Of a stretch of DNA of 49,825 nucleotides, positions 1 through 49,825 are shown in pieces. The notes under the pieces are model-generated. The model was not told the origin of the DNA and did not search any database. It worked only from the letters and a program-made list of their open reading frames with translations. Position 1 is the first letter of the stretch. Each line of letters starts with the position of its first letter. The stretch comes from Fidelibacterota bacterium (lineage in GTDB: Bacteria; Pseudomonadota; Alphaproteobacteria; Rhodospirillales; Rhodospirillaceae), in contig CANJPG010000018.1 of NCBI GenBank assembly GCA_947476065.1, positions 1 through 49,825 on the forward strand, given 5' to 3'. Position numbers and translations under genes: made by a program.

Positions 1-2
1 CC

Positions 3-1031
3 TATTGGCGCACGCGCGAGGCAGACCCCGGGATTACCACCGAAGTCGCACTTGTTGTCACCGTCATACTAGGCGGGTTAGCCGTTGGGGAGCGATTGAT
101 AGCCGCAGGATTGTCGGTTGCCGTTGCCATTCTGCTGGCAATGAAAGAACCACTGCACCGCTTTGTTGGCCAAGTTCTGACCGAAGATGAAATGCGAGAC
201 GCTTTGGTGTTAGCTGCCGCGACGCTCATACTTTTGCCCCTGTTACCCGACCGCGCCATGGGCCCGTTTAATGCGCTTAACCCACACACGATTTGGTTGG
301 TGGTTATTTTGGTCATGGCGGTGGGCGCTACGGGTCACGCCGCCGTGCGTATTGTGGGGCCTCGCTTCGGTCTGCCCATGGCGGGATTGGCCTCGGGCTT
401 TATTTCAAGCACCGCTACGATAGCCGCCTTCGGACTACGCGCCGCTAAAACGCCTGCACTATTGCGTCCTGCAGCTGCCGGAGCGGTTCTTTCGTCTGTG
501 GCGACCATCGCGCAAATGTCGCTGATGTTGGCGGCGACCAGCCCGGCCACTTTGCGCGTTATGACTGTTCCGCTGCTAGCCGCTGGAGCTGGTGCGTTGA
601 TTTACGGTCTGGCCTTTACGCTGCTGGCCTTGCGCGGACAGGCGAAACACGAACCGTCCACAGGGCGTGCCTTTAGCTTACCTACGGCGATGATTTTTGC
701 GGCAACCGTTGCGATAATCACGGTGGGTGCGGCAGCCTTGCGGGAGCAGTTCGGACAAAGCGGCATCATCGCGGCCGCTGCCTTGGGAGGTCTGGCTGAC
801 GCCCACGCGGCAGCTGTGTCGGTGGCAGCCCTTGTAGCAGCAGGCAATGCTGCGCCAAATGAGGCAGTCCTGCCAATCCTGGCGGGTCTGAGCACCAACA
901 CCTTGAGTAAAATGGTTTTTGCAGTAGGCAGCCGTAGCCCGCGCTACGCTTTGGCCGTGGTGCCGGGCCTTGTGCTCGTGCTGGCGGCTGCTTGGAGTGC
1001 GGCGCTGATTACGGGCTTGCTGGATATCTGA
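3..1031 (+). CDS. DUF4010 / MgtC-like membrane protein, 5'-truncated by window edge
   Basis: The reading frame is open from the first complete codon, so the gene begins outside the window; 342 residues are visible. The protein is almost entirely hydrophobic, with about nine or ten predicted membrane segments separated by short loops rich in Gly and Ala. The small-residue runs and the late G-L-S-T-N-T-L-S-K segment are what I recognise from DUF4010 domains, which often follow an N-terminal MgtC/SapB-like domain. That N-terminal part would lie upstream. Function is unknown; an inner-membrane transport or ion-homeostasis role is only a guess. Codon use includes more TTA and other A/T-ending codons than the genes downstream, and the gene is followed by A/T-richer non-coding DNA, so it may belong to a different, possibly acquired, segment. 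Confidence 0.75.
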   Translation, partial: YWRTREADPGITTEVALVVTVILGGLAVGERLIAAGLSVAVAILLAMKEPLHRFVGQVLTEDEMRDALVLAAATLILLPLLPDRAMGPFNALNPHTIWLVVILVMAVGATGHAAVRIVGPRFGLPMAGLASGFISSTATIAAFGLRAAKTPALLRPAAAGAVLSSVATIAQMSLMLAATSPATLRVMTVPLLAAGAGALIYGLAFTLLALRGQAKHEPSTGRAFSLPTAMIFAATVAIITVGAAALREQFGQSGIIAAAALGGLADAHAAAVSVAALVAAGNAAPNEAVLPILAGLSTNTLSKMVFAVGSRSPRYALAVVPGLVLVLAAAWSAALITGLLDI

Positions 1032-1447
1032 CGGGGGTCGCTTAGTTCAGACTTGGTGCTCTCGTTAAACGGTTCGTGGCCGCGCATTTGTCCCTATTTG
1101 AGCGAAATCTTAGGCTCCATGACTGCACGCTTTATTCGCACACCATTGCCTAAGCCGTTAAAAATAAAAGGGTTTTCCCGGATCACGCGGAAATGAAAGC
1201 GTGATACGCTTTTTGCGAATGATGGTGCTAGTGAATGCAGGTGGGGCGAGGCGAATACGGGCAGCACTTCGAGTGCTAGACCAGCAAGTCTCATTAGCGA
1301 ACAATCGATAAACGTAGATGCCAGTATTTCACGCTTTTATCACCTACGGGACGCCGCCGCGTTTTATGTTTCGCCTCATGATGCATACTGTCCAGGGCAT
1401 AGTGAGGCTCCGGTCGCAGTTGAAAGAAACTTTCCAAGGGAGTGGAC
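1032..1447. other. Non-coding gap, A/T-richer than flanks
   Basis: About 415 bp without a convincing gene. It is visibly richer in A and T than the DNA on the right. It contains a short hairpin followed by T residues (listed separately). The only sizeable frame, on the minus strand at 1094-1294, resembles no family I know. No tRNA or integrase could be recognised. The last 12 bases form the Shine-Dalgarno of the next gene (AAGGGAG at 1436-1442). Confidence 0.5.
1196..1214 (+). terminator. Possible weak intrinsic terminator
   Basis: AAAGCGT (1196-1202) and ACGCTTT (1206-1212) form a 7-bp stem with a 3-nt loop, and the T run covers 1210-1214. It lies 165 bp after the DUF4010 stop. The stem is short and half A/T, so activity is uncertain. 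Confidence 0.3.
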
Positions 1448-1999
1448 ATGAGTGCTGACGGCTTAAAGGTTCATCCGATGGCGCGGCTGCTCGGGCTCGT
1501 GCCGGTCGTTTTGATCGCGGGCGGGATCATCGCTGCCATGTTGGGCTATCGGCCGGAAGGCCGGGCGCCGACGACGGTGGAGTGGCGCACGCATTCGGTG
1601 ACGGAGATCGGCTTTGCCGTGGCGGCACCCGGTGTGTTCATCGTAAATCGGCAGGTGATGGGCCTGGGGGGCACGGACGCCCCGGCGGATGTCTATCTGG
1701 CCTCGGACCTTGGCGTGAATTTCAGCGTGTCAGTGGTGCAGCGGCCCGAAGACGATGGCCGTTCCTTTGCCGATGTGGCCAAAGAGATGGGATTGCGTGG
1801 CACGGATCCCGCGCAACGTGAGGGCGGCCTAACCGTGTTCCAGCACAACGTGACGGTGGAGGGCACGAGAACCCGGGCCCAGGTGATCTTCCATGACCGC
1901 ATGATGTATCAGTTGATGGTCTCATCGCCCGCGGCCGCCTTTTCGGAAGCGAACGCAGACCGGTTCTTCAACTCCTTCCGCCTGATCCCCAAAACCTAG
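1448..1999 (+). CDS. Membrane-anchored hypothetical protein
   Basis: 183 residues. An N-terminal membrane segment (about residues 12-32) is followed by an exported domain of about 130 residues with alternating hydrophobic strands and a closing F-F-N-S-F-R motif. The pattern resembles the PsbP-like fold of many small bacterial lipoproteins and anchored proteins, but I cannot assign a family. ATG 1448 is preferred over GTG 1442 because AAGGGAG (1436-1442) sits 5 nt upstream of it. It is the first gene of an apparent operon: the next gene starts 26 bp after its stop, and the third overlaps the second. Function unknown. Confidence 0.6.
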   Translation: MSADGLKVHPMARLLGLVPVVLIAGGIIAAMLGYRPEGRAPTTVEWRTHSVTEIGFAVAAPGVFIVNRQVMGLGGTDAPADVYLASDLGVNFSVSVVQRPEDDGRSFADVAKEMGLRGTDPAQREGGLTVFQHNVTVEGTRTRAQVIFHDRMMYQLMVSSPAAAFSEANADRFFNSFRLIPKT

Positions 2000-2025
2000 A
2001 CGTTTCGCGCGCGCGCCGCCGGCGC

Positions 2026-2982
2026 ATGGAAGGCCCGAGCCCGGTGAAATTGACTCTCATAGCTGGGGCAATCGCGGCGCTGCTGATCGGCGCCTCCCTC
2101 TGGCTTTGGACGCCTGATTTAATGCGCGAGCCGCTGGAGGCCGCCTACTTGCGGTCGAAAGCCGACCTGATTGAGGTCGACGGCGTACAACTGCACCTGC
2201 GCGACGATGGCCCGAGGACAGCCCCGGCGGTCATCATGCTTCATGGTCTGGGCGCCAGCCTTCATACCTGGGAAGCTTGGGCGCAGGCCCTCGCCCCGCA
2301 GTTCCGTGTGATCCGTTTCGATCTACCAGGCAGCGGGTTGAGCCCGCCCGATCCGGCCCTTGACTATACGGACGAGCGCAGTCTCCATCTCATTCTGGCC
2401 TTAATGGATCACCTGGGTTTGCAGCGGGCGACACAAGTGGGCAACTCCATGGGTGGTCGATTGGCGTGGTTGTTCGCGGCACAGCATCCCGCGCGGGTCG
2501 ATAAACTGGTACTGGTGTCACCCGATGGCTTCGCGAGCCCGGGCTTTGCCTATGACACGCTGGCCGACGTGCCCGCGCTGCTGGGCTTCATGCGCTATGT
2601 GCTGCCGCGGGCCATGCTGCGCGCCAACCTCGCGCCAGCCTATGCGGACCCAAATAAGCTGACCGATGCGGTGGTGGATCGCTATTACGATCTGATGCGC
2701 GCCCCTGGCGCCCGCGACGCACTTCTGCAGCGCATGCGCCAGACCCTTTTGCACGACCCGGTGCCGCGCCTGCGCACGATTACCGCGCCGACCCTTCTGC
2801 TGTGGGGTGCGGGCGACGCCATGATTCCGCCGGCCAACGCCAATGACTATCTCGAGGCGATTCCCGGGAGCAAGTTGGTGCGCCTGGAGGGCCTCGGCCA
2901 TCTGCCGCAAGAAGAAACCCCGCAAGCTTCGCTGCCGCCGCTGCTGGCTTTTCTGACAGCAACACCTTTGACCGTGCCATGA
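2026..2982 (+). CDS. Alpha/beta hydrolase, membrane-anchored
   Basis: 318 residues. A hydrophobic N-terminus (about residues 9-28) suggests an inner-membrane anchor or uncleaved signal. The alpha/beta-hydrolase core follows: oxyanion-loop H-G-L-G at 73-76, nucleophile elbow G-N-S-M-G-G with Ser141, acid Asp264 in the W-G-A-G-D segment, and His292 in G-L-G-H-L. The triad is complete, so the enzyme should be active, but the substrate cannot be read from sequence. The stop overlaps the start of the BciA-like gene by ATGA (2979-2982), implying coupled translation. BchO, an alpha/beta hydrolase linked to bacteriochlorophyll synthesis, is one member of the superfamily, but this N-terminus does not look like BchO and I do not assign it. 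Confidence 0.85.
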   Translation: MEGPSPVKLTLIAGAIAALLIGASLWLWTPDLMREPLEAAYLRSKADLIEVDGVQLHLRDDGPRTAPAVIMLHGLGASLHTWEAWAQALAPQFRVIRFDLPGSGLSPPDPALDYTDERSLHLILALMDHLGLQRATQVGNSMGGRLAWLFAAQHPARVDKLVLVSPDGFASPGFAYDTLADVPALLGFMRYVLPRAMLRANLAPAYADPNKLTDAVVDRYYDLMRAPGARDALLQRMRQTLLHDPVPRLRTITAPTLLLWGAGDAMIPPANANDYLEAIPGSKLVRLEGLGHLPQEETPQASLPPLLAFLTATPLTVP

Positions 2983-3980
2983 CCGGCGCCACGCCAACGC
3001 CCCGGCGCGTCTTCGTGCTGGGCGGCACCGGCACCATCGGCCGCGCCACCGTGCGCGCACTGGTTCAGCGCGGCCACGAGGTCGTGTGTTTTGTCCGGCC
3101 CCGGACCGCCGGCGCAGAAGCACGGCAACAAAGCGTTCAGCTTCTCAGCGGCGCGACTGTGCGCTTTGGCGACGTCACCAACCCCGCTTCTCTGGCGCGC
3201 GACGGCTTTCAGGGTGAACGCTTCGATGTTCTGGTCTCCTGCCTGGCGTCCCGCACCGGGGTACCCAAAGACGCCTGGGCGATAGATCACCAGGCTCACA
3301 TGCACGCGCTGGCGGCGGCCAAGGCCGCGGGAGTTTCACATATGGTTCTGCTTTCTGCGATCTGTGTGCAAAAACCGCGCCTGGCCTTTCAGCACGCCAA
3401 GCTCGCCTTCGAGGCGGCGCTGATCGCGTCGGGCCTTACCTACTCCATCGTGCGGCCCACTGCGTTCTTCAAGTCGCTGTCTGGACAGATCGCGCGCGTT
3501 AAGAAGGGCAAGCCGTTCGTGGTGTTCGGCGACGGCATGATGACTGCCTGCAAACCCATTAGCGATGCCGACCTTGGCGCCTACCTCGCCGAATGCCTTG
3601 AGGATGCATGTCGCCGCGACAAGGTGCTGCCCGTGGGCGGTCCTGGTCAAGCCGTCACGCCGAAACAGCAAGGGGAACACCTGTTTCCATTGCTGGGGCA
3701 GACGCCCCGCTTCAAGCACGTTCCGGTGGCCCTGCTTGACGCCATCGTGTGGATATTAGCTGCTCTGGGCCGCGTCATTCCGCCGTTGGCGGCCAAGGCG
3801 GAGTTGGCCCGCATCGGGCGCTACTATGCAACCGAGTCCATGCTGGTGCTGGACCCGGCCACCGGCCGTTACGATGCGAATGCCACACCCTCGTCGGGCA
3901 CCGAGACATTGTTCGACTTCTACGCACGCGTGCTCAAAGGCGAGTCCTCTGTCGAGCGCGGCGACCACGCCGTATATTGA
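2979..3980 (+). CDS. bciA: BciA-like divinyl (proto)chlorophyllide 8-vinyl reductase
   Basis: 333 residues, atypical SDR/NmrA-like fold. The NAD(P)-binding glycine motif G-G-T-G-T-I-G is at 15-21, followed by R-G-H-E-V-V-C-F-V-R at about 31-40. The C-terminus has the P-S-S-G-T-E-T-L-F-D-F segment that I associate with BciA and plant DVR proteins. BciA reduces the 8-vinyl group of divinyl (bacterio)chlorophyllide precursors with NADPH in the cytoplasm. No other pigment gene is in the window, so either the other genes are elsewhere or this homologue serves another substrate in a non-phototroph. It is translationally coupled to the hydrolase upstream and converges on the RND permease, whose stop lies 5 bp away. 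The family is likely; the exact reaction is inferred. Confidence 0.7.
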   Translation: MTGATPTPRRVFVLGGTGTIGRATVRALVQRGHEVVCFVRPRTAGAEARQQSVQLLSGATVRFGDVTNPASLARDGFQGERFDVLVSCLASRTGVPKDAWAIDHQAHMHALAAAKAAGVSHMVLLSAICVQKPRLAFQHAKLAFEAALIASGLTYSIVRPTAFFKSLSGQIARVKKGKPFVVFGDGMMTACKPISDADLGAYLAECLEDACRRDKVLPVGGPGQAVTPKQQGEHLFPLLGQTPRFKHVPVALLDAIVWILAALGRVIPPLAAKAELARIGRYYATESMLVLDPATGRYDANATPSSGTETLFDFYARVLKGESSVERGDHAVY

Positions 3981-3985
3981 GGCCT

Positions 3986-6900
3986 CTATTCAGCCGGCGC
4001 CGGTGCGGCGTTTGACGCGAAATCGACCCGGGCGCGGAAGCGGTCGAGATAGATGTAGATTACCGGCGTGATGTAGAGGGTCAGCAGCTGTGAGAGCAAG
4101 AGGCCCCCGGCGACGCACAGGCCCAGCGGCCGGCGCGAGTCGGCGCCCATGCCATGGCCGAAGGCGATGGGCAGGGTGCCCATCATCGCCGCCATGGTCG
4201 TCATCATGATTGGGCGGAAGCGGATCATGGCGGCTTCGTAGATCGCTTGTTCGGCGGAGACGCTCGTGTCACTGCGCGAGCGCTCGAGCGCGAAGTCGAC
4301 CATCATGATGGCGTTCTTTTTGACGATGCCGATCAGCATGATCATGCCGACGAAAGCATAGATCGTGAGCGGCAGGCCGAAGATCAACAGGGTCAGCAGG
4401 GCCCCCATGGCCGCCGACGGCAGCCCGGACAGGATCGTCAGTGGATGGATGAAGCTTTCATAGAGAATGCCCAGAATGATGTAGACGACGATCAGGGCGA
4501 CCAGCAGCAGCAGCGACATGTTGGCCGTCGAGCTTTGGAAGGCCGCCGCGGTGCCCGCAAAACTGCCGTGGATGCTAGCCGGCATGCCGATCTCGGCGGC
4601 GGCCTTCTCAACGCCGCTGACGGCGTCGCTCAGGGCCTTGCCGGGGGCGAGATCGAAAGAGACGGTGATGGATGGGATTTGGCCAGCATGGTTGATGGTC
4701 TGCGGCATGGTGCTGCGGCGGTTGGTCGTCACAGCGCTCAAAGGCACCATCACGCCACCGGGGGCGCTGAGATAGATGCGCGACAGGGCCGAGGCATCCT
4801 TTTGATACTGGGGCAGAAGCTCGAGCACGACCTGATACTGGTCGACTGACGCATAGATCTGCGAGACCTGCTGGCCGCCGAACGCAGCGCCCAGAGCCGT
4901 CTGAATCTGATCAGGGGTGATACCAAGGGCTGCCGCGCGGGCACGGTCGATGACCACCTGCAGCGACGGTGAGGCCTTGTCCTGGTCGCTATTGACGCCA
5001 ACGAAGGTGCCGGGCTGGCTGGCTAGCGCCTGTTCGAGGCGCGCCGCCGCACCTTGCAGCTCGGCGAGATCAAGCCCCTGCAGGGTGTACTGGTAGCTCG
5101 AACGCGAGAAGCGGCCGCCCACCCGGATGCTGGGCGGATTGATCACCGTCACGCTGGTGCCGGGGATATTGCGCACCTTGCCGCGCAATTTATTGGCAAC
5201 GTCCTGGGCCGACAATGAGCGTTCAGACAACGGCCTCAGCACGATGGTGATATCGCCACTTTCGTCGGACTCGACGTCCTGGACGTTTTCGTCTTTCTGG
5301 ATGATGTCCGCGACCTGGCGTACATAGACTAAGCTTTGATCGAACGCCGTGCCGGTCGCCATCTGCACATTGGCCCGGATCTGCCCAGAATCGTCGCTGG
5401 GCAAAAAGTCCTGGGGCATGATCTGGAACAACACGTAGCTCGCCACCACGCTGGCGCCGAACATACCGAGAGTGACGCGGCGGTGCGTGATAAACCACGT
5501 CAGGCTGCGCTCGTAGGCTGCATGAATGGAATTAAACACGGCCTCGCTGGCACGATAAAACGCATTGTGGGTCTGATCGTGTTCGCTCTTGAGGATGCGA
5601 TCGCACAGCATCGGCGTCAGCGTCACTGAAATGATGCCGGAAATGATGATGGCGATGATGATGGTGACGGCGAACTCGTGCAGCAGGCGGCCGATAATGC
5701 CGCCCATGAAGGCCACCGGGATGAAGACTGCGGCGAGTGAAATCGTCATGGACAGGATGGTGAAGCCGATTTCCGCCGAACCCTTCATGGCGGCGGTATG
5801 GGGGTCCTCGCCTTGCTCGATATGGCGGACGATGTTCTCGAGCATCACGATGGCGTCGTCGACAACGAAGCCCACCGACAGCGTCAGCGCCATCAGCGAG
5901 AGGTTGTCGAGGTTGTAGCCGAAAGCCCACATGCCGGCGAAGGTGCCTATCACGGCAATCGGCAGAGCCAGCGAGGGGATTAGCGTGGCTTTGGCGCGAC
6001 GCAGGAACAGGAAAATCACACCGACGACCAGCGCTCCGGCGATCAGCAGTGTGACCTGTACGTCGTCGATGGCCGCGCGGATGGTCTGGCTGCGGTCATA
6101 GAAGACCTTCATCTTGATGCTGGGCGGGATCTGCGTCTGCATCTGTTCGACCATCTTCCGGATGTTCTCGACCACCGTCATGGTGTTCGATCCGGGCTGG
6201 CGCTGGATGGCAATGGTGATCGCGCGGCTGTCGTTTAGGTAGTCCATCGAGCGGACGTTCTCGAGGCTGTCGGCGACGTTGGCGACATCCTTGAAACGCA
6301 CCGGCGCGCCATTGCGATAGGTGATGATCTGCTCGCGAAACTCCTCGGCGTTGGTCAGCTGGCCGTCGGTATGGATGATGGCTGTCCGTGAGGCGCCGTT
6401 GATGGTGCCGCTGGCTTGGTTGGTATTGGTGGTATTGGCGGCCGTGGCGAGATCATTGAGGCCCATGCCGCGGGCGGCGAGCGCAGCCGGGTCGGCTTGG
6501 ATGCGCACCGCGTACTTGGCGCCACCCCGCAGGAACACGCGGCCCACGCCGTCGATGGTCGAGAGCTGGTTGGCCAGCACCGAGCGGGCGTATTGATCGA
6601 CCTTGGACGCCGGCAGATTGTCCGACGTTAGGGCGATGAAAAAGATGGGGAACGCCGAGGGGTCTTGCTTATTGAAGTTCGGCGGCGACGGCATCGAGCG
6701 CGGCAGGCGGCGCAGTGAACTCGAGATCGCGGTCTGCACGTCCTGAGCGGCGGCGTCGATATTATGCTCAAGTCGGAACTGCAGGGTGATGTTGGTGGAA
6801 CCCTGGCCGCTGGTGGAGGTCATGGTGTCGATGCCGGGAATGCTCGAGAACGCGTTCTCGAGCGGCGTTGCCACCGCCGAGGCCATGGTTTCCGGGTCGG

Positions 6901-7060
6901 CGCCCGGCAGGCCGGCGTTCACCTGGATGGTCGGGTAGTCGATGTTCGGCAGTTCGCTGACCGGCAGCGACAGGTAGCCAAAAATACCGAAGATCACGAA
7001 GGCCGCCATAACCAGCGTCGTCATGATCGGGCGTTCGATGAATTGCCGCGAGAGATGCAT
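3986..7060 (-). CDS. RND efflux permease, MdtB/MdtC-like
   Basis: 1024 residues, the usual length for an HAE1-type RND inner-membrane pump. The N-terminus (I-E-R-P-I-M-T-T-L at 8-16) begins TM1, and the large periplasmic loops end in the TM4 proton-relay motif V-V-D-D-A-I with Asp401 and Asp402. The later S-M-T-I-S-L-A-A-V-F-I-P segment and the I-G-R-L-L-H-E-F-A segment are most like MdtB/MdtC/MuxC. Such pumps export drugs, bile salts or other amphiphiles using the proton gradient. It lies 27 bp downstream of the membrane-fusion gene in the same operon. No TolC-like outer-membrane gene or local regulator is adjacent, so the pump must borrow an outer-membrane channel. Only one permease gene is present, unlike mdtBC. 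Confidence 0.93.
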   Translation of the reverse strand: MHLSRQFIERPIMTTLVMAAFVIFGIFGYLSLPVSELPNIDYPTIQVNAGLPGADPETMASAVATPLENAFSSIPGIDTMTSTSGQGSTNITLQFRLEHNIDAAAQDVQTAISSSLRRLPRSMPSPPNFNKQDPSAFPIFFIALTSDNLPASKVDQYARSVLANQLSTIDGVGRVFLRGGAKYAVRIQADPAALAARGMGLNDLATAANTTNTNQASGTINGASRTAIIHTDGQLTNAEEFREQIITYRNGAPVRFKDVANVADSLENVRSMDYLNDSRAITIAIQRQPGSNTMTVVENIRKMVEQMQTQIPPSIKMKVFYDRSQTIRAAIDDVQVTLLIAGALVVGVIFLFLRRAKATLIPSLALPIAVIGTFAGMWAFGYNLDNLSLMALTLSVGFVVDDAIVMLENIVRHIEQGEDPHTAAMKGSAEIGFTILSMTISLAAVFIPVAFMGGIIGRLLHEFAVTIIIAIIISGIISVTLTPMLCDRILKSEHDQTHNAFYRASEAVFNSIHAAYERSLTWFITHRRVTLGMFGASVVASYVLFQIMPQDFLPSDDSGQIRANVQMATGTAFDQSLVYVRQVADIIQKDENVQDVESDESGDITIVLRPLSERSLSAQDVANKLRGKVRNIPGTSVTVINPPSIRVGGRFSRSSYQYTLQGLDLAELQGAAARLEQALASQPGTFVGVNSDQDKASPSLQVVIDRARAAALGITPDQIQTALGAAFGGQQVSQIYASVDQYQVVLELLPQYQKDASALSRIYLSAPGGVMVPLSAVTTNRRSTMPQTINHAGQIPSITVSFDLAPGKALSDAVSGVEKAAAEIGMPASIHGSFAGTAAAFQSSTANMSLLLLVALIVVYIILGILYESFIHPLTILSGLPSAAMGALLTLLIFGLPLTIYAFVGMIMLIGIVKKNAIMMVDFALERSRSDTSVSAEQAIYEAAMIRFRPIMMTTMAAMMGTLPIAFGHGMGADSRRPLGLCVAGGLLLSQLLTLYITPVIYIYLDRFRARVDFASNAAPAPAE

Positions 7061-7087
7061 GGTGATGTGCCTGGTCCGCGGGGGCCG

Positions 7088-8410
7088 CTAGGTTGCCTGA
7101 TCGACGGAAGCGCGCTTTTGTTTCGCCGACTGTTTCAATTCGGGCGCCACGACGGCGTTCTGATCGGCACCGCCCTCGTTGCGAGCCCCGCCCGTACCAT
7201 CGCGCGGCTGCATGACGTTAACCGCGCCGCCCGGCAGCACGCGAAGTTGGCCTTCGGTGACGACCTTGTCGCCCGGCTGCAGGTCGCCTTGGACGGCGAC
7301 GTTCTGGGTATCGTCGAACAGCACTTTGATATTGTGGGTGACCGCCTTGTTGTCCGTGACCACATAAACATACGTTCCGTCCGGACCGTCATTGATGGCA
7401 TCGCGCGGGACAATCAAGGCATTCTCGATATTGTTGAGCTCGACGGTGACGTTGACGAGCTGCCCCGGGACCAGCGAGAGATCGCCGTTGTCAAAGGTCG
7501 AGCGCAGTTCAATTGTGCCGCTTTGTGTGCTGACTGCGTTGTCGGTGAAGTCAACCGGCGCGGTCAGCTCCGCACCCTTGGCATCCTTCACATCCAGACT
7601 GGCTTTTAGGCCCTTAGCGCGCTGGCGCATTTGAATGCGCGCGAGGTCCGACTGCGGCAGGGTGAATGCAATCTTGATCGGCTGCATCTGGGCGATCATC
7701 ACGAGGGGCGCGGTCGAGTTGTTGGCAATCATGTTGCCGGGCTGAATCAGAACGGGGCCGGTCTTGCCGTCGACCGGCGAGCGGATCTGCGTATAGCTGA
7801 CATTGAGATCAGCCAGTTCCACCGCAGCTTTATCCGCCGCGACAGTCGCCGTGAGCATCTCGGCATTGGTCGTCGCGGTGTCCAGCTGCTGCAGGGAGAC
7901 ATTGCCAGTTGTGCGCAAGGCCTCGTAACGCTGCTTGTCGCGCATGGCATTTTTCAGCTGCGCCTGATCGCGCAGAAGAATGGCACGGGCCTGTTCAAGG
8001 GCGGCATTGTAGCCGCGTGCGTCGATTTGGAACAACAGGTCGCCCTTCTTGACGAACTGGCCTTCCTTGAATTTGGCGGCATCGAGGATGCCCTGGACGC
8101 GGCTGGTGATTTGCACCGTCGAGTTGGCGACAACTTTGCCGAGCGTGTGCTCGACCACCGGCATATCGTGGCGGCTCACGGTGGCGACCCGTACGGGCGC
8201 TGCCGCGCTGCGACGGCTATTGGCTTCGCGGCCGTCATGGCTGCCGCTGAGCCGCCAGAAAGCGACCAGGATGATCAACAGCAGCACACCCCCGACCGGC
8301 CATTTTTTTTCCGGCAACGCCGCGAGGCGGCCACGCAAGGTGATATCGTGCGCCGGCAATTGTTGAGCACCGGGCTGCAATTGCGCGGGATTCTGCGCTT
8401 GAACACTCAT
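7088..8410 (-). CDS. RND periplasmic adaptor (membrane fusion protein)
   Basis: 440 residues. A cytoplasmic N-terminus of about 36 residues precedes one membrane anchor (37-52). Then come the first half of the lipoyl domain (about 100-128), an alpha-helical hairpin (about 132-202), the second lipoyl half with S-Y-T-Q-I-R-S-P-V-D-G at 205-215, a beta-barrel domain and a membrane-proximal domain ending near residue 400. The tail is polar and low in complexity. It resembles MdtA/AcrA adaptors, which bridge the inner-membrane pump to the outer-membrane channel. The long N-terminal extension before the anchor is uncommon, since AcrA-type proteins are usually lipoproteins. It is the first gene of the two-gene pump operon. 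Confidence 0.92.
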   Translation of the reverse strand: MSVQAQNPAQLQPGAQQLPAHDITLRGRLAALPEKKWPVGGVLLLIILVAFWRLSGSHDGREANSRRSAAAPVRVATVSRHDMPVVEHTLGKVVANSTVQITSRVQGILDAAKFKEGQFVKKGDLLFQIDARGYNAALEQARAILLRDQAQLKNAMRDKQRYEALRTTGNVSLQQLDTATTNAEMLTATVAADKAAVELADLNVSYTQIRSPVDGKTGPVLIQPGNMIANNSTAPLVMIAQMQPIKIAFTLPQSDLARIQMRQRAKGLKASLDVKDAKGAELTAPVDFTDNAVSTQSGTIELRSTFDNGDLSLVPGQLVNVTVELNNIENALIVPRDAINDGPDGTYVYVVTDNKAVTHNIKVLFDDTQNVAVQGDLQPGDKVVTEGQLRVLPGGAVNVMQPRDGTGGARNEGGADQNAVVAPELKQSAKQKRASVDQAT

Positions 8411-8711
8411 GAATGTCTACTTGCTTTAAACGGTTAGTTTCTGAATGACGGATATCTGCCAAGGCGCAGAAATACTTCGACCTTATCGGTCGGCGGCGGA
8501 GAATAGCCCCGCCAATGAAAATGAGTCTGATGCTGGGCTGAAGATGTCTTACTATTTAAATCACGTCAGCGTGAGACAGGCGTGCACTGGCGGCCCTTCA
8601 CCGCAGCGATGTTCAGTTTCTGTTCGGAAAAGAAATGTGTGCATCGCACATCCGCCATGCGCGGCCTAGCCGGTCACATTGGACGGCTAGGCGCGCTGGC
8701 CGGCCCCTAAC
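8411..8711. other. Intergenic region upstream of the efflux operon
   Basis: About 300 bp with no gene I can support. It must hold the promoter of the minus-strand pump operon and the 3' end of the SDR transcript. Two short symmetric sites are visible: AAAC-N5-GTTT at 8428-8440, just upstream of the adaptor start, and TCACG-N4-CGTGA at 8561-8574. Either could be a repressor operator of the TetR kind, but such short symmetries can arise by chance. A longer hairpin at 8664-8692 is listed separately. Confidence 0.4.
8664..8692 (-). terminator. Hairpin after the SDR gene, possible terminator
   Basis: GCCTAGCCG (8664-8672) and CGGCTAGGC (8684-8692) are perfect 9-bp arms around an 11-nt loop. The hairpin sits 20 nt beyond the stop of the minus-strand SDR. 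No T run follows, so it may be a processing or pausing structure rather than a true intrinsic terminator. Confidence 0.35.
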
Positions 8712-9536
8712 TCACCAGGGGATAGTTTTTCCGTCGAAGCCAATCACCTGATCGCTGTTGGCCATCGTGATTCCGTCGATGACCTTGACCATGCCGGCGA
8801 CGCTCTGGTCGGGTGTCTGGGCACCGGCGACAGGTTTACCGCCGAAAGCTGAGCGCAGCATTTCGGTATCAACGCCGCCGGGGTGGACGATCCCGACGAT
8901 CACGCCGCGGTCGCGCACTTCGGCGGCGAGAATTTTCATGCTCATGTTCAGCGCCACCTTGGCCGGGCGATAGAAGTAGGTATGAGCGCGCCGCGTTTCT
9001 TTGGTCATCGGGCGCCCAAGCACTGCCGAAGGACTGGTGATAGAGATAATCTTCTTCTGGTCGCTGGCCGCGACGTTATCAAGGAAAGCTTGGCTGACAA
9101 TCAGGGGGCCGAGGACGTCGGTCCGCATGGCGCGGTCGAAAAGTTTCGCGTCGAGGGCACCCAGTGTGGCGCCCTTACCGTCGCCGTCGTTGACGGCAGC
9201 GTTGTTGATCAGCAGATCGATGGGCTTGCCTTTGTACTTGGCAGCAAGAGCATTGATGCCGGCCTCATCCACGACATCGAGCTTTTCGATCGCGACATTC
9301 TTGTGCTGCCCCGCCAGGGCCTTCAGCTCGTCGGCATCGTCCGGATTGCGGGTGGTGGCAATGACTGTCCAGCCTTTTTCGGCGTAAGACTTGGTGAAGG
9401 CTAGGCCCACACCACGGTTCGAGCCGGTAATGAGAACGGTTGCGGCTTGCGCACCGCCAGTTGCAGCAACGCTCACGATGATCCCGGCCATGACAATTGC
9501 GCCGAGCAGCCTATTTTTTACCTTCGTGGATCTCAT
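8712..9536 (-). CDS. SDR-family oxidoreductase with an apparent signal peptide
   Basis: 274 residues from ATG 9536, chosen over the upstream in-frame start because the mRNA carries AAGGGGAGGA just before it. Residues 1-31 read as a Sec-type signal peptide: basic start, hydrophobic core about 11-26, then G-A-Q-A before the mature part. The Rossmann domain starts at once, with T-G-S-N-R-G-V-G at 37-44, N-N-A-A at 111-114, Ser168/Ser170 and the catalytic Y-R-P-A-K pair (Tyr189, Lys193). The family is close to C-factor/sniffer-like short-chain dehydrogenases, normally cytoplasmic and NAD(P)-dependent. An exported SDR would need a periplasmic cofactor supply, or the hydrophobic start may act as an anchor. 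The substrate is unknown. The gene stands alone, 134 bp downstream of the protease gene. Confidence 0.85.
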   Translation of the reverse strand: MRSTKVKNRLLGAIVMAGIIVSVAATGGAQAATVLITGSNRGVGLAFTKSYAEKGWTVIATTRNPDDADELKALAGQHKNVAIEKLDVVDEAGINALAAKYKGKPIDLLINNAAVNDGDGKGATLGALDAKLFDRAMRTDVLGPLIVSQAFLDNVAASDQKKIISITSPSAVLGRPMTKETRRAHTYFYRPAKVALNMSMKILAAEVRDRGVIVGIVHPGGVDTEMLRSAFGGKPVAGAQTPDQSVAGMVKVIDGITMANSDQVIGFDGKTIPW

Positions 9537-9670
9537 GTCGTCCTCCCCTTGAAACCGCGTGAACTTATTCGGAAGCCGTTTATAGCATAGGGACGGCCGT
9601 ATTCGAAAAGGGTTATCAGCGCTCAACGCAGCGACGGTGCACTGCACACTTACGCCTTATTCGGCATTCA

Positions 9671-12600
9671 TTACGGTTGCAGGCCACATGTGGTGGTCAT
9701 GTCGGTCACTACACCGACCTTCGCGTTATCCACGACGTGCTGAAGATATCCGGAGAATGCAGACGTGGCCGTGACGACGTAATGGCTCTTGCCCGTCGGG
9801 TTTATTTTTGGGTTGGCGCCATTCTCGATATCCGGGATTGCCAGAATGGCCTGACCGTTGGCAGGAATGGAGGCCGTTTGATAGGTGCCGAGTTTGGTTC
9901 CGCTGGCGGCGTCGGCGATGTCGAGCGTGACGGTTGTCGCACTTTTTGCCGCTATTGGCCACAATGATCGAGCTGGGATAACCCAGGGCCCCGATGACCG
10001 ACGCGTGCACCGCGCCCAGGCGCGTCGGGTTGTTCCTGCTGGCCGTATCGCAGGTGGTGAGGTTGGTGAATGTGCCGTCGGCACTATGCAGCAGAACGTG
10101 TTGGAACTCGCCAAGCAGGCTGCCGGTAACCTGGACGGTATAGAAATCCGGTTTGACGAACGACGTCGTTGCCGCCGCCTCTACTGTGGTGATGGGAATC
10201 TGCAGCTCCGCGCCCGCCGGGATAGTCGGGCTGCTCCAGACGGCCAGGGTGCTTCCGGTATTGGGGTCGGTCAAAACGACATTTACGGTGCCGAAATTGC
10301 TGCCTGTATTCAGAACACGCAGGAAAGACTGCGACCCAGCCTGCGCGGACGAGAATATGGCGCCCTGCCTGACGGTGGACGTCGCTGCCACGGACGCGGC
10401 ACCTTTTAACGGACACACCGACGTCATATCGGCGACAACGCCGACCTTCACGTTTTGCATGAGGTGCGCGAGGTGTCCGGTGAACGCTGTTTCCGGCTTG
10501 ATCACGTAGTGAAACATCGTGCTGGTCGGCGACATCTGGGCGCCGGCTTCCATGTCGGCGATAGTGTAAATCTTTTCGCCGTTCCGGGCAGGCAGGGTGT
10601 CGGTTAGAAATGTCCCGACACGCGTCGCCGTGGAAGCATCGTAAATACCAATGGTCACTTTGCTGGCCTGCGCGCCGGCGTTGTAAACCACGATGGAGCT
10701 GGGATAACCGGCGCCCAGCAAGGTTGAGTGAACACCCTGCAGCTTCGCCGGATCGGTCATTGAGCCCGAACTGCAGGTGGTCAAATTCGTCAGGGTATTG
10801 TCGCTGACGTGCCAGAGCACATGTTGGACATAGCCGGCAAATTGAGAGTCTATAATTGCCGTATAATATTTCGGCTTGTTCACGATGGCCGGCGTGGCGC
10901 CGGCTTCAATGACTTGAATGGGGAACTGCTGCTCCGCGCCTGGTGCAACTGAGGGGCTTGTCCAGGTTCCTAGCACATTCCCGGTGACGTAATCAGCCAG
11001 CGAGATCGTAGCAGTGCCGGCAGCGGCACTGGTGTTGTACAGACGCAAAAACGATTGCGATGCCGGTTGAGAGGTCGAGTAAACCGAGCTGACCTGGACC
11101 GTCGTGGCTTGTGCAAAGGTCGCGGTAACGGCGGTGTTGGCATTGACGGTCAGGGCGCAGGTCGCGGCAGTTCCAGCGCAAGCCCCGCCCCAACCGCTGA
11201 AGACCCACCCTGGGTCGGCCACGGCGGTTAATGTATCTCGTGTGCCTCGATCGAGAGCCGCATTGCAGGCGGTTCCGCACTGCAGGCCGCCGGCGGCATT
11301 TGTGACGCGGCCGCGGCCCGTGCGTGTCACGGAAAGAACCGGCGTTTCCGGGACCAAGAAACTCGAATGATGCTGGGCGACAAACGGCAGAATCTCCGTG
11401 ATCTTGCGTGCGTTGTCCGCCGCCGCCGCGTTTGAATCCGCTACCCCGACCGGACGCCCCTCGTAGCTGACATTCGGGTTGCTGAAATATTTTATGGCCG
11501 GACAGGGCCGGCCTTTGTCGTCGCACTCGTTGCCGTAGGCCATGACGTCGCGGAAACGTCCAAGGTCCACGTAGCCGTAATTATAGCCTGTTGGTCCCGG
11601 GATCGCGTCCGGAATGATGCCGCGCTCGTGATTTGCGCCGAGTAGGTGGCCCACTTCGTGGGTAAAGGTATCGGCGCCGCAATCGCTGATCGCGCCGATG
11701 GTGCTGACTTGATAGTAAGCCGCATCCGCCAGGCTGACATCCGCGGGATCGTATTGCGGGTAAAGTCCGCTCGCCAGTCCGCAATTATCCTTATAGACAC
11801 TCCAGACCGACAGCATATCGGCGCTCGAGCTTTTCTGCAGGGCACGAACGCGAGCGAAGTCGCCTGCGCCGATGGTCGCGTCATTTAGAACGTTGTCGCT
11901 CGATTCATTCTCAAGTTCGGTATAGTTGACAAGTGTCGAGCCCGCGAGGGTGACCTGCGCATCGATTTGTGAGTTTGCTAGCGTTGTACGCAGGTCGGCC
12001 ATGGCCAGACCCATCGCGCCCTGTATATCAGGCGTGACCGCCAGCGCCGCCGGGGTATAGGCGATGTAAATGCTGATGCTTGGCGTCGCCGCCTGGGTTT
12101 GCTCAAGAGCCGCCTTCGGGGATTTTCGCGGCGTGGTGATATCGCGCTTTGGCTTGATAACATCGTCCTTGCGCACCTTGCCGGCGGCCCGATACTCGAC
12201 GATTGCGTGTGTATTGCGATCCGCCGGCGTAATCCCGAAAGACCGCGCGCCGAGGCGAACCTGACCCGTCACGGAATTATCGTGGATCACCAAGGTAACC
12301 GTACCTTCGGCGCCTATTGGCGCGCCCGTCCAGACCGTATTGCCCAGCTCGTCGATGGCGGCGTGCTGCTTGACGATGCGTACCGACGTATCGGCGGTAA
12401 GATTCAAAATGAACGCCTGTGCGTCCTGACTCACCTCGCCCGCCGGTCCGATCTTCACATCGGACGCAGCGACCATCGCCTTGAGATAGCTGGGATCCAC
12501 GCCTGAGAGACGGCGGCGAATGACCGGGCTGCTGACACCACTCTCAGCGGTTTCCGCCGGACTTTGGAACGACGGTGTCGTGAAAAGACCGACGCCTGGC

Positions 12601-12740
12601 GCGGTGGGTAGGCCCGAGAGCGCCTGCTCAAGCACCTGTGCAGTTGGTGCAGACATGGTGTCGGTCGCGCCTGAGCCGGCAATGGGCAGCAGCAGCAAGG
12701 GCGCGCAGGCGACGATCGCCTGCAAGAGTTTTTTTGTCAC
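9671..12740 (-). CDS. Secreted metzincin (reprolysin-like) metalloprotease, frameshifted near C-terminus
   Basis: Start is GTG at 12740; GAGG lies about 10 nt upstream. Residues 1-24 form a signal peptide. The catalytic domain carries H-E-V-G-H-L-L-G-A-N-H at 361-371, three zinc-binding histidines and the general-base glutamate, with the Met-turn at about Met400 (D-V-M-A-Y). A divergent InlB/bacterial-repeat-like domain with G-W-G-G-A-C spans about 470-544. Two related modules of about 230-240 residues follow (about 550-780 and 790 to the end), each built of two similar beta-rich halves ending in T-N-L-T-T-C or a similar motif. The frame is broken at a run of five T (9943-9947, A on the coding strand): removing one base joins S-I-I-V-A-N-S-G to the frame that ends at 9671 and restores the second half of module 2, giving about 1022 residues. 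Probably an extracellular protease. Confidence 0.8.
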
Positions 12741-12973
12741 GGTGCTTGGTCCTCAAAACGGATTTGGTCGTGCCGTCCATATGCAGAATACAACTATGGC
12801 GCTAAATGTGTCACCTGTACGGACAATCAGGATCAGATAAAACCATAGGTAGTATTCGTCCTCACTTAGCCGAGGTTACCCTAGGTAGATTCCGGCCCTG
12901 CCGGTGCAGTCGGATGAGCGTACGGTCCGGTCATTGCCCTCATGGGCATATTCCCTTCCTCGATGGCCAAAAT

Positions 12974-13324
12974 ATGAACATCAATCCCAGCTTGATCGGC
13001 CTTGGCCTATTCTTCGCCATCGCCCAAGCGCCGGTGTTTGCGGCGGTGGTGCCGGGACATGACGGCAGCGCCACAGAGGGTCGCGCATTTGCGATCCAGG
13101 CGTGCGGCGCATGCCATGCGGTCATCCCGGGGCAGCGGCCGCGAAACCCGCCTGTTGCCGCGGCGCCCGACTTCAAGGCTGTAGCAAATGCCAAAACAAC
13201 GTCGGCCATCGGCTTGCATGCCTTCCTGGTCACACCGCACCAAACCATGCCTAACATCATCTTGTCAGACGATGCGCGCGAAGACGTGATTGCCTACATC
13301 CTCAGCCTTCGCAGCAAAAAGTAG
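12974..13324 (+). CDS. Small secreted c-type cytochrome
   Basis: 116 residues from ATG 12974. A signal peptide (about 1-24, ending V-F-A-A) is followed by a single haem-attachment motif C-G-A-C-H at 44-48 and a likely axial methionine, Met92 in T-M-P-N. The last helix (D-V-I-A-Y-I-L-S-L, about 104-112) is the usual closing helix of a class I cytochrome c. It should act in the periplasm as an electron carrier. The Shine-Dalgarno before this ATG is weak, but the in-frame extension upstream lacks signal-peptide character. The host-attachment-family gene starts 30 bp downstream in the same direction, so the two may be co-transcribed. Confidence 0.85.
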   Translation: MNINPSLIGLGLFFAIAQAPVFAAVVPGHDGSATEGRAFAIQACGACHAVIPGQRPRNPPVAAAPDFKAVANAKTTSAIGLHAFLVTPHQTMPNIILSDDAREDVIAYILSLRSKK

Positions 13325-13354
13325 CCTCGTCGGGCCCAACACAAAGGAACAGCA

Positions 13355-13825
13355 ATGACCGGCCACAAGCCCAACGTGTGGGTGCTTATCGCCGATAGCG
13401 TCCACGCTCAGCTATACGGCGTCAAAACCATGATGCCGCTGCGTATTGAAGCATTGGACGCATCCCATTTCAGCGGACGCGGGGAGGCAACCCCACATAC
13501 CGCCACCGGCCCCGCGGGTCTAAAATTCGGGGTCGAAGGCGGCGCGCGCCATCACATCGGACGGCATCCCGACCCGCACCAGGTCGACAAGGAAATATTC
13601 ATTGAACACCTGGGCGACTTCATCAATTCCGCCAATGAGCAAAACAAATTTGATGAATTGATCGTCGTTGCGCCGTCCCACGCGCTCGGGGAACTCCGGC
13701 GAATCCTCAATGCTCAAGTGCACAAGAAGATCAAAGTTGAGGTGCCCGGCGAATGGACAAAGTTGCCCCACGCCGAGCTAGAGCAACACCTCGCAAACCA
13801 TATACCGCAGGCGACACCGGCCTAG
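13355..13825 (+). CDS. Host attachment family protein
   Basis: 156 residues. The opening V-W-V-L-I-A-D-S (8-15), the central acidic-basic stretch with H-P-D-P-H around residue 70, and the later I-V-V-A-P-S-H-A-L-G-E-L-R segment (about 103-115) match the family annotated as 'required for attachment to host cells' in Agrobacterium and relatives. The fold resembles eRF1/pelota-like domains; the molecular role is not known. There is no signal peptide, so the protein should be cytoplasmic despite the family name. A good Shine-Dalgarno (AAAGGAA) precedes the ATG. Confidence 0.85.
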   Translation: MTGHKPNVWVLIADSVHAQLYGVKTMMPLRIEALDASHFSGRGEATPHTATGPAGLKFGVEGGARHHIGRHPDPHQVDKEIFIEHLGDFINSANEQNKFDELIVVAPSHALGELRRILNAQVHKKIKVEVPGEWTKLPHAELEQHLANHIPQATPA

Positions 13826-14020
13826 ACGCCACGCGAGAGCGAGGGCCGAATTGGAACCGGGCGTAATTTAATCGCACGAGCTTTAATATGTGTCGATATC
13901 TCGAATAGCGGGCGCTTCTTTGGCATCCGGCCTGTCGCCAAGAGATACTGAGACGAGCATTCGTGACACAGTCGCTTCCGGCCTTCGCGAATGAAGGCGA
14001 GCAGAGGACGGCAGCCCGCG

Positions 14021-15100
14021 ATGAACCAAACTCAAAATCAAGCTGTGCAGGTAGAATCACTCCTGGGCACCCCCGATATGGCAAACGCTCTTGAAAGCGA
14101 GCAGTTCAAACACTTCCTAGATCAAGTCCCTATTGCCATTGTAGTCGCCGAGATGAAGGGCTTCGAACGCATTGTCTATGCGAATCCGGAATTCGAGAAG
14201 CTGTCGGGGCTCGCGGCCGCGGCCGTGGAAGGCAAGCAATGGAGCGCTCTGCCGGGTCACGGCGAAAACGACAACGCACGCCAGCTGAGCGTCGCGCTTA
14301 TAGATTCAAGCGACTGCGTCGGCACTTTCCGGCTCGAACGTGAAGGCAGCGAACCAGTGGTGGTCGATGCCTATTCCAACGTCATCCTTGATGATGAAGG
14401 TATGCCCGCCTTCCGCCTGGCAGCACTGATAAATGTCGGGGCGCACCGCGAAGAGATCGACAATTTGACGCGCGAGAAGGATACGCTTCTTCTTGAAATT
14501 CAGCATCGGGTCAAAAACAACCTTCAGATGATCACCGCGCTGATCCGTCTTGAAGCACGAAATGCACGACACCGGATGGACACAGAGCCCTTCGACCGGC
14601 TCGCCGGGCGCATTCAGTCGCTTCAGCTCGTCTACAGGCTCTTGTCCGACCAAAAGGGCCACGATGAAATAGATCTTGGAGTCTATTTAAGCGAGATTGC
14701 CGCGTCGGTAATGCACTCCCATGCAATCGAGGGCATCCGACTCAATCTTAAGATTGACGCCTATCCGGTGTCGGTGAACGTGGCCATGCCAACGGGACTG
14801 GTGGTCAACGAACTGCTGACAAACTCCTTGAAGCACGCCTTTCTCGGACGCGAAGGCGGCACGATCTCCTTGCAAAGCCTGTCTGACAGCAACGGCTGCC
14901 GCGTCATTATTGCCGACGACGGCATAGGCTTGCCCGAAGGAATGGCGTGGCCCAAGCCTGGCAAACTCAGCGCGCTGATTGTCCGCTCGCTGCGTGAAAA
15001 CGCCAAAGCGGATCTTAAAGTGGAGTCGCTCCCTGGGGAGGGTATGCGCGTGACCATCACCTTCTCGCGTACGGCCGCCGCGCCGGCTATCTCTGCATAA
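14021..15100 (+). CDS. PAS-domain sensor histidine kinase, HisKA_2 type
   Basis: 359 residues, no membrane segment, so a soluble cytoplasmic sensor. A PAS domain covers about 25-140. The dimerisation and phospho-acceptor helix has E-I-Q-H-R-V-K-N-N-L-Q at 159-169, with His162 as the predicted phosphorylation site; this H-R-V-K-N-N pattern defines HisKA_2 kinases. The ATPase domain has the N box N-E-L-L-T-N-S-L-K-H at 263-272 and D-D-G-I-G-L at 299-304. Where the second glycine box is expected, the sequence reads P-G-K-L-S-A-L-I-V-R (about 313-322), with one glycine instead of the usual G-L-G-L, so kinase activity deserves testing. ATG 14021 has AGAGGA upstream; ATG 13991 is an alternative. 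No response regulator is adjacent. It converges on the propeller gene. Confidence 0.85.
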   Translation: MNQTQNQAVQVESLLGTPDMANALESEQFKHFLDQVPIAIVVAEMKGFERIVYANPEFEKLSGLAAAAVEGKQWSALPGHGENDNARQLSVALIDSSDCVGTFRLEREGSEPVVVDAYSNVILDDEGMPAFRLAALINVGAHREEIDNLTREKDTLLLEIQHRVKNNLQMITALIRLEARNARHRMDTEPFDRLAGRIQSLQLVYRLLSDQKGHDEIDLGVYLSEIAASVMHSHAIEGIRLNLKIDAYPVSVNVAMPTGLVVNELLTNSLKHAFLGREGGTISLQSLSDSNGCRVIIADDGIGLPEGMAWPKPGKLSALIVRSLRENAKADLKVESLPGEGMRVTITFSRTAAAPAISA

Positions 15101-15114
15101 GTTGTATTGATGGT

Positions 15115-15148
15115 ACGAGCATGCGCGGCCTCTCCCGCGCATGCTCGT
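15115..15148. terminator. Strong hairpin between convergent genes
   Basis: ACGAGCATGCGCGG (15115-15128) and its exact reverse complement (15135-15148) form a 14-bp perfect stem with a 6-nt loop. It lies in the 63-bp gap between the kinase (plus) and the propeller gene (minus), so it can serve as a shared terminator. No T run follows on either strand, which is unusual for an intrinsic terminator. Confidence 0.65.
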
Positions 15149-15163
15149 GCGCTTACGAGACTG

Positions 15164-17443
15164 TTAAGGCGTCAATGGTGTTGGGCGGATTTGAAACCGC
15201 ACAACGCTGGGACCATAGGTCGCGTCTTCGCCGCCTTCCTGGTGCCACACGGGCTCGGTGGCGTAAGTGGCGTAGATGCCTTTGCCTTTCCAGCCCTTCG
15301 ACGGATCGTCGAAACGGCCGTCCATGCCGCGAGTATGGAAGGACATCGGATACGGCACGCGCAATACGGTCCACTTCTTTGCGTTGTCGTCGAAGGCCAG
15401 CAGCGAGTCAGAGTTGGACCCGGCCATGATCGGTACGTCTTTGCCAAGGCCCAGGGTGTCGTGCAGATCAACCCAGTCGAGATAGTGGAAGTCGGTGGTC
15501 GTACCGCCGGCGCCCTTTAGTCCGCCGAGCTTCGGGCCGGGCGAGTCATAGACCGACCAGCCTTCGGGGCAATGTTGGCCGTCGGCCACGGCAGGACCGC
15601 TCAGAGTCTTGCACTTGCTACGATCGAACCGCCCGACAGCACCACTGCCGCAGGCAGCCCAGGCGACGCCTTTGGAGTCTACGCTGACTCCGCGGCAAAC
15701 ATAGGCGGCGTAGTTCTTGCCGTCGGCAAGCTTGGGCGGCTCGAAGTACTCGGTGTGGCAGGTTTCCGGGGGATTGCTGCCCGGGTGGAACTTGATCAGG
15801 CCGGTGGGAAACGGGCCAGTCTTGGCGAACCACATGCTGCCGTCGTGAACATCGGCATCGACGCCATAGAGGAAGCCGCCGATACGCGTATCCTTTTTCG
15901 GATCCAGCGCCTTCGTCACCGTAACGGCCGCGCCGGCGCCTTCGCCCATGTCGCCGCCCGTGCCGGCATTGTCGTTCCATTGGGTACGGTCGGGCGTGAT
16001 GGTCACGTCTCCCGGCGTAGGGCCCTTGGACGGATTGGTCGAGTTCGTGTCCAGCACCATCGGGCACCAGCCGATGGCTTTCCCGGCGTCATGGGTTTGA
16101 TCCCAGACCGCCGTATCCGCCCAACTGACGACCTGGTTACTGCCACCGCTCAGATATAAGGTTTTCTGATCGACGTTGAACTGCAGGTGATGCATGCCGT
16201 TACACATCGGCAGGCCATCGATCTTGGGTCCCTTGGGGTCATAGACAACTAGTGTGTTCGTCGTCTTGCCGGGCTCGGGCCAGTACTTCGCGTACTTGTT
16301 CGCGGGATCCGTGCAATAGGGCATTTTGTCGGGCGGCGGCGCGCCGTTCGGCTTGGGGGCGCCAAACCGGCCCAGGTCGGTAATCCACAGACGCCCTTTG
16401 CTGTCGAGCATCGGGTTGTGCGGGAAGGCGTCGGGGACCTCGTTGGCCGGCAGCAGTTCGACCTTCTGGTTCGGCGTCACCTTGTAGCCGACTTCGGATT
16501 GTTTTCCAGTGACGGGATTGACCATCTCGATGTAACCCAGCATGCCGATGACGCCGTAAATCGGGCCGTTTGCGTTCATGCTTGGATTGTGGCGGTCCGA
16601 GGCGACGTTATCGTGCACGTAGCGGCCGTTGGCCCAGTCCCATGTCGTCAGCACCAGGTTACGCTCGACGCCGGTCGGGCGGGGCGGCGCCTCGGACGGC
16701 AGGGCGCCGTCGGCGACGCGCTTGGTGTAGTCCGCCCACATCGTCAGCGCGCGGTTACGGCCGAACTGCGTCATGCCGTTCTGCATGGTATTGACGAAGT
16801 CCTTGCCGTGGTTGCCCAACACACGGTCGCCCTCGGGCCGGGACTTGGTAATGCGTTCGGCCCAGCCTTCCGGCGTGTTGTCGAGCAGCGTGCGCGTGGC
16901 CATGTCGCCCTGCTGATGGCAGACGATGCAGCCCTTCATCTGGCTGATCCAGGCTTGCTGCGTCTTCATCAGCGGCGATATGCCGTTGCCTTTGGGGCCG
17001 GTGCCCGGGAAATCGCTTTCCGGCGGCGGTTGAACCAGCGCGAACCAGTAGTTGGCTGGGTAGTACACAGAAGCCGCTTTGGCATTGGGCGCGATGACCG
17101 CGCTCAAATTCATATTTTTGCCGGGCTCCCCCGGCATATGCGGCGAGTCAACCAGGCCGTAGCCGCGCGACCACACTTCGTATTTCGCCTTGGGAAGATC
17201 CGGCAGGAAATACCGACCCTGATCATCGGTCACGACGATTTTGATGTAGCGGTTACCGAGGTCGTTACTTTCGGCAATGACCCATACGCCGGCTTCAGGA
17301 CCCTTGCTGCTCGTCACGACGCCGCCAATGCCGTCGGCGGCTGTCGGCACGCCGCTGGCCTCTGCCGCCCAAGCCGCCCCGCTAACCATTGCAACAGACA
17401 AGCACGTTGATGCGAAAAACATTCTAAGGATTAGCTTATGCAT
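15164..17443 (-). CDS. Secreted haem-binding beta-propeller protein with carboxypeptidase-regulatory-like domain
   Basis: 759 residues from ATG 17443, which has AGAGGAGGG 6 nt upstream. A signal peptide (1-26 or 27, A-W-A) precedes a carboxypeptidase-regulatory-like beta sandwich (about 38-115). One c-type haem motif C-I-V-C-H lies at 172-176. The rest (about 290-750) is rich in repeated W, G, D and short strands such as D-S-K-G-R-L-W-I-T-D, typical of the Vgb-lyase/NHL-like propellers of secreted dehydrogenases. The layout fits the large, poorly characterised family labelled 'carboxypeptidase regulatory-like domain-containing protein', predicted to act in the periplasm in oxidative metabolism. 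The substrate is unknown. The gene stands alone, with a long leader region upstream. Confidence 0.8.
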   Translation of the reverse strand: MHKLILRMFFASTCLSVAMVSGAAWAAEASGVPTAADGIGGVVTSSKGPEAGVWVIAESNDLGNRYIKIVVTDDQGRYFLPDLPKAKYEVWSRGYGLVDSPHMPGEPGKNMNLSAVIAPNAKAASVYYPANYWFALVQPPPESDFPGTGPKGNGISPLMKTQQAWISQMKGCIVCHQQGDMATRTLLDNTPEGWAERITKSRPEGDRVLGNHGKDFVNTMQNGMTQFGRNRALTMWADYTKRVADGALPSEAPPRPTGVERNLVLTTWDWANGRYVHDNVASDRHNPSMNANGPIYGVIGMLGYIEMVNPVTGKQSEVGYKVTPNQKVELLPANEVPDAFPHNPMLDSKGRLWITDLGRFGAPKPNGAPPPDKMPYCTDPANKYAKYWPEPGKTTNTLVVYDPKGPKIDGLPMCNGMHHLQFNVDQKTLYLSGGSNQVVSWADTAVWDQTHDAGKAIGWCPMVLDTNSTNPSKGPTPGDVTITPDRTQWNDNAGTGGDMGEGAGAAVTVTKALDPKKDTRIGGFLYGVDADVHDGSMWFAKTGPFPTGLIKFHPGSNPPETCHTEYFEPPKLADGKNYAAYVCRGVSVDSKGVAWAACGSGAVGRFDRSKCKTLSGPAVADGQHCPEGWSVYDSPGPKLGGLKGAGGTTTDFHYLDWVDLHDTLGLGKDVPIMAGSNSDSLLAFDDNAKKWTVLRVPYPMSFHTRGMDGRFDDPSKGWKGKGIYATYATEPVWHQEGGEDATYGPSVVRFQIRPTPLTP

Positions 17444-17993
17444 GATTGACCCTCCTCTGCGCGCTGAAGACTTAGAGCGTGAAGCTCGGGCATACACGGA
17501 AATGCCGCGAGGCTGCTCGGGCGTACGGGCCGCACAAGGGCTCCCGCCTCCATGTAACAGCTTGCGGCAAGGCTCTCCGTAAGTCAAAGCAACGGCGCCG
17601 CACGCTGCGCCGACGGCCAAACAGCAAATGTACAGATATACGAAGCACTTGGGTCCTCTCTCCCGAAAGTACGTACTTATTAGGCGGAGTGGGCGTTAAA
17701 AATAATTTGCGGTAACCGCGCTCTTAGAAAGCAAAGTGCGCTGTAAAAAAATGCGGCGGCCCAAACCCGCCAAACCTCACCCGACATTCCCTCGGTGGGG
17801 GCTCCGGTTGTTCCGGTCCGGGCGCGCGATAGGCAAGTCCATTTTTGGCGCCGGAAGACCGACCTAGGTGTTTTTGTCCCGGATGGGGCCCGCGGCTCGG
17901 TCATCGGCAACAATTTCATTGAGCCCCGCCGCGAACCTGAGCATACATAGATTCATCATTTACAGCGCGTCACGCGAGCACCTTAGTTCACAT
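17444..17993. other. Intergenic region between divergent genes
   Basis: About 550 bp between the minus-strand propeller gene and the plus-strand GT4. It must hold both promoters. I see no gene, tRNA or terminator hairpin in it. The frame of the GT4 stays open upstream to 17868, but that part reads as low-quality Ser/Arg-rich peptide and is not kept. Confidence 0.45.
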
Positions 17994-19130
17994 ATGTCGT
18001 CTTTGCTCGTCGAGGGATGGAGAGGACTGAGCCAGTCCTACGCCATGGTCAATCAGTACCAGCTCCTGGAACTGATGGGCTACGATTTCGATCTCTTCCA
18101 TCGTGATGTGCCTTTTTACAAACCCGAATGGACGGCGCACAGTTCTGGCGTTTTTAGCGAGCAGCGCGACCGCCAGCTGCGCTCCATCCGCAGTGTTGGC
18201 GACGGCGAAATTGAGGCCGACATTACCTACAGAATTAGTTATCCCTACCGCCTGGAGGCGCCTGCCACCGGCAAGCTGTTTGTCTTCGGCACCTCGGAAC
18301 GCCAGAACCTCGACGGCTATTTTCATGAAAACTGTCTCGACGAAGGGCTTCGCAACCCGCACCTTAAAATCGTGACGCCGTCGCATTGGTCCAAAGTCGG
18401 ATTTCTGAAAGCCGGGTTTTCCGACGCCCAGGTGCTGGTCATACCCCATGGTGTCGATGGCGAGATCTACAAGCCCACCACGGCCGAGCGACGCAAACAG
18501 GTTCGCAGCAGGCTTGGCCTCGGCGATGACACCTTTGCCATCCTATCGGTCGGGTCGATGACCTCGAACAAAGGCATCGATCTTCTGATCGCCGCCTATG
18601 CCATCCTTAAAACACGCCACCCTCACGTGCGCCTGATATTGAAAGACTCGCGCCATCTGTATGGTCTCGACGGCGCAGGTGTCTTCAACACGCTGGCGGA
18701 ATCACGGCCCGACCTTATGACCGAGGCGCTGCGCGCATCTATCATCTTTATCTCCGATGACTTGACGTTGAGCGACCTCAGCGACCTGTATGGCGCCGTC
18801 GATTGTTATGCCGCACCCTATCGCGCCGAAGGGTTCAATTTGCCTCCGCTCGAGGCTGCCGCCTGCGGCACGCCGATCGTCATCACCAAAGGCGGATCGA
18901 CGGACGACTACTATCACCAGTCCTTCGCGCTGCAGGTCGAGGGATATAAGTTGACCGCGGGCGCAGGCAACGTCATCGAGCCCGATATCGAAAGCTTGCT
19001 CGAAAAGCTGACGTTATTGGTCGAGAACAAAGCTACGGCGCTTGATAAAGATGCGGCCATCGCCTTCATCAATGATAAGTTTTCCTGGCGCGAAGTCGTG
19101 AGGCAATTGACGCAAGCGTTTCAAGCCTAA
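17994..19130 (+). CDS. Glycosyltransferase family 4 protein
   Basis: 378 residues from ATG 17994. The N-terminus (V-E-G-W-R-G-L-S-Q-S-Y-A-M-V-N-Q) is typical of GT-B glycosyltransferases that build cell-surface glycans. The C-terminal donor-binding domain has G-S-M-T-S-N-K-G-I-D-L-L (about 188-199) and the acidic-pair motif E-G-F-N-L-P-P-L-E-A-A-A-C-G-T-P (from about 279). It should transfer an NDP-sugar in the cytoplasm, acceptor unknown. No clear Shine-Dalgarno precedes the chosen ATG, so the start is uncertain. The methyltransferase gene begins 19 bp after the stop and is probably co-transcribed. This gene is 11 kb from the main polysaccharide locus. Confidence 0.85.
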   Translation: MSSLLVEGWRGLSQSYAMVNQYQLLELMGYDFDLFHRDVPFYKPEWTAHSSGVFSEQRDRQLRSIRSVGDGEIEADITYRISYPYRLEAPATGKLFVFGTSERQNLDGYFHENCLDEGLRNPHLKIVTPSHWSKVGFLKAGFSDAQVLVIPHGVDGEIYKPTTAERRKQVRSRLGLGDDTFAILSVGSMTSNKGIDLLIAAYAILKTRHPHVRLILKDSRHLYGLDGAGVFNTLAESRPDLMTEALRASIIFISDDLTLSDLSDLYGAVDCYAAPYRAEGFNLPPLEAAACGTPIVITKGGSTDDYYHQSFALQVEGYKLTAGAGNVIEPDIESLLEKLTLLVENKATALDKDAAIAFINDKFSWREVVRQLTQAFQA

Positions 19131-19149
19131 GCCAGCAGGAGATGTGTCC

Positions 19150-19995
19150 ATGCTGCCTCGGACTATTTTGATCTTAATGCTGTTTGCCGTTGCAGGGCCG
19201 GCAATAGCGGCAACGTCTGCCGCTCCAATCCAGCCCGGCGAAACCGAGGCCTGGGTGAAGGTCGATGTGCCGTTTGTGCCGACACCGCCGCCGGTCATCG
19301 ACGCCATGCTGAAAGTCGCAGCGGTCGGTCCCGGCGATGTGCTTTACGATCTAGGCTCGGGCGACGGCCGCACCCCTATCGTGGCCGCGCGTGACTTCGG
19401 CGTTAAAAAGGCCATCGGCATCGAACTCAATCCCAACCGCATCAAAGACGCCAACGTCGCGGCGCAGACTACAGGGGTAACCGACCGCGTCACCTTCATT
19501 GAAGGCGACATCTTCAAAGTCGATTTCAGCGATGCCACGGTCGTTACAATGTATCTCTTCGACCAAGTGAACCTACGCCTGCGGCCGCGCATCCTCAACG
19601 AACTCAAGGCAGGCACACGCATTGTCTCGCACCAGTTCCACATGTTCGATTGGCCGCCGGACGACAAGGTGATGGTGCAGGGCAAGGTGCCGGTTTATTT
19701 CTGGGTGGTTCCGGCCAAGGTCGCCGGCACATGGAAGGGCACTGTAGGCCTTGAAAGCCTATCCCTCGATCTTACCCAGAAATTTCAGATGGTCAGCGGC
19801 GCGGTAAGGCTTGGCGCCATGAAGGCCACCATCAGCACGGCCAAGCTCACCGGGGCCGCACTTACATTTGATGCGACAGTAAAGCACGATGGGGCCGATG
19901 AACCGCTGCACTTCGATGGGCAGCTGACGGCCGACGCCCTGACCGGCGCGCTGGTGATTGGCGGCGCGGCCAAGACCATTACTCTCCAGCGGTAG
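19150..19995 (+). CDS. SAM-dependent methyltransferase with signal peptide and C-terminal beta domain
   Basis: 281 residues from ATG 19150, which is 8 nt after AGGAG (19137-19141); GTG 19144 is too close to it. Residues 1-20 are a clear signal peptide ending A-I-A. The core has P-T-P-P-P-V-I-D-A-M-L (45-55), motif I D-L-G-S-G-D-G-R (67-74), I-G-I-E-L-N-P (about 92-98) and a post-motif region resembling ATPSCKMT/FAM173-type protein-lysine methyltransferases. After about residue 190, a strand-rich domain of about 90 residues has no family I recognise. SAM is cytoplasmic, so a secreted methyltransferase is puzzling; the hydrophobic start might instead anchor the enzyme with the catalytic domain inside. 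Likely in an operon with the GT4 upstream. Confidence 0.8.
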   Translation: MLPRTILILMLFAVAGPAIAATSAAPIQPGETEAWVKVDVPFVPTPPPVIDAMLKVAAVGPGDVLYDLGSGDGRTPIVAARDFGVKKAIGIELNPNRIKDANVAAQTTGVTDRVTFIEGDIFKVDFSDATVVTMYLFDQVNLRLRPRILNELKAGTRIVSHQFHMFDWPPDDKVMVQGKVPVYFWVVPAKVAGTWKGTVGLESLSLDLTQKFQMVSGAVRLGAMKATISTAKLTGAALTFDATVKHDGADEPLHFDGQLTADALTGALVIGGAAKTITLQR

Positions 19996-20011
19996 CCGAA
20001 TAACTTAGGCA

Positions 20012-20040
20012 TTGACCTTACTATAGATGGCCTGATAGTT
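20012..20040 (+). promoter_or_regulatory. Possible promoter of the arsR-SRPBCC operon
   Basis: TTGACC at 20012-20017 and GATAGT at 20034-20039, 16 bp apart, are plausible -35 and -10 elements. Transcription would then start at or next to ATG 20047, giving a leaderless mRNA, which agrees with the lack of a good Shine-Dalgarno there. Read by eye only. Confidence 0.35.
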
Positions 20041-20055
20041 AGGCTTATGCCTAAC
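20038..20055. promoter_or_regulatory. Inverted repeat over the arsR start codon, probable autoregulatory operator
   Basis: GTTAGGC-TTAT-GCCTAAC: 7-bp perfect arms around a 4-bp centre, spanning ATG 20047 and the predicted transcription start. A related half-site, CTTAGGCAT, lies at about 20004-20012. ArsR-family proteins bind such dyads at their own promoters and repress transcription. The position is seen; the role is inferred. Confidence 0.5.
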
Positions 20056-20388
20056 AAATCAGCCGCCCTCGACGACGTCTTCAACGCCCTCGGCGATCCC
20101 ACCCGCCGCGCGGTGCTGGCGCGATTGTGCCAGGGCCCAACCTCGGTCAGCGACCTCGCAGCCCCTTTCCGCATGGCCCTGCCCTCCTTTGTGCAGCACC
20201 TCGGCGTGCTCGAGAAAAGCGGGCTGATTTATTCGACCAAAAAGGGGCGCGTGCGCACCTGTTACGTCAAAGCGCAGCAACTCAGCGTCGCCGAAAGCTG
20301 GATCGCCACCCAGCGCAGCCTCTGGGAGCAGCGCCTCAACCAGTTCGACGCCTACGTCAAAACGCTTAAACCCGGAGAGACCACATGA
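20047..20388 (+). CDS. ArsR-family transcriptional regulator
   Basis: 113 residues, standard for the family. A-L-G-D-P-T-R-R-A-V-L-A-R-L (14-27) opens the winged helix-turn-helix, the recognition helix lies at about 43-58 (M-A-L-P-S-F-V-Q-H-L-G-V-L), and the wing contains K-K-G-R-V-R-T-C. No CxC or other metal-site cysteines are present, so it belongs to the non-metal branch that is usually paired with a SRPBCC/AHSA1 gene. The next gene is exactly that, overlapping by ATGA at 20385-20388. It probably represses its own operon through the dyad over its start; the inducer is unknown. Confidence 0.9.
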   Translation: MPNKSAALDDVFNALGDPTRRAVLARLCQGPTSVSDLAAPFRMALPSFVQHLGVLEKSGLIYSTKKGRVRTCYVKAQQLSVAESWIATQRSLWEQRLNQFDAYVKTLKPGETT

Positions 20389-20887
20389 CAAAGTCCTCCG
20401 ACCTGCCCGATCCGCGCTTCGATCTGGTGCTGGAACGCACCATCGAGGCCGCCCCGGCTTTGGTCTGGGAGGCCTGGACCAGCCGCGACCATCTGATGAA
20501 GTGGTTCGTGCCGCTGCCCTGGACCATGGCCGACGTCGAGGTCGATGTGCGCCCGGGCGGGGCTTCAAGTTCGTCATGCGCTCGCCCGAGGGCGAGGAGA
20601 ATACCCACCTCTGCTGTTATCTGGAGGTCGTGACGGGCCGTAAGCTCGTCTGGACGAATACCATGGCACCGGGGTACCGGCCGGTCGACGCCGGCTTTAT
20701 CCCCTTCACCGCCGTAATTACGTTCGAACCCGCCGGAGGCGGCACAAAATATACCGCGCGGGCCATTCACAAAGACGAGAGCGGCCGCAAGACCCACGCC
20801 GACATGGGCTTCCACGAGGGCTGGGGTACATGCTTGGACCAGTTGGTGGAGCTTCTCAAAACCGGCGCGGTCAAAAAGAAGTCATAA
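20385..20887 (+). pseudogene. SRPBCC (AHSA1-like) domain protein, single-base frameshift
   Basis: The first part (M-T-K-S-S onward) runs in frame to V-R-P-G-G. The continuation F-K-F-V-M-R-S-P-E-G-E-E, with the family's E-V-V-T-G-R-K-L-V-W-T and G-W-G-T-C-L-D-Q-L segments, is in the +2 frame and ends at 20887. The break is at the run GGGG (20559-20562); adding one G restores an uninterrupted protein of 167 residues with the expected G-G-G-F-K-F. Such proteins have a hydrophobic ligand cavity (START/Bet v 1-like fold) and are co-transcribed with ArsR partners. Because the rest of the gene is well conserved, a sequencing or assembly error is at least as likely as a true pseudogene. Confidence 0.75.
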
Positions 20888-20981
20888 AGGCAGGGTAGAT
20901 AATCGGGCGGTATTCCCGGGGGCTTCACGAAGCAGGCCCGGGCACGCTACACTCGCAACTTCAGTTTGGGAGGAGCCCGCT

Positions 20982-21581
20982 ATGAAATATGCCGTCCGCT
21001 CGATTATCTCCGGTTTAGCCTTGAGCCTGGCCCTTGCCGCCCCCGTGCTGGCCGGGCCGCAGGAAGACGCCGAAGCCGCCTATGCCGCCGATCAAAAAGG
21101 CGACTTCGCCACGGCGATGAAGCTTTATCAAACCGCTGCCGCCGGCGGTAGCGCCTACGGCATGTACAGCGTGGGCCTGATGTACTTCGACGGCAAAGGG
21201 GTCGACCGCAGCTACGTCAACGCCATGAAGTGGTACAAACAGGGCGCCGAAAAGGGCTATCCCCAGGCGCAGCACGCCATGGGCTCGATGTACGAACAGG
21301 GCCAGGGCGTTAAGCGCGACATCGCCGAAGCAGCCAAGTGGTACACGATGTCGGCGAACCAAGGATATGTCATGTCCCAGAACGCTCTCGGCGTGATCTA
21401 CACGACGGGCGACGCCGCCCTGCCGCCGAATCCGGTGCAGGCTTACTACTGGTTCACACTCGCCTCGAAAGAAGATGCGTCGGCCGCCACGCGTGCCTCG
21501 CGCATGAAGGCCCGCATGAAGCCTGAAGATTTGGCCGCCGCCGAAAAGCTGGTCAAAGACTTCAAGCCGGCCAAGAAATAA
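20982..21581 (+). CDS. Sel1-repeat (TPR-like) secreted protein
   Basis: 199 residues with a good Shine-Dalgarno (GGGAGGAG). Residues 1-24 are a signal peptide ending V-L-A. An N-terminal TPR-like helix pair (about 26-56) is followed by about three Sel1 repeats (57-92, 93-128, 129-165), seen as A-x-x-x-L/V-G-x-x-Y/M and G-x-G-V blocks with A-x-x-W-Y. The tail is Lys/Ala-rich. Such periplasmic repeat proteins act as protein-interaction scaffolds, often in envelope stress or signalling; no partner can be named here. The gene ends at a strong terminator. Confidence 0.88.
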   Translation: MKYAVRSIISGLALSLALAAPVLAGPQEDAEAAYAADQKGDFATAMKLYQTAAAGGSAYGMYSVGLMYFDGKGVDRSYVNAMKWYKQGAEKGYPQAQHAMGSMYEQGQGVKRDIAEAAKWYTMSANQGYVMSQNALGVIYTTGDAALPPNPVQAYYWFTLASKEDASAATRASRMKARMKPEDLAAAEKLVKDFKPAKK

Positions 21582-21610
21582 CGCGTCTTAAATAGGCGTT
21601 TTGTATACCG

Positions 21611-21640
21611 CCGCCGGTGGCCCAGCCACCGGCGGTTTTT
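21611..21640 (+). terminator. Rho-independent terminator after the Sel1 gene
   Basis: CCGCCGGTGGC (21611-21621), loop CCA, then GCCACCGGCGG (21625-21635) and five T: a perfect 11-bp GC stem with a T run. It sits 30 bp after the Sel1 stop. The convergent minus-strand gene ends 4 bp beyond, so the stem may also slow transcription from the other side. Confidence 0.9.
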
Positions 21641-21643
21641 ATT

Positions 21644-22246
21644 TCAGCGGTTGCGCGCGCGAGCGGCGGCACGAAGTTTGCCCGGATCAATATCGCGGCA
21701 GGCAAAGCGCATCACATATTGCGCGATTCCGTCCACGAAGACGGTGGGCTCGGCTTCGCGCACGGTATCGACATCACCCTCGATCTCGCTCCATTTGGGC
21801 TGAAGCTTGAAGATCTCGTTGACGTAATCGCCGACAACATAATTCGGGATGCGGCTTTGATAGGTCGTAAGCTTCAGAGACTTGCCATTGAACTCGAATG
21901 AAAAGGGTTCTTCGACCGCATCGCCACCGGCGTTGAAAAAAACCGCATCAGCCCGCGGCGCAGTGGCCTTTCCCAATAGCGGATTGAGCAAATAACTCGG
22001 CTCGGCTTTGCCCACAGCGAACTGGAGCGCACTGTCGACATGGGCACGGTCGTTGGACGGCGCTTGCAGCACCATATACAGGTAGCGCGCGCCGTCCGGC
22101 CGCTTGAACGCGCTGTCGCGGTCAGATTCAAAGGCAAGGTGGCATTCAAGCCCACGCACATCGACATCATCCGCAGCCACGACAGCCGACGGTAAGCCGG
22201 CGGCGACAATAAAAGCGGCGAACATTTTATTCACAAAGATGCGCAT
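21644..22246 (-). CDS. Hypothetical secreted protein
   Basis: 200 residues. A signal peptide (about 1-24, V-V-A-A) precedes a domain of about 175 residues with two cysteines (C35 in G-L-E-C-H and one near the end in R-F-A-C-R-D) that could form a disulphide in the periplasm. GGGGAG lies just upstream of the ATG. I do not recognise the family. It stands alone between the Sel1 gene (convergent) and the GST gene (divergent). Confidence 0.6.
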   Translation of the reverse strand: MRIFVNKMFAAFIVAAGLPSAVVAADDVDVRGLECHLAFESDRDSAFKRPDGARYLYMVLQAPSNDRAHVDSALQFAVGKAEPSYLLNPLLGKATAPRADAVFFNAGGDAVEEPFSFEFNGKSLKLTTYQSRIPNYVVGDYVNEIFKLQPKWSEIEGDVDTVREAEPTVFVDGIAQYVMRFACRDIDPGKLRAAARARNR

Positions 22247-22417
22247 ACTATTCTCCCCAGGGGCGCGTGGCCCCCGCCAACTAAAGATATAAACCGCGCC
22301 CGTACGATCACCATCTAAACCTTATTTTATACGCGACCCTAACAAGGCGTGCCTAGCGTTGCCTGAGGTGGCCCTGATGGCTACACTCCCCAGGCACATA
22401 AGCACTGAGGGGGCTGC

Positions 22418-23026
22418 ATGCTGAAGCTTTATTTCCATCCGCGCTCCTCCTATTCGCGGCGTGTGCGCATCGCCCTCATCGAGAAGAACATCCCTCACGA
22501 GGAAGTGATCCTCGACATGGCCAAGAACGGCCACAAGGCGCCCGATTACTTGGCACTCAATCCCTATGGACGGGTTCCAACGATCACCGAGGATGGTCTC
22601 GTTCTTTATGAATCCACGGCCATCCTCAATTATCTCGAAGCAACACGCCCCGCGCCGCCGCTGGTGCCAGCCGACGTTAAGCAGCGGGCCCTGGTCGATA
22701 TGCATATGAAGCTGTGCGACATCCAGTTGGGGCGCTACACCGGAGTCATCGTGTTCCCGCGCCGTTTCCTCGCCAAGGAGAAGTGGGACATCCCGGCAAT
22801 GGACGCGGCGACGGTAGAGATCAAAAAGCATCTCGTCCTGCTGGAGGCGCAGTTGACCGGCAAGCAATATCTGGTCGCTGAACAGTTCACCCTGGCAGAC
22901 CTCTGCTACATGACTCTGCTCCACTTCCTGCCGGTGATGGAAATTACGCCGCCGCCGACGGTCGCCGCCTGGGTGGAACGCCTCCTCGCGCGCCCCAGCG
23001 CAGCGGCCACACAACCAGATGCTTAG
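22418..23026 (+). CDS. Glutathione S-transferase
   Basis: 202 residues, two-domain cytosolic GST. The thioredoxin-like N-domain has S-S-Y-S-R-R-V-R at 10-17 (with the usual catalytic Ser/Tyr region), cis-proline V-P at 53-54 and the glutathione-binding E-S-T-A-I at 65-69. The helical C-domain has the F-T-L-A-D-L N-capping box at about 159-164. It should conjugate or reduce using glutathione in the cytoplasm; substrate unknown. The crotonase gene starts 9 bp after its stop and is probably co-transcribed. Confidence 0.92.
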   Translation: MLKLYFHPRSSYSRRVRIALIEKNIPHEEVILDMAKNGHKAPDYLALNPYGRVPTITEDGLVLYESTAILNYLEATRPAPPLVPADVKQRALVDMHMKLCDIQLGRYTGVIVFPRRFLAKEKWDIPAMDAATVEIKKHLVLLEAQLTGKQYLVAEQFTLADLCYMTLLHFLPVMEITPPPTVAAWVERLLARPSAAATQPDA

Positions 23027-23035
23027 GAGTTTATC

Positions 23036-23812
23036 GTGAGTGAAGGCAGCACCCGCTACGAGGTGAAGGACGGCGTCGCTTCCGTGCTGTTCGACCGGCC
23101 CGGCGCACGCAACGCCATGACCTGGGCGATGTACGAAGGCCTGGCCCAGGTCTGTGAAGCCATCACCACCGATGCCGAGGTGCGTGTCGCCGTGTTCCGC
23201 GGCGTGGGCGGAGAGGCCTTCATTGCCGGTACTGATATTCAGCAATTCACCGCCTTCAAAGATGCCGAGGACGGCATCGCCTATGAACGGCGTATTGATG
23301 CGGTGGTCGAGAAACACGAAGGCTTGGCAAAACCCACCATCGCCGTTGTCGAAGGTTGGGCCACGGGTGCGGGCATCGTCATCGCGGCGTCCTGTGATTT
23401 CCGCATCTGCACGCCGACCGCGCGCTTTGGGGCCCCGATCGCGCGCACGCTGGGGAACTGTCTGTCGGTCGGCAATGTCGCGCGGCTGATGGTTCACTTC
23501 GGCCCGGCGCGCACCAAACGCATTCTATTACTGGCCGACACCATCGGTGCCGAGGAAGCGCTGGCCTGCGGCTTCGTCGAAGCCGTCGTTCCCGTGGAAG
23601 AGATCGACGCAAAAGTCGCCGACCTCTGCGGCAAACTGAAAGGTCATGCGCCACTGACCATGCGCGCCGCCAAGGAAGCTGTGCGGCGTCTGACGCTTTC
23701 AGGCGTGCCGGTGGCGGACGATCTTATCCGCTCGTGCTACGGCAGTGCCGATTTCAAAGAAGGCGTGAGTTCATTCCTGGCCAAACGCAAGCCGGCCTGG
23801 CGCGGAAGGTGA
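23036..23812 (+). CDS. Crotonase-family protein lacking both canonical catalytic glutamates
   Basis: 258 residues, GTG start with TAGGAG upstream. The crotonase core is clear: R-P-G-A-R-N-A-M (21-28), the first oxyanion segment F-I-A-G-T-D-I-Q-Q-F (62-71) and the second G-W-A-T-G-A-G at 107-113. By alignment from memory to rat enoyl-CoA hydratase, Glu144 corresponds to Val115 here and Glu164 to Ile135 (G-A-P-I-A-R). Without these it is unlikely to hydrate enoyl-CoA by the standard mechanism; isomerase, hydrolase, decarboxylase or lyase activity on a CoA ester remains possible. Probably co-transcribed with the GST upstream. Confidence 0.88.
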   Translation: MSEGSTRYEVKDGVASVLFDRPGARNAMTWAMYEGLAQVCEAITTDAEVRVAVFRGVGGEAFIAGTDIQQFTAFKDAEDGIAYERRIDAVVEKHEGLAKPTIAVVEGWATGAGIVIAASCDFRICTPTARFGAPIARTLGNCLSVGNVARLMVHFGPARTKRILLLADTIGAEEALACGFVEAVVPVEEIDAKVADLCGKLKGHAPLTMRAAKEAVRRLTLSGVPVADDLIRSCYGSADFKEGVSSFLAKRKPAWRGR

Positions 23813-23816
23813 TGGT

Positions 23817-24071
23817 TTAGGGAACGCCCGCCAAAGGGAGGGCCAGCGCTTCGTCCTGCTCGACCATGTCGAGCCAAGCTTCGAGATTTTCGCGCGAGGC
23901 CTGCGAATGCACCAAGGGCGCCGACTGCCGCTGCAAGGCGTTCAGCCAACTCATCAGATCCAGGGGGCCCGCTTTGAAGGGCGCATCACGACGCTGACGG
24001 GTGATGTCGTCGACGATCAGGGTCAACGAAACTTCCGGCGAATACGTGACGTGTTCGAATTGAGCGCCCAT
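23817..24071 (-). CDS. Small hypothetical protein
   Basis: 84 residues from ATG 24071, chosen because GGAG lies about 9 nt upstream; an earlier ATG at 24095 has none. The sequence is mixed and soluble, with W-L-N-A-L and A-W-L-D-M-V-E-Q-D-E helices, and is composed like a real protein rather than an antisense shadow. No family recognised. It converges on the crotonase (stop codons 5 bp apart) and is divergent from imuA. Confidence 0.5.
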   Translation of the reverse strand: MGAQFEHVTYSPEVSLTLIVDDITRQRRDAPFKAGPLDLMSWLNALQRQSAPLVHSQASRENLEAWLDMVEQDEALALPLAGVP

Positions 24072-24201
24072 GGGTGCCTGCTCCAGCGTCCGCATCAGTG
24101 CGGTGACGCGCGTTAACTATCGGCCCCAAAAGGTTAATTTTTTATCTAAATAGCGGCTTCCTCAGGGGCTTAGGGGGTAGGCTTGACTCTCCCTTAAATG
24201 A

Positions 24202-24216
24202 GAACAAATATAGAAC
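24202..24216 (+). promoter_or_regulatory. LexA (SOS) box upstream of imuA, with promoter
   Basis: GAAC-N7-GAAC is the alphaproteobacterial LexA operator (GTTC-N7-GTTC on the other strand). It lies 27 bp before the imuA ATG. A plausible -35, TTGACT, is at 24183-24188, and the -10 (AAATAT, 24206-24211) falls inside the box, so bound LexA would cover the promoter. The operator match is direct; LexA repression of this cassette in alphaproteobacteria is established. Confidence 0.9.
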
Positions 24217-24243
24217 AAATCCATCACAGCGGACTGTCCAGCC

Positions 24244-25041
24244 ATGTCCATGGCCCAGCATATCAGCGGGAAAACCGCGGCTTTAGCGTCGCTGCGACAG
24301 CGAATCCGCCAGTTGGAACGCCTGGGCGGCGCCAGGCCGGAGGCGGTCTCTCCGGCTTTAAAATTGCTGGAGCCCCTCGACAGCCTTTGGCCCGAGGGCG
24401 GCCTGCCCCTGGGATGTCTGCACGAGGCCAGAAGCGACGACAGCCCGGCAGGGGCTGCAGCCCTTACCGCCTTTGCCGCCGCCATTGGCGGGCGGCTGGG
24501 CATGGTCCTGTGGTGCGCCCGGCGGGGGGATGTTCATGGCGCACGCATCTATGCGCCCGGCCTTGCCCGCGTGGGCCTCATGCCTGCACGCCTCCTGGCC
24601 GTCACTGCGTCCTCGGACGCCGCCCTGCTGGGCGTCATGGAAGAGGGCCTGCGCCATAGCCTGCTCGCCTGTGTCGTCGGTGAAGTGGACAAGCTCGATC
24701 TGACCGCCAGCCGACGCCTGCATTTGGCGGCGGAGAAATCGGGCGTCACGGCTTTGGTTCTGCGCACCTCGTCCCGCCGCGCCGAGACCGAACCCATAGC
24801 CGCCGCCGGGCGCTGGCGGATCACGCCGTTTCCTTCCGCCCACCATGCAATTGCCGAAGCGGGTGCGCCCCGCTGGTCGCTTGAATTGCTCCAGTCGCGC
24901 AACGGTGCGACCGGAGCGTGGATTGTCGAGGCTCCCGATGCGCAGGGTCATCTCCGTCTTTCTTCCGCACTGGACCATGGACTTGCGGCAGCGCCGGCTG
25001 CGTCAGGACAATGGCCTGAGCAGCACCGCGCGGCCGGATAA
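24244..25041 (+). CDS. imuA: ImuA, SOS mutagenesis accessory protein
   Basis: 265 residues. A RecA/SulA-related fold: L-E-P-L-D-S-L-W-P-E-G-G-L-P-L-G near residues 42-57, then H-E-A-R. The Walker-like loop is degenerate, as usual for ImuA. It works with ImuB and DnaE2 in DNA-damage-induced translesion synthesis and is thought to link the complex to RecA or DNA. It is the first gene of a LexA-controlled operon. Its last 104 nt are shared, in another frame, with the start of imuB. Confidence 0.92.
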   Translation: MSMAQHISGKTAALASLRQRIRQLERLGGARPEAVSPALKLLEPLDSLWPEGGLPLGCLHEARSDDSPAGAAALTAFAAAIGGRLGMVLWCARRGDVHGARIYAPGLARVGLMPARLLAVTASSDAALLGVMEEGLRHSLLACVVGEVDKLDLTASRRLHLAAEKSGVTALVLRTSSRRAETEPIAAAGRWRITPFPSAHHAIAEAGAPRWSLELLQSRNGATGAWIVEAPDAQGHLRLSSALDHGLAAAPAASGQWPEQHRAAG

Positions 25042-26455
25042 TCCGCTCGTTATTGCCGCCACGGAAGGCCAGCACCGTACCGTTGTCGCGGTGAACGCCG
25101 CTGCCGCCGCGCGCGGAATCGCGGCGGGCATGGCTTTAGCCCGTGCCCGCGTCATCGACCCTCAGGTGAATGTTGAAGCGGCGCGTCCCCTGGATGATGC
25201 CCGCGCCCTGGATCGCCTGACCGTGCAGATGCTGCGCTTCAGTCCTCTGGTCTCGCCCAGCCCGCCCGATGGACTATGGATCGATGCCACCGGTGTCGCA
25301 CATCTTTTTGGCGGCGAAGCCATGATGCTGGGCACCATAACCCGGCGCCTGCGCGCCTTGGGTTTTACCGCGCGCGTGGCCATCGCCGATACGCCAGGGG
25401 CCGCATGGGCCTGGGCGCATTATGGCCGCGGCGATCCGGTGCTGATGTGCGGCGCAGAAAAACACGCCTTGGACCGATTGTCCCTCAAAGCCCTGCGACT
25501 CGCCGATGCAACGGTACAGGCCCTGCGCCATGTCGGCCTCAAAAGCGTCGCCGATCTGCGTCAACTCCCCCGCGCAACAGTTCCCGTACGCTTTGGACGC
25601 GACGTGCTTCTGCGCCTTGATCAGGCGTTAGGACATGCGCCGGAAGCCATAACACCTATCCTGCCGCCTCTGGCCAAGCGCCGGCGTTTAAGCTTCGTCG
25701 AGCCCATCGCCACGCCGGAAGACCTTCAGCGCACCATCGATCATCTGACCGGCGAACTTTGTGCCGATCTGGAAAAAAGCCAGGAAGGGGCACGCCAGCT
25801 CGATCTCCTGTTCGAGCGCGTCGATGGGCGCATTGAAGCCTTGCGCATCCGCACCGCCCATCCCTCGCGCGATCCGCTGCACATGGCCAAGCTGCTCGGC
25901 GCCAAACTGACCGATGTCGATCCCGGCTTCGGCATCGAAGCCGCGGTGCTGACGGCTTGGCGCGTAGCGCCCCTACAAGCTACGCAACTTGCAACCGACG
26001 GCGGGAACACAGGAGAACGCAATCTTGGCGAACTGGTCGATCGTTTGATCAGCCGCGTCGGCGCCGACAACGTGTTCCGCATCACCCACATTGCCAGCGA
26101 CATCCCCGAACGCACTGCCGTCCCTGGCTCGCCCATGAAGCCTGTCGAGAATCTGTGGCCGAAAGATCTGCCGCGCCCCGTCCGGCTGCTGTCGCCGCCC
26201 GAGCCCATTCAAGTCATCGCGATGCTGCCAGACTATCCGCCGGCGAAATTCGTCTGGCGGCAACGCACCCACATCGTGCGCAGCGCCGACGGGCCCGAGC
26301 GCATTTTCGGCGAGTGGTGGCGGCACGCCTCGGAAGTGCGTGAAGTGCGCGACTATTTCCGCGTCGAGAACGATACCGGCGAGCGCTACTGGCTGTTCCG
26401 CGCCGAGCGGCCGGGCCAGGCGCATCATTGGTATCTGCATGGGATGTTCGCCTGA
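24938..26455 (+). CDS. imuB: ImuB, catalytically degenerate Y-family polymerase-like protein
   Basis: 505 residues from ATG 24938 (GAGG 6 nt upstream). M-R-R-V-I-S-V-F-L-P-H-W at 1-12 is the usual ImuB start, so the 104-nt overlap with imuA is real. The palm motif reads W-I-D-A-T-G-V-A-H-L (114-123) in place of the S-I-D-E-A-Y of active Y-family polymerases, and the N-terminal metal-binding acid is also missing. ImuB is a clamp-binding hub that brings DnaE2 and ImuA to the replication fork rather than a polymerase itself. The stop overlaps the dnaE2 start (TGATG). Confidence 0.93.
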   Translation: MRRVISVFLPHWTMDLRQRRLRQDNGLSSTARPDNPLVIAATEGQHRTVVAVNAAAAARGIAAGMALARARVIDPQVNVEAARPLDDARALDRLTVQMLRFSPLVSPSPPDGLWIDATGVAHLFGGEAMMLGTITRRLRALGFTARVAIADTPGAAWAWAHYGRGDPVLMCGAEKHALDRLSLKALRLADATVQALRHVGLKSVADLRQLPRATVPVRFGRDVLLRLDQALGHAPEAITPILPPLAKRRRLSFVEPIATPEDLQRTIDHLTGELCADLEKSQEGARQLDLLFERVDGRIEALRIRTAHPSRDPLHMAKLLGAKLTDVDPGFGIEAAVLTAWRVAPLQATQLATDGGNTGERNLGELVDRLISRVGADNVFRITHIASDIPERTAVPGSPMKPVENLWPKDLPRPVRLLSPPEPIQVIAMLPDYPPAKFVWRQRTHIVRSADGPERIFGEWWRHASEVREVRDYFRVENDTGERYWLFRAERPGQAHHWYLHGMFA

Positions 26456-29400
26456 TGACGCGCTATGCCGAGCTTCAGGTGACCAGCAATTATTCCTTCC
26501 TGCGCGGCGCCTCGTATCCCAAGGAAATGGTGGATAAGGCCATAGAACTTGGCCTTGCCGCCATCGCCATCACCGACCGCAACAGCGTTGCCGGCACCGT
26601 CAAAGCCTATGCCGCCGCGGACAAAAAGATCCCTCTGCTCATCGGCTGTCGGCTCGATCTAACCGACGGCCATAGCGTCCTGTGTTATCCGCAGCACCGC
26701 GCTGCCTATAGCCGCCTCACGCGCCTGCTAACTCTCGGCAAAAAACGCGCGAAAAAAGGCCAATGCCTTTTGACCTACGACGACGTCGCCGCCCATGGTG
26801 AAGGACAGATATTCATTGCCCTCGGCGATGAAGCCACGGAGAAATACGGCGCCTTTCTGCAAAAACTGCGCGGTGATTTCCGGAAAAGCACCTATCTCGC
26901 CCTCACGCGGCGTTTCCGTCCCAATGAAAACCAGCGCCTCGATACGCTCGCCGCAATGGCCCAGGACTTGCGTGTGTCAACCGTGGTGACCAACGACGTG
27001 CTTTATCACGTGCCCGAGCGGCGCATGCTGCAGGATGTGCTGACCTGCATCCGCCTGGGCAAAACCATCGATACGCTCGGCTATGAGCGCGAACGCTCGG
27101 CCGATCGGTTCCTGAAAACCCCGGCTGAAATGGTGCGGCTGTTTGCGTTGTATCCCGCAGCCGTCGAGCGCAGCTGCGAGATCGCCGAGCGCTGCCGCTT
27201 TTCCATGGACGAGCTGAAGTACCAGTATCCCGACGAACAGCTTATCCCGGGGCTTTCAGCCCAGCAGGCCTTGCGGCGGCTGACCTGGGAAGGGGCTTCG
27301 GACCGTTATCCCTCCGGCGTCTCCAAAAAAGTCGCCAAGAACGTCCGTGACGAACTCAAACTCATCGAGGAATTGAATTACGCCCCCTATTTTTTGACGG
27401 TTTGGCGCATCGTCAATTTTGCGCGCTCCAAGGAAATTCTCTGCCAAGGACGCGGCAGCGCCGCCAACTCTGCGGTGTGCTTCTGCTTAGGGATAACGGA
27501 AATGAACCCGGAAACATCCGAAGGTCTGTTCGCGCGCTTCATCAGCGCTGAACGGGGGGAGCCACCCGACATCGATGTCGACTTCGAGCATGAACGCCGC
27601 GAAGAAGTCATTCAGTGGATCTACCGGACCTACGGGCGCGATCATGCTGCACTTACAGCAACGGTCGTGCACTACCGCACACGGCGTTCTATTCGCGAAG
27701 TCGGCAAGGTCTTGGGCCTCACGGAGGACATCACAGCCATTATAGCAGGCACGGTATGGGGATGGTCTGAAGAAGGCATCGCCCACGACCGGGCGCGCAG
27801 CCTGGGCCTTGATCCCACCGACTGGCGCCTGCGGCTCACATTGAAGCTGGCCAAAGACATCACCGGCTTTCCCCGTCATCTCTCGCAGCATCCCGGCGGA
27901 TTTGTCATCAGCCGCGAGCGGCTGGACGACCTGGTGCCGGTGGAAAATGCCGCCATGGCGGACCGCACCGTTATCGCCTGGGACAAGGACGATATTGAAG
28001 TCATCCAGATGATGAAGGTCGATGTGCTCGGCCTCGGCATGTTGGGGTGCCTGCGCCGCGCGTTCGACCTACTGAAACAGCACAAGAACATGCCGCTATC
28101 CGTTGCCGCACTGCCGCCAGACGATCCGGTTGTCTACGACATGCTATGCAAGGCCGACAGCATTGGCGTGTTCCAGGTGGAAAGCCGCGCGCAGATGAAC
28201 ATGCTGCCGCGTTTAAAGCCGCGTAAAATTTATGACCTAGTGATTCAGGTGGCCATCGTCCGGCCTGGCCCAATTCAGGGCAATATGGTGCACCCTTACC
28301 TGAAGCGGCGCGCCGGCATTGAGAAGATTGTATATCCAATGCCCGAATTGGAACCGGTTCTGAACAAGACGCTAGGGATACCGCTGTTCCAGGAACATGC
28401 CATGAAGATCGCCATCGTCGGCGCGGGCTTCAGCCCCAGCGAAGCTGACCGGTTGCGCCGCGCCATGGCGACGTTCCGCAACGACGGCAAGGTGTCTGAA
28501 TTCCGCGACCCCTTCATCAGCGGCATGGTCAAGAACGGCTGCGCCCTGGAATTCGCCGAGCGCTGCTTCAGCCAGATCGAAGGCTTCGGCACCTATGGTT
28601 TCCCCGAAAGTCACGCCGCCTCTTTCGCCATTCTGGTCTACGCCTCATCCTGGGTGAAATGTCACCATCCGGATGTGTTTCTCTGCGCCATCCTCAACGC
28701 GCAGCCCTTAGGCTTCTACGCCCCGGCTCAATTGATCAGCGATGCCCGTGCCCACGATGTGGTGGTATTGCCGGCAGACATCAATGACAGTCACTGGGAT
28801 TGCACTCTGGAGCCGCAAACCAACGGCACGTTCGCCGTCCGCCTGGGCTTTCGTGTGATCAAGGGCATGACCGCCGAGGCTGCTAGCAAGCTGATCGCTG
28901 CGCGTCATGCGCCTTATGAAAACCTCGAAGATGTCTGGCAGCGCACGGAGATGCCGCTGCGCTACCTGGAGCTGCTGGCAGAAAGCGATACATGCGGCTC
29001 CGCGGGCATCGACCGGCGCCGGGCGCTATGGACGGTGCGGGCTCTGCGCAAACCGCTGCCGCTCTTTGCCGCTGCCGATAAACAACAGGCGCCATGGACG
29101 CCCGAACGCGCCGAGCCTGATGTGTGCCTCACCCCGTTGACCGACGGCGAGAACGTGCTGCAGGATTTTGCCATGACGTCTTTCTCCCTGCGCGCGCACC
29201 CTGTGCAGTTTCTGCGCCGCGACCTGACACAGGCCAAATGGCACGCCCTTGCTAGTTTGCAGAAGATGAGGAACGGCGACACCGCCCGTATCGCGGGGCT
29301 CGTGCTGGTGCGCCAGCGCCCCGGCTCGGCCAAGGGCATCGTCTTCATCACGCTGGAGGATGAAACCGGCCCGGGCAATCTCGTGGTCTGGCCGCAGTTT

Positions 29401-29652
29401 TTCCAGGACCACCGCGCGACCGTCATGGCCAGCCGCATGCTGGCCTGCGTCGGCAAAGTACAGAAAGAGGGCGATATCATCCACGTCGTCGTGCGCGAGC
29501 TGTACGATCTGACGCCATGGCTGCGTCACATTGGCGACATTGACTTAGAAGGCGGGGATTTGGAAAAGGATCCACCCATGCCGCCCGGCCGCGTGCTGGG
29601 CGGGGGACCCGCGGGTCCGCGCCTAAGGGTTAAAAGCCGCGACTTTCACTAG
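26455..29652 (+). CDS. dnaE2: DnaE2, error-prone C-family DNA polymerase
   Basis: 1065 residues from ATG 26455, overlapping the imuB stop by one base. The PHP domain is N-terminal (Y-A-E-L-Q-V-T-S-N-Y-S-F-L-R-G at about 4-18). The catalytic acids are in P-D-I-D-V-D-F (Asp374, Asp376) and M-M-K-V-D-V-L-G (Asp523), matching the DnaE active-site triad. An OB-fold near the C-terminus (about 940-1030) is present, while the long C-terminal tail of DnaE1 is absent. DnaE2 carries out error-prone bypass synthesis after DNA damage and needs ImuA and ImuB. The end (after about 1045) is a Pro/Gly-rich tail. Confidence 0.95.
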   Translation: MTRYAELQVTSNYSFLRGASYPKEMVDKAIELGLAAIAITDRNSVAGTVKAYAAADKKIPLLIGCRLDLTDGHSVLCYPQHRAAYSRLTRLLTLGKKRAKKGQCLLTYDDVAAHGEGQIFIALGDEATEKYGAFLQKLRGDFRKSTYLALTRRFRPNENQRLDTLAAMAQDLRVSTVVTNDVLYHVPERRMLQDVLTCIRLGKTIDTLGYERERSADRFLKTPAEMVRLFALYPAAVERSCEIAERCRFSMDELKYQYPDEQLIPGLSAQQALRRLTWEGASDRYPSGVSKKVAKNVRDELKLIEELNYAPYFLTVWRIVNFARSKEILCQGRGSAANSAVCFCLGITEMNPETSEGLFARFISAERGEPPDIDVDFEHERREEVIQWIYRTYGRDHAALTATVVHYRTRRSIREVGKVLGLTEDITAIIAGTVWGWSEEGIAHDRARSLGLDPTDWRLRLTLKLAKDITGFPRHLSQHPGGFVISRERLDDLVPVENAAMADRTVIAWDKDDIEVIQMMKVDVLGLGMLGCLRRAFDLLKQHKNMPLSVAALPPDDPVVYDMLCKADSIGVFQVESRAQMNMLPRLKPRKIYDLVIQVAIVRPGPIQGNMVHPYLKRRAGIEKIVYPMPELEPVLNKTLGIPLFQEHAMKIAIVGAGFSPSEADRLRRAMATFRNDGKVSEFRDPFISGMVKNGCALEFAERCFSQIEGFGTYGFPESHAASFAILVYASSWVKCHHPDVFLCAILNAQPLGFYAPAQLISDARAHDVVVLPADINDSHWDCTLEPQTNGTFAVRLGFRVIKGMTAEAASKLIAARHAPYENLEDVWQRTEMPLRYLELLAESDTCGSAGIDRRRALWTVRALRKPLPLFAAADKQQAPWTPERAEPDVCLTPLTDGENVLQDFAMTSFSLRAHPVQFLRRDLTQAKWHALASLQKMRNGDTARIAGLVLVRQRPGSAKGIVFITLEDETGPGNLVVWPQFFQDHRATVMASRMLACVGKVQKEGDIIHVVVRELYDLTPWLRHIGDIDLEGGDLEKDPPMPPGRVLGGGPAGPRLRVKSRDFH

Positions 29653-29739
29653 CGCAAAAGCCAACGGCGGAAGCCGGTTCCGTCGCCTGCGCGACATATC
29701 CCGAATTCCGCCGTGTGGACAAAGACTGAGGCGAGCGAT

Positions 29740-30060
29740 CTAGCCCTTGGCAGCCCAGGAATCACAATGGCCCATGGCGTTGGCCGGGCCGGTGAAGATC
29801 ATGCAATTGCCGCAGCCGTCACCTTTGGCTTCGAAGAAGCCGCAGCCGCCGCACGTCTGCTTGGGATCTTTGGACTTTTCAACGTAGTTCAGCGATTCAC
29901 GAATGCTCTTCTGGCCGCCATCCATATTGGCCATGTCGACGCACACTTTGTCTGCGGCCGCCGCCGTCTGCGCCGCCGCAGCTGCCAATAACACCCCGCC
30001 CAGCGGCAATTGAATGCCCCGTTCGAGTAATTTGCGCCGCGAAATATTGCCGTTCGACAT
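29740..30060 (-). CDS. High-potential iron-sulfur protein (HiPIP), Tat-exported
   Basis: 106 residues. A twin-arginine signal (S-R-R-K-L-L at 7-12) and a hydrophobic stretch precede the A-A-A-A-D cleavage region near 35. The mature part has the HiPIP cluster cysteines C70-x2-C73, C86 and C99, with C-D-S-W close to the classic W-C-A-S-W ending. Extra cysteines lie at 40 and 83, so which four bind the [4Fe-4S] cluster is not certain. HiPIPs carry electrons in the periplasm, for example between cytochrome bc1 and a reaction centre or an oxidase. Tat export fits a folded cofactor protein. The gene stands alone. Confidence 0.9.
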   Translation of the reverse strand: MSNGNISRRKLLERGIQLPLGGVLLAAAAAQTAAAADKVCVDMANMDGGQKSIRESLNYVEKSKDPKQTCGGCGFFEAKGDGCGNCMIFTGPANAMGHCDSWAAKG

Positions 30061-30482
30061 CTGCTGCTGTCCTTCCCTTGAACTAATCCGTCCACATCAG
30101 GTGGCCGGGCCTGTTTCAGCCTCGTTATGACTGTCTGCTAAGATTGCGCTCCAATTACGTCCGATCACGGGCTGATTTGTGTCTGGCTCTTGCGGCCGGG
30201 CCCCAACCGTGGATCGCACCTCCCCGGGCCGGGGCATACACCCCGCGGCGAGGGGGCAAGTCTACCGGCTCAGGAATCTAGCAACAACAAGGAATTGGCG
30301 CCCATATCGACCCTACGGCAGGACAAAAGACCTCAAATTGCCACCACCGGGAACAGCTCAGGCTAACGCCATGTTTGCGTTAACATTTCCGCCGCTTTGG
30401 GGTAAATATACCGCGCCTGAACATCAGATTGGGCGGGCCGCCTCCTTAGAGCCGGCAAACAGGCAACGCTGATATAGCATCC
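30061..30482. other. Intergenic region upstream of the polysaccharide operon
   Basis: About 420 bp between the minus-strand HiPIP and the first gene of the polysaccharide operon, presumably holding both promoters. A GC-rich palindrome CCCCGG-G-CCGGGG lies at 30222-30234. I see no JUMPstart/ops element, gene or RNA. Confidence 0.4.
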
Positions 30483-31454
30483 ATGTCGCAACACCCGTCC
30501 ATCGATAGCTACAGATCGTCCGCGGCTCCGCCACCCCTGGTCGCGGTTCTGTTGTGCACCTATCAGGGTGAGGATTTTCTGGCCGCGCAATTGAACTCCA
30601 TCGCCCGGCAGACTCACCGGCGCTGGAAGGTATGGGCCTCCGACGACGGCTCGCGAGACAAAACGCTCGCGATCCTCGCGCATTACAAAAAGCAGTGGGG
30701 CGACGCTTTGCTGTCAGTTCTGCCCGGGCCCCGGGCGGGCTTTGTCGCCAACTTCATGTCCCTGGCCTGCAATGCGGACATTCACGCCGACCACTATGCT
30801 TTCGCCGACCAGGACGACCTTTGGGAAAGCGACAAGATCGCCCGTGCCGTCGCATGGCTTGAAATCCTGCCGGCAGGCACACCCGCCCTATACATGTCGC
30901 GCACCCGCTTGATCGACGAAGACGGCGCCGAACTGGGCTTTGCGCCGCTGTTCACCGCCAAACCGCCGACCTTCGCCAACGCCATGGTGCAGAACATCGG
31001 CGGCGGCAACACCATGGTCTTCAACGCTGCCGCGCAAAAGCTTATCGCCGCCAATACCAAAGATGCCGGCATGGTCAGCCACGACTGGTGGGTCTATATG
31101 CTGGTCACCGGCGCCGGCGGCATGGCCTTCTATGACACCTATCCCGGCGTGCGCTATCGCCAGCACAGCGAAAATCTTGTCGGCAGCAATGCCGGATTCC
31201 TGGCGCGTCTGTGGCGCGCGGCACTGGTTTTTGGCGGGCGGTTCAAGGACTGGAGCGAGCGCAATGTGCGCAGCCTCACGCCCGTGCGGGAACTCCTGAC
31301 TCCGGAGAACCAGCGCATCTTCGACCAATTCGCCGCTGCGCGGTCTGGACCTCTGCCCTTGCGGCTTCTGGCGCTCCGGCGGTCCGGCGTGCATCGCCAG
31401 GGTTTTATCGATAATATCGGGCTTTACGTCGCGGCTCTCTTCAACAGGCTCTAA
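30483..31454 (+). CDS. Glycosyltransferase family 2, rhamnosyltransferase-like
   Basis: 323 residues, GT-A fold. [11 protein letters not shown] (20-30) opens the nucleotide-binding domain, A-S-D-D-G-S-R-D (52-59) and A-D-Q-D-D-L-W (110-116) supply the metal- and UDP/dTDP-binding acids, and a later H-S-E-N-L-V-G segment closes the domain. The D-Q-D-D-L-W form is frequent in rhamnosyltransferases of O-antigen clusters. It would transfer a sugar, probably rhamnose from the dTDP-Rha made by the next four genes, to a lipid-linked acceptor in the cytoplasm. It is the first gene of the operon; rmlB starts 5 bp after its stop. Confidence 0.9.
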
Positions 31455-31459
31455 AAATA

Positions 31460-32518
31460 ATGACGATTTTGGTAACGGGCGGCGCCGGATTTATCGGCGC
31501 CAACTTTGTGATGGATTGGCTGGCGGCTGGCAATGAGCCCGTCGTCAACTACGACAAGCTGACCTATGCCGGCAACCTTGAGAACCTCGCAAGCCTCAAG
31601 GGCAATAACCGCCACATCTTCGTGCAGGGCGACATCGGCGATTACGATCAGGTCCTGCAGACCCTGGCGCAGCATAAACCCCGCGCCGTGCTGAACTTCG
31701 CTGCGGAATCCCATGTGGACCGTTCGATCCACAGCCCCGAGGACTTCATCCAGACCAACATCGTTGGCACCTACCGCCTGCTGGAAGCCGTGCGCGCCCA
31801 TTTCACGGGACTTTCCGCCCCCGACAAATCCGCCTTCCGTTTGCTGCATGTCTCAACCGATGAAGTCTACGGCTCGCTCGGCTTCGAAGACCCGGCCTTC
31901 ACCGAAGAGCACACCTATCAACCGAACAGCCCCTACTCCGCCTCCAAAGCCGCCTCGGACCATCTGGTGCGCGCCTACCACCACACCTATGGCTTGCCGG
32001 TGATGACTACCAATTGCTCCAACAATTACGGACCCTATCAATTTCCGGAAAAACTGATCCCGCTGATGATCCACAACGCTCTCATCGGCAAACCGCTGCC
32101 GATTTATGGCGATGGCCTCAACGTGCGCGATTGGCTGTATGTCGGCGACCACTGCAGCGCGATCTGCGTCGTGCTGGAGCGGGGCAAGGTCGATGAGACC
32201 TACAACATCGGCGGCTGGAACGAGATGTCTAACATCGCCGTCGTGCATACGCTCTGCGACATCCTCGATGCCGAGAAGCCGCGCGCCGATGGCGCCTCTT
32301 ACCGCACGCAGATCACTTTCGTCGCCGACCGGCCCGGACACGACCGCCGCTACGCCATCGACGCCACCAAGATCGACCGCGACCTCGGATGGAAGCCCGC
32401 CCAAACTTTCGAGACGGGGATCAGACGCACTGTGCGCTGGTATCTGGACAATCAGCCTTGGGTCAAAAATGTCACCAGCGGCGCCTACCGCGCGTGGGTC
32501 GCGGCGCAGTATCAATAG
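31460..32518 (+). CDS. rmlB: dTDP-glucose 4,6-dehydratase
   Basis: 352 residues. The NAD-binding G-G-A-G-F-I-G is at 7-13, the catalytic S-T-D-E (142-145) and the Tyr169/Lys173 pair (Y-S-A-S-K) are all in place, and the D-W-L-Y-V-G-D-H segment lies near 216-223. It converts dTDP-glucose to dTDP-4-keto-6-deoxyglucose, the second step of dTDP-L-rhamnose synthesis, in the cytoplasm. The other three steps follow in the order D, A, C. Confidence 0.97.
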
Positions 32519-32536
32519 AACCGCCAATACAATCGG

Positions 32537-33436
32537 ATGACGATGAAGATTCTTCTGCTCGGCGCGAACGGGCAAGTCGGTTGGGAGTTGCAGCGCTCAC
32601 TTGCCGCCTTGGGCGATGTGATGGCACACGGCCGCGCCACCGCCGATCTTGCCGATCTTGATGCCTTGCGCGACGTCGTGCGTGCGGCCAAGGCGGACGT
32701 CATCGCCAATGCCGCAGCCTATACCGCGGTCGACAAGGCGGAGTCCGAACCCGAGCTCGCCATGCTTATCAACGCGACCGCCGTCGGCCTTCTGGCGGAA
32801 GAGGCCAAACGCAGCAATGCCCTATTGATCCACTACTCAACGGACTACGTATTCGACGGCACAAAAACCGCGCCCTACGTCGAAACGGACGTCGCCAATC
32901 CTCTGAGCCTTTACGGCCGCAGCAAATACGCCGGCGAAGAAGCTGTACGTGCATCCGGTGCGCGCCATTTGATTTTTCGCACAAGCTGGGTCTACGCGCC
33001 GCGGGGCCACAATTTTCCGCGAACCATGCTCAAGTTTGCGCGTACGCGTGATGAACTGCGCGTGGTGGACGACCAGATCGGCGCCCCGACAAGTGCGGAA
33101 CTGATCGCCGATGTGACTGCCCAGGCGCTTCACCGGCTGTCGGATGACAAGCTTGGCACCTATCATGTGACCGCCACCGGCGCGGCCAGCTGGCACGCCT
33201 ATGCACAGCGACTGCTCCAGCTCGCGGTGGCAAGGGGTTACGTGTTGAAATCCACGCCCGATCGGGTCAAAGCCATTCCCACCGTCGACTACCCGACGCC
33301 CGCCAAACGCATTGCCAATTCCCGTCTGGCGACCGATAAGGTGCGGGCCGCCTTCGAACTTGCGCTACCGCGCTGGGACGCTGGCCTGGACCGGTTCCTC
33401 GACGAACTTCCGCAAGAAAGCCCGACCGCATCATGA
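32537..33436 (+). CDS. rmlD: dTDP-4-dehydrorhamnose reductase
   Basis: 299 residues. NAD(P)-binding G-A-N-G-Q-V-G (9-15), S-T-D-Y-V-F-D-G (101-108) and the catalytic Tyr126/Lys130 pair (Y-G-R-S-K) identify RmlD, which makes dTDP-L-rhamnose in the last step of the pathway. ATG 32543 is an alternative start two codons later. The stop overlaps the rmlA start by ATGA (33433-33436). Confidence 0.96.
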
Positions 33437-34326
33437 GCGACACGAAAAACCGCAAAGGCATCATTCTGGCGGGCGGCGCCGGCACCCGCCTGCATCCGGC
33501 GACGCTGGTCGTCTCTAAGCAGTTGTTGCCAGTCTTCGACAAACCGATGATCTATTACCCACTGTCGACGTTGATGTTGGCCGGCATTCGCGACATTCTC
33601 ATTATCTCCACGCCGCAGGACACACCGCGCTTCGAGCAGTTGCTGGGAACCGGCGCGCAATGGGGCCTCAATCTCACCTATGCAGTACAGCCATCGCCCG
33701 ACGGGCTCGCTCAGGCTTTCATCATCGGCGAGAAATTTTTGAATGGTGCGCCTTCGACGCTTGTCTTGGGCGATAACATTTTTTACGGGCACGATCTTGC
33801 GCGGCTGTTGGACTCCGCCGACAGCAAGACCACCGGCGCGACCGTTTTTGCCTATCACGTGCATGATCCAGAGCGTTACGGCGTCGTCGAATTCGACGAT
33901 AGTGGCAAGGCGATCAGCCTGGAAGAAAAACCGAAGCAGCCGAAGTCGAGCTACGCCGTGACCGGGCTGTACTTTTATGACGGCGGCGTTTCGGCCCGCG
34001 CCAAGTCGCTGAAGCCCTCGCCGCGCGGCGAGTTGGAGATCACCGACCTCAACCGGCTCTATCTCGATGCCGGCACCATGTCGGTCGAGATCATGGGACG
34101 CGGCTACGCCTGGCTCGACACCGGCACGCATGAGTCGATGCTCGAGGCCAGCCAGTTCATCGCCACGCTCGAACGCCGCCAGGGCATGAAAGTTTCGTGC
34201 CCGGAAGAAATCGCCTTCCGCCAGAAATGGATCGATGCGCCGGCCCTCGAGAAACTGGCCCAGCCTTTGGCTAAGAACGATTACGGTCGTTACCTCAAAA
34301 GCCTTTTGACCGAGCGCCGGTTCTGA
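33433..34326 (+). CDS. rmlA: Glucose-1-phosphate thymidylyltransferase
   Basis: 297 residues, the usual short RmlA length. The nucleotidyltransferase signature G-G-A-G-T-R-L-H-P is at 14-22, with Lys29 and D-K-P at 36-38; D-N-I-F-Y-G-H-D is near 113-120. It forms dTDP-glucose from dTTP and glucose-1-phosphate, the first step of the rhamnose pathway and the usual point of feedback inhibition by dTDP-rhamnose. Coupled to rmlD upstream and rmlC downstream by overlapping start and stop codons. Confidence 0.97.
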
Positions 34327-34871
34327 TGAAAGCCACGCGTCTCAAGATCCCGGACCTCGTCCTCCTGGAGCCGAAAGTCTTCGGCGACTCCCGCGGCTTC
34401 TTTTTTGAAAGCTATAACCAGCGTGTCTTTCGTGACGTCACCGGCCAGGAGCCGGTGTTTGTGCAGGACAATCACTCCCGCTCGGTAAAGGGCGTGCTGC
34501 GCGGCCTGCACTACCAGATCAAGCAGACCCAGGGCAAACTTGTGCGCGTGCTGGACGGCGAGGTATTCGATGTCGCCGTGGATATCCGCAAATCTTCGCC
34601 GACCTACGGCCAATGGGCGGGAGAAGTCCTGTCCGCCGAAAACAAAAAAGAATTGTGGATTCCCCCCGGCTTTGCGCACGGCTTCCTCGTGCTGTCCGGC
34701 TCCGCCGACTTCTTCTACAAGGCCACGGATTACTGGGCGCCTGAGTACGAGCGGTTTATCGCCTGGAACGATCCAGCTATCGGCATCCAATGGCCGTGGC
34801 AGGGCGAGCCGACGCTGTCGGGCAAAGATCAAAACGCGCTGCCGCTGTCCCAGGCCGAGACCTTCGATTGA
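34326..34871 (+). CDS. rmlC: dTDP-4-dehydrorhamnose 3,5-epimerase
   Basis: 181 residues, cupin fold. F-G-D-S-R-G-F-F-F-E-S-Y (19-30), the catalytic histidine His62 in R-G-L-H-Y-Q, and the G-F-A-H-G-F segment near 118-123 are diagnostic. It epimerises C3 and C5 of the keto sugar, the third step to dTDP-L-rhamnose. Start and stop each overlap the neighbour by one base (TGATG). Confidence 0.96.
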   Translation: MKATRLKIPDLVLLEPKVFGDSRGFFFESYNQRVFRDVTGQEPVFVQDNHSRSVKGVLRGLHYQIKQTQGKLVRVLDGEVFDVAVDIRKSSPTYGQWAGEVLSAENKKELWIPPGFAHGFLVLSGSADFFYKATDYWAPEYERFIAWNDPAIGIQWPWQGEPTLSGKDQNALPLSQAETFD

Positions 34872-35689
34872 TGGCCCCGGCCTCCGCATCGCCGCGCGAG
34901 ATCATCGCCAGTTTTTGGCGCAACCGCGCGCTGATCGCCATGCTGGCCAAACGCGACGCGCTGGGACGGTACCGGGGTTCTGTCCTCGGTCTTGCCTGGT
35001 CGTTCTTCAATCCGCTGCTGATGCTGCTGGTTTACACCTTCGTTTTTAGCGGCATTTTCAAAACCCGCTGGAGCGCCACCGAAAGCTCGACGTCGGAATA
35101 TGCCCTGGTGTTGTTCGCGGGCCTTCTGTTGTTCACGCTGTTCGCCGAGTGCCTGACGCGCGCGCCGTCGCTGGTGCTGGCCAATGTGAACTACGTCAAA
35201 AAGGTCGCCTTTCCGCTCGATATTCTGCCTTGGGTGGCCTTTGGCGCGGCCCTGTTCCATCTCGCGATCGGCCTTGTGGTCTGGCTGATCTTCTATCTCT
35301 CGCTGTTCGGAGCTCCCCCGGCGACTGCTTTGCTGCTGCCGGTTGTCGTCGCGCCCCTCGCGCTGACCATCCTCGGTTTCTCGTGGCTGCTCGCGGCCTT
35401 GGGCGTGTATTTGCGCGATGTTGGCCAGATCGTCGGCATTCTCACCTCGGCGCTCATTTTCCTCTCGCCGATCTTTTATCCGCTAACGGCTCTGCCTGAA
35501 AACATCCGCCCCCTGCTCTACCTCAATCCGCTGACGCTCGCGGTGGAGCAGGCCCGCGGCGTCTTGATTTGGGGAAACCTGCCAGACTGGCGCAGCTACG
35601 GCCTTTTCCTGATCAGCGGCCTCGTCATCGCCTGCCTGGGCTTTGCCTTCTTCCAGAAGACACGCAAAGGATTTGCCGATGTCCTCTGA
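34871..35689 (+). CDS. wzm: ABC polysaccharide exporter, permease
   Basis: 272 residues, six predicted membrane helices, ABC2-type exporter family. The N-terminal amphipathic stretch with K-R-D-A-L-G-R-Y-R-G-S-V-L-G (about 27-40) and the F-P-L-D-I-L-P segment near 114-120 are typical of Wzm/KpsM permeases. With Wzt it moves an undecaprenyl-linked, completed glycan across the inner membrane. TGATG overlap with rmlC and an 11-nt overlap with wzt. Confidence 0.93.
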   Translation: MAPASASPREIIASFWRNRALIAMLAKRDALGRYRGSVLGLAWSFFNPLLMLLVYTFVFSGIFKTRWSATESSTSEYALVLFAGLLLFTLFAECLTRAPSLVLANVNYVKKVAFPLDILPWVAFGAALFHLAIGLVVWLIFYLSLFGAPPATALLLPVVVAPLALTILGFSWLLAALGVYLRDVGQIVGILTSALIFLSPIFYPLTALPENIRPLLYLNPLTLAVEQARGVLIWGNLPDWRSYGLFLISGLVIACLGFAFFQKTRKGFADVL

Positions 35690-36887
35690 AGCGGTCATTG
35701 GCGACGCGGTGATTAGCGTCAGCAATCTGTCCAAATGCTACCAGATTTATGCGCGGCCGCATCACCGGCTGATGCAAAGCATTTTTCGCCGGCGAAAATA
35801 TTTCCGCGACTTCTGGGCCTTGCGCGACGTGTCGCTCGAGGTCAAACGCGGCGAAGTGCTGGGCATCATCGGTCGCAATGGCGCCGGCAAATCGACGCTA
35901 TTGCAGGCGATTTGCGGCACCGTCACGCCAAGCTCCGGCAGCATCACCGTAAACGGCCGGGTGGCAGCGCTGCTGGAACTGGGCGCGGGCTTCAATCCCG
36001 AGTTCAGCGGCCGCGAGAACGCCTATTTGAACGCGGCCCTATTGGGCATGACCCGGACCGAGATCGACGCCTGCTTCGACGACATCCTCGCCTTTGCTGA
36101 ACTCGAGGAATTCATCGACGAGCCCGTCAAAACCTATTCCAGCGGCATGTTCGTGCGCCTGGCCTTTGCCGTTGCCATCCACGTCAGCCCTGACATCTTG
36201 ATCATCGACGAGGCCTTGAGCGTCGGCGACATCGCCTTTCGCAACAAGTGCCTCGAACGGATTCAGGTGCTGGTGGCTAAAGGCGTGACCATTCTCTTTG
36301 TCACCCATGATATCAGCACGTTGCAGTTGCTGTGTTCTCGGGTGTTATGGCTCGACCACGGCCAGACGCGTGCGGTGGGCGACCCCATCCGCGTCTCCCA
36401 GGACTACTACGCCGACATGCTGGGCCATAAGGACCAGGCGCCGGCCCAGGCCTTTCCGGTGCAGCAGGAAACCGGCAAGGCCTTTTTTACCGACGTCCAG
36501 ATCAAGGGTGGCCGCGCTGGCGAATTCAAGCCCGGGGATCAATTGGACATCACGTTTTCCCTCGAGGCCAAACAGGACCTGGGTCCCGTTGTATTCAACG
36601 TCAGTATTTACCGCTCCGACGGCGACTGGGTGATCGGCCAGACCAGCCGCGACGTCGGCAAATACTGGAAAGCCGCCCAGGCGGGTGAAACATTGGCCGG
36701 CACCGTGCGTTTTGCACCCCTTAGCCTGGCACCCGGAGAGTACCGCGTCGCTGTCGGCGCCTGTTCCGCGGACTATACCTTATGCTATGCCCTTACCGAC
36801 CTGACGATGACCTTTGCCGTGCGTGCGCCTTATCCCACGTGGGGCAAGTTCATCCATCCCATCGAGTGGATCGGCAATGACGGCTAA
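35679..36887 (+). CDS. wzt: ABC polysaccharide exporter, ATPase with C-terminal glycan-binding-like domain
   Basis: 402 residues. Walker A G-R-N-G-A-G-K-S (65-72), signature Y-S-S-G-M (153-157), Walker B D-I-L-I-I-D-E (172-178) and H-loop His210 give a complete ATPase. After about residue 260 a beta-rich domain runs to the end, matching the Wzt C-terminal domain that in E. coli O8/O9a binds the capped non-reducing end of the O-polysaccharide and gates export. Its presence implies that this glycan carries a terminal modification. The gene overlaps both neighbours by 11 nt; the next encodes a double methyltransferase. Confidence 0.94.
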   Translation: MSSEAVIGDAVISVSNLSKCYQIYARPHHRLMQSIFRRRKYFRDFWALRDVSLEVKRGEVLGIIGRNGAGKSTLLQAICGTVTPSSGSITVNGRVAALLELGAGFNPEFSGRENAYLNAALLGMTRTEIDACFDDILAFAELEEFIDEPVKTYSSGMFVRLAFAVAIHVSPDILIIDEALSVGDIAFRNKCLERIQVLVAKGVTILFVTHDISTLQLLCSRVLWLDHGQTRAVGDPIRVSQDYYADMLGHKDQAPAQAFPVQQETGKAFFTDVQIKGGRAGEFKPGDQLDITFSLEAKQDLGPVVFNVSIYRSDGDWVIGQTSRDVGKYWKAAQAGETLAGTVRFAPLSLAPGEYRVAVGACSADYTLCYALTDLTMTFAVRAPYPTWGKFIHPIEWIGNDG

Positions 36888-38808
36888 CCCTCCTCCGGCT
36901 AACACCTGCCCCGTCTGCGGCGACGGCGCGCATCTGTCATTGCTGTGCCGGACTGACGGCGCGGATGTCTACGCCTGCGCCACATGCACTGCGGACCACG
37001 TTTTTCCCATGCCCGACGCGCGCGCGCTCAAGGCCTATTATGATCGGCGCGAATGGTTCGAAGGCGGCGAGAAAGGCGGCTACGAGAATTACGACGCGCA
37101 GACCGGCTGGTCGGTAGATTTAATGGACGCGATCCTGGCGCGCTGTGCGGGCAAAAGCGGTCTTTCAATACTGGATGTCGGCTGCGGCTACGGGACGCAT
37201 CTCGCCGCCGCCGCCAAATCGGGTTGGAAATGCTTTGGAGTGGAACCCTCCGCCCATGCGCGCGCTGTAGCCCAGGAGCGTCTGGGCGGCGAAGCTTATA
37301 TTGTCGAGAGCGCGTCCGATCTCATCCCGCACGAATTCGACGTTGTGCTAATGCTCGATGTCATCGAACACCTGCCGTCGCCGTACCCGACGTTCTACCA
37401 ATTGTTCTCCATCGGAGCGATCACGGCCAAGACACTGGTTGTCATCACCACGCCCAACGCCGGATCCGCCGCGGCCAAAAGCGATCCCGCCGCATGGCCG
37501 TACCGCCATCCGGCATCGCATCTCGTTCACTACACCGCCGGGGCTTTGGATCTGCTGCTGCGCCGTCTTCACTTTGAAGCTCCCGAGATCAAGGGCCTGA
37601 CCGAAGGCCCCGCCCCTAGCGACGATCTCGCCCATAGCGCCGGACTACTGGTCACCACGCAGGGCAGCGACTTCGCCGAATTCATGCGCGAGCGTTACGT
37701 CCCCGGCACATGGTCGAAGCTGGCTGAATACGAACATCTACCGCGCTACGCCCTGGCCAAGACCTTGGTGGATGGCAAGGCTGTGCTCGATTTCGGCTGC
37801 GGTACGGGTTATGGCGCCGCGCTGATGGCCGAAACCGCCGCCAGCGTCACCGGCCTTGATATCGACGCCGCCGCTTTGGCCTGGGCGCAGGAAAGCCACC
37901 GCAATCCGCATCTTGCGTTCCGGCGCCACGACGACCTGGGCGCCACGTTGCCTGACGCTTCCTTCGATCTCATCACCTGCTTTGAGATGATCGAGCACGT
38001 CGATTTCGCCACCCAGCAGGCCGCCGTCGCCAATATGGCGCGCCTGTTGCGCAACGACGGCCTCTTGCTCATCTCCACGCCCAATCCCGATGTCACTGCC
38101 CTTTACGGCGCCAATCCCTATCACCTGCGCGAGATGTCGGAAGCCGAGTTCCGCGATCTGCTCGGCCCGCATTTTCCGCATATCCGCATCCTGCGCCAAT
38201 TCGTGCGCGTGGGCATTGCCATCGACCAGGAGGACGCCGACGCGAGGCTAGTGCCCGGCGCAGTTGCCGACACTACCGCGCCCGAAACCAAGCCGCTGGC
38301 GTTCATCGCGCTGTGTTCGCGCCGCCCGGTGCCGGCCATTCCGAACCGCGTGCTCTTCGACCAAAACATCGACTTCATCGAACAGTTCATGTTGAAAGAG
38401 CAGGCGCTCAACAAAACCAAGCTCGAAGCCTACGAACGCGGCGAGCGGGCTCACAGCCTCGACGGGCAATTCAGGCGAGCGCTGTCGGAGCGCGATACTG
38501 CCCAAGCGGCGATCGTGAGTAAAACGCAGGAACTACACGAGAGTAAGCTCGAAATTATCGCGCGCACCAACGACCTGAATATCCTCGAACACCGCCGCCT
38601 CAATGAAAAAGGCGAGTACGAAGCCGCCTTGCAGGCTCTTGAGCACCGGCGCGCCAACGAACAGGCGGCAGCCGATGCGGCCTTTAGCGCGCTCCAGCGT
38701 ACACGCGAGGCCGAACATAACAGTCCCCGGTTCCTCGCAAGGCAGCTTTGGCGGGCGACGCGTGGACGCATCGGCGCCATCCTCGGCAGCCAGCCCAAGC
38801 GCGGATGA
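36877..38808 (+). CDS. Tandem methyltransferase with C-terminal coiled coil, candidate chain terminator
   Basis: 643 residues. An N-terminal zinc-ribbon-like pair C11-x2-C14 and C34-x2-C37 is followed by a first SAM methyltransferase domain (motif I L-D-V-G-C-G-Y-G at 99-106) and a second (motif I L-D-F-G-C-G-T-G at 304-311). From about 497 to 625 the sequence is charged and helical with Leu/Ala heptads, read as a coiled coil, ending in a basic amphipathic tail (about 623-640). The layout recalls WbdD, in which methyltransferase and kinase activities cap the O-chain and a coiled coil measures its length; here a second methyltransferase replaces the kinase. The order next to a Wzt with a glycan-binding domain fits a capping role. 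The domains are seen; the function is inferred. Alternatively each domain modifies a different sugar. Confidence 0.85.
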   Translation: MTANPPPANTCPVCGDGAHLSLLCRTDGADVYACATCTADHVFPMPDARALKAYYDRREWFEGGEKGGYENYDAQTGWSVDLMDAILARCAGKSGLSILDVGCGYGTHLAAAAKSGWKCFGVEPSAHARAVAQERLGGEAYIVESASDLIPHEFDVVLMLDVIEHLPSPYPTFYQLFSIGAITAKTLVVITTPNAGSAAAKSDPAAWPYRHPASHLVHYTAGALDLLLRRLHFEAPEIKGLTEGPAPSDDLAHSAGLLVTTQGSDFAEFMRERYVPGTWSKLAEYEHLPRYALAKTLVDGKAVLDFGCGTGYGAALMAETAASVTGLDIDAAALAWAQESHRNPHLAFRRHDDLGATLPDASFDLITCFEMIEHVDFATQQAAVANMARLLRNDGLLLISTPNPDVTALYGANPYHLREMSEAEFRDLLGPHFPHIRILRQFVRVGIAIDQEDADARLVPGAVADTTAPETKPLAFIALCSRRPVPAIPNRVLFDQNIDFIEQFMLKEQALNKTKLEAYERGERAHSLDGQFRRALSERDTAQAAIVSKTQELHESKLEIIARTNDLNILEHRRLNEKGEYEAALQALEHRRANEQAAADAAFSALQRTREAEHNSPRFLARQLWRATRGRIGAILGSQPKRG

Positions 38809-39779
38809 GCATGACTACCGCCCCAAGCGCGGATGCCGCGCACTCCTATTATTGTTCCCTCGTCATTCCGACCAAGGACGGCGGCCCGCTGTTCAAGCGC
38901 GTGATTGCCGGCCTCCAGGCCCAAGCCCGTTGGAAAGACGTGGAGTTCATCATCGTCGACTCCCAGTCGAGTGACGACACGGTCGAAACGGCGCGCGCCG
39001 CCGGCGCCAAAATCTTCACCATACCCGCCGCGCAATTCAATCACGGCGCCACGCGCGACTACGCCATCTCACAGGCCAGCAGTAATTTCGTCGTGCTGAT
39101 GGTCCAGGACGCGGTGCCCAGCGATGCAGACACCATTGAAAAGCTGGTTGAAACGCTGCGCGAAGACAACGTCGCGGGCGTCTATGCCCGCCAGATCCCG
39201 CAGCCCGATGCCGACGTGATCACCGCGCGCAACCTCAATATCCATCTGACCGGCCGCATGGAGCGCGACGTACATATCCTGAAGGACAAGGCCGCCTATG
39301 ACGCCATGTCGCCGATGGAAAAATATATCTTCAGCAATTTTGATAACGTGTGTTCCGCGCTGCGCAAGGATGTCTGGGCCCAGGAGCGCTTCGGCCGCAT
39401 CAATTTCGGCGAGGATATCGACTGGTCTGAGCGCGTGCTCAAGCGCGGCCACAAGATCGTCTATGAGCCGGCCGCCGCCGTCATCCATTCTCACGACCGG
39501 CCCATGAGTTATGAATATAAGCGGGCCTACGTCTGTCACCGTAAGCTGGTCCGGCAGTTCGGGTTGCGCGTCATCCCCACGGGGGCTGCCGCTTTGCACG
39601 GCTGGTACCACCTGACCAAAAGCGACATGAAATACATCGCCCGCACCGAACAGAACGTCGACCGCAAGATCGGTCTCCTGCTGCGAACCCCGTTCCTCAA
39701 CCTCCTGCGCATGTTCGGTCAGTTCCATGCCGTGCGCGACGAGGATCTCGGCGCGGTAAAATCCGTACGCGGCGTTTGA
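38805..39779 (+). CDS. Glycosyltransferase family 2, rhamnosyltransferase-like
   Basis: 324 residues from ATG 38805 (ATGA overlap with the previous gene). L-V-I-P-T-K-D-G-G (about 18-26), I-V-D-S-Q-S-S-D (50-57) and the F-N-H-G-A-T-R-D-Y-A motif (about 78-87) are typical of rhamnosyltransferases. A charged C-terminal part (H-S-H-D-R-P-M-S-Y) follows. It probably adds rhamnose from dTDP-L-rhamnose to the growing lipid-linked chain. The stop overlaps the GT4 start by TGATG. Confidence 0.9.
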   Translation: MSMTTAPSADAAHSYYCSLVIPTKDGGPLFKRVIAGLQAQARWKDVEFIIVDSQSSDDTVETARAAGAKIFTIPAAQFNHGATRDYAISQASSNFVVLMVQDAVPSDADTIEKLVETLREDNVAGVYARQIPQPDADVITARNLNIHLTGRMERDVHILKDKAAYDAMSPMEKYIFSNFDNVCSALRKDVWAQERFGRINFGEDIDWSERVLKRGHKIVYEPAAAVIHSHDRPMSYEYKRAYVCHRKLVRQFGLRVIPTGAAALHGWYHLTKSDMKYIARTEQNVDRKIGLLLRTPFLNLLRMFGQFHAVRDEDLGAVKSVRGV

Positions 39780-41560
39780 TGAAAATCCTGCTGACCGTTC
39801 ACCAGTTTTTCCCCAACTACTTTTCGGGGACGGAAGTGCTGACCTATAGCGTCGCCAAAGAGCTGTTGCGGCGCGGGCACGAGGTTGCAGTACTGACCGG
39901 CTTCCCCGCGCAGCGCCAGCTGGACGATGCCGAGCGTTTCGATGAATACGACCTCGAGGGCCTGCAGATCTTTCGCTTCCACCACGCCTTCGTGCCCATG
40001 GGCGAGCAAAATGTCCTCACGGAACTGGAATACGACAATCATCTGGCGGCCCAGTACTTCGCAGAAATCATTACCCGCTTCAAACCAGACGTAATCCACT
40101 TCTTCCATTTGAGCCGCCTGGGCGGCGCCTTGATCGACGTGACGGTCGGGGCCGGCATACCGGCGTATTACACGCCAACCGACTTCTGGTCAGTCTGCCC
40201 GACGTCACAATTGCTGTTGCATGGAGGCAAAGTCTGCCCGGGACCTTCGCGCTACGCCGGCAACTGCGTCAAGCACGTGGGCGAACTCACCCGCGGTAAA
40301 CGCGTGCGGCACGTGACACGTTTGGTGCCCGACGCCGTCGCCGATGTGCTCGTGAAACTCACCGTCGACAACATCCTGCCGCCCTACCCGCTCAGCCACG
40401 AAATCGCAGCTATGTCGCGGCGTAAAGACTTCCTGGTCTCCCGCGTCAACTGGCTGCACGGCGTCGTCTCGCCGACCAAGCTGATGACCGGCGTGCTGCT
40501 GCACAACGGCGTCGACGAGCGCCTGATCATCAGTTCCGGGTACGGCATCGACATTGCTGGTTATGGCATCGCGCCGCCGGAGGTGAAAAACGACGAGGAG
40601 CTGGTAGTCGGATTTATTGGCACCCTCGCGCCGCACAAGGGATGCCACGTCCTGATCGAGGCCTTCCGGCGTTTGCCACCAGGTGCCGCACGATTGAAGA
40701 TCTACGGCAATCCGGCCGATTTCCCCGACTACTATGCCAGCCTGCAAAAGCGCGCCGGCGACGCACCCAACATCGACTTCTGCGGCACCTTCCCAAACGG
40801 CGAAATCGGCGCCGTTCTGGCAGGTGTGCATGTGCTCGTGGTGCCGTCGCTGTGGTACGAGAACGCGCCGCTGGTGGTGTATTCGGCCCTGGCCGCGAAA
40901 CGCCCGGTCATTGTCTCCGACTTCCCTGGCCTGTCCGAGACCATCAAGCAGGACTGGAACGGCATGGTCTTCGCGCCCGGAGACGTGGCCGCACTACACG
41001 GCTGTCTCGCCCGTCTGGTGGGGGAAAGCGGATTGCTGGCCCAGCTCAGTTCCAATTGCCGACCGCCGAAGTCGAGCGTGGAATATGTCGACGAGCTTCT
41101 GGCCCTTTACGCCAAAGGCGCGCCGGCTGAACTGGCTGGGCGTGCCCACCATGGCTTGCAGAGCTTTAGCCCCCTGAAGCGCAGCGATAAACGCGGCTCG
41201 CTCTCGGGCTGGGCTGTCATCGGACTCGCCGGTCCGACGCGGGTCTGCTTGCGCAGTGGCGACCGAACCCTCGGCGAAACCACCCGCTTCCTGCCGCGGT
41301 TCGATGTGCGAGACGGACTGCGCAAGGGCGGCGCCAATACCAAAGTCAGCAACTTTGGTTTTGTGATAAAGTTGCCTGAAGGCATCGACCGCGCCCAGGC
41401 GGCGCTGCATGTCGAGGGCCCGGATGGCCGAACGCTCTCCGTCGGCCTCGGGGACCTGACCTGCGGCGCGTCCAAGCACCTGGGCGGCGGCGATTACATC
41501 GCAATCGACAGCGAGCGGCTTATATGGCAAGCCGGAGCGGCACACAGCGCAACCCCGTAA
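39779..41560 (+). CDS. Glycosyltransferase family 4 with a C-terminal beta domain
   Basis: 593 residues from ATG 39779. GT-B enzyme: N-domain to about 270 (F-F-P-N-Y-F-S-G-T-E near 9-18), donor domain with G-F-I-G-T-L-A-P-H-K-G near 276-286 and S-L-W-Y-E-N-A-P-L-V-V from about 357. An extra domain of about 120 residues (from about 470, G-S-L-S-G-W-A-V) is rich in strands and ends with D-L-T-C-G. It resembles the small beta domains fused to other surface-glycan glycosyltransferases and may bind glycan. A cysteine-bearing insert (C-P-G-P-S-R-Y-A-G-N-C) lies near 152-162. Acceptor and donor unknown. Confidence 0.88.
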   Translation: MKILLTVHQFFPNYFSGTEVLTYSVAKELLRRGHEVAVLTGFPAQRQLDDAERFDEYDLEGLQIFRFHHAFVPMGEQNVLTELEYDNHLAAQYFAEIITRFKPDVIHFFHLSRLGGALIDVTVGAGIPAYYTPTDFWSVCPTSQLLLHGGKVCPGPSRYAGNCVKHVGELTRGKRVRHVTRLVPDAVADVLVKLTVDNILPPYPLSHEIAAMSRRKDFLVSRVNWLHGVVSPTKLMTGVLLHNGVDERLIISSGYGIDIAGYGIAPPEVKNDEELVVGFIGTLAPHKGCHVLIEAFRRLPPGAARLKIYGNPADFPDYYASLQKRAGDAPNIDFCGTFPNGEIGAVLAGVHVLVVPSLWYENAPLVVYSALAAKRPVIVSDFPGLSETIKQDWNGMVFAPGDVAALHGCLARLVGESGLLAQLSSNCRPPKSSVEYVDELLALYAKGAPAELAGRAHHGLQSFSPLKRSDKRGSLSGWAVIGLAGPTRVCLRSGDRTLGETTRFLPRFDVRDGLRKGGANTKVSNFGFVIKLPEGIDRAQAALHVEGPDGRTLSVGLGDLTCGASKHLGGGDYIAIDSERLIWQAGAAHSATP

Positions 41561-41572
41561 GGGCCGTTTACT

Positions 41573-42538
41573 ATGCCGGCAGTGACAGCACCACGATGCC
41601 TGGTCTTGGGAGGCAAGGGCTTTATCGGCTCTCACCTCATCGACGCCCTGCTGCGTGAGGGACTCGCGGTCAAAGCCTTCGACCGTGCCAACATTCCGCC
41701 CCTGAACGACGCCGCGACGGCTGCGCGCGTACAATGGATCGACGGCGACTTCACCAGCGATGCCAATGTGGGCGCGGCCCTCGTGGACAGCGACGTCGTG
41801 TATCATCTGGTCTCGACGACCCTGCCGCAGTCCTCCAACGCCGATCCGGTCTTCGACGTGGAAACCAACGTCGCCGGCACGATCCGGATGCTGAATCATG
41901 CCGTGCGCCATGGCGTGAAGAAGGTCGTGTTCATTTCGTCGGGCGGAACCGTCTACGGCATCCCGCGCCATGTTCCCATCGGTGAGGACCACCCCACCAA
42001 TCCCATAAGCTCGTACGGCATCACCAAGCTCGCCATCGAGAAGTACCTGCATCTGTACCGCACGTTGCACGGTCTTGATTACACGGTCCTGCGACTGTCC
42101 AATCCTTTCGGCGAACGCCAGCGCATTCAGGCGAGCCAAGGCGCGGTCGCGGTCTTCATGGGCAAGGTGTTGCGCGGCGAGACCATCGAGATATGGGGCG
42201 ATGGCTCGGTGGTGCGCGACTACATCTATATCGGCGATGTGGCCAAAGCCATGGTCGCCGCCGGAACCTATGGCGGCGACGAGCACACGTTCAATATCGG
42301 CTCTGGCGCCGGCCAAAGCCTCAACGACATCCTGGACGGCATAGAGCAGGTGACGGGCCGTAAGGCCAACCGCCGCTACACCGCCGCCCGCGCCTTTGAC
42401 GTGCCTGTCAGTGTGCTGGCCATCGACCGCGCCAAAGCCGCCTTGAACTGGTCGCCGGCGACGCCATTTCTGGAAGGCCTGCGCCGCCTGATGGCCTCCA
42501 TGCAGGCCGAGGCGCCGCAACCATCAGCCAAGCCATGA
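41573..42538 (+). CDS. NAD-dependent sugar epimerase/dehydratase (GalE-like)
   Basis: 321 residues, extended SDR. G-G-K-G-F-I-G-S at 13-20 binds NAD, the catalytic Tyr148/Lys152 pair is in Y-G-I-T-K, and D-G-S-V-V-R-D-Y-I-Y lies near 212-221. Most like UDP-glucose/UDP-N-acetylglucosamine 4-epimerases, so it may supply UDP-galactose or a related sugar to the glycan. The exact substrate cannot be told. Coupled to the membrane protein downstream by ATGA (42535-42538). Confidence 0.88.
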   Translation: MPAVTAPRCLVLGGKGFIGSHLIDALLREGLAVKAFDRANIPPLNDAATAARVQWIDGDFTSDANVGAALVDSDVVYHLVSTTLPQSSNADPVFDVETNVAGTIRMLNHAVRHGVKKVVFISSGGTVYGIPRHVPIGEDHPTNPISSYGITKLAIEKYLHLYRTLHGLDYTVLRLSNPFGERQRIQASQGAVAVFMGKVLRGETIEIWGDGSVVRDYIYIGDVAKAMVAAGTYGGDEHTFNIGSGAGQSLNDILDGIEQVTGRKANRRYTAARAFDVPVSVLAIDRAKAALNWSPATPFLEGLRRLMASMQAEAPQPSAKP

Positions 42539-44718
42539 CACGTCTCGGCAAGGTTGCGCCGCTGGCGGTGACTGCCCTGTGGCTGGGCATTATCGCGCTC
42601 GGCCTGGCTCTGGCAGCGCGCGTAGCAACAGAGCCGCCGGTCTGGGACGCGCTGTCCTACGTTCAAAAAGCCTTTGGCTTCTGGCGGGCGGTTGCCACGC
42701 GCGACTTAGTAAATCCCTTCGACCTGCCGATGACCCTGCGCCCGCCGGGCACGATCCTGATGTCTTATCCGTTCGGCTGGTCGGATGACTTTCGCTGGTT
42801 TTACTTCCGCTCCTGTTTCATTCCGGTCGTGCTGTTTGCCGGCGCGGTATATATCGCGGGCTGGTCCCGCCGCCTGACGCCCGCCGGCCATTGGGTGCTG
42901 GCCGCCCTGGCCTTGGCGCTCTGCGGCATGCCGATCCTCTATCAATTCCAGTCGAACGAAGACTTGCTGATCACCGTAAACTGGGGCCTGGTCGATGGGT
43001 TCCTTGGGGGTGTCGCGGCCGTGTCCGTAGCCGCCGCGCTCCGCAGCGTGACAGCGCGCTCCGTGGGCTGGGCCCTTGTCGCCGCAATTGCCGCCGGCTT
43101 CAGTCTTTGGATCAAGCCATCAGGCCTCGGCGTGATGGCCATCGTCGGCGTGGCCTGGCTGATGCTCGCTTTGTCGTCCGTGCAATGGAAACTCGCGGCC
43201 CTCAGGGACGACGCTGCTTTCCGGCGGTTCGTCGTATTCGGGCTGATCGGGGCGGTCCTTATGTACGCCGGTGCCGTAGGCTTGGCGTTTACGTCTGAAT
43301 ACTTCTCGGCCGATAACATCGCCTTCGGCCGACGCGCCCTCGAAGTGCTCGAGACCGAATATAATTCGCAGGTTTTACTTGGTTTGCTGGGCGCGCTTGT
43401 CCGGGCGAGCTTCGGCTACATGGTGCCGCTGCTTGTCGTCATCGGGCTCGTGGCCGCCGGCAGTGACCGTTCGGCCAGAGGGGCTGCGGGCGCAGCGCTC
43501 CTCAGTCTTGTCGCTGGCTCATGGTTCTGGCTGGGCCAGACCGACGCCACACAGATTAGATATTTCCTGCCCTTTGGCGTGGCCGCCTTCATTTTGCTCG
43601 TGCCCGCCTTGCTGCGATGGGCCGAAGCCGCACGACACCGCGCCACTTATATAGGCGCCGGCATCACCGTTCTTCCGACACTCGCGGTGACGATATTGCT
43701 GCTGAGCCCATCGCCGCCGCAGTCTTGGCAACGGGCTATGGGCATCAATCTCCACGCCAACAATTTCGCCGCGGAGAATCGCCTCGCCTCCGATCTGCTG
43801 ACGCGCCTGAAGGACGAAGGCCGCAAGACGGCTTTCGTGTATCTGCCGGGAACGCCCGCCAGCCTGCGCAACCTCGAGGCCGTCTGGGACTATGCCAAGG
43901 TCACGCGGCCCGATCTGCCCCAGGTCACCGCCATGATCCCCACCGATTGGCAGCACCTTTCCACCGTACGCGCCGAGGACCTGCTGCGCTGCGACTTTAT
44001 TGCGGTGGAGGCGCTGCGTGACATGGCCGCGCGCGACAAAATCCTCGCACAACACGATGTTCCCGACTTTTCGTCGCTCATCCAGCTGATGGCCGCCTGG
44101 ATGTCCACTCTGGACGAAGCCGACGGCGTGGCGGTCGCTGCGGTGACGCCACGCATGAAGCTGCTGCGCATCACGCATCGCGGGCAGTTTGAAGCCGCTT
44201 TGGCCCGCATCGAGCACACCTATACTCTTCCCGCGGTCTATCACGATGCCAATCCGCAGCGCTGGTGGTCGGCGGATGAATTGACCGCCCGCAGCATTCA
44301 GCCTGCTCCCTCGACCGACATCGTATTCCACGCGCCGGGCAAAACCGATGTCGTCCGGTCCGTGCAAGCCATTGAAGCGTCGCAGACCGATCAGGGCTTT
44401 CGCGCATCATTCTGGCTGGAATCCGGCCCCGGTGATACCGAGCCGGGCCCTTGGTATCTGTTCGTGCATCTGGTCGATGGCGCCGGCAATATCTTGGCCA
44501 ACGCGCAGACCGAGCTGCTGTCAGGCGACAGTCCGTCGGCGGATAGACCCTTGCGCTACTACACCATCACCTACCCGGCGCGGGCGCCGGGTACAGCGGC
44601 GCTGGCGTTCGGGATTTTCAAGATCAACACGCCTAATCTGGATTTTCTGGTGGCCGAGGGCGGCCAGCGCGACTGGCAGGACCAACGCGTTATTGTGCCG
44701 CTGCCCGCTTCTCAATAA
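42535..44718 (+). CDS. GT-C-like polytopic membrane glycosyltransferase
   Basis: 727 residues. About ten membrane helices in the first 400 residues, then a soluble C-terminal part of about 320 residues with a late beta-rich section (about 590-720). The first periplasmic loop holds Asp38 in P-P-V-W-D-A-L-S-Y, the place of the catalytic Asp in GT39/ArnT-like GT-C enzymes, which transfer sugars from polyprenyl phosphate on the periplasmic side. A polyprenyl-P-sugar synthase-like GT2 is encoded in the facing operon and could supply the donor. Last gene of the plus-strand operon; its 3' end overlaps the convergent methyltransferase by 29 bp. Confidence 0.7.
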   Translation: MTRLGKVAPLAVTALWLGIIALGLALAARVATEPPVWDALSYVQKAFGFWRAVATRDLVNPFDLPMTLRPPGTILMSYPFGWSDDFRWFYFRSCFIPVVLFAGAVYIAGWSRRLTPAGHWVLAALALALCGMPILYQFQSNEDLLITVNWGLVDGFLGGVAAVSVAAALRSVTARSVGWALVAAIAAGFSLWIKPSGLGVMAIVGVAWLMLALSSVQWKLAALRDDAAFRRFVVFGLIGAVLMYAGAVGLAFTSEYFSADNIAFGRRALEVLETEYNSQVLLGLLGALVRASFGYMVPLLVVIGLVAAGSDRSARGAAGAALLSLVAGSWFWLGQTDATQIRYFLPFGVAAFILLVPALLRWAEAARHRATYIGAGITVLPTLAVTILLLSPSPPQSWQRAMGINLHANNFAAENRLASDLLTRLKDEGRKTAFVYLPGTPASLRNLEAVWDYAKVTRPDLPQVTAMIPTDWQHLSTVRAEDLLRCDFIAVEALRDMAARDKILAQHDVPDFSSLIQLMAAWMSTLDEADGVAVAAVTPRMKLLRITHRGQFEAALARIEHTYTLPAVYHDANPQRWWSADELTARSIQPAPSTDIVFHAPGKTDVVRSVQAIEASQTDQGFRASFWLESGPGDTEPGPWYLFVHLVDGAGNILANAQTELLSGDSPSADRPLRYYTITYPARAPGTAALAFGIFKINTPNLDFLVAEGGQRDWQDQRVIVPLPASQ

Positions 44719-45439
44719 CGATCAGCATCCGAAAGCCCAGCAACCGCCCTAAGATCGGCCCCAGAACATTCTCGACCTTGAGCAGCGGCCGCACCAGCGG
44801 CTGCGGCAACAGGCACCAGGGCTGAAATCCGCCCGAAAGCGGATAGGCGAACAGACTGAGCCAGCGTGTGCGCAGCACGACAAACTCGGGAAAGGCTGCG
44901 GCAAAGCGCGCGCGGTCGCGCCCGACAAGGCGTGTCGGGAGCGCCTGGTTGGCGGCGAAGGCATCACGCGTCGGGTCGGGTTGGCCATGGCGCAAAGGAT
45001 CGGCGCTCAAATCAACCGGCTCTGGATGCATCCAGTGGTAGAACGGCCAGCTGAGCGGCGTCATCGCCGGTTCCATCAGGATAATACGACCGCCGGGGCG
45101 CAGCACGCGCGAAGCCTCGGCCAGAAAGCGGCGCGGAAACTCGATGTGATGCAACACATCAAACATCACGATGTTGTCAAAGGTAGCGTCGCCCACCGGC
45201 AGGAACTGTGCGTCAGCCACCAGATCGAGCCATGGGGCCGGCAGGATGTCCGTGGTCACCACATGTGGCGCGAATTCCTTGAAGATGCCAGAGCCGCCGC
45301 CGATCTCCAAGGTCGCGCCGGGTGCAATTTCTTCAGCCATGCGCCGGTACAAATCGAGATAGATATCGCGCAAGACCGGTTTCTGCCGCCATTGGCGGCC
45401 GTGTTCGGCGATACGCCCATCAACAGCTTGGCTGTCCAT
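44690..45439 (-). CDS. Class I SAM-dependent methyltransferase
   Basis: 249 residues from ATG 45439, which overlaps the stop of the gene upstream (TGATG); ATG 45463 is an alternative. Motif I L-E-I-G-G-G-S-G lies at about 44-51, followed by T-T-D-I-L-P, D-A-Q-F-L-P and a F-D-V-L-H-H-I-E segment. The C-terminus has a hydrophobic L-L-P-Q-P-L-V-R-P-L-L region that may contact lipid. Last gene of a three-gene minus-strand operon with two glycan-related partners, so a role in sugar or lipid-carrier methylation is likely. Substrate unknown. Confidence 0.85.
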   Translation of the reverse strand: MDSQAVDGRIAEHGRQWRQKPVLRDIYLDLYRRMAEEIAPGATLEIGGGSGIFKEFAPHVVTTDILPAPWLDLVADAQFLPVGDATFDNIVMFDVLHHIEFPRRFLAEASRVLRPGGRIILMEPAMTPLSWPFYHWMHPEPVDLSADPLRHGQPDPTRDAFAANQALPTRLVGRDRARFAAAFPEFVVLRTRWLSLFAYPLSGGFQPWCLLPQPLVRPLLKVENVLGPILGRLLGFRMLIVIEKRAAAQ

Positions 45440-46902
45440 CAGAATGCTTTGAGCTTTCGCCATGCGAACAACACCATGCGCGCGAGAAGCCAGCCGTGCG
45501 TGAAACGCGAAATCTGTGTCTCGCCGTAGGACCTGCCCGCGTACCTGATGGGAACCTCGACGATTTTCAGATTCAGCTTTACAGCGCCGAAGATGAGGTC
45601 GTAATCGCCGAAGGGATCGAACTCGCCGAAATAGGCGCGGCTGGCGACGATGCGCTCGTAATCGTGGCGCCAAAGCACCTTAGTACCGCAGAGCGTATCG
45701 GTGAAGCGCTGGTTCAGCAGGTAGGAGAACAGAATGGCGAAACCGTGGTTGGCCAGATTGTTGAGGAAGCGCATCGCCTCGGCTTCCATCGGATAAACTA
45801 GCCGCGTGCCGTTGATGAACTCGCCGCGGCCTAGCGCCAGGGCGTCGTAGAATTTTGGCAGGCTTTCCGGCGGCACTGTCAAATCGGCATCGAGGATCAT
45901 GACGATGTCCCCGCGCGCCATGGCGAAGCCCTTGCGCACGGCGTCGCCTTTGCCCTTGCCGTCCTGGCGCGTGACTTTGATGTCGTGCGTGGGATATGCG
46001 GCCTGGACGCGCAGACATTCCTCGAATGTGTTGTCCTTGCTGTGGCCTTCGACAAACAGAATCTCGATGTCGGGCGCGAAAGCCGGCATACGGCGTACTG
46101 CGTTCTCGATATTGCCGCGCTCGTTGCGGCACGGCACGACGACGCTGACCGAGGGCAGGTCCGCCGCCTTCTTGCGCTTGGGAACGGGGCGAGCCACGAC
46201 GTAGTTGCGCAGGCAGAGCCGGCGGATGCCCGGCAAGGGCGCAATGAAACGGTTCACAAAAGTCCCAAGACCGAGCAAACGGCGCGGCAGCAGCTGGCGC
46301 CATTCGCGGCGTACGATCTCAAAGTCGGCGAGCGTCAGCAGATTGGCGATATCCGCCGTCGGCAGCGTATTCTGCGGCACCTGCGGCATTTTGAATCCCA
46401 GGCGCTCGGCCAGTTGCAGCAGCGGATCCCACAGGTGCGAGTAATAGGCGATGATGACGCGGGTGGTGGGCTGTGCACAGCCATGGAGATGCTCGAGCAG
46501 GGCCTGGCAGTCTTCGATCAATCCGATGGTGTCCGACACCACGATGTAGTCGAACGGCTCAGCCAGGCGCTGGAGAAAGGCGGGGTCTTCGGCATTGCCC
46601 GCATGGAATTCGAGGGCGGGAAATTTTTCGCGGGCGATGCGCACCATCTCGGTGCTGAGATCAACGCCGACGCCCCGTGACGGTTTGAGTGCGGCCAGCA
46701 ATTGGCCATCGCCGCAGCCGATCTCGAGCACGCGTGCCCCGGCGGGGATCAGGAACCGCATATAGGCGTGGTCGGCCTCGTAGAAATAGCTGTTCTGGCG
46801 CACCCAGTGGCTGCGCTGTGGCGCCAGGCGGTCGAACAGCGTGCGGCTCGCCTGCTGGCGCGCCGTCAGGGCCGTCTCGGCAAGAGGCGTCTCCATGTTC
46901 AT
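45439..46902 (-). CDS. Methyltransferase-GT2 fusion (polyprenyl-phosphate-sugar synthase-like)
   Basis: 487 residues from ATG 46902, ATGA overlap with the gene upstream. Residues 1-235 are a SAM methyltransferase (V-L-E-I-G-C-G-D-G at 58-66). Residues 250-487 are a GT2 domain (S-V-V-V-P-C-R-N-E-R-G-N at 253-264, D-A-D at 338-340) with the dolichol/undecaprenyl-phosphate mannose-or-glucose synthase style, including G-K-G-D-A-V-R-K-G near 318-326 and a R-Y-A-G-R-S-Y-G segment near the end. Both domains are intact. The GT2 half would make a polyprenyl-P-linked sugar at the membrane, and the methyltransferase might modify the same sugar. The order, next to a flippase-like membrane protein, supports this. 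Confidence 0.87.
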   Translation of the reverse strand: MNMETPLAETALTARQQASRTLFDRLAPQRSHWVRQNSYFYEADHAYMRFLIPAGARVLEIGCGDGQLLAALKPSRGVGVDLSTEMVRIAREKFPALEFHAGNAEDPAFLQRLAEPFDYIVVSDTIGLIEDCQALLEHLHGCAQPTTRVIIAYYSHLWDPLLQLAERLGFKMPQVPQNTLPTADIANLLTLADFEIVRREWRQLLPRRLLGLGTFVNRFIAPLPGIRRLCLRNYVVARPVPKRKKAADLPSVSVVVPCRNERGNIENAVRRMPAFAPDIEILFVEGHSKDNTFEECLRVQAAYPTHDIKVTRQDGKGKGDAVRKGFAMARGDIVMILDADLTVPPESLPKFYDALALGRGEFINGTRLVYPMEAEAMRFLNNLANHGFAILFSYLLNQRFTDTLCGTKVLWRHDYERIVASRAYFGEFDPFGDYDLIFGAVKLNLKIVEVPIRYAGRSYGETQISRFTHGWLLARMVLFAWRKLKAF

Positions 46903-47882
46903 TGCAACGTCACCCACGTCAGGCTGCCCGGCAAAACCGAAATGATGACGCTAACTCCCAAAATGACCGACACCAGCAACGCATCCCCCGCACCGATTCC
47001 AAACAACGCAAATCCCGTCACCATGACTCCTTCACGGATGCCCCAGCCGTTGAGCGACACCGGCACCGCTGCGGCAAATATAGCCAAGGGCACCACGAGG
47101 AATCCCGCAAGCAGAGGGATTGTTATGCCAAGGCTTTGGCCGATTAGGATCACGATGGCAACCGTTGTCAGGTGGATCACAAGCGAAATGGCCAAGGCGG
47201 CCACGCCGGACTTAGAGGCCAACCCGCGCCGGATCTGGCCGACCAGCGCCTGCATACTAACCAGCCAGCTTTGGCGCGCCGGCCAGTGCGGCAATGGAAT
47301 GCGGTCCAGGGTCAGCGCAACGGCGATCAGCACTATTAAAGCGCCCGAGGCCAGACCCGTCCACAGCAGCGGTGCCGAGGTCCCAACGGCCCGCGCCGCC
47401 AACCAGGGCAGGCCGGCAAAGATCAGTATAATGGAGGCCAGCAACGCGGTGATGCGGTCGAGCACGATTCCTGAGACCACGCCCCGCCAGGGCAGGCCGG
47501 TGCGGCAGGCCAGCACGCCGCGCACCACATCGCCGCCCACTGTTGCGGGAAGAACTTGGCCGAAGAACATGCCGGCGAAGGTCAATTGCACGGCCATTAC
47601 CATCCCGAGCGGTGCATCCGCATGGCGCACCAGCAACCGCCAGCGCCAGGCGGCGCAAACAATGGTGCCAACCATCAGCGTCACGCCACCGATCAAGGGG
47701 CTGGGTTTGGCCGCGGCCAGCCGGCTACCCACGACGTCCCAGTCCAGCTTTCGGCTGAGAAAGATGATCAACGCCGCCGAGACCAGAATCTTGGCAAAAA
47801 GCGCAAGCCGCGTTGCGAGCCCTGACTTTGGCCGCCCGTCACCCCACGGCGGCGGCGCAAGCGGGTGCGGTAGGTTCTCCAT
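46899..47882 (-). CDS. Lysylphosphatidylglycerol-synthase-TM / UPF0104-like membrane protein
   Basis: 327 residues from ATG 47882; a TTG at 47909 would add nine residues. About eight membrane helices. G-Q-V-L-P-A-T-V-G-G-D-V-V-R (about 109-122) and S-L-N-G-W-G-I-R-E-G (about 282-291) are the signature segments of the flippase-like integral membrane family (the membrane part of MprF and its relatives). Members are proposed to flip or bind lipids and lipid-linked sugars. First gene of an operon whose next product makes such lipid-linked sugars, so a flippase for that donor is a reasonable inference. Confidence 0.88.
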   Translation of the reverse strand: MENLPHPLAPPPWGDGRPKSGLATRLALFAKILVSAALIIFLSRKLDWDVVGSRLAAAKPSPLIGGVTLMVGTIVCAAWRWRLLVRHADAPLGMVMAVQLTFAGMFFGQVLPATVGGDVVRGVLACRTGLPWRGVVSGIVLDRITALLASIILIFAGLPWLAARAVGTSAPLLWTGLASGALIVLIAVALTLDRIPLPHWPARQSWLVSMQALVGQIRRGLASKSGVAALAISLVIHLTTVAIVILIGQSLGITIPLLAGFLVVPLAIFAAAVPVSLNGWGIREGVMVTGFALFGIGAGDALLVSVILGVSVIISVLPGSLTWVTLQ

Positions 47883-48022
47883 CGATCCACTTTCACGATC
47901 TGCGCGCAACGGCGACTGGAAAGGTTGGGCGCAAGCCCTGGGCTGGTGCTATTTATTTAACGGCAAAGCCTAGCCGGTGGAACCCCAAACTGGCTCAGGC
48001 CTAGGCCGAACGGCGCCGGGGC

Positions 48023-48688
48023 TTAAAAGGGTTTGACCCTGCCGATAAAGGCGATGACCACCACTAGCACCAGGCCCGCCGCCATCGCCACCAGCGTGTG
48101 ATTGACCGCGGCACTGATCGCCTCTTCGCGCTCGGGCGAAGATCCCTCAACGGCGATCTCGTGAAAGGGCGCATAAAAGGGGCGAAATCCGATGTCCACG
48201 GCAATGGCCGACCAAAACACCAGGCCGAACAGGAACAACTTGGCGGCAAACCATGGGTCATCGATGGGTGCGCCGGTTGCCAATGAATTGAGGCCGTAGG
48301 CCACAAAGACCAGGCCGGCAAAGGCCTCGAAAACCAGCTCGACAATGCGCAGATTCGCCGCGAGCGCCCGTCCACGAGCGCCCGCCCCTGCCAGAATGAC
48401 GGCGAGCCAGACAAGGCCGATGATCCAGCTGGCCGCGCGCAGGCCAGGAGTCAGTGGATAGACATTGATGGCCCCCGTAAGTTCCACGCCGGTCGGCAGG
48501 ATCAGCGCGAAGCACGCCCTTGGGATGGCCTGCAGGATCTCGGCACGGCGCACGAGGGCTTTACGGTCGTCAAAACTGCGAGCCGCATTCTTGGTGCGCG
48601 CAGTGAGCATGTAGACCCGCACACCGGCGACAAACCAAATTGCAAAAAAGAGCGTATGGGCGTAGCCCCAAAGTGACGCGCTATCCAT
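48023..48688 (-). CDS. Hypothetical integral membrane protein
   Basis: 221 residues from ATG 48688, with GGGGAG 9 nt upstream; GTG 48694 is too close. About five or six membrane helices, with His in the first (Y-A-H-T-L-F-F) and a few others (F-Y-A-P-F-H, V-N-H-T-L) that could bind haem or metal, as in some membrane cytochromes and oxidoreductases. I do not recognise the family. No neighbour in operon. Confidence 0.6.
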   Translation of the reverse strand: MDSASLWGYAHTLFFAIWFVAGVRVYMLTARTKNAARSFDDRKALVRRAEILQAIPRACFALILPTGVELTGAINVYPLTPGLRAASWIIGLVWLAVILAGAGARGRALAANLRIVELVFEAFAGLVFVAYGLNSLATGAPIDDPWFAAKLFLFGLVFWSAIAVDIGFRPFYAPFHEIAVEGSSPEREEAISAAVNHTLVAMAAGLVLVVVIAFIGRVKPF

Positions 48689-48789
48689 CCCCACTCGCTC
48701 CCCGCAGTCGTGCGCCCCCGGGCCGTTTACGCCCGCCAGTTTACATCTAAACCGCGGCCCGAGAATGCAAATTCGGTGACGCCGGCGTT

Positions 48790-49374
48790 CTAGGAACGCG
48801 CGCGGGACGTGCGCGCGAAGAAAATTCCGAAAACCGCGGCCAGGACAAATCCGGCGGTGAGATAGTTCCTGATCTCCATAAGCGCGAACTTGAGGCGGTG
48901 AACCGTCACGCTGAACTCGAGCGCGTCAGCATAGTCTTCGCCGCTCAGTCCTCCGATCAAACGGAAGAACTCTACCTTGATGACAATGTCGAGGATCACG
49001 ACATAGAACGGCAGCATGGCGACGCCGCCCCGCCTGAGAAATGCAAAAAGCGGCGTTGGGAACTTCGCAAACAGCCACAGCCACCCTAAGGTGAACAAGC
49101 TAGCCGCGGCCAACATGTAGGTCAGATCAGCGGCGACAAAAAAAGCATAGGGCATCATCGCCGCCGCCTTGTCGATTGCGCCCAGTTCGACGGCGATCAT
49201 GAATTTGGTTAGCGGAAACTGCAGGTCGAAGGGCAGGAACCCGGCCGCGCCGCGATAGATCGGGCCAAAAAAAAACCGCGCCAAAAGCCCGAGCACCCCT
49301 GCCGTTGCAGCAGCAATGAGCAAGACGCGCAGCGTGACGCCGGATCTTAGTATTTCCGCAAAATCCCGAACCAT
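48790..49374 (-). CDS. Hypothetical membrane protein
   Basis: 194 residues. About four membrane helices with Phe-rich segments (A-R-F-F-F-G-P, L-P-F-Y-V-V-I-L-D). No family recognised. It lies 24 bp after the marC-family gene in the same direction and may be co-transcribed with it. Confidence 0.6.
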   Translation of the reverse strand: MVRDFAEILRSGVTLRVLLIAAATAGVLGLLARFFFGPIYRGAAGFLPFDLQFPLTKFMIAVELGAIDKAAAMMPYAFFVAADLTYMLAAASLFTLGWLWLFAKFPTPLFAFLRRGGVAMLPFYVVILDIVIKVEFFRLIGGLSGEDYADALEFSVTVHRLKFALMEIRNYLTAGFVLAAVFGIFFARTSRARS

Positions 49375-49398
49375 GTGCCGCGCCGCGTGCTCCCTTGC

Positions 49399-49825
49399 CT
49401 ATGTGCCGAGCACGGGAAAGCTCGCGCGCAATCCCTCGATGATGTTGTTCACCGCCAGCGCCGCCAGAACAATACCCAGCACACGGCCCAAGACGTTCAC
49501 GCCGGTGAGTCCGAGAATTCCCATAATGGACTGCGCGGCGAAAAAACACAGCGCGGTGAACATCAGCACGCCAATCATGATCGCCGCCGTTAACACCTGC
49601 GCCGTCGGGTCGCCCGCATTCTGCGCCTGCAGCAGGATGGTCGAAGCGATGGCGCCCGGTCCGGCAATGAGGGGGATTGCCAGCGGAAACACCGCCACAT
49701 CCGGCCGGCGATTTGACGCGTCCTCTTCCTCTTTTGGCGTCGGCGCGCGAATGCCTCCCTCGCGCGCGACAACCATGTCCACCGCCAGCAGAAAAAGCAG
49801 AAGGCCGCCGGCCACGCGGAACGCC
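49399..49825 (-). CDS. MarC-family membrane protein, 5'-truncated by window edge
   Basis: The frame is open to the window edge, with A-F-R-V-A-G-G-L-L-L-F-L-L-A-V-D-M-V at the visible start, a hallmark of MarC/YchE/YhgN proteins. About 140 residues of a usual 200 or so are present. V-F-P-L-A-I-P-L-I-A-G-P-G-A-I (42-56 of the visible part from GTG 49815) is the second half of the internal repeat typical of the family. An inner-membrane protein of unknown function; the old link to multiple antibiotic resistance in E. coli was not confirmed. Confidence 0.9.
   Translation of the reverse strand, partial: AFRVAGGLLLFLLAVDMVVAREGGIRAPTPKEEEDASNRRPDVAVFPLAIPLIAGPGAIASTILLQAQNAGDPTAQVLTAAIMIGVLMFTALCFFAAQSIMGILGLTGVNVLGRVLGIVLAALAVNNIIEGLRASFPVLGT

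Follow-up and report, generated by a model that had tools for sequence, protein, structure and literature searches.

A two-headed methyltransferase on a predicted helical stalk, probably a terminator of an ABC-exported glycan

Directly downstream of an ABC-transporter ATPase gene in the window (the whole 49,825-nucleotide stretch of DNA that was analysed) lies a gene for a 643-residue protein, which probably gives a surface sugar chain a methylated end that is accepted by the matching export pump. The protein represents a two-headed form, so far uncharacterised, of a known type of capping device, and we consider it likely that it is the chain-terminating scaffold, possibly also the length ruler, of an ABC-exported glycan, its methyltransferases capping the end that is read by the paired domain of Wzt. 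A terminator and ruler had been proposed in a sequence-only reading of this DNA, and the terminator is the part that has gained support, since the pairing with one Wzt subtype is specific, even across contigs, and the stalk has repeatedly been fused to glycosyltransferases.

The locus and its protein family

The gene is an open frame from an ATG at 36877 to a TGA at 38806-38808. Its start overlaps the stop of wzt by 11 nt, and its stop overlaps the ATG of a GT2 gene by 4 nt, as ATGA. From the N- to the C-terminus, its product has a CxxC..CxxC start, two methyltransferase domains (MT1 and MT2), a long predicted helix and a basic C-terminal helix. The features of the locus, all on the forward (+) strand, are as follows.

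31460..34871, +, four genes like rmlB, rmlD, rmlA and rmlC (dTDP-rhamnose supply); the first two by Pfam, the other two presumably rmlA and rmlC, named by reading the sequence
34871..35689, +, Wzm, ABC-transporter membrane subunit (PF01061, E 3.3e-28; start ATG taken from the sequence)
35679..36887, +, Wzt, ABC-transporter ATPase with a C-terminal domain (Pfam ABC_tran and Wzt_C)
36465..36884, +, Wzt C-terminal glycan-binding-type domain (PF14524; relative of the A. aeolicus domain 8dky)
36877..38808, +, double-methyltransferase stalk protein (open frame, Pfam, AlphaFold, family)
36907..36987, +, zinc-ribbon-like CxxC..CxxC, residues 11-37 (sequence)
37117..37671, +, MT1, class-I SAM methyltransferase domain, about residues 81-265 (second Pfam stretch, motifs, AlphaFold)
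37672..38319, +, MT2, class-I SAM methyltransferase domain, about residues 266-481 (best Pfam stretch 293-416, motifs, AlphaFold)
38374..38718, +, stalk, predicted uninterrupted helix, residues 500-614 (AlphaFold; weak coiled-coil score)
38719..38805, +, basic C-terminal tail with helix 617-636 and an SPRFL motif (sequence, AlphaFold, family alignment)
38805..39779, +, GT2 glycosyltransferase (Pfam; fused to the stalk protein in L023-L025)
39779..41560, +, GT4 glycosyltransferase (Pfam)

That the gene directly follows a Wzt with a C-terminal glycan-binding-like domain, as had been noted from the sequence, was borne out by the match of the upstream Wzt to PF14524 (53.1 bits against a cut-off of 30.4), and the locus holds, as in the terminator class, both Wzm and a Wzt of this type. 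The exported glycan probably contains rhamnose, presumably as its backbone.

Chance or artefact was ruled out by the open frames in 12 further genomes and by the genome scan, in which a gap between E-values of 2e-119 and 2e-28 bounds the family sharply. Thirty loci were read, from several phyla and mostly beside Wzm-Wzt; twelve loci taken as repeats (L029-L035, L037, L038, L040, L045 and L047) were not recounted, and alignment A2 omits L054, which is nearly identical to L053. In the family members the C-terminus either is free of fusions or continues into a glycosyltransferase, which is a GT2 that matches the next gene in the window (3 of the 30 loci, L023-L025; E 8e-121 to 3e-118) or a GT4 (12 of the 30, seven of them confirmed by Pfam, the other five being L041, L042, L049, L055 and L057). 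Fusions in 15 of the 30 loci are genetic evidence for an association with the polymerase glycosyltransferases, and on a tree of 29 members (L055 left out) the C-terminal state changes five times.

Pairing with one Wzt subtype

In a set of 148 related genomes the protein is found in 13, the Wzt-domain subtype of the window in 14 and any Wzt_C in 47. The protein is present in 13 of the 14 genomes with the subtype of the window versus none of the 33 with another Wzt_C subtype (Fisher 1e-10, an optimistic value, since related genomes are not independent). The subtype lies at most one gene upstream in 10 of the 13 loci from related genomes and in 13 of the 17 loci elsewhere; in three genomes (G024, G043 and G063) the paired Wzt sits on another contig, and for G063 the contig ends put a distance of at least about 78 kb between the two genes. 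One genome (G060, 88% complete in 430 contigs) has the Wzt domain without the protein, its best match having 31% identity, and at two loci (L043 and L056) the protein is present with no match to the paired Wzt domain in the genome, the Wzt of L056 being without a C-terminal domain. At L041 the match, a fragment some 50 residues long, lies shortly upstream on the same contig, and the locus was counted as linked but broken; for L055 it lies on another contig, with gene and match both near contig ends. The set of 27 Wzt domains includes G060 and excludes L041, L043, L055 and L056.

The whole-chain PDB relatives of the window Wzt are 8dku and 7k2t, and its C-terminal domain is akin by sequence to the cap-binding domain 8dky of Aquifex aeolicus (E 8.4e-5), which places it in the same fold family. 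The A. aeolicus carbohydrate-binding domain binds 3-O-methyl-mannose and not mannose (PMC9445017). In a 25-bit pairwise alignment its contact residues N313, H350, L300, T346, A348 and W362 fall on the window residues T, C, S, A, G and L, so the contacts for 3-O-methyl-mannose are not kept, and the differing residues suggest that the window domain may read another cap.

The methyltransferase head

The two methyltransferase domains foreseen from the sequence were recovered, Methyltransf_23 matching two stretches (E 4.5e-41), and the check on SAM residues found the glycine loop and the acidic motifs, with the acidic residue after strand 2, kept in both MT1 and MT2. A recent tandem duplication of one into the other is ruled out, only 28% being shared over 104 residues. 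A hidden kinase was also rejected, as the families that Pfam and NCBIfam give for the head, among the best 25 of 45, are all methyltransferase families, and neither these searches nor AlphaFold place a kinase of the O9a type between methyltransferase and coiled coil; in the AlphaFold model about 60 residues separate the last MT2 strand (near 441) from the helix that begins at 500.

The two domains have fared differently in the family. The motifs of MT2 are kept in all 30 members, and those of MT1 in the window and 23 others; Variovorax sp. N23 and Herminiimonas sp. CN both have them intact. Five of the 29 members counted for MT1 (L055 was excluded from the MT1 counts and from the tree, as a contig end removes most of its MT1) have lost motif IV or the active-site loops with the frame still open, namely L026, L027, L028, L053 and L054, and in all five the paired Wzt domain is present. 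It is possible, if rather unlikely, that the cap recognised in export is the work of MT2 alone, and that MT1 lies outside the export signal, either adding a further decoration in some lineages or persisting as a remnant that has a structural role or holds the substrate. Set against this is the identity of MT1 to the window, which roughly equals that of MT2 or falls a little short of it and which, together with the motifs kept in the window and 23 others, argues that MT1 is under constraint. The universal conservation of MT2 also has to be read with care, since two of its motifs served as patterns in the genome scan and its conservation in L036-L057 is partly circular, a circularity that does not touch the 12 further genomes among the related ones.

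The stalk and the basic tail

The enzyme domains lie N-terminal to an extended predicted helix. With 29 aligned rows AlphaFold makes residues 500-614 one unbroken helix of 115 residues (mean pLDDT 84.7, pTM 0.76), and the same helical elements return at a mean pLDDT of 74.8 with 13 rows. The heptad score is weak: a COILS-type score exceeds P 0.5 in the window protein only at 573-612. That score is matched by 20 of 648 background ORFs (drawn from L058-L107, which are not counted as members, the window and L017-L028) and was equalled 126 times when the helix was shuffled 1000 times, and 19 of the 30 family members have a stretch with P>0.5. The 3.5-residue hydrophobic periodicity of the helix is not significant (shuffle p 0.14), and heptad periodicity was rejected as proof of a coiled coil. 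Of the 130 residues of coiled coil first proposed, structure prediction thus upheld a helix of 115, and the scored coil comes to about 40; for the stalk, the claim of a coiled coil is weaker than that of a predicted helix. Across the family the stretch from the head to the C-terminal motif ranges from 38 to 205 residues, and it is this variation, with the weak heptads, that makes the ruler the weakest part of the terminator reading.

The basic amphipathic tail was found much as described, its 29 residues including seven K/R but lacking D/E, and with a moderate helical moment of 0.35-0.46.

Comparison with known terminators

The modular layout of the family is that of WbdD, WbbB and K. pneumoniae O7 ORF6, which are known coiled-coil polymerase-terminators. 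ORF6 is a methyltransferase-kinase with a coiled coil and two GT2 modules, whose orthologues occur with and without the C-terminal glycosyltransferases, and in K. pneumoniae terminators the terminating enzyme is at the distal end of the coiled coil and the GT modules are variable (PMC11231755). The window protein shares with it a distal methylating head, a long helix (here a predicted one) and the optional C-terminal glycosyltransferases; the second head domain of ORF6, however, is a kinase and its cap a methyl-phosphate (PMC11231755), whereas the window protein has a second methyltransferase. In WbdD, from E. coli O9a and O8, a methyltransferase head, a C-terminal coiled-coil region, a partner polymerase and a cap recognised by Wzt come together (PMC3482155); the window protein has the first of these and putatively the other three. 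WbdD of O9a, unlike the window protein, has a kinase, and the O8 homologue is methyltransferase-only (PMC3482155). The idea that the kinase has given way to a second methyltransferase holds by position only, given that O8 homologue and the single-methyltransferase caps reported for WsaE and for E. coli O101/O162, and a different capping chemistry would be plausible.

WsaE of Geobacillus stearothermophilus, a methyltransferase joined to rhamnosyltransferases that makes a 2-O-methyl-rhamnose cap, resembles the window protein in its overlapping wzm-wzt-wsaE genes and its N-terminal methyltransferase, and differs in having one methyltransferase domain and, in the portion of the source available, no mention of a stalk (PMC2943079). 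The MT of E. coli O101/O162, required for a terminal O-methyl, is a methyltransferase with a C-terminal coiled coil, to which the predicted stalk of the window protein may correspond, but it has one methyltransferase domain (PMC13168486). No double-methyltransferase terminator was found in the open-licence papers searched, a scope that makes this weak evidence of absence.

The precedents of WbdD, WsaE and O101/O162 (PMC3482155, PMC2943079, PMC13168486) also count against the improbable case in which the methyltransferases decorate internal residues of the chain, methylating the repeat unit with no termination, as do the subtype-specific pairing with the Wzt glycan-binding domain, the stalk architecture and the glycosyltransferase fusions. 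Its attraction is that methyltransferases are common in polysaccharide loci, and that at four loci MT2-like domains head giant plasmid-borne proteins of glycosyltransferase type, with no annotated Wzm or Wzt at a distance of up to about 6 kb, an observation that also speaks against the terminator reading.

The zinc-ribbon-like start predicted from the sequence is present in the window protein (C11-C14 and C34-C37), but a zinc ribbon as an essential element was ruled out, its second Cys pair being incomplete or absent in 12 of the 29 family members that hold the region. That loss, together with the absence of a C-methyltransferase-specific match among the Pfam matches listed, makes it very improbable that MT1 and the Cys-rich start form a sugar C-methyltransferase of the TcaB9/KijD1 type making a branched sugar, with MT2 as the capping enzyme; KijD1, TcaB9 and MtmC do come near the top in Foldseek, with E-values of about 1e-13 to 3e-11 and in the company of tandem phosphoethanolamine methyltransferases, but at 13-16% identity and an rmsd of about 21 A over the whole alignment, values which indicate that domains were mismatched.

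Proposed function and significance

In the scheme that we infer for the terminator, with terminal methylation, two methyl groups, ruler action and membrane contact, the basic C-terminal helix and the stalk would hold the protein near the membrane, adjoining the glycosyltransferases that extend the lipid-linked chain (a separate GT2 here, fused in relatives). A chain reaching the distal head would have its growing end methylated by MT2, and by MT1 where intact, as in the window; the methylated end would block further extension, and its recognition by the paired Wzt C-terminal domain would admit the chain for export.

A broader proposal, which we put forward tentatively, is that two-headed terminators across phyla write a doubly methylated end, of which the MT2 mark is read by Wzt for export and the MT1 methyl is optional, and that this writer-reader pair is exchanged between genomes independently of the polymerase, with GT modules swapped beneath the stalk. 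If so, an interchangeable end code, and not the polymer, would set export specificity. Methyl, methyl-phosphate and Kdo caps are known, and a double-methyl cap would join them if the terminator reading is true. The family would then also offer a natural series for testing how Wzt recognises caps and whether the stalk is a ruler, since it has members with both heads and with one head eroded, a single-methyltransferase counterpart within one genus, polymerases fused to the stalk or separate from it, and stalks of widely differing length.

That genus (g1, n=19), with its two non-overlapping sets of terminator and Wzt domain, comes close to a natural swap experiment: nine of its genomes have both the protein and the paired Wzt subtype, six have another Wzt_C and lack the protein, and four have neither. 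Five of the six with another Wzt_C were opened, and all five have a large, different protein near Wzm-Wzt, which in the three scanned with Pfam (L130, L131 and L134) is a single methyltransferase with RgpF and/or GT2, the other two (L132 and L133) being judged by the likeness of their ends.

A double methyltransferase in the wzm-wzt gene run

The sequence-only reading had placed a protein with two SAM methyltransferase domains and a coiled-coil tail directly after a Wzt (ABC-transporter ATPase), and had taken it for a possible chain terminator and ruler, i.e., a WbdD-like protein that ends an exported glycan by modifying its growing end. The gene proved to be real and correctly positioned:

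36877-38808, plus strand: MTMT gene, encoding the double-methyltransferase (MTMT) protein of 643 residues

It sits in a tightly packed same-strand run in the order GT2, four rml-like genes (two of which, on a reading of the sequence, we take to be rmlA and rmlC), wzm, wzt, the MTMT gene, GT2, GT4, an epimerase gene and a gene whose product has about nine hydrophobic spans. The last of these (42535-44718, 727 aa), which has related ORFs in several other loci and no Pfam or NCBIfam match, might from its topology be guessed to be a membrane (GT-C-like) glycosyltransferase. The Wzt carries a glycan-binding-type "reader" domain, Wzt_C (PF14524, by Pfam), the sole such match detected in the window's genome.

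Both methyltransferase domains, MT1 (about residues 81-265) and MT2 (about residues 266-481), were borne out by Pfam matches in two stretches of the protein, the better at 293-416, and by an AlphaFold model built with 29 aligned family members (mean pLDDT 84.7, pTM 0.76), which has two methyltransferase-type domains, a helix at 500-614 (the stalk, what precedes it being the head) and a short helix at 617-636; a 13-member alignment left these elements unchanged (mean pLDDT 74.8). The tail thus stood as a predicted helix, but its coiled-coil character is less certain: the coil score exceeded P 0.5 solely within 573-612, was equaled by 20 of 648 background ORFs and matched by 126 of 1000 shuffles, and the periodicity had a p of 0.14.

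A probable terminator and its proposed reader

The MTMT protein was found in 13 of 148 related genomes, the window's own counted (E <= 1e-20), and the same 13 were recovered from 317 genomes of the order (E <= 1e-35). A wider scan of one genome per species, of which the best 80 of 103 matches were kept, gave 79 loci; within these, 29 loci had E values of 2e-119 or better, and the next dropped to 2e-28. Twelve of the 29 duplicate contigs of the relatives, and the loci read number 30, made up of the window plus 12 from relatives and 17 from elsewhere. Carriers are labeled Rhodospirillaceae, Hyphomicrobium, Beta- and Gammaproteobacteria, Desulfuromonadales, Nitrospira, Planctomycetota, Verrucomicrobia and Bacillota, labels that may be wrong since most are MAGs; neither Variovorax sp. 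N23 nor Herminiimonas sp. CN is flagged as such. Four loci (L135, L136, L137 and L138) hold plasmid-borne proteins of about 1150-1620 aa with an MT2-like domain at the start, and no annotated Wzm/Wzt within about 6 kb.

The strongest new evidence for the terminator interpretation, which holds good in outline, is its pairing with one Wzt domain subtype. With the window's Wzt domain as the query, 14 of the same 148 genomes matched (E <= 1e-5), including all 13 with the MTMT protein. Any Wzt_C domain is held by 47 genomes, and the protein occurs in 13 of the 14 with the window's subtype versus none of the 33 with another (Fisher 1e-10, a value made optimistic by the kinship of the genomes). The contrast recurs inside genera: among the 19 genomes of g1, nine hold both, six another Wzt_C without the MTMT protein, and four no Wzt_C, and in g3 both occur in G055 and another subtype in G020 and G042. 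The exception, G060 (88% complete, 430 contigs), has the subtype without the protein, its best match being 31% identical. In G024, G043 and G063 the matching Wzt is on a different contig from the MTMT gene. Measured to the contig ends, the gap between them is at least about 78 kb in G063; in G043 Wzt lies close to a contig end, so that the same measure excludes only separations of up to a few kb. Beyond the relatives, 13 of 17 loci have a Wzt of this subtype within one gene upstream. As for the others, L041 retains a piece of the paired domain just upstream of the MTMT gene (2004-2165), the rest of Wzt being absent, L055 has the domain on a different contig, near the contig end, and in L043 and L056 it was not matched.

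Of the six g1 genomes with the other subtype, five were opened, and each encodes a large protein near Wzm-Wzt. Three of these proteins were scanned and have an N-terminal Methyltransf_24, a middle with weak matches to helical families, and then RgpF and/or GT2:

L130:3653-7078, other terminator-like protein, beside Wzt of the other domain subtype
L131:2682-5918, the same
L134:3126-6347, the same

It appears that in g1 terminator and reader go together, as either of two sets.

The putative mark and cap

The motifs of MT2 were whole in 30 of 30 loci (a circular result for loci from the pattern scan). MT1 had lost motif IV or active-site loops in 5 of 29 (L026, L027, L028, L053 and L054), which fall in separate parts of the tree, with the frame still open and the paired Wzt domain kept; on these grounds, we infer that the mark written by MT2 is required and that MT1's, a second one, is optional. 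Where intact, MT1 has an identity to the window near, or somewhat under, that of MT2.

The window's Wzt domain is related in sequence to that of A. aeolicus (E 8.4e-5), which, according to PMC9445017, binds 3-O-methyl-mannose and not mannose. None of six A. aeolicus side chains (N313, H350, L300, T346, A348 and W362) is kept in a pairwise alignment, and the natural reading is therefore that the cap would differ from the A. aeolicus one, with the proviso that a 25-bit alignment is no proof. Seventeen other columns are invariant across 27 related domains, R312, D314, G315, W388 and W397 among them, and W317 and W330 are retained in 26 of 27. The chemistry of the cap and the coiled coil as ruler are the weakest links of the interpretation.

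C-terminal modules

No further module follows head and stalk in 15 of the 30 loci; in 3 (L023-L025) the stalk runs on into a GT2 matching the gene that comes next in the window (E 8e-121, 5e-119 and 3e-118) and in 12 into a GT4 (7 by Pfam, the rest by reading and length), states that require five changes on a tree of 29 heads. Such fusions are a fused-gene type of evidence that the stalk protein acts with chain-extending enzymes. The family thereby repeats the modular spread of K. pneumoniae O-antigen terminators, in which, according to PMC11231755, the terminator lies at the distal coiled-coil end, with polymerase modules either fused or standing alone.

An extra methyltransferase gene lies between Wzt and the MTMT gene in four loci (L046:804-1607, L048:6188-6955, L054:6142-6981 and L057:5075-5872; 51-69% identical mutually), and another group adjoins the MTMT gene (L023:3504-4334, L024:7165-7998 and L025:10223-11056); a third methylation step is possible. 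Two genomes hold an odd fusion in which a YdaS/Cro-type DNA-binding domain forms the N-terminus of a pyruvate-phosphate-dikinase-like protein (L024:9021-11897 and L025:12237-15203).

Relation to known terminators

The MTMT protein is probably a variant within the known class of glycan terminators and would work like WbdD, WbbB, O7 ORF6 and WsaE. An O9a-type WbdD was rejected, because no kinase was found among the Pfam and NCBIfam families listed for the head. The nearest functional relatives of the MTMT protein are the single-methyltransferase cappers, which are described as having a coiled coil in E. coli O101/O162 (PMC13168486) and, in WsaE, rhamnosyltransferases, after overlapping wzm-wzt (PMC2943079). 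Among the open-licence papers listed, none reported two methyltransferases within one such terminator. PDB sequence and fold searches returned generic methyltransferases, and WbdD was absent among the matches listed (best 60 of 73 by sequence, best 50 by fold).

Just past the operon, on the opposite strand, the window encodes a 492-aa methyltransferase-GT2 fusion (45442-46917, minus strand). Farther upstream, an impB/mucB/samB-family gene adjoins a DNA polymerase III alpha-type gene (24845-29652), a pair that we take to resemble the imuB-dnaE2 mutagenesis cassette.
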